Origin: an uncultured Bacteriovorax sp.
GTDB taxonomy: Bacteria; Bdellovibrionota; Bacteriovoracia; Bacteriovoracales; Bacteriovoracaceae
Direction: 5' to 3'
NCBI GenBank assembly: GCA_946482295.1
Contig: CAMLRB010000073.1
Span: 1 to 15,580 of the forward strand
DNA length: 15,580 nucleotides
The notes beneath the pieces are model-generated. The model saw only the letters and a program-made list of their open reading frames with translations, was not told the origin of the DNA and searched no databases. Made by a program: the position numbers and the translations under genes. Below are positions 1 to 15,580 of this stretch, piece after piece. Each line of letters begins with the position of its first letter. Position 1 is the first letter of the stretch.

Positions 1-186
1 TAAACGAAGACCTGCTCCAAATCCGTTAAGATCAGTTTCATCATTACTAAAAGGTGCAGGAAAGTTAAGATCCCCTTCTCCTTTTTCATATGTCACCATT
101 GGTTCGAGAAAAACTCCGCCTTTATCAGCAAAACATAGACTCGGAACTAAAAGGAGCGACATCGCTCCAACTAAAATTTTCTTCAT
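1..186 (-). CDS. Exported, probably outer-membrane beta-barrel protein (partial, 3' end outside window)
   Basis: Only the first 62 codons are present; the frame stays open to the left edge. The N-terminus is a clear Sec signal peptide: K2-K3, a hydrophobic core at about 4-18, and a probable cleavage after CFA at 18-20. The mature part begins DKGGVFLEPMVTYEKGEGD. Alternating aromatic/aliphatic and polar residues with Gly-rich turns resemble the first strands of small outer-membrane beta-barrels (OmpW or porin-like), but too little is visible to name a family. The start is supported by GGAG eight bases upstream. It lies 14 bp downstream of the small exported protein at 201-500, so the two are probably co-transcribed. 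Confidence 0.7.
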   Translation of the reverse strand, partial: MKKILVGAMSLLLVPSLCFADKGGVFLEPMVTYEKGEGDLNFPAPFSNDETDLNGFGAGLRL

Positions 187-200
187 AAACATCTCCTTCG

Positions 201-500
201 TTAATCAACAGCATCTTCAACTTTATCAGCACCTGATTTAATTGCATTACTTGCTCTCTTTGCAGCACATTCCATCTTTCCATTAATATATCGACACGAT
301 TTATTTTCAATATTGCGCTTTGCTTTTTTTAGAGATCTTTTGTTGTCATTCATGTTCTCTGTAAGTCTTTCTTTTGTTTCTGTTGAAGCAGGATTTCTAA
401 TTTTAGATTCTCCAGAATAGACAATGTTCATTCTGAAAATATTAAGGAGTAAAGCAAACATAAAGATGAGAAGAAATTTCGCTTGTAGCGATTTTAACAT
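201..500 (-). CDS. Small exported/membrane-anchored protein with a Cys pair, unknown function
   Basis: A 99-residue protein. Residues 8-22 form a hydrophobic segment (signal peptide or membrane anchor), followed by a polar, Lys/Glu-rich region that is probably helical. Two cysteines nine residues apart, C69 and C78 in SCRYINGKMEC, could form a disulfide in the periplasm. The C-terminus ends in an acidic helix, GADKVEDAVD. AGGAG lies six bases before the ATG. It is the first gene of a probable two-gene unit with the barrel-like protein at 1-186, and a sigma-54-like element lies at 576-591. I do not recognise a named family. Confidence 0.7.
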   Translation of the reverse strand: MLKSLQAKFLLIFMFALLLNIFRMNIVYSGESKIRNPASTETKERLTENMNDNKRSLKKAKRNIENKSCRYINGKMECAAKRASNAIKSGADKVEDAVD

Positions 501-575
501 GTGGATCTCCTAGTTTATTTATCTGCATTAACGATGATTGCAGAAGATTCATTCATGACTCTATTGCTAAAAAAT

Positions 576-591
576 TGCAGAATCGATGCCG
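576..591 (-). promoter_or_regulatory. Candidate sigma-54 (-24/-12) promoter for 201-500
   Basis: On the minus strand the site reads CGGCATCGATTCTGCA. GG and GC are separated by ten bases as sigma-54 requires. It differs from the consensus TGGCAC-N5-TTGCW at three positions, none of them in the GG or GC. It points at the gene starting at 500, giving a leader of about 65 bases. This is one of the weaker matches of the series in this window. Confidence 0.5.
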
Positions 592-735
592 TCCTTTCAA
601 CACATTCCTCTGTGATGTTTTAGCTAACATAACTCTCTGCTGTGGTTGCAATATTCCCCAATTTTTTTAGAGACACGAATTGATTCAAGACATTAAGAAG
701 TTATTTTTAATCTGTTTTAGTCAGTCGGACTTCAC

Positions 736-751
736 TGGCACAACTTTTGGA
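736..751 (+). promoter_or_regulatory. Candidate sigma-54 promoter for 799-1296 (imperfect -12)
   Basis: The site reads TGGCACAACTTTTGGA. The -24 half TGGCAC is perfect and the spacing is right, but the -12 half has TTGG instead of TTGC, a change at a highly conserved base. It lies 48 bp before the start codon, divergent from the candidate at 576-591. Its position fits the pattern of the other genes here. On its own it would be marginal. Confidence 0.5.
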
Positions 752-798
752 ATAAGCCGATTTTAGGTAATGAAGAAGTCTTTTTTTAAGGAGGAAAA

Positions 799-1296
799 AT
801 GAACACACAAATTGCCAAAGGTGCAATGAATGAACTTAAAGGTGAACTCAAACAAACCTGGGCGAAACTCACGGATGATGACATCAATTATCTCGATGGA
901 AATGTTGATGAAATAATCGGTAAAGTTCAACGCGCTTATGGTTTTACTCGAGAGCGTGCACAAGAAGAATTTAATCGTTTTAAAAAATCACATGCAAATT
1001 ATTTTCGCGATGAACGCGAGATGAATACCAAGGAGTCAAAGATGGCAACTTCATTTAATAGTTCGGTAAATTCACCTTCAATGAGCAATATTAAAAACCG
1101 TACTTCTCAATTTGTTTCAGACATTAGCGATAGTGAATACATGGAACCAAGCGAGTACATGAATAAGGTAAGAGAATACGGATCAGTTGCGATGGAAAAG
1201 AGCACTGAGTTTGTAAAAAGATATCCGGGTTATACAATCCTGGGGGCAGCTGGAGTTGGTTTTCTTTTAGGAGCATGGCTTTCAAGAAGAAACTAA
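799..1296 (+). CDS. CsbD-like domain fused to a DUF883/ElaB/YqjD-type membrane-anchored C-terminus
   Basis: A 165-residue protein with two recognisable parts. Residues about 7-63 (MNELKGELKQTWAKLTDDD and the following YLDGNVDEIIGKVQRAYG) match the CsbD-like small stress-protein fold. After a Ser/Asn-rich linker (about 80-118) and a short helix, the end at 143-165 (YPGYTILGAAGVGFLLGAWL, then Ser and RR) is the Gly-rich hydrophobic tail typical of the DUF883 ElaB/YqjD proteins, which anchor in the inner membrane. The strong site TAAGGAGG lies five bases before the ATG. The next gene resembles YqjE, echoing the enterobacterial yqjD-yqjE order. CsbD proteins are stress-induced but their biochemical role is unknown; a membrane-tethered CsbD is an unusual architecture. 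Confidence 0.85.
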   Translation: MNTQIAKGAMNELKGELKQTWAKLTDDDINYLDGNVDEIIGKVQRAYGFTRERAQEEFNRFKKSHANYFRDEREMNTKESKMATSFNSSVNSPSMSNIKNRTSQFVSDISDSEYMEPSEYMNKVREYGSVAMEKSTEFVKRYPGYTILGAAGVGFLLGAWLSRRN

Positions 1297-1323
1297 GACC
1301 ATAATTAGAGAAGTTATTATACT

Positions 1324-1347
1324 TGGGCCTATTGTGTAATAGGCCCA
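1324..1347 (+). terminator. 10-bp perfect hairpin between the YqjD-like and YqjE-like genes
   Basis: TGGGCCTATT pairs perfectly with AATAGGCCCA around a GTGT loop. The following tract (GCTTTGTTT) has few uridines, so this is a weak intrinsic terminator at best. It ends only ten bases before the GGAGG ribosome site of the next gene. An attenuator or an mRNA-stabilising/processing hairpin that sets the ratio of the two proteins is equally possible. Confidence 0.55.
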
Positions 1348-1365
1348 GCTTTGTTTGGAGGTCCG

Positions 1366-1884
1366 ATGAAATGGCTATTGATAATCTTCTCTCTTTTATT
1401 TAGACCGTTTTCACGATCATCTTCTGGTGAGCATACAAGTCTTGCTGCCGAGATGAAGCAATTTTTCGTTGATAACGGAAAAAAGGTTCTGCTCGCAATG
1501 ACACTTTCCTCTCTTGTTTCTTCAATTTTTGTCGCTGGTCTTGTTATCTCGATTATCACATTGAGTGCGCAGTATGATCAAAGTGGAAGCTTTGGGTTAT
1601 CGGCCATGATTCTTGGTGGATTAGGAATGATGGCCCTTTCTCTGCTGATTGGTTGGATTGCATTCTCACCTGGTCGTGAATCACGTGCAGAAGCTAGAGA
1701 AAATGAAATGCAATCACGTCATACTAGTGGAAATAACATCAGTGATGCTCTTGTTTTACTCATTCAAGATTTTGTTAAGGAAAGAGAGTTCAATCGATTA
1801 AAACAAAATAGCATGACTCCTGAAGAGGCCTATTTGGGTGGTAATCGTGCACCGACAGAAGAAGAAAGACTGACTCGACAATAA
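1366..1884 (+). CDS. YqjE-like / phage-holin-superfamily inner membrane protein
   Basis: A 172-residue protein. The ATG is chosen because GGAGG lies five bases upstream; the in-frame TTG at 1351 would place the ribosome site inside the gene. A hydrophobic N-terminus (3-12) and an amphipathic region (about 24-40) precede two transmembrane segments at about 41-66 and 78-101. A charged cytoplasmic tail follows, ending in PTEEERLTRQ. The amphipathic stretch plus a two-helix hairpin matches the YqjE/DUF1469 holin-superfamily-III layout. It follows the CsbD/YqjD-like gene by 69 bp and probably shares its transcript through the hairpin at 1324-1347. The family assignment rests on topology and gene order, not on a catalytic motif. 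Confidence 0.65.
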   Translation: MKWLLIIFSLLFRPFSRSSSGEHTSLAAEMKQFFVDNGKKVLLAMTLSSLVSSIFVAGLVISIITLSAQYDQSGSFGLSAMILGGLGMMALSLLIGWIAFSPGRESRAEARENEMQSRHTSGNNISDALVLLIQDFVKEREFNRLKQNSMTPEEAYLGGNRAPTEEERLTRQ

Positions 1885-1918
1885 AAAAATGCAACCCTAG
1901 GGTTGCATTTTATTTTTT
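1885..1918. terminator. Bidirectional intrinsic terminator
   Basis: ATGCAACC and GGTTGCAT pair around a CTAG centre. The stem is flanked by an A-run on the left and a T-rich run on the right. It lies between the convergent genes ending at 1884 and 1927 and can terminate both. Confidence 0.85.
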
Positions 1919-1926
1919 ATAATATT

Positions 1927-2199
1927 CTAAATTTTAATGAGTCGCGATTTAAGCATCTCGCGTTTTAAAATGGCCTGAGTCTCAAGCCACCCCTTGACCA
2001 GATCGTACCCCTTAGTCACATTGAGCATAAGTTTATAATAATCTTTTTGAATAACTTTAAATTGTCTTTTAATGGCATCTTCTCGTCCCTCAAGAGAAGT
2101 CTCTGGCGCATGTTCTTCACTCACATGTGGATGTGCAACTGTATGAAGTAATTTTTTTTGTCGCGCATTTTTTTTTGGTATTGTCTTTTTAATTGGCAT
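1927..2199 (-). CDS. Small basic protein, unknown function
   Basis: A 90-residue protein with no signal peptide or membrane segment. The first 16 residues are Lys/Arg-rich (KKTIPKKNARQKK) and are followed by a His-rich stretch (HTVAHPHVSEEHAPE). The rest is probably helical, with paired aromatics in IQKDYYKLML and KGYDLVKGWLETQ. The basic N-terminus could bind nucleic acid or membrane lipid, but no known family is recognised. The start is firm: GGAGGAG lies about five bases upstream. A sigma-54-like element 43 bp upstream (2242-2257) places it in the same putative regulon as its divergent neighbour, the CsbD-like gene at 2458. Confidence 0.7.
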   Translation of the reverse strand: MPIKKTIPKKNARQKKLLHTVAHPHVSEEHAPETSLEGREDAIKRQFKVIQKDYYKLMLNVTKGYDLVKGWLETQAILKREMLKSRLIKI

Positions 2200-2241
2200 A
2201 ACACTCCTCCTTCGCCCATGCTATTTTTCCCTCTTCATTAG

Positions 2242-2257
2242 AGCAAAACCCATGCCC
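2242..2257 (-). promoter_or_regulatory. Candidate sigma-54 promoter for 1927-2199
   Basis: On the minus strand the site reads GGGCATGGGTTTTGCT. The -12 half TTGCT is perfect, GG-N10-GC spacing is exact, and two -24 half positions deviate (first base, and C to T). It is 43 bp from the start codon and divergent from the element at 2387-2402. Confidence 0.65.
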
Positions 2258-2296
2258 AAGCAACTTATTCAATTATAATCAGAGCTTTCACAAATC

Positions 2297-2308
2297 AGAC
2301 AAATGTCT
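2297..2308. promoter_or_regulatory. Dyad AGACA-AA-TGTCT between two divergent sigma-54-like promoters
   Basis: AGACAAATGTCT is an inverted repeat with 5-base arms. It lies 40 bp upstream of the minus promoter (2242-2257) and 79 bp upstream of the plus promoter (2387-2402), where an enhancer-binding activator could act on both. A related GAC-AAAA-GTC occurs at 8183-8192 between the other divergent pair. Candidate upstream activator site only. Confidence 0.3.
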
Positions 2309-2386
2309 ACAGTCATTCGAGGTAATTCGCCCACTAATGCAGAAGCTCATCCCCTACAAGTTGTTAAAAAATTTTGAAGACCCTAT

Positions 2387-2402
2387 TGGCATATCTACTG
2401 CA
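2387..2402 (+). promoter_or_regulatory. Candidate sigma-54 promoter for the CsbD-like gene at 2458
   Basis: TGGCATATCTACTGCA has exact GG-N10-GC spacing and only two deviations from the consensus (C to T in the -24 half, T to C in the -12 half). The predicted transcription start is near 2413, leaving a leader of about 45 bases. Confidence 0.7.
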
Positions 2403-2457
2403 ATTCATCTTCGCGTGTAGCGTGTAGATGTCATGTTAAAACAAGGAAAAGGGAACA

Positions 2458-3063
2458 ATGCTAAATTGGCCGAAAGTGAAATCACAAGTTTTAAAGAAGT
2501 GGAATAAGCTTCATGATTCCGATGTTGAACAAACAAAGGGTAATCGTGAGCAACTAAAAAAACTTGTGCACGATCACTATAAGGACACATCACGCTTTGA
2601 TGCTGAATACAAGGCCATTTGTGAAAACTGTTCACAACCTTCAGCTGAATCAACTGCAACGAAACCTTATCGATCACCTAACATGACGGATGGCTGGAAA
2701 AAAGGATCTGGTATGGATGTTGGTTCACAATCTGGATCAAATACCGTGACAGAAGGTTCAGACAATCCGGGAACTGATTCAACTTGGGGCTACAATGGTG
2801 TGGACACAAATTCAGAATCAAGTGACATTCATCCAGGTGGCCAAGTGAATACAAAAGAATTTATGCAATCAAATGAACCCATTATATCTGACCGTTCCTA
2901 TAGTGAAGCTCCCGATGAATTCAGTCCTATTCAAAATCCACGCAGTCATGCATCGGATATCCCCTTAGGAGGAGGCCTGTCTTCCTCTGCAAAAAATTCT
3001 TCAGCACATAATGCTGTCTTCAATTCATTCGAGGATCATTCTAGGAGCACTAAGAAGCTGTAA
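2458..3063 (+). CDS. CsbD-like protein with long low-complexity hydrophilic tail
   Basis: A 201-residue protein. Residues about 4-50 (WPKVKSQVLKKWNKLHDSD, then EQTKGNREQLKKLVHDHY) match the CsbD-like domain: the W..LK..V..KW.KL.D.D pattern followed by a G.R..L helix. From about residue 60 the sequence is a polar Ser/Asn/Gly/Asp/Pro-rich tail of about 140 residues, with no hydrophobic segment and a basic end (RSTKKL). This looks intrinsically disordered, as in desiccation or stress-protection proteins, but that is inference. There are two cysteines, CENC at 55-58. The ribosome site AAGGGA lies a few bases before the ATG. It has its own sigma-54-like promoter and a strong terminator, so it is monocistronic. 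Confidence 0.8.
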   Translation: MLNWPKVKSQVLKKWNKLHDSDVEQTKGNREQLKKLVHDHYKDTSRFDAEYKAICENCSQPSAESTATKPYRSPNMTDGWKKGSGMDVGSQSGSNTVTEGSDNPGTDSTWGYNGVDTNSESSDIHPGGQVNTKEFMQSNEPIISDRSYSEAPDEFSPIQNPRSHASDIPLGGGLSSSAKNSSAHNAVFNSFEDHSRSTKKL

Positions 3064-3093
3064 GTTTCCTCGACGAAATTCACAGTCTTGTTG

Positions 3094-3126
3094 AAGCACC
3101 ACCCTAGCGGTGGTGCTTTAATTTTT
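3094..3126 (+). terminator. Intrinsic terminator of 2458-3063
   Basis: AAGCACCACC pairs with GGTGGTGCTT around a five-base loop, followed by TTAATTTTT. It lies 30 bp after the stop codon. Confidence 0.9.
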
Positions 3127-3183
3127 GGGGTAAAATTCCAATCTTGTTTAAGTAGATATTAAGCTCTTGCTGGTTAATGTCAC

Positions 3184-3199
3184 TGGCCCGAGCTTTGCT
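3184..3199 (+). promoter_or_regulatory. Candidate sigma-54 promoter for the hemerythrin-like gene
   Basis: TGGCCCGAGCTTTGCT has a perfect TTGCT -12 half, exact GG-N10-GC spacing and one deviation in the -24 half. It lies 34 bp before the ATG at 3233. It is inside the longer open frame that begins with TTG at 3167, so that upstream start cannot be used from this promoter. Confidence 0.75.
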
Positions 3200-3232
3200 C
3201 TTTTAAAGAGTAAAGTATGGCCGGAGGTTAAA

Positions 3233-3829
3233 ATGACAGGCACACCTATAGTAGACGATAAATTTAACATCGTTGACATTCTTTTGATGGATCATCGTTA
3301 CCTCAAAAAATGTATTGAAGTGTTAAAAGATGAAGATGAAAGTGAAGACGAAAAACTTTTTTTTGGAAAAAGCTTTTTGGATACTTTAAAGAAACATTCA
3401 CTCGCTGAAAAACAATCTGTATATAGTCCTCTTTTGGAAATGAAAGATATACATTCAATCATTTTAGAATGTCAGATTGAGCATGGTATTGTGGATGCAA
3501 AAGTCGAATGGTTAATTCCTAAATTAAATTCTGAAAATAAAATTTCGGATGAGACAGAAGCCGAGCTTAAAGTGCTCGCTGAATTGGTCGAACATCATTT
3601 AAAAGAAGAAGAACATGAGATGATCCCGAAGATCGAAAAAAACTTGGACAGTGAGATTCTGAATGAAATTGGATTTCAATTTTTTAAATTAAGAGGATTT
3701 ACTACCAAAGATCTCGAGGACTATCCAGATCTCCAGGAAGAGGTCACAAAATGGAGTCATGGCCACGAGGCCGTCTCAAGTCAGTATTTGAATAAAGTTC
3801 ACCAATATGTAAATGAGATGACTCATTAG
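3233..3829 (+). CDS. Hemerythrin-like HHE-domain protein
   Basis: A 198-residue soluble protein. The ATG is preferred over the in-frame TTG at 3167 because GGAGG lies six bases upstream and the sigma-54-like promoter at 3184-3199 lies between the two. The sequence reads as a four-helix bundle with spaced metal ligands typical of HHE/hemerythrin-like proteins: H21 in LMDHRYL, H55 and E59 in KKHSLAEKQ, H84 in CQIEHG, and H121/H122, E126 and H128 in VEHHLKEEEHEMIPKI. Such proteins bind a non-haem di-iron centre and act in O2, NO or oxidative-stress handling; which of these applies cannot be told. A strong terminator follows. The DUF748-like gene lies 59 bp downstream and may be reached by read-through. 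Confidence 0.82.
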   Translation: MTGTPIVDDKFNIVDILLMDHRYLKKCIEVLKDEDESEDEKLFFGKSFLDTLKKHSLAEKQSVYSPLLEMKDIHSIILECQIEHGIVDAKVEWLIPKLNSENKISDETEAELKVLAELVEHHLKEEEHEMIPKIEKNLDSEILNEIGFQFFKLRGFTTKDLEDYPDLQEEVTKWSHGHEAVSSQYLNKVHQYVNEMTH

Positions 3830-3845
3830 TATGATGGGTCCCATG

Positions 3846-3875
3846 AGCGGCTGCGTTTTTCGCGGCCGCTTTTTT
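3846..3875 (+). terminator. Intrinsic terminator after the hemerythrin-like gene
   Basis: A 10-bp stem (AGCGGCTGCG with CGCGGCCGCT, one G-T wobble) around a TTTTT loop is followed by a five-T run. It ends 13 bases before the next start codon and just before that gene's ribosome site. No separate promoter is visible for the downstream gene, so termination may be partial. Confidence 0.85.
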
Positions 3876-3888
3876 GTTCGAGGTCATC

Positions 3889-4992
3889 ATGCAAATAAAA
3901 GGTCGTAAAATTAAAAATAAATATATCGTTCTTCTCAGTATATTTGCACTTTTTTTGATTGGCCGAGCAACTCTTCCGTCCTACCTCTTGAAAAAAACTA
4001 ATGAATACCTCGGAAGCTTTTCACCTACGTATGCCATTCATTTAGATGATATGGATTTGAGTTTTCTTCGTGGGGCCTATGAATTTGAAGGCGTAAAAGG
4101 AACGTTAAAAGATAAATCGAAAAAAGAGTTTCTGAGCATCAAAGAAGTAGACGTCTCAATTGCATGGAGAGAAATACTTAAGGGACAAATCGTCACTGAC
4201 ATTATCGTTGATGATATCGATTTCGTTATCATCAAAGATATTAACAAACTTTCAACATCTAAAGAATCCCGCAACAAAACAAAAGATTATCTTTTTCCAT
4301 TAAAGATAGAAAAAGTTGAACTACGTCGTTCATCCATCACTCTTGATGAATACCAGGCGATTGATGGAAATGGAAAAATGCGCATTTCGAACATCAATGG
4401 GATTATAACTAATTTACGTCCTGAAAATGAGAGACCCCTTTCACGTTTTGATTTAACAGCAAACATACTCGATTCGAGTAAAATTAAAATTGATGGAAGT
4501 CTCAACCAACTCCAGAAACCACTTGCATGGACAGTTAATGGAGAAATGAATAAAGTTGATCTTCGCCAATTTAATCCTCTTTTATTAGCTAAACTTCCTC
4601 TCACATTTACAAAAGGAACAATGGATCTCTATGCTGAGGCCCAATCCAAAAATGGTGTTGTAAGAGGTTATATAAAACCCTTTTTGAATGATCTCGACAT
4701 TGTAAATAATGAAGGAGAAGATTTTAAAGGTTTAAAACATTTTGGAGTAGAGATCTTAACCGCATTAGGAAATGTCATTTTGAGAGATGAATCTAAAAAT
4801 CGAAGCGTGGCCACCAAAATAGATTTTACCTATGATAAAAAATTCGATGTAAACGTGGGTGAAGCTGTAAAGAAGGCGATTAAACATGGAACTGCTGATA
4901 AAGAAGATAAAGAAGAACAAAAAGATATCATTGAACGTGGAGTAGAAGGCCGTTATGGCGAAGTTGGAGGATCAGATGTCGAAGCCGAATAA
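3889..4992 (+). CDS. DUF748 / AsmA-like envelope protein
   Basis: A 367-residue protein. The ATG has GAGG five bases upstream; the in-frame TTG at 3874 lies at the end of the terminator and is rejected. It begins with a basic N-terminus and a single membrane segment at about 11-28, then LPSYLLKKTNEYLG and a long beta-rich periplasmic region with repeated amphipathic strands (DDMDLSFLRGAYEFEGVKG, and IVTDIIVDDIDFVIIKD). This is the start of the DUF748/AsmA-like group, relatives of which form beta-groove lipid-transport or outer-membrane-biogenesis proteins. It is short for the family, and the C-terminus (about 330-367) is very charged. It overlaps the lipoprotein gene at 4976 by 17 bp, so the two are translationally linked. 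Confidence 0.72.
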   Translation: MQIKGRKIKNKYIVLLSIFALFLIGRATLPSYLLKKTNEYLGSFSPTYAIHLDDMDLSFLRGAYEFEGVKGTLKDKSKKEFLSIKEVDVSIAWREILKGQIVTDIIVDDIDFVIIKDINKLSTSKESRNKTKDYLFPLKIEKVELRRSSITLDEYQAIDGNGKMRISNINGIITNLRPENERPLSRFDLTANILDSSKIKIDGSLNQLQKPLAWTVNGEMNKVDLRQFNPLLLAKLPLTFTKGTMDLYAEAQSKNGVVRGYIKPFLNDLDIVNNEGEDFKGLKHFGVEILTALGNVILRDESKNRSVATKIDFTYDKKFDVNVGEAVKKAIKHGTADKEDKEEQKDIIERGVEGRYGEVGGSDVEAE

Positions 4993-5113
4993 CTCTCTCA
5001 CTCTCTTGTTAACATTATTAGGTGTCATTGCTCTTTATGCATGTTCACCTGATTCACCGAGCAAACCTGGTCCCGGACCAAAACCACCGATCGTCACGGA
5101 AGGAAAGAACTAA
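4976..5113 (+). CDS. Small lipoprotein with Pro-rich tail
   Basis: A 45-residue protein. It starts inside the 3' end of the preceding gene with GGAGG seven bases before the ATG. The N-terminus has a hydrophobic core (LTLLLTLLGVIAL) ending in LYA before C23, an acceptable lipobox. After cleavage the mature peptide would be 23 residues, rich in Pro and Gly (CSPDSPSKPGPGPKPP). Such peptides are common as orphan lipoproteins; no function can be assigned. It is probably made with the DUF748-like protein. Its stop overlaps the end of the convergent kinase gene by four bases, and no terminator separates them. Confidence 0.75.
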   Translation: MSKPNNSLTLLLTLLGVIALYACSPDSPSKPGPGPKPPIVTEGKN

Positions 5114-6609
5114 ATATAACGTTTCACCGTTTTGAGAAGTGTGTTTAAGTCAACTGGCTTCACTAATATATCAGTGTAGAGAGAAGAATCTGTCGATTTT
5201 TTAATATCCTCAGGGGCCGCTGAAATCATCACGACTGGACAACTGTGATTTTTTCGAGTGAGGAACTCATTACCTTTCATTTCTCCCATATGGAAATCAA
5301 GAACAATAAGATCAGGTGGGTAGAAAGTATGTTCGAGATCATTAAGTGCGAGTTCACCACTATCAAAAGCGAGTACGCGATATCCTTCTTTCTCTAGTGC
5401 CCAAGAGAGAACTTCGCGAAGATCGTGATCGTCATCAACGAGATAAACAGTTTTAATAATATCTTTTCGCTGAGAAAATTCGGGTGAGACCTTTTGTTCA
5501 GCCTCGTGAACGGCAGGAATTTTAAAACTAAAAGTCGCGCCTCTTCCTTCTGAGCTATTGGCCTCTATGAAACCACCGTGGGCCTCAACAATGGATTTAC
5601 AAATGAAAAGACCTAGACCATTTCCTGTTCCACCAGTCCAATATTTTTCGAAAATACTTGGAAGATCTTCCGGATGAATTCCAGGACCATTGTCACGGAT
5701 GGCAAAAACAGTCTCTCCCGATTCCTCTTCGCTCAGTTCGATAACAATTTCCCCTTCATGTGGTGTGAACTTCATTGCGTTGGAGAGGATATTGGAGAGA
5801 ACTTGATGGATGCGTTCTTTATCTAAATAAGTGCTCGCCTTTTTTTGAAAAACACTTTTTTTAATGGTGAGATTTTTTTCTTGAATGAGTGGTTTTAAAG
5901 AATCAAGAACATCATTAACAATAATCAATGGATTGTGATGACCTTTTCTAATAGTAAATGTTTCTCCAACGCTCTCTTCATATGGATTATTCTGTTCAAG
6001 AAGATCGGAGACTAAAACTTTCAGTCGATCAACTGTTCTTAGTATTCGCTGTGATTGAGAACGAAGATCCCGCATAACTTCAGGCCCAGGATCTTTTTGT
6101 GAAAGCAGATCTAACAATTGAGCATCTAACTGAATGGCCGCTAGTGGATTTTTAATATCATGATAAACAATAGCAAGCATTTCTTCTTTGGCCGCCATGG
6201 CCCTTTTGGCTATCGTTCTAGAGCGAGCCTCTTGTTCGTGAACAGCGAGTTCGCGAAGAGAACGCTTAACGACTGGCCCTAATCTTTCAAGGCGCGATTT
6301 ACTTACGAAATCTTGAACGCCGGCCTTCATCATTTCGACTACACTTTCTTCTCCAACGACACCAGCAACAACAATAAAAGGAAGATACTTGGACGTTTCT
6401 CGGACAAGCTGCAGGGCCTCTAGTGGACAAAAAGAAGCGAGGTCGTAATCTGTAATGACAACATTCCACTTCTCATCTTTTAGTGCAGTCTCTAGTTCTG
6501 CTTGTGTTGTAATTCGACGGGCAGAAACATCTCGAACACCACCTTTTTTAAGGTAGTGCAACAGGAGTTGATGATCTGATTCAGAGTCCTCTAAGTTTAA
6601 GAGCTTCAT
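5110..6609 (-). CDS. Hybrid histidine kinase, REC-HisKA-HATPase-REC
   Basis: A 499-residue soluble protein. The N-terminal receiver (1-120) carries acidic residues E7/D8, a likely phospho-acceptor D54 (VVITDYDL) and K104. The usual Ser/Thr of strand 4 is Ala82 (FIVVAG), so switching may be altered. The HisKA helix has H150 in YHDIKNPL. The ATPase domain shows the N box NILSNAMKF (273-281), DNGPGI (307-311) and GTGNGLGL (327-334). The C-terminal receiver (about 386-499) is canonical: DDD 392-394, D438, S463, K484. It starts 18 bp after the membrane kinase gene in the same operon and has no good ribosome site of its own, so translation may be coupled. The C-terminal receiver probably passes phosphate to the HPt protein at 8501-8776. 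Confidence 0.92.
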   Translation of the reverse strand: MKLLNLEDSESDHQLLLHYLKKGGVRDVSARRITTQAELETALKDEKWNVVITDYDLASFCPLEALQLVRETSKYLPFIVVAGVVGEESVVEMMKAGVQDFVSKSRLERLGPVVKRSLRELAVHEQEARSRTIAKRAMAAKEEMLAIVYHDIKNPLAAIQLDAQLLDLLSQKDPGPEVMRDLRSQSQRILRTVDRLKVLVSDLLEQNNPYEESVGETFTIRKGHHNPLIIVNDVLDSLKPLIQEKNLTIKKSVFQKKASTYLDKERIHQVLSNILSNAMKFTPHEGEIVIELSEEESGETVFAIRDNGPGIHPEDLPSIFEKYWTGGTGNGLGLFICKSIVEAHGGFIEANSSEGRGATFSFKIPAVHEAEQKVSPEFSQRKDIIKTVYLVDDDHDLREVLSWALEKEGYRVLAFDSGELALNDLEHTFYPPDLIVLDFHMGEMKGNEFLTRKNHSCPVVMISAAPEDIKKSTDSSLYTDILVKPVDLNTLLKTVKRYI

Positions 6610-6627
6610 TATTACGAATCGAATATC

Positions 6628-8079
6628 CTATTTTACGTCCAAAGTGAAATAAAAAGTTGAGCCTTCACCGACGACAGATTCTGCCCAAATAACTCCCCCA
6701 TGTCGTCGAATTATTCGTGCTGTAGTGGCGAGCCCCATTCCTGTTCCTTCGAACTTATCCTTGGGGTGAAGTCGCTGAAATGGTTGAAATAATTTGTCAT
6801 AAAACCGCATGTCAAAACCTACCCCGTTGTCACGGATGAAGTAGGCCCATTGCCCATCTTTGTGCGTTTTTCCACATTCAATGATCGTGAGATCGCGGGT
6901 GCTTGTATATTTCCATGCATTGTTAATGAGATTTTGAAGTGCAACCCTTAAGAGTCCAGGATCGGCCTGAATCATTTCAGACTCAAAATTCTTAAACTGC
7001 ACTTTGCGATCAGGATTGGGCACTGTGAGTTCTTTGATGAGTTCGTCAGCAACGATGGAAATATCGATTTCTTCTTTTTTAAATTCACTGCGTGTGAGAC
7101 GTGAGAGTTTTATAAGATCATCGATGAGGATTCCCATTTTCTGTACACCTTGCTTAATGAAACTCAAGTAACGTACGGCTTCGTTATCGAGTTTGTTGCC
7201 ATAATCATCGATGAGAATTTGGCTAAAACCATCAATTCCTCTAAGGGGGGCACGCAAATCGTGAGAGATAGAATAATTGACGGCCTCTAACTCCCGGTTC
7301 ACTGTTTGCAATTCGCGTGTTCGTGTATCAATTTGCTCTTCTAATTTATCTGTGGCCTCGGCCAACGAGTTAAAAGCTTCTGAATAATTCTCGGAAAGAC
7401 CTCTTAATTGAAAGAGAGAAAAAGTCGCAAGAAGAATTCCCAATATTAGTCCTAGGATGACAGTTCCTCCTATGACAACTTTTGAAAGATTGTCTGCGCG
7501 CTCTAATCTATCGAGACGGTAGGAATTCTCGGTTTGTTGAAATTGATCAAAGGATTGCCTTATATCGTCCATAAGAGCTTTACTCTCCTCGAAGCTACCG
7601 ACATTAGGGACGGCCTTTCCTTCGCGTTTTGAACGTATTTCTATCGACACTGAGGCACTCCATTTTTGGTAGACTTCCTCAATATGATCTAACAACTCGA
7701 GTTGACCTCGATTATCGGAGTTGAGTTCTTTTAATTCCTTAAGAACGGGGGTGAGCTCTCTTTTTGATTCATACCAAGGATTGAGAAAAGTTTCTTTGCC
7801 AGTAATCATGAATCCACGAAAACCTGATTCTGTATCAATCATTTTTTTTACAGCGAGTGTTGACAACGCAAGCATTTGATCCGAGTTTCTCACTTTTTCG
7901 TTTTGATCAATGAGAAAAGTTATTTGCTGGACGAAAATAATGGAGAGCAAAATCATAAGAGCGATCGGAAGGATCGTTGTTTTAAGAAGAATATTTTTGA
8001 AGAGCAACGGATTAAGATGCTGCTTCTCCCGTTCAGTGGGAACAGGAATCCATTTTTTTGCAAAATCGAACATTGCCAT
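6628..8079 (-). CDS. CHASE3-type membrane sensor histidine kinase
   Basis: A 483-residue protein, counted from the ATG that has AGGGA four bases upstream. The in-frame TTG at 8115 overlaps the -12 part of the promoter and is rejected; an ATG two codons further in (8073) is an alternative. Membrane segments lie at about 33-57 and 201-224. The periplasmic region between them has the CHASE3 signature around IDTESGFRGFMITGKETFL (81-99). A short helical linker follows. HisKA has H273 in SHDLRAPLRG. The HATPase has NLINNAWKYT (383-392), DNGVGF (417-422) and GTGMGL (445-450). There is no receiver domain. The next gene is a REC-HK-REC hybrid 18 bp downstream. Expression from a sigma-54-like promoter suggests positive feedback in the circuit. 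Confidence 0.93.
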   Translation of the reverse strand: MAMFDFAKKWIPVPTEREKQHLNPLLFKNILLKTTILPIALMILLSIIFVQQITFLIDQNEKVRNSDQMLALSTLAVKKMIDTESGFRGFMITGKETFLNPWYESKRELTPVLKELKELNSDNRGQLELLDHIEEVYQKWSASVSIEIRSKREGKAVPNVGSFEESKALMDDIRQSFDQFQQTENSYRLDRLERADNLSKVVIGGTVILGLILGILLATFSLFQLRGLSENYSEAFNSLAEATDKLEEQIDTRTRELQTVNRELEAVNYSISHDLRAPLRGIDGFSQILIDDYGNKLDNEAVRYLSFIKQGVQKMGILIDDLIKLSRLTRSEFKKEEIDISIVADELIKELTVPNPDRKVQFKNFESEMIQADPGLLRVALQNLINNAWKYTSTRDLTIIECGKTHKDGQWAYFIRDNGVGFDMRFYDKLFQPFQRLHPKDKFEGTGMGLATTARIIRRHGGVIWAESVVGEGSTFYFTLDVK

Positions 8080-8101
8080 CCATTCCCTGGTAATGAAGTT
8101 C

Positions 8102-8142
8102 GTCACTATTGCCAAGCAAAAGGTAGGCCAAGGAATAGTGAC
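8102..8142. repeat. Perfect 9-bp inverted repeat flanking the kinase promoter
   Basis: GTCACTATT (8102-8110) and AATAGTGAC (8134-8142) are exact reverse complements. They bracket the sigma-54-like element at 8115-8130 almost symmetrically. A protein bound here could block or organise the promoter. Two more copies of the inner GTGAC/GTCAC unit occur at 8181-8185 and 8204-8208. Confidence 0.7.
8115..8130 (-). promoter_or_regulatory. Candidate sigma-54 promoter for the kinase operon (8079 to 5110)
   Basis: On the minus strand the site reads TGGCCTACCTTTTGCT: TGGC and TTGCT are intact and GG-N10-GC spacing is exact. The predicted start of transcription is near 8104, about 25 bases before the ATG at 8079. 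Confidence 0.75.
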
Positions 8143-8180
8143 TTAGTTGGGGAAATCATGAACAATGACGACACGCGATT

Positions 8181-8208
8181 GTGACAAAAGTCCTCATTGA
8201 AAAGTCAC
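8181..8208. promoter_or_regulatory. Candidate upstream activator site between divergent sigma-54-like promoters
   Basis: GTGAC (8181-8185) and GTCAC (8204-8208) form an inverted pair with 18 bases between them. The left arm also overlaps GAC-AAAA-GTC (8183-8192). The site lies about 50 bp from the minus promoter (8115-8130) and about 40 bp from the plus promoter (8248-8263), as expected for a shared NtrC-type binding site. This is inference only. Confidence 0.35.
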
Positions 8209-8247
8209 CATATAAAACAAATTAAAAACTTATGCTTCTTATCCATT

Positions 8248-8263
8248 TGGTATGCTGCTTGCT
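8248..8263 (+). promoter_or_regulatory. Candidate sigma-54 promoter for the 35-residue ORF
   Basis: TGGTATGCTGCTTGCT has a perfect -12 half TTGCT, exact GG-N10-GC spacing, and two deviations in the -24 half. The predicted start is near 8274, leaving a 30-base leader to the ATG at 8304. Confidence 0.65.
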
Positions 8264-8303
8264 CTAAAGGCCACTGAAGTTCAACAAGTGGAGACAAAAT
8301 CAC

Positions 8304-8411
8304 ATGACAACTAATAGCATCATCACAGCATCTTTAATTTTGGCCATCGCAAATATGAGCATTCAAACAACTGAGTCGTCGGCCGTTAATGAATCTGAAA
8401 CACAAGAATAA
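8304..8411 (+). CDS. Very small (35-residue) hydrophobic/secreted peptide
   Basis: An ATG frame of 35 codons. The product has a hydrophobic helix at about 6-20 (IITASLILAIANMSI) and a polar acidic tail (ESSAVNESETQE). It could be a single-pass inner membrane miniprotein, or a signal-peptide-like precursor cleaved around residue 20-28. GGAG lies ten bases before the ATG, a slightly long spacing. Coding is supported by its position between a sigma-54-like promoter and a strong terminator, which leaves no other product for the transcript. It is divergent from the sensor kinase and would be expressed with it. Function unknown; a small membrane regulator of the kinase is a guess. Confidence 0.6.
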   Translation: MTTNSIITASLILAIANMSIQTTESSAVNESETQE

Positions 8412-8464
8412 AAATTTCCTTTTTAAACTTGAAGTAATTTTTGAGTTTTAAAAGATGACGAAAA

Positions 8465-8490
8465 AAAGGGCGATGTTAAATCGCCCTTTT
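8465..8490. terminator. Bidirectional intrinsic terminator
   Basis: AAAAGGGCGAT pairs with ATCGCCCTTTT around GTTAA, an 11-bp stem with A/T runs on both sides. It serves the 35-residue ORF on the plus strand and the HPt gene on the minus strand. Confidence 0.9.
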
Positions 8491-8500
8491 ATATTTTGTT

Positions 8501-8776
8501 TTAGTGAATTTGTTTTAAGTTTTCTTCTACGTTCGTGCTTAGCTCTTCAATCATGGCCTCTAATTTTTCACGGTCTTTAGTCTTACCCGCTTGTTCCATG
8601 ACAACTCCGATTTTACCAATGGCCGGAAAACCAAATGTTTCCCCATTACCTTTTAAGCGGTGACCGATGTTTACTGCCACATCAAAATCATTTCGCTTCA
8701 AACTCTGGCGGAGTTCTTCAATTTCCGTTTTTCGACGGTTCAAATACATTAATCTCTGCGAAGCTAGTATTTCCAT
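8501..8776 (-). CDS. Stand-alone HPt phosphotransfer protein
   Basis: A 91-residue all-helical protein with the histidine phosphotransfer signature H39-R-L-K-G-N-G-E-T-F-G-F (HxxKGxG followed by FGFP), where H39 is the phosphate carrier. There is no kinase or receiver domain. Its neighbours make it the natural link between the C-terminal receiver of the hybrid kinase (5110-6609) and the receiver of the NtrC-type regulator (9353-10765). The start has a weak purine site (AAAGGG) close upstream. It lies 118 bp downstream of the CsbD-like gene in the same direction with no convincing terminator between them. A TATAAT at 8836-8841 on the minus strand could be its own -10 element. No sigma-54 element was seen directly before it. 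Confidence 0.9.
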   Translation of the reverse strand: MEILASQRLMYLNRRKTEIEELRQSLKRNDFDVAVNIGHRLKGNGETFGFPAIGKIGVVMEQAGKTKDREKLEAMIEELSTNVEENLKQIH

Positions 8777-8894
8777 GGGCCCTTTCTACAATAGTTTCGG
8801 ATAAAATCAAACACAAACTGTTTTAATTTAATCTCATTATACATTGGAGAAATCTTTAAGATACACACCTATATTTTTTACATGTTGTGAACTT

Positions 8895-9254
8895 TTAAAG
8901 TTGTCGTTCACGAGCATTTCTACTTCCGGCATCGACACTGTTTTCACTCGGAAAATCCTCGTTTATCTCTTCATCGAATTCATCATAATCGACGTCTGGA
9001 TTTCTCTCGTGAAACTCTCTATAAACACCATCAAGCTTTTGATCGATTGATTCGCGAGCTTCGCCATACTTTCTTTGAATAAGTCCCGCTATTGATGTCA
9101 ACTTTCCTTTGGTTTCCTCTAGCTCATCATCAGTGAGTTCACCCCAGAGCTTGCGGACCCCTCCTTTAACTTCCTTCCATCGTCCTTTAATGATGTCGTC
9201 ATTCCATGACTTGTTATGAAGTACATCTGGACGAGATTGATCAAAATTTTCCAT
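8895..9254 (-). CDS. CsbD-like stress protein with acidic tail
   Basis: A 119-residue protein. The CsbD-like domain covers about 20-75 (IIKGRWKEVKGGVRKLWGEL, then TDDELEETKGK and a helix ending QRKYGEARESIDQKLD). The tail is acidic (VDYDEFDEEINEDF) and then basic (NARERQL). The ATG at 9254 is preferred because the strong site GGAAGGAG lies six bases before it; the ATG two codons upstream (9260) directly abuts that site. Of the three CsbD-like proteins here this is closest to the classical short form. It has a near-perfect sigma-54 element 43 bp upstream. It follows the sigma-54 activator gene but is separated from it by a terminator. Confidence 0.88.
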   Translation of the reverse strand: MENFDQSRPDVLHNKSWNDDIIKGRWKEVKGGVRKLWGELTDDELEETKGKLTSIAGLIQRKYGEARESIDQKLDGVYREFHERNPDVDYDEFDEEINEDFPSENSVDAGSRNARERQL

Positions 9255-9296
9255 AGTCATCTCCTTCCTTGAAACATTTCTCTTCTCAATTAAAGG

Positions 9297-9312
9297 AGCA
9301 TACGTGGTGCCA
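9297..9312 (-). promoter_or_regulatory. Sigma-54 promoter for the CsbD-like gene at 8895-9254
   Basis: On the minus strand the site reads TGGCACCACGTATGCT. The -24 half is a perfect TGGCAC, GG-N10-GC spacing is exact, and only one -12 half base deviates. It shares 14 of 16 bases with the element at 10903-10918. This is the best match in the window. Confidence 0.85.
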
Positions 9313-9320
9313 ATTTTCCC

Positions 9321-9345
9321 AAAAAAAAAGGGCCTTATCAGGCCC
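9321..9345 (-). terminator. Intrinsic terminator of the sigma-54 activator gene
   Basis: On the minus strand GGGCCT pairs with AGGCCC around GATA and is followed by nine T. It separates the regulator gene from the CsbD-like promoter only nine bases further on. Confidence 0.88.
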
Positions 9346-9352
9346 CTTCACT

Positions 9353-10765
9353 TTATACTACTGATTCAATTTCTTTGAGTTTTCTATAGAGAGTTTTACG
9401 GTCAATACCTAATTCTTTTGCTGTTTGCTCTTTAGCAAAATTGTTTCGTTGAAAAATAAATTCAATGTATTTTTTCGATACATCTTCTAAAGTCATCAAT
9501 GAATTTATAGTAAAGAGGGCCCCGCCATCTCCACTCCCCGTCGAGGTCTGAACATCAGACTTGGAATCGTTTTCCACTTCCAAGGCAGGTAAATCTTCAA
9601 CTTGAATTGTATCGCTCACCGATAAAACGACCGCGCGTTCAATGGCATTTTCAAGTTCACGAACATTTCCTCTCCAAGGAAGAGCTTCCAAACGTTGAAC
9701 AGATGCCTTTGAGAAACCTTTGATGTGAGCATTATTTATGGCAGAGAATTTTTTAAGAAAGTATTCAGAGAGAGGAATAATATCTTCCTTACGCTCTCGG
9801 AGTGGTGGCATATAAATAGGAATAACGTTCAAACGGAAGTACAAGTCTTCACGGAATCTTCCTGCTTCAACTTCTTTCTTTAAATCTTTGTGAGTGGCAC
9901 AGATAATTCTCGCAGTGATATCTCGCGGTTGGTTTTCACCAATACGTTTTACTTTTCTTTCTTGTAAAACTCGCAATAGCTTTGCTTGTAAAGGAAGGGC
10001 CAGGTCACCAATTTCATCCAAAAATAACGTTCCTTTGTTGGCCTCTTCAAAAAGACCAATCTTGCTGCCAACAGCACCTGTAAAGGCCCCTTTAGCATAA
10101 CCGAAAAGTTCAGATTCGAGTAAATTCTCTGGTATGGCCGTGCAGTTGATGGCGATGAAAGGACCATTTTTTCTTTCACCTAATTCGTGAACGGCCTTCG
10201 CTACGACTTCCTTACCAGCTCCGGACTCTCCACAAATGATAATGTTTGCTTGAGAAGAGGCCACGCGTTTTGCGAGCTCCATCGCTTTTTTAAATCCAGG
10301 AGAGCGACCGATGACACCTTTGAGTCCCATCACATCTTCTTCTTTAAAGAGCGATTTTAAATTCGAATTTTCAACCTGTACTTGATTAAGAAAGAGTGCA
10401 CGTTGAACAGAGATGAGGAGTTGAGGAAAGTGTAATGGCTTAAGAACAAAATCGTAAGCACCCGTTTCAATCGCTTCAACCGCCGTCTCAACAGATCCTT
10501 CCGCTGTCATAAGAATGATGGGAAGAACCTGATCGCTAGCGCGAACACGTTTAATGAATTCCATCCCAGACATAACCGGGAGTTTAAGATCTGTGATGAT
10601 AACATCAGCGTGGATCTGTTTTGTTTCAATACTTGTAAGGGCAACTCTCGCATCTTCAAATGGACTGACCGTATAGCCTCTTTGATTGAAGAACGTTGTT
10701 AAGAGTTCGAGTAATTCCGGATCGTCGTCAATTATAACCAGTGAAGGGGAATTTTTTACTTTCAT
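9353..10765 (-). CDS. NtrC-family sigma-54-dependent response regulator (REC-AAA+-Fis HTH)
   Basis: A 470-residue protein. The receiver (1-125) has D13-D15, phospho-acceptor D59 (VIITDLKLP), T87 and K109, all canonical. The central AAA+ domain has Walker A GESGAGKE (179-186), the sigma-54 contact loop GAFTGA (226-231), Walker B TLFLDEIGDL (246-255) and the GNVRELENAIERA segment. The end is a Fis-type helix-turn-helix (TAKELGIDRKTLYRKLKEI). It should activate sigma-54 RNA polymerase from upstream sites when phosphorylated. The many sigma-54-like promoters around it, plus the kinases and HPt protein next door, make it the obvious local activator. It has no sigma-54 element of its own and no clear ribosome site before the ATG, which suggests low constitutive expression. 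Confidence 0.95.
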   Translation of the reverse strand: MKVKNSPSLVIIDDDPELLELLTTFFNQRGYTVSPFEDARVALTSIETKQIHADVIITDLKLPVMSGMEFIKRVRASDQVLPIILMTAEGSVETAVEAIETGAYDFVLKPLHFPQLLISVQRALFLNQVQVENSNLKSLFKEEDVMGLKGVIGRSPGFKKAMELAKRVASSQANIIICGESGAGKEVVAKAVHELGERKNGPFIAINCTAIPENLLESELFGYAKGAFTGAVGSKIGLFEEANKGTLFLDEIGDLALPLQAKLLRVLQERKVKRIGENQPRDITARIICATHKDLKKEVEAGRFREDLYFRLNVIPIYMPPLRERKEDIIPLSEYFLKKFSAINNAHIKGFSKASVQRLEALPWRGNVRELENAIERAVVLSVSDTIQVEDLPALEVENDSKSDVQTSTGSGDGGALFTINSLMTLEDVSKKYIEFIFQRNNFAKEQTAKELGIDRKTLYRKLKEIESVV

Positions 10766-10902
10766 GGGGTTAATTTACTCATTGTGTGTTTTTGGGGTTT
10801 AAGTCTACATTTCTTGCGAAAACGATAGTGGCAGAAATCCCCAAGTCCTGTCAAGCGATGGTGTAATTTAGTGATAACCAACTGAAATTGGAAAAAATTA
10901 CT

Positions 10903-10918
10903 TGGCATCACTTATGCT
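10903..10918 (+). promoter_or_regulatory. Sigma-54 promoter for the DUF1328 gene
   Basis: TGGCATCACTTATGCT has exact GG-N10-GC spacing and two deviations from consensus, both common ones. It lies 59 bp before the ATG at 10978 and is divergent from the regulator gene. It shares the core CA-CAC-TATGCT pattern with the element at 9297-9312. Confidence 0.82.
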
Positions 10919-10977
10919 TTTCTGGTGGTTAGCGGTAGCTACGGAGTGGACTACACGAACATGACAAGGAGTTTATT

Positions 10978-11160
10978 ATGTTACGCGCAGCGATTACATT
11001 TTTTGTTTTGGGTCTAGTGGCAATGCTCTTCGGGGCCTATGGCATTGCGGGGATTTCAATCGAACTTGGAAAAATCCTGCTCATGGTTTTCATCGCCCTT
11101 GCCGTTCTCACATTCTTAGTGGGTATCGCACGTGGGGGATCAAACAAGCAGATTCGTTAG
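10978..11160 (+). CDS. DUF1328 (YtjA-type) small membrane protein
   Basis: A 60-residue protein with two membrane segments, at about 5-24 and 31-51, joined by a short loop (GIAGISIELGK). It has a positively charged end (ARGGSNKQIR). The opening MLRAAITFFVLGLVAMLFGA and the overall size match the DUF1328/UPF0391 family, found in many proteobacteria and often reported with stress genes; its function is not established. AAGGAG lies eight bases before the ATG. It is monocistronic, with a sigma-54-like promoter and a strong terminator. Its pairing with CsbD-like genes under the same promoter type fits a general envelope-stress role. Confidence 0.9.
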   Translation: MLRAAITFFVLGLVAMLFGAYGIAGISIELGKILLMVFIALAVLTFLVGIARGGSNKQIR

Positions 11161-11174
11161 ACCTTAAAGATTAA

Positions 11175-11215
11175 GGCCGATGAGGATATAGGGATCTTAT
11201 CGGCCAATTATTTTT
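11175..11215 (+). terminator. Intrinsic terminator of the DUF1328 gene
   Basis: GGCCGAT pairs with ATCGGCC, extended inward by AGGAT with ATCTT (one wobble), and is followed by AATTATTTTT. Confidence 0.8.
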
Positions 11216-11220
11216 AAAAA

Positions 11221-11313
11221 CTTTTTTGCACACATGCGAATAAAGACAAATTAGAAGTGGCAAGAATTTGCCATTTTTAGGGAAATCAAAAAGCATGTGG
11301 CTTTTAAGGTAAT
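11221..11313 (+). other. Intergenic stretch with hairpin, possible small RNA
   Basis: No reading frame fits here. TGGCAA (11258-11263) and TTGCCA (11268-11273) form a hairpin followed by five T. A second, much stronger plus-strand terminator lies at 11314-11350. Two plus-oriented terminators with no plus-strand gene ahead of them suggest a short transcript or a long 3' tail of the DUF1328 mRNA. TTGCAC at 11226-11231 could be a -35 box, but no good -10 follows at the proper distance. Confidence 0.25.
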
Positions 11314-11350
11314 AACCCCAGTGCTCATCACTCTGGGGTTTTTTATTTTA
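11314..11350. terminator. Strong terminator, better in the plus direction
   Basis: AACCCCA pairs with TGGGGTT, with an inner GTG/CAC pair, and is followed on the plus strand by TTTTATTTTA. On the minus strand it lies 13 bp after the stop of the solute-binding protein gene, with a weaker T-tract (TTATTA). It may serve both strands. Confidence 0.75.
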
Positions 11351-11362
11351 GATAGTAGAAAA

Positions 11363-12100
11363 TTACTGATATTTTGCAACGATTTTAGCATGAGCTCCTG
11401 AAGCTTTTACTTTCTTCAATCCCTCATTCAACTTTTCAACAAGACCAGCTGTTTTTGTTTTCTTTGAAACAAGCAAATAAACATCGCCTGAAGAAATTGT
11501 AACTGGATGAACTTCGATTTTGTCACTGGCGTTCTGCGATTTAACAAGTGATACTCCTGTATACTTATCCATAATAAATCCATCGAGACGGCCTGCTAAA
11601 ACTTTTTTCACATTGAGTTCATCAACATCAGCACTTCCATCAAATTTAGCTTTCATGGCCTCAACTTCATCACTATAAAAAGATCCACGAGTAATTCCGA
11701 TCTTAGTACCTGCCTTACCTAAGTCAGCAACAGTTTTGATATCAGCTCCCGTTCCTTTCTTAACAAAAAGAGCATTGATTTCATTTCTATATCCATTTGA
11801 GAAATTTGCAAACTTCTCTCTCTCTGCAGATTTTCCTGCCCCCATAACAACATCAACATCTCCTGCTTCAGCAGAAGACAACTGACGGTTCCAAGGCATT
11901 TCAACAAAGGTAGCTTTACAACCAGCTTCTTTAACGACGGCTTCAGTGAGTTCTATATCTAGTCCCGATAATTTCCCAGCGCTATCTTTGAACTGGTAAG
12001 GTTGCCATGGCTCCCAGCTAATCTTAATGTCACAAGCATATGAAGCACTCATTGTAGATAGTGACACGACAGTTGCGAGAAAAAGATTTTTCACGTTCAT
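11363..12100 (-). CDS. Periplasmic solute-binding protein, family 3 (amino-acid-type)
   Basis: A 245-residue protein. The signal peptide covers about 1-22 (MNVKNLFLATVVSLSTMSAS, then YA), with cleavage before CDIKISWEPWQPYQF. The motif GLDIELTEAVVKEAGCKATFVEMPW and the later DVDVVMGAGKSAEREKFANF are hallmarks of SBP_bac_3, the family that delivers amino acids and similar small solutes to ABC importers. LAGRLDGFIMDKYTG is the matching second-lobe segment. There is no permease or ATPase gene nearby, so it may feed a distant transporter or present ligand to a sensor. GGAG lies eight bases upstream. It is divergent from a second family-3 protein at 12221. Confidence 0.88.
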   Translation of the reverse strand: MNVKNLFLATVVSLSTMSASYACDIKISWEPWQPYQFKDSAGKLSGLDIELTEAVVKEAGCKATFVEMPWNRQLSSAEAGDVDVVMGAGKSAEREKFANFSNGYRNEINALFVKKGTGADIKTVADLGKAGTKIGITRGSFYSDEVEAMKAKFDGSADVDELNVKKVLAGRLDGFIMDKYTGVSLVKSQNASDKIEVHPVTISSGDVYLLVSKKTKTAGLVEKLNEGLKKVKASGAHAKIVAKYQ

Positions 12101-12127
12101 TAAGTTTCTCCGTTGATTGTTTCTTTT

Positions 12128-12157
12128 ATCTTAAACTAAAGAAAAATTTTCTGTAAA
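12128..12157 (-). promoter_or_regulatory. Candidate sigma-70 promoter for 11363-12100
   Basis: On the minus strand TTTACA (-35, at 12152-12157) is followed after 18 bases by TAAGAT (-10, at 12128-12133). No sigma-54 element is present in this divergent intergenic region, in contrast to the genes left of 11,200. Confidence 0.45.
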
Positions 12158-12220
12158 AAAAATTACTATGAAAAAATTGTCTTTTTCCTCATAATTAAAT
12201 CATTCATAAAAGGAGTTTCT

Positions 12221-12952
12221 ATGAAAAAGTTAACATTAGTTTTGGCCTTGTTACTCTCATTCCAATCGCAATCTGCAGAGAAGTGGAAAATAACTTCTCT
12301 TGATTGGCAACCATTCTCAGGAAAATCTCTTCCAGATGGTGGAGCAGGTATTGCAGTACTAAAGGAAGCCTTAAAAACTGAAGGAATCGAACTTGTTGTT
12401 GAATTCTATCCGTGGACAAGAGCTCTTGAAACAGCAAAAGACGCTTCTTATGTAGGATACTACCCTGCTTGGCCAGAAGATGTTGTTGCTGGTTTCACAA
12501 AATCAGATGTCATTTTCAAATCACCAGTTGGATTTGCTGAAAATAAATCAAAACCTCTTGTTTGGACAAAGTTAGAAGACCTTAAAGGTAAAACAATTGG
12601 TACAGTTCAAGACTATGGAAACACACCTGAGTTCAATGCTCTAGTAAAAGCAGGAACAGTGAAGGCCGAAGTTTCAACAGATGACCTTACCAACGTTAAA
12701 AAAGTCGCCGCAGGAAGAATCGATGCAGCTTTCATTGACCTAAACAATCTCGATTACTTCTTGAAAAACGATGCCAAAGATCTTGCTGGTAAAATCCAGG
12801 CCAATGAAAAAATGATTGATACTAAAGATCTTGTCCTTGCAATTAACACAAAATTTTCTAACAAAAATGCGGCCGAAATTATCAAGCGCGCAATGGCCAA
12901 AGTGAATGCTGAAAAAATCATTCAAGACTATAAAGCAAAAAATCTAAAATAA
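12221..12952 (+). CDS. Periplasmic solute-binding-like protein, family 3
   Basis: A 243-residue protein. The signal peptide is MKKLTLVLALLLSFQSQSA (1-19), followed by EKWKITSLDWQPFSG. Features shared with family 3 are the opening WKITSLDWQPF, FYPWTRALETAKD near 62-74, the lobe-crossing LEDLKGKTIGTVQDYG and AAGRIDAAFIDLNNLDYFL. The usual acidic ligand-carboxylate motif of amino-acid binders is less clear than in its divergent neighbour, so the ligand may differ. AAAGGAG lies six bases before the ATG. It is followed by a terminator and then by a chemoreceptor gene, so a role in presenting ligand to that receptor is conceivable but unproven. There are no ABC transporter partners in the window. 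Confidence 0.85.
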   Translation: MKKLTLVLALLLSFQSQSAEKWKITSLDWQPFSGKSLPDGGAGIAVLKEALKTEGIELVVEFYPWTRALETAKDASYVGYYPAWPEDVVAGFTKSDVIFKSPVGFAENKSKPLVWTKLEDLKGKTIGTVQDYGNTPEFNALVKAGTVKAEVSTDDLTNVKKVAAGRIDAAFIDLNNLDYFLKNDAKDLAGKIQANEKMIDTKDLVLAINTKFSNKNAAEIIKRAMAKVNAEKIIQDYKAKNLK

Positions 12953-12976
12953 ATCTCATCAGAATTTTATTGAATC

Positions 12977-13000
12977 GGGACCCTATTCTGGGTCCCTTAT
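12977..13000 (+). terminator. Intrinsic terminator of 12221-12952
   Basis: GGGACCC pairs with GGGTCCC around TATTCT, followed by TTATAATTT. It lies 24 bp after the stop codon. Confidence 0.85.
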
Positions 13001-13056
13001 AATTTCCGAGTTAAACACTTTTTATTACTTAATAATAAATTGAGCTTAAATTTTTT

Positions 13057-13062
13057 TATAAT
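13057..13062 (+). promoter_or_regulatory. Candidate -10 element for the chemoreceptor gene
   Basis: A perfect TATAAT in a very AT-rich region, 55 bp before the start codon. No good -35 hexamer is found at 16-18 bases, so only the -10 is called. Confidence 0.35.
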
Positions 13063-13117
13063 AGTGTCGAATAAGATTTCAATAAAATAGATTTTTCCCG
13101 CAGTCGGAGTTTAAACA

Positions 13118-14566
13118 GTGAAAAAGATGAAATGGTCTTTAATATTCAAATTGATGACTTGGATTAACATTCTCTCTGTTCTTATTATCGTCGCTCTCTC
13201 CTTTACGATTATGACAAAGATGATGGATGGAACTGAAAAAATGGTTGTTCAAGAAATGGAAAACCTAGCTAACTCAGTAAAGCTCACTTCTGCAGATTAT
13301 GTTTGGAACCTGAACAACGATGTTCTTAAATCAATTTCAAATCAACTTCTCGATAATAAAAGTATTGAGTCCGTTTCCTTTTTAGATACAAAAAACGTGG
13401 TGATAACAAAGGCCGAAAAGAAAGCTGCAGAGGCCACTGAAGTAAAATCTCATCGAAAAATCAAACTTCCTATTATCTACGGAGCAGACAAACAAACTAT
13501 TGGTCATATTGAAGTAGCTTATAATCTAGGAAAAGTTCAGGAAGTTAAAAAACAATTTTTAACAATCACTTTTATTGGAATCATTGCTGCCCAAATTATT
13601 CTAGGCCTATTCCTCTATTTCGTTTTAAAAAGCACAACAAACAGACTAAGTTTTATTGCTGAAAAATTAAGAGGTGTTTCACAGAAAAATCAGGCCTCGT
13701 CAGAAGAAGTTAAAACAATTTCTGAAGAAGTTTCTTCTTCAACTCATCAGCAGGCCGCTTCCATTCAAGAGACAGTGACGACACTAGATGAAATCACTCA
13801 GATGGTTAATACATCAGTGGATAGCGCTCAAAGTTCATCTATTAAGGCAGAAGAGTCACATTCAATTGCCACTGAAGGTAAAGGTGTCGTAAAAGAAATG
13901 ATTCATTCGATGGAAGAAATCGATAAATCAAACAAAGACATCATGGAAGAAATCAAAAGAAGTAACGAACGTATTTCAAGTATCGTAAAAGTTATTAACG
14001 AAATCTCTCAAAAAACGACAGTCATCAATGATATTGTTTTCCAGACAAAACTCCTCTCATTTAATGCTTCAGTAGAAGCGGCCCGAGCAGGAGAGCATGG
14101 AAAAGGATTTGCTGTCGTTGCTGAAGAAGTTGGGAATCTTGCCCAAATGTCAGGTAAAGCATCAAATGAAATTTCTCAAATCTTAGATGAAAGTATCAAA
14201 ACAGTTAATGCCATCATCAACGAAACAAATACAAACATTCAACGCTTGATTGATATCGGAAATATCAAAGTAAAAGATGGTGTGGCCGTTGCTGGACGAT
14301 GCGGAAAAGTTCTTGATGAAGTTGTTGATAACGCCGCCCTTGTTAAAACAATGATGAACGAAGTATCAATTGCTTCAAAAGAACAGGCCGAAGGTGTAAA
14401 AAATATTGCTCTTGCCATGAATCAGCTTGATCAAACGACACTCTCTAACTCAAGCACGGCCAATCGTTCATTTCAAAGCTCAAAAGAACTTTCGTTGCAG
14501 GCCTCGGAACTGCAAGAAACTGTTTATGAACTTGAGGCAGAAATTTTTGGTAGAAAGGCCAATTAA
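13118..14566 (+). CDS. Methyl-accepting chemotaxis protein (transmembrane)
   Basis: A 482-residue chemoreceptor. The GTG start has GGAG eight bases upstream; the ATG three codons later is too far from it. Membrane segments at about 14-32 and 148-170 flank a small periplasmic sensor of about 115 residues (with [18 protein letters not shown]). No canonical HAMP domain follows the second segment; a helical stretch leads straight into the signalling coiled coil. The hairpin tip is unmistakable: [20 protein letters not shown], then [11 protein letters not shown] at about 308-338. Lys311 replaces the usual Asn of QTNLLAL. It should bind CheW/CheA elsewhere in the genome. It follows two family-3 binding proteins and may read one of them. 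No terminator is seen after the stop. Confidence 0.94.
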
Positions 14567-14753
14567 TGAAGCAGGTTTCAATTCTTCGGGCAATCCAACC
14601 TTTTTCATTTCTTGAATGAAAGCTGTAGGATTGTAATGAAGCTCTTTTAACTGAAAAGTAAGATGATCTTCAACTAGCTGAACTCTTGCAAACCAAACTC
14701 GCTGTGAATGTTCGTGAGCAGGACGCCAGTGAAAAAGATAGAGATCGAAGACC
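14567..14753 (-). pseudogene. Coding-looking frame without a start codon, downstream of the SGNH-like gene
   Basis: Directly after the TAA of the SGNH-like gene, a second minus-strand frame reads VFDLYLFHWRPAHEHSQRVW, then FARVQLVEDH and on to [17 protein letters not shown]. It has gene-like composition, but no ATG, GTG or TTG occurs before about codon 54 of the frame, and a stop in the same frame lies just upstream. The junction is a run of seven A (14757-14763); removing one A would join this frame to the end of the SGNH-like protein. The frame stays open into the antisense of the chemoreceptor end, to about 14480. It may be a frameshifted C-terminus, a gene remnant or a sequencing error. 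I do not recognise the fragment. Confidence 0.4.
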
Positions 14754-15580
14754 TTATTTTTTTCTTTTTAGCTTCCAGGTTTTTTCCAAATGTTTTGCTA
14801 TTGCCATCGTAACAATTTCATTTCCAATACTGGTTCCATTCACATTCAAATAATGTATGTGATCCGAATAAATTCTCTCTTTTCTATCGTTGAAAATTTC
14901 TGTAAGGCTAAAAACAGGAAACCCTTCCTGACTTAATTGCTTGTAAGTCTTTTCTATACTTTTATAATCTTCACCTGAGATGAATTCACGAGTAATCTTT
15001 TCTTCAGGCGTAAGTTCCTTCCCCCAAAGGCGAGTTGGCTGGAGAAATTGAATTGATTTTACATTTGTCGTTTCGGCAAGTAGATGCATTTTTCTGTTGT
15101 AACTTTTAAAATGGTTGAGCGCCAATGCCTTCGCTTCAGATAGAGGCAAATGATTTTCTTCACTGGTGCCTAAATTAAATTCATCAATCATCTCTGGTGG
15201 CATTACAATTTTCTTAAAGATTCCAACCTGAACTTTGTAAAACGCATTCATTAAATAGGAATGAGCAAGGAATGAGTTGGCCACATGATGTCTATACGTT
15301 CCGAGCAAGTTGAGAATTTTGAAGCGATAGCTATCTTTTCCAGAATAGGCCAGAATTTGCTGGGCCGCTGGCATTTGTTCAAAAGAATGTGGATACGTTA
15401 TTTTAAAAGATTCATTATACCCGTCAATAGCGATAATCCCGTCTATGCGGTCACCATAAATGACCAGCATGTTAAATTGATTAGGCTGGGCCCATGCCCC
15501 GGCCGCTCCTGCAATCACCTTGAAGCTTTTTTTTGATGGTGGTAAGAACTGATCATTTAAATAATCTTGAAGAAAACTTG
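14754..15580 (-). CDS. SGNH/GDSL-like hydrolase (partial, N-terminus outside window)
   Basis: The frame is open to the right edge, so the GTG at 15518 is internal rather than the start; 275 codons are visible. Residues after KVIAGAAGAWAQPNQFNML resemble SGNH block II (the Gly-rich turn). IIAIDGYNES matches the block with the conserved Asn, and the C-terminal IYSDHIHYL supplies the Asp-x-x-His of block V. The nucleophile Ser (GDS block) would lie beyond the window. Such proteins act as esterases or as acyl-modifying enzymes of cell-surface polysaccharide; which one cannot be said here. The C-terminus ends in a basic KTWKLKRKK encoded by A-rich sequence. The frame immediately downstream looks like a displaced continuation. 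Confidence 0.7.
   Translation of the reverse strand, partial: SFLQDYLNDQFLPPSKKSFKVIAGAAGAWAQPNQFNMLVIYGDRIDGIIAIDGYNESFKITYPHSFEQMPAAQQILAYSGKDSYRFKILNLLGTYRHHVANSFLAHSYLMNAFYKVQVGIFKKIVMPPEMIDEFNLGTSEENHLPLSEAKALALNHFKSYNRKMHLLAETTNVKSIQFLQPTRLWGKELTPEEKITREFISGEDYKSIEKTYKQLSQEGFPVFSLTEIFNDRKERIYSDHIHYLNVNGTSIGNEIVTMAIAKHLEKTWKLKRKK

What the first reader, a model, noticed from the sequence alone, without database searches (positions are those of the whole stretch)
576..10918. A contiguous sigma-54 regulon: nine -24/-12 elements in front of small stress/envelope genes next to their likely activator
GG-N10-GC elements with good halves occur upstream of 201-500, 799, 1927-2199, 2458, 3233, the kinase operon at 8079, the 35-residue ORF, the CsbD-like gene at 9254 and DUF1328 at 10978. 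All point correctly, on both strands, mostly 30-60 bp from the start codon. An NtrC-type activator with an intact GAFTGA loop sits inside the cluster. I saw none in front of the solute-binding protein, chemoreceptor or SGNH genes. A local sigma-54 island that combines CsbD, hemerythrin, YqjE-like and DUF1328 genes is, to my knowledge, not a standard described system.
Basis: partly seen in the sequence, partly recalled or inferred. Interest (0 to 1): 0.9.

Follow-up and report, generated by a model that had tools for sequence, protein, structure and literature searches.

The report
Sigma-54 stress-gene regulon in Bacteriovoracaceae
A bacterium from the family of the predator Bacteriovorax appears to switch on a block of stress-type genes with the specialised sigma-54 transcription machinery, through activator sites shared between neighbouring promoters, where well-studied bacteria use a different dedicated stress sigma factor.

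Summary
All nine -24/-12 elements are at the stated places. In a matrix scan the window's eight best hits are eight of the nine, all intergenic and correctly oriented: 8 sites of 12.8 bits or more against 0.11 expected, none in 13.3 kb of genes. They recur before the same genes in relatives. (1) A palindrome, GGGG-N8-CCCC-like, learned without the window, lies 41-74 bp upstream of eight of the nine elements; five copies serve eight promoters, three copies shared by divergent pairs. It is the likely binding site of the adjacent NtrC-type activator. (2) In a relative a second sigma-54 island precedes GST, CBS, BON, SPW, MscS, DJ-1/PfpI and ClpA/B-type genes. Ten of ten relatives have RpoN; none has RpoS above cut-off. 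Best reading: a sigma-54 regulon of stress-type genes fed by a CHASE3-kinase/hybrid-kinase/Hpt/NtrC-type phosphorelay. Promoters and upstream motif are well supported; stress function, binding and relay order are inferred. Against: promoter 9297-9313 lacks the motif, 735-751 has GG at -12, and a more distant clade keeps several promoters without the motif.

The parts
576..592 (-). -24/-12 element ACGGCATCGATTCTGCA before gene 201-500
   Evidence: 11.0 bits, rank 11; in L021 a site of 14.7 bits lies 31 bp before the homologue; in L008 and G014 the site in this slot stands before a DUF1328 copy followed by this gene
645..660 (.). enhancer-like palindrome shared by promoters 576 and 735
   Evidence: 13.4 bits with a matrix trained without the window; gaps 52 and 74
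735..751 (+). -24/-12 element CTGGCACAACTTTTGGA (GG at -13/-12) before the CsbD gene 799-1296
   Evidence: 12.8 bits; the same TTGGA in 7 of 11 scored rows and in G014
201..500 (-). 99-aa protein, no Pfam family
799..1296 (+). CsbD-domain protein, 165 aa
   Evidence: PF05532 49.5 bits, above cut-off
1366..1884 (+). 172-aa protein, no Pfam family, probably co-transcribed with 799-1296
   Evidence: 0 of 8 scored orthologues has a sigma-54 site of 11 bits or more
1927..2199 (-). 90-aa conserved protein, no Pfam family
2242..2258 (-). -24/-12 element TGGGCATGGGTTTTGCT
   Evidence: 15.3 bits; 6 of 7 scored orthologous promoters have one of 12 bits or more
2319..2334 (.). enhancer-like palindrome shared by promoters 2242 and 2386
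   Evidence: 12.4 bits, gaps 60 and 51; one shared copy also in L001, L002, L005 and L021
2386..2402 (+). -24/-12 element TTGGCATATCTACTGCA
   Evidence: 14.7 bits; 4 of 5 scored orthologous promoters
2458..3063 (+). 201-aa protein with a weakly CsbD-like N-terminus
   Evidence: below cut-off: PF05532 12.5 bits, PRK10428 19.4 bits
3126..3141 (.). enhancer-like palindrome for promoter 3183
   Evidence: 11.7 bits, gap 41
3183..3199 (+). -24/-12 element CTGGCCCGAGCTTTGCT
   Evidence: 18.0 bits, best in the window; 5 of 8 scored orthologous promoters
3233..3829 (+). hemerythrin-domain protein, first gene before DUF748 (3889-4992) and a small lipoprotein-like ORF (4976-5113)
   Evidence: PF01814 37.3 bits; PA2171-family model 53 bits against a cut-off of 190
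5110..6609 (-). REC-HisKA-HATPase-REC hybrid kinase
6628..8079 (-). CHASE3 sensor histidine kinase
   Evidence: PF05227, HisKA, HATPase_c
8115..8131 (-). -24/-12 element TTGGCCTACCTTTTGCT of the kinase operon
   Evidence: 14.0 bits; a site in the corresponding slot in L003 and L004, there before a small ORF
8180..8195 (.). enhancer-like site shared by promoters 8115 and 8247
   Evidence: 9.0 bits, the weakest of the five; gaps 48 and 51
8247..8263 (+). -24/-12 element TTGGTATGCTGCTTGCT
   Evidence: 14.9 bits
8304..8411 (+). 35-aa ORF; an ungapped comparison found no homologue in L001-L021; in L003 and L004 a different small lipoprotein with a divergent sigma-54 site takes the slot
8501..8776 (-). 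Hpt phosphotransfer protein
   Evidence: PF01627 36.5 bits; 1 of 17 scored orthologues has a sigma-54 site of its own
8895..9260 (-). CsbD-domain protein, 121 aa
   Evidence: PF05532 52.2 bits
9297..9313 (-). -24/-12 element TTGGCACCACGTATGCT; no upstream motif at the usual distance
   Evidence: 15.6 bits; 6 of 13 scored rows have a site of 12 bits or more, some rows being the other CsbD gene; best motif score at 30-115 bp is -5.6
9353..10765 (-). NtrC-type activator: REC, AAA+ with GAFTGA, HTH_8
   Evidence: PF00072, PF00158, PF02954, GAFTGA; orthologues in 25 of 97 genomes of the order
10828..10843 (.). enhancer-like palindrome GTGGCAGAAATCCCCA for promoter 10902
   Evidence: 14.2 bits, gap 58
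10902..10918 (+). -24/-12 element TTGGCATCACTTATGCT
   Evidence: 13.1 bits; 15 of 19 scored orthologous promoters have a site of 12 bits or more, 12 of them at 37-45 bp and 3 at 213-223 bp
10978..11160 (+). DUF1328 small protein
   Evidence: PF07043 33.4 bits, above cut-off

Best explanation
The island is a sigma-54 regulon of stress/envelope-type genes with its own signalling system. A CHASE3 sensor kinase (and/or the hybrid kinase of the same operon) senses an unknown cue; phosphate passes from the hybrid kinase's REC domains through the Hpt protein to the REC domain of the NtrC-type activator; the activator binds GGGG-N8-CCCC-like palindromes and, through its GAFTGA loop, opens RpoN-polymerase at the -24/-12 elements 41-74 bp away. 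One palindrome between divergent promoters serves both. Because the kinase operon carries such a promoter and the activator and Hpt genes do not, a positive feedback on signal input is expected. Outputs are CsbD proteins, DUF1328, a hemerythrin protein, the kinase operon and small proteins of unknown function; in relatives further genes elsewhere belong to the same or a linked sigma-54 programme. Shown by sequence: promoters, motif, gene order, conservation. Inferred: which protein binds the motif, the relay order, the cue, and that the output is stress protection.
For: Promoters beyond chance. Sites of 12 bits or more before the same genes in the 21 loci: DUF1328 15 of 19, 1927-gene 6 of 7, 2458-gene 4 of 5, hemerythrin 5 of 8; 0 of 19 NtrC genes and 0 of 8 1366-genes; background 3.4% of 1315 ORFs. 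Upstream motif: matrix from 68 sequences without the window, log-likelihood gain 200.8 against 29-42 in 6 shuffled sets; in the window 5 copies serve 8 of 9 promoters, chance 0.023-0.032 each. In 5 of 6 loci without shared sampled 40-mers both elements precede the DUF1328 gene next to the activator. Both elements before DUF1328: 9 of 18 genes in activator-bearing genomes, 0 of 8 in others (Fisher 0.023). CsbD in 9 of 10 activator genomes against 2 of 30 without; DUF1328 12 of 14 against 4 of 30. RpoN in 10 of 10 relatives. CHASE3 HK, REC-HK-REC and Hpt domains.
Against: No transcript data. Promoter 9297-9313 has no motif copy; copies scored there in L003, L004, L008 and L020 lie in stem-loops that look like terminators of the activator gene. 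8180-8195 is weak (9.0 bits). In the six independent loci G035 has six sites and no motif copy above 3.1 bits, and the divergent CsbD/1927-type pair of G072, G075, G063 and G068 has sigma-54 sites but motif scores of only -2.0 to 6.3. In G004's second island 7 of 28 sites have a copy of 8 bits or more. Shuffling removes the kinship of the orthologous promoters, so part of the motif gain is kinship. The activator-present/absent comparison is probably confounded by kinship; its motif threshold was lowered from 9 to 6 bits (on); with 12 bits for sigma-54 it is not significant (6 of 18 against 0 of 8, p = 0.13), nor is sigma-54 alone (10 of 18 against 1 of 8, p = 0.08). The stress role rests on gene families alone.
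Confidence: 0.75

Rival explanations
1. The promoters are sigma-54 promoters, but several activators share them; the NtrC-type gene in the island controls only the promoters with a good palindrome, and the CsbD gene at 8895-9260 and many second-island genes answer to others.
For: 9297-9313 has no palindrome; 7 of 28 second-island sites have a copy of 8 bits or more; in the distant clade the CsbD/1927 pair lacks it; a string ending TTTGCCTC recurs before several second-island sites.
Against: Inside the window 8 of 9 promoters carry the same motif. Other activators of these genomes were not examined.
Confidence: 0.35
2. The regulon belongs to a life-cycle switch (attack phase, dormancy, prey entry) and not to a stress response.
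For: Bacteriovorax are predators; in Bdellovibrio bacteriovorus a FliA-like site is in 92 of 140 attack-phase promoters (PMC3627812, passages). The hemerythrin protein distantly resembles PA2171, which represses translation and division (PMC13041383, abstract).
Against: Members of the same families are in stress regulons elsewhere (CsbD and DUF1328 proteins under sigma-S in Salmonella, PMC5437024, passages; csbD and mscS under EcfG, PMC7083833, passages).
Confidence: 0.3
3. The regulon answers nitrogen or carbon limitation, as for NtrC or AtoC.
For: The activator is NtrC-type; its best curated models are AtoC and NtrC.
Against: The curated cut-offs are missed by far (AtoC 440.8 of 714; NtrC 402.4 of 558.6); no nitrogen-assimilation family was hit among the window's proteins.
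Confidence: 0.08
4. The elements are chance matches in AT-rich intergenic DNA.
For: The bare GG-N10-GC rule gives 13 intergenic matches against a shuffle mean of 7.1.
Against: Matrix counts 8 against 0.11 and recurrence in independent loci.
Confidence: 0.02

Closest known systems
DVU3303-3305 of Desulfovibrio vulgaris (NtrC-family regulator, 'general stress')
   Same: Sigma-54-dependent two-component regulator acting on its own neighbourhood and on stress-type genes (PMC3333781 and PMC4641369, passages).
   Different: Its targets include UspA-type and membrane genes and a regulator with a Lon protease domain; the words CsbD and hemerythrin do not occur in either main text. The window has no Lon-domain regulator and instead a CHASE3 kinase, a hybrid kinase and an Hpt.
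Sigma-S regulon of enterobacteria and EcfG general stress response of alphaproteobacteria
   Same: Overlapping effector families: CsbD (YjbJ) and DUF1328 (YtjA) in Salmonella; csbD and mscS in Sphingopyxis.
   Different: Different sigma factor and logic: sigma-54 with an ATP-dependent activator and upstream sites instead of sigma-S or EcfG.
ZraSR and Psp envelope-stress systems
   Same: Sigma-54 activators of envelope-stress genes (recalled).
   Different: The activator misses the ZraR (360 of 760) and PspF (248.6 of 443.55) cut-offs; no psp- or zra-type family was hit among the window's proteins.
RpoN-RpoS pathway of Borrelia
   Same: Sigma-54 with an NtrC-type activator at the top of an adaptive programme (PMC4014564, start of abstract in the listing).
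   Different: There sigma-54 acts through rpoS; here no RpoS is above cut-off in 10 relatives and the sites lie directly before the stress-type genes.

Membership tests
NtrC-family sigma-54 activator (response regulator) | REC, sigma-54 AAA+ and Fis-type HTH domains | tested here: met
   PF00072, PF00158 and PF02954 above cut-off
NtrC-family sigma-54 activator (response regulator) | GAFTGA loop | tested here: met
   GYAKGAFTGA in the translation
NtrC-family sigma-54 activator (response regulator) | binding to upstream palindromes | tested here: inconclusive
   a motif was found and recurs, not at every promoter; binding is not testable here
sigma-54-dependent promoter | -24/-12 element at correct spacing, beyond chance and recurring in relatives | tested here: met
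   735-751 deviates at -12 and 576-592 is the weakest
sigma-54-dependent promoter | transcription start about 12 nt past -12 and dependence on rpoN | not testable with these tools
   no RNA data
sigma-S (RpoS) general stress regulon | an rpoS gene | tested here: not met
   TIGR02394 above cut-off in 0 of 10 relatives; the window's own genome is not held
AtoC, NtrC, ZraR, PspF, GlrR regulators | score above the curated NCBIfam cut-off | tested here: not met
   all five below cut-off
PA2171 family ribosome-binding persister protein (for the hemerythrin gene) | score above cut-off | tested here: not met
   53.2 of 190 bits
DVU3305-type general stress system | response-regulator partner with a Lon protease domain | tested here: not met
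   no Lon family among the hits of the window's proteins

The most novel reading that the evidence does not exclude
In Bacteriovoracaceae, where no RpoS was found, sigma-54 together with a dedicated phosphorelay-fed activator has taken over the job of the general stress sigma factor: a genome-wide general stress response built on -24/-12 promoters and shared GGGG-N8-CCCC enhancers, with its core island next to the activator and at least one satellite island. A side prediction is that the repeatedly kept GG at -13/-12 before the CsbD gene marks a functional variant -12 element.
Probability: 0.4. Interest if true: 0.75.

Novelty: new variant of a known kind. Interest (0 to 1): 0.6.

Why it matters
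The controllers of stress survival in Bdellovibrio-like bacteria are poorly known (recalled); one B. bacteriovorus sigma-factor paper names RpoD, FliA, RpoN and RpoE-like factors among others, and the word RpoS does not occur in it (PMC3464611, passages). Here a concrete regulator, a binding motif and a target list are predicted, so the idea is directly testable. If true, effector families used elsewhere under sigma-70-type stress factors (CsbD, DUF1328) are wired here to sigma-54, a mechanistically unrelated control that is tightly off until an ATP-driven activator fires.

Tried and rejected
The candidate half-site GAC-N4-GTC (8180, 2297), noted by eye, was dropped: motif search did not favour it. 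Simple 4+4 dyad counting was weak and mostly AT-rich; expectation-maximisation found the G/C palindrome.

The upstream copies before the 8895-9260 CsbD orthologues were rejected as enhancer evidence because they lie in terminator-like stems. The same applies to the top hit of the G004 scan (C24:70002+, 32.9), so I count 7 and not 8 pairs at 26 or more. The other in-locus G004 hits were part of motif training and are not independent. Enrichment of the pairs over the control fades at lower scores (13 against 3 at 24; 22 against 11 at 22; 40 against 23 at 20).

Searches anchored some genes wrongly (strand and start); one search replaces them. Between and the motif threshold was lowered from 9 to 6 bits. 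Of the 14 activator genomes, G054, G061, G067 and G070 appear from contig number and position to be those of training loci L017, L011, L015 and L014, so they are not independent of the motif. A GG-N9-GC string near 11265 is not counted (wrong spacing). Not used: structure prediction, fold search, solved-structure search, the 5.8-billion protein search, search_dna_similar.


Full report
What is there. The window is probably a chromosomal stretch of a Bacteriovoracaceae bacterium: its NtrC-type protein has 59-81% identical counterparts in 21 loci, 18 of whose record titles name Bacteriovorax or Bacteriovoracaceae. Nine -24/-12 elements stand at the places named. The eight best matrix hits of the window are eight of them; the ninth (576-592) scores 11.0 bits and ranks 11th. 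The matrix is approximate and typed from the recalled consensus.

Is it more than chance? In 2320 intergenic bases 8 sites reach 12.8 bits; 2000 dinucleotide shuffles give 0.11 on average, maximum 3; 13,281 coding bases hold none (2 at 11 bits); the reversed intergenic sequence holds none at 11 bits or more. The unweighted rule GG-N10-GC alone would not be significant (13 against 7.1). No site of 11 bits or more precedes the solute-binding or chemoreceptor genes; the SGNH frame runs off the window, so its promoter cannot be judged.

Recurrence in relatives. In the 21 loci, sites of 12 bits or more within 300 bp precede DUF1328 in 15 of 19 scorable cases (12 at 37-45 bp, 3 at 213-223 bp), the 1927-2199 gene in 6 of 7, the 2458-3063 gene in 4 of 5, the hemerythrin gene in 5 of 8, the 8895 CsbD query in 6 of 13 rows (several rows are the other CsbD gene), the 201-500 gene in 2 of 3; against 0 of 19 activator genes, 0 of 8 of the 1366-1884 gene, 0 of 3 DUF748, 0 of 3 hybrid kinases and 1 of 17 Hpt genes. 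Background in one relative (G004): 3.4% of 1315 ORFs of 150 aa or more. For the 799-1296 CsbD query only 3 of 11 rows reach 12 bits, because the element keeps GG in place of GC at -13/-12 in seven of the eleven (L001, L004, L005, L007, L008, L009, L021; 6.1 to 14.5 bits). Of the other four rows, L003 and L013 also align as the other CsbD gene, L018 has GC, and the gene start in L020 is not resolved. G014, not in training, has the GG too.

The enhancer-like motif. Motif search on up to 180 bases upstream of the sites gave a palindrome GGGG.AatatT.CCCC (54 sequences above 0.8 posterior in the 16-column palindromic model, of 78 used). Trained on the 68 sequences outside the window it gains 200.8 log units against 29-42 in six shuffled sets, which had fewer starts and lack the kinship of real orthologues. 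In the window five copies lie 41-74 bp upstream of eight of the nine elements: 645-660 (for 576 and 735), 2319-2334 (for 2242 and 2386), 3126-3141, 8180-8195 (for 8115 and 8247) and 10828-10843; scores 9.0-14.2; a random place reaches 9 bits in 2.3% (window) or 3.2% (shuffle) of cases. In L001, L002, L005 and L021 the copies listed for the divergent 1927- and 2458-type promoters are reverse complements, so one copy is shared. The ninth promoter, 9297-9313, has none; the apparent copies in L003, L004, L008 and L020 lie in terminator-like stems after the activator gene. Chance coding matches exist (14130-14145, 13.9 bits; 2972-2987, 10.3 bits), and a 12.7-bit match overlaps the 9297 element itself.

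Independent checks. Six loci that share no sampled 40-mer with the training loci repeat the arrangement at the DUF1328 gene beside the activator in 5 of 6. Against: G035 has six sites and no motif copy above 3.1 bits, and in G072, G075, G063 and G068 the divergent CsbD/1927-type pair has sigma-54 sites with motif scores from -2.0 to 6.3. The activator has orthologues (E below 1e-188) in 25 of 97 genomes sampled from the order, at most 16 first-look candidates being scored per genome; G010 falls outside because its frame is broken in L021. I took 14 of the 25 and 30 of the 72 others further. DUF1328 occurs in 12 of 14 and in 4 of 30. Sigma-54 of 11 bits or more with motif of 6 or more precedes 9 of 18 DUF1328 genes in the former and 0 of 8 in the latter (Fisher 0.023); at 12 bits 6 of 18 against 0 of 8 (p = 0.13); sigma-54 alone at 11 bits 10 of 18 against 1 of 8 (p = 0.08). 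The best site lies 36-47 bp from the start in 14 of 18 and in 0 of 8. CsbD occurs in 9 of 10 activator genomes and in 2 of 30 without, where 0 of 5 genes has a site. Kinship probably confounds these comparisons, and four of the 14 genomes appear to hold training loci.

Beyond the island. The strict pattern TTGGCAY-N6-TGCW occurs 244 times in 10 relatives against 25 for the reversed pattern, and 44 against 2 in G014. In 1.84 of about 3.8 Mb of G004, pairs of site plus upstream motif with a combined score of 26 or more number 8 against 0 for the motif placed downstream (7 if the terminator-like one is dropped); at 24 it is 13 against 3, at 20 it is 40 against 23. Four of the 8 lie in the orthologous island, which was in training; the others are C23:109871, C23:129564, C34:528275 and C24:266663, two of them without an assigned ORF. 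In C23:100-220 kb, picked after this scan, there are 28 sites of 11.5 bits or more outside long genes, 7 with a motif copy of 8 bits or more; no shuffle control was run there. They precede genes for ClpA/B-type AAA, GST, CBS, SPW, BON, MscS, DJ-1/PfpI, an endonuclease/exonuclease/phosphatase protein and a metallo-beta-lactamase-like protein (below cut-off), and small hydrophilic proteins. Five of these genes have homologues in 17 kb of G014, each with a -24/-12 element upstream; that stretch was chosen for its strict-pattern hits, and two of the five elements are such hits. Motif copies there are mostly weak, so another activator or a looser site is possible.

Mechanism. The activator has REC, AAA+ and HTH_8 domains and GAFTGA. 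The kinase operon encodes a CHASE3 histidine kinase and a REC-HisKA-HATPase-REC hybrid; an Hpt gene lies between kinases and activator. The parts fit a relay from hybrid kinase to Hpt to activator; this order is inferred. The kinase operon has a sigma-54 promoter with a weak motif copy; the activator and, with one exception in 17, the Hpt genes do not, so feedback on signal input is expected.

What it works like, and what it is. It works like a sigma-54 two-component regulon. It is not the AtoC, NtrC, ZraR or PspF regulator by curated cut-offs. RpoN is present in 10 of 10 relatives; the RpoS model matches in all ten but is above cut-off in 0 of 10; two sigma-70-type factors of G004 examined further look like RpoH (subfamily model above, equivalog below cut-off) and FliA/WhiG (above cut-off). 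CsbD and DUF1328 proteins are sigma-S controlled in Salmonella (PMC5437024, passages); csbD and mscS belong to the EcfG response in Sphingopyxis (PMC7083833, passages). The nearest precedent found for sigma-54 control of a stress set is DVU3303-3305 in Desulfovibrio (PMC3333781 and PMC4641369, passages). A 2011 sigma-54 survey linking it to the cell exterior holds neither the word Bdellovibrio nor CsbD (PMC3162934, passages). A 2026 Bdellovibrio/Bacteriovorax comparison mentions NtrC only for PilR/PilS (PMC12827227, passages). Six searches listed no description of this system: 15 of 27 papers listed; 20 of 303; 8 of 8; 15 of 179; 6 of 6; 5 of 5; only open-licence papers are covered.

Verdict. 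The promoters are real in all likelihood, the shared upstream motif makes most of them one regulon, and the adjacent activator is the likely controller. A general-stress role is plausible but unproven.

Noticed in passing
window 11255-11345: After the DUF1328 gene and its terminator-like stem there is a GG-N9-GC string (TGGCAAGAATTTGCCA) followed some tens of bases later by a terminator-like hairpin; a small RNA is conceivable, or the hairpin ends the opposite gene.
   Followed up: no
window 3233-3829: The hemerythrin protein's only curated NCBIfam match is the PA2171 ribosome-binding persister family, far below its cut-off (53 of 190 bits).
   Followed up: partly
L021 10001-11312: The activator gene of this locus is matched in two pieces in different frames, with residues 238-265 unmatched: a broken frame or an assembly error.
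   Followed up: no
L279 11863-12693 and look-alikes in G072, G068, G035: In a more distant clade a gene beside the activator (Methyltransf_32 by Pfam in L279, the one tested) has a sigma-54 site and, in three of four loci, a strong upstream motif (12.5-16.9 bits).
   Followed up: partly
L132 and L323: In the second island a half-site-like string ending in TTGCCTC recurs upstream of several sigma-54 sites, perhaps the site of a second activator or a degenerate form of the palindrome.
   Followed up: no
window 799-1296: The CsbD protein ends in a glycine-rich membrane-anchor-like tail (GYTILGAAGVGFLLGAWLSRRN) that recalls YqjD/ElaB proteins; resemblance from memory, no Pfam match.
   Followed up: no
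window 11363-12952: Two divergently transcribed solute-binding protein genes (SBP_bac_3 and NMT1-like) lie beside a chemoreceptor gene, without sigma-54 sites of 11 bits or more.
   Followed up: no
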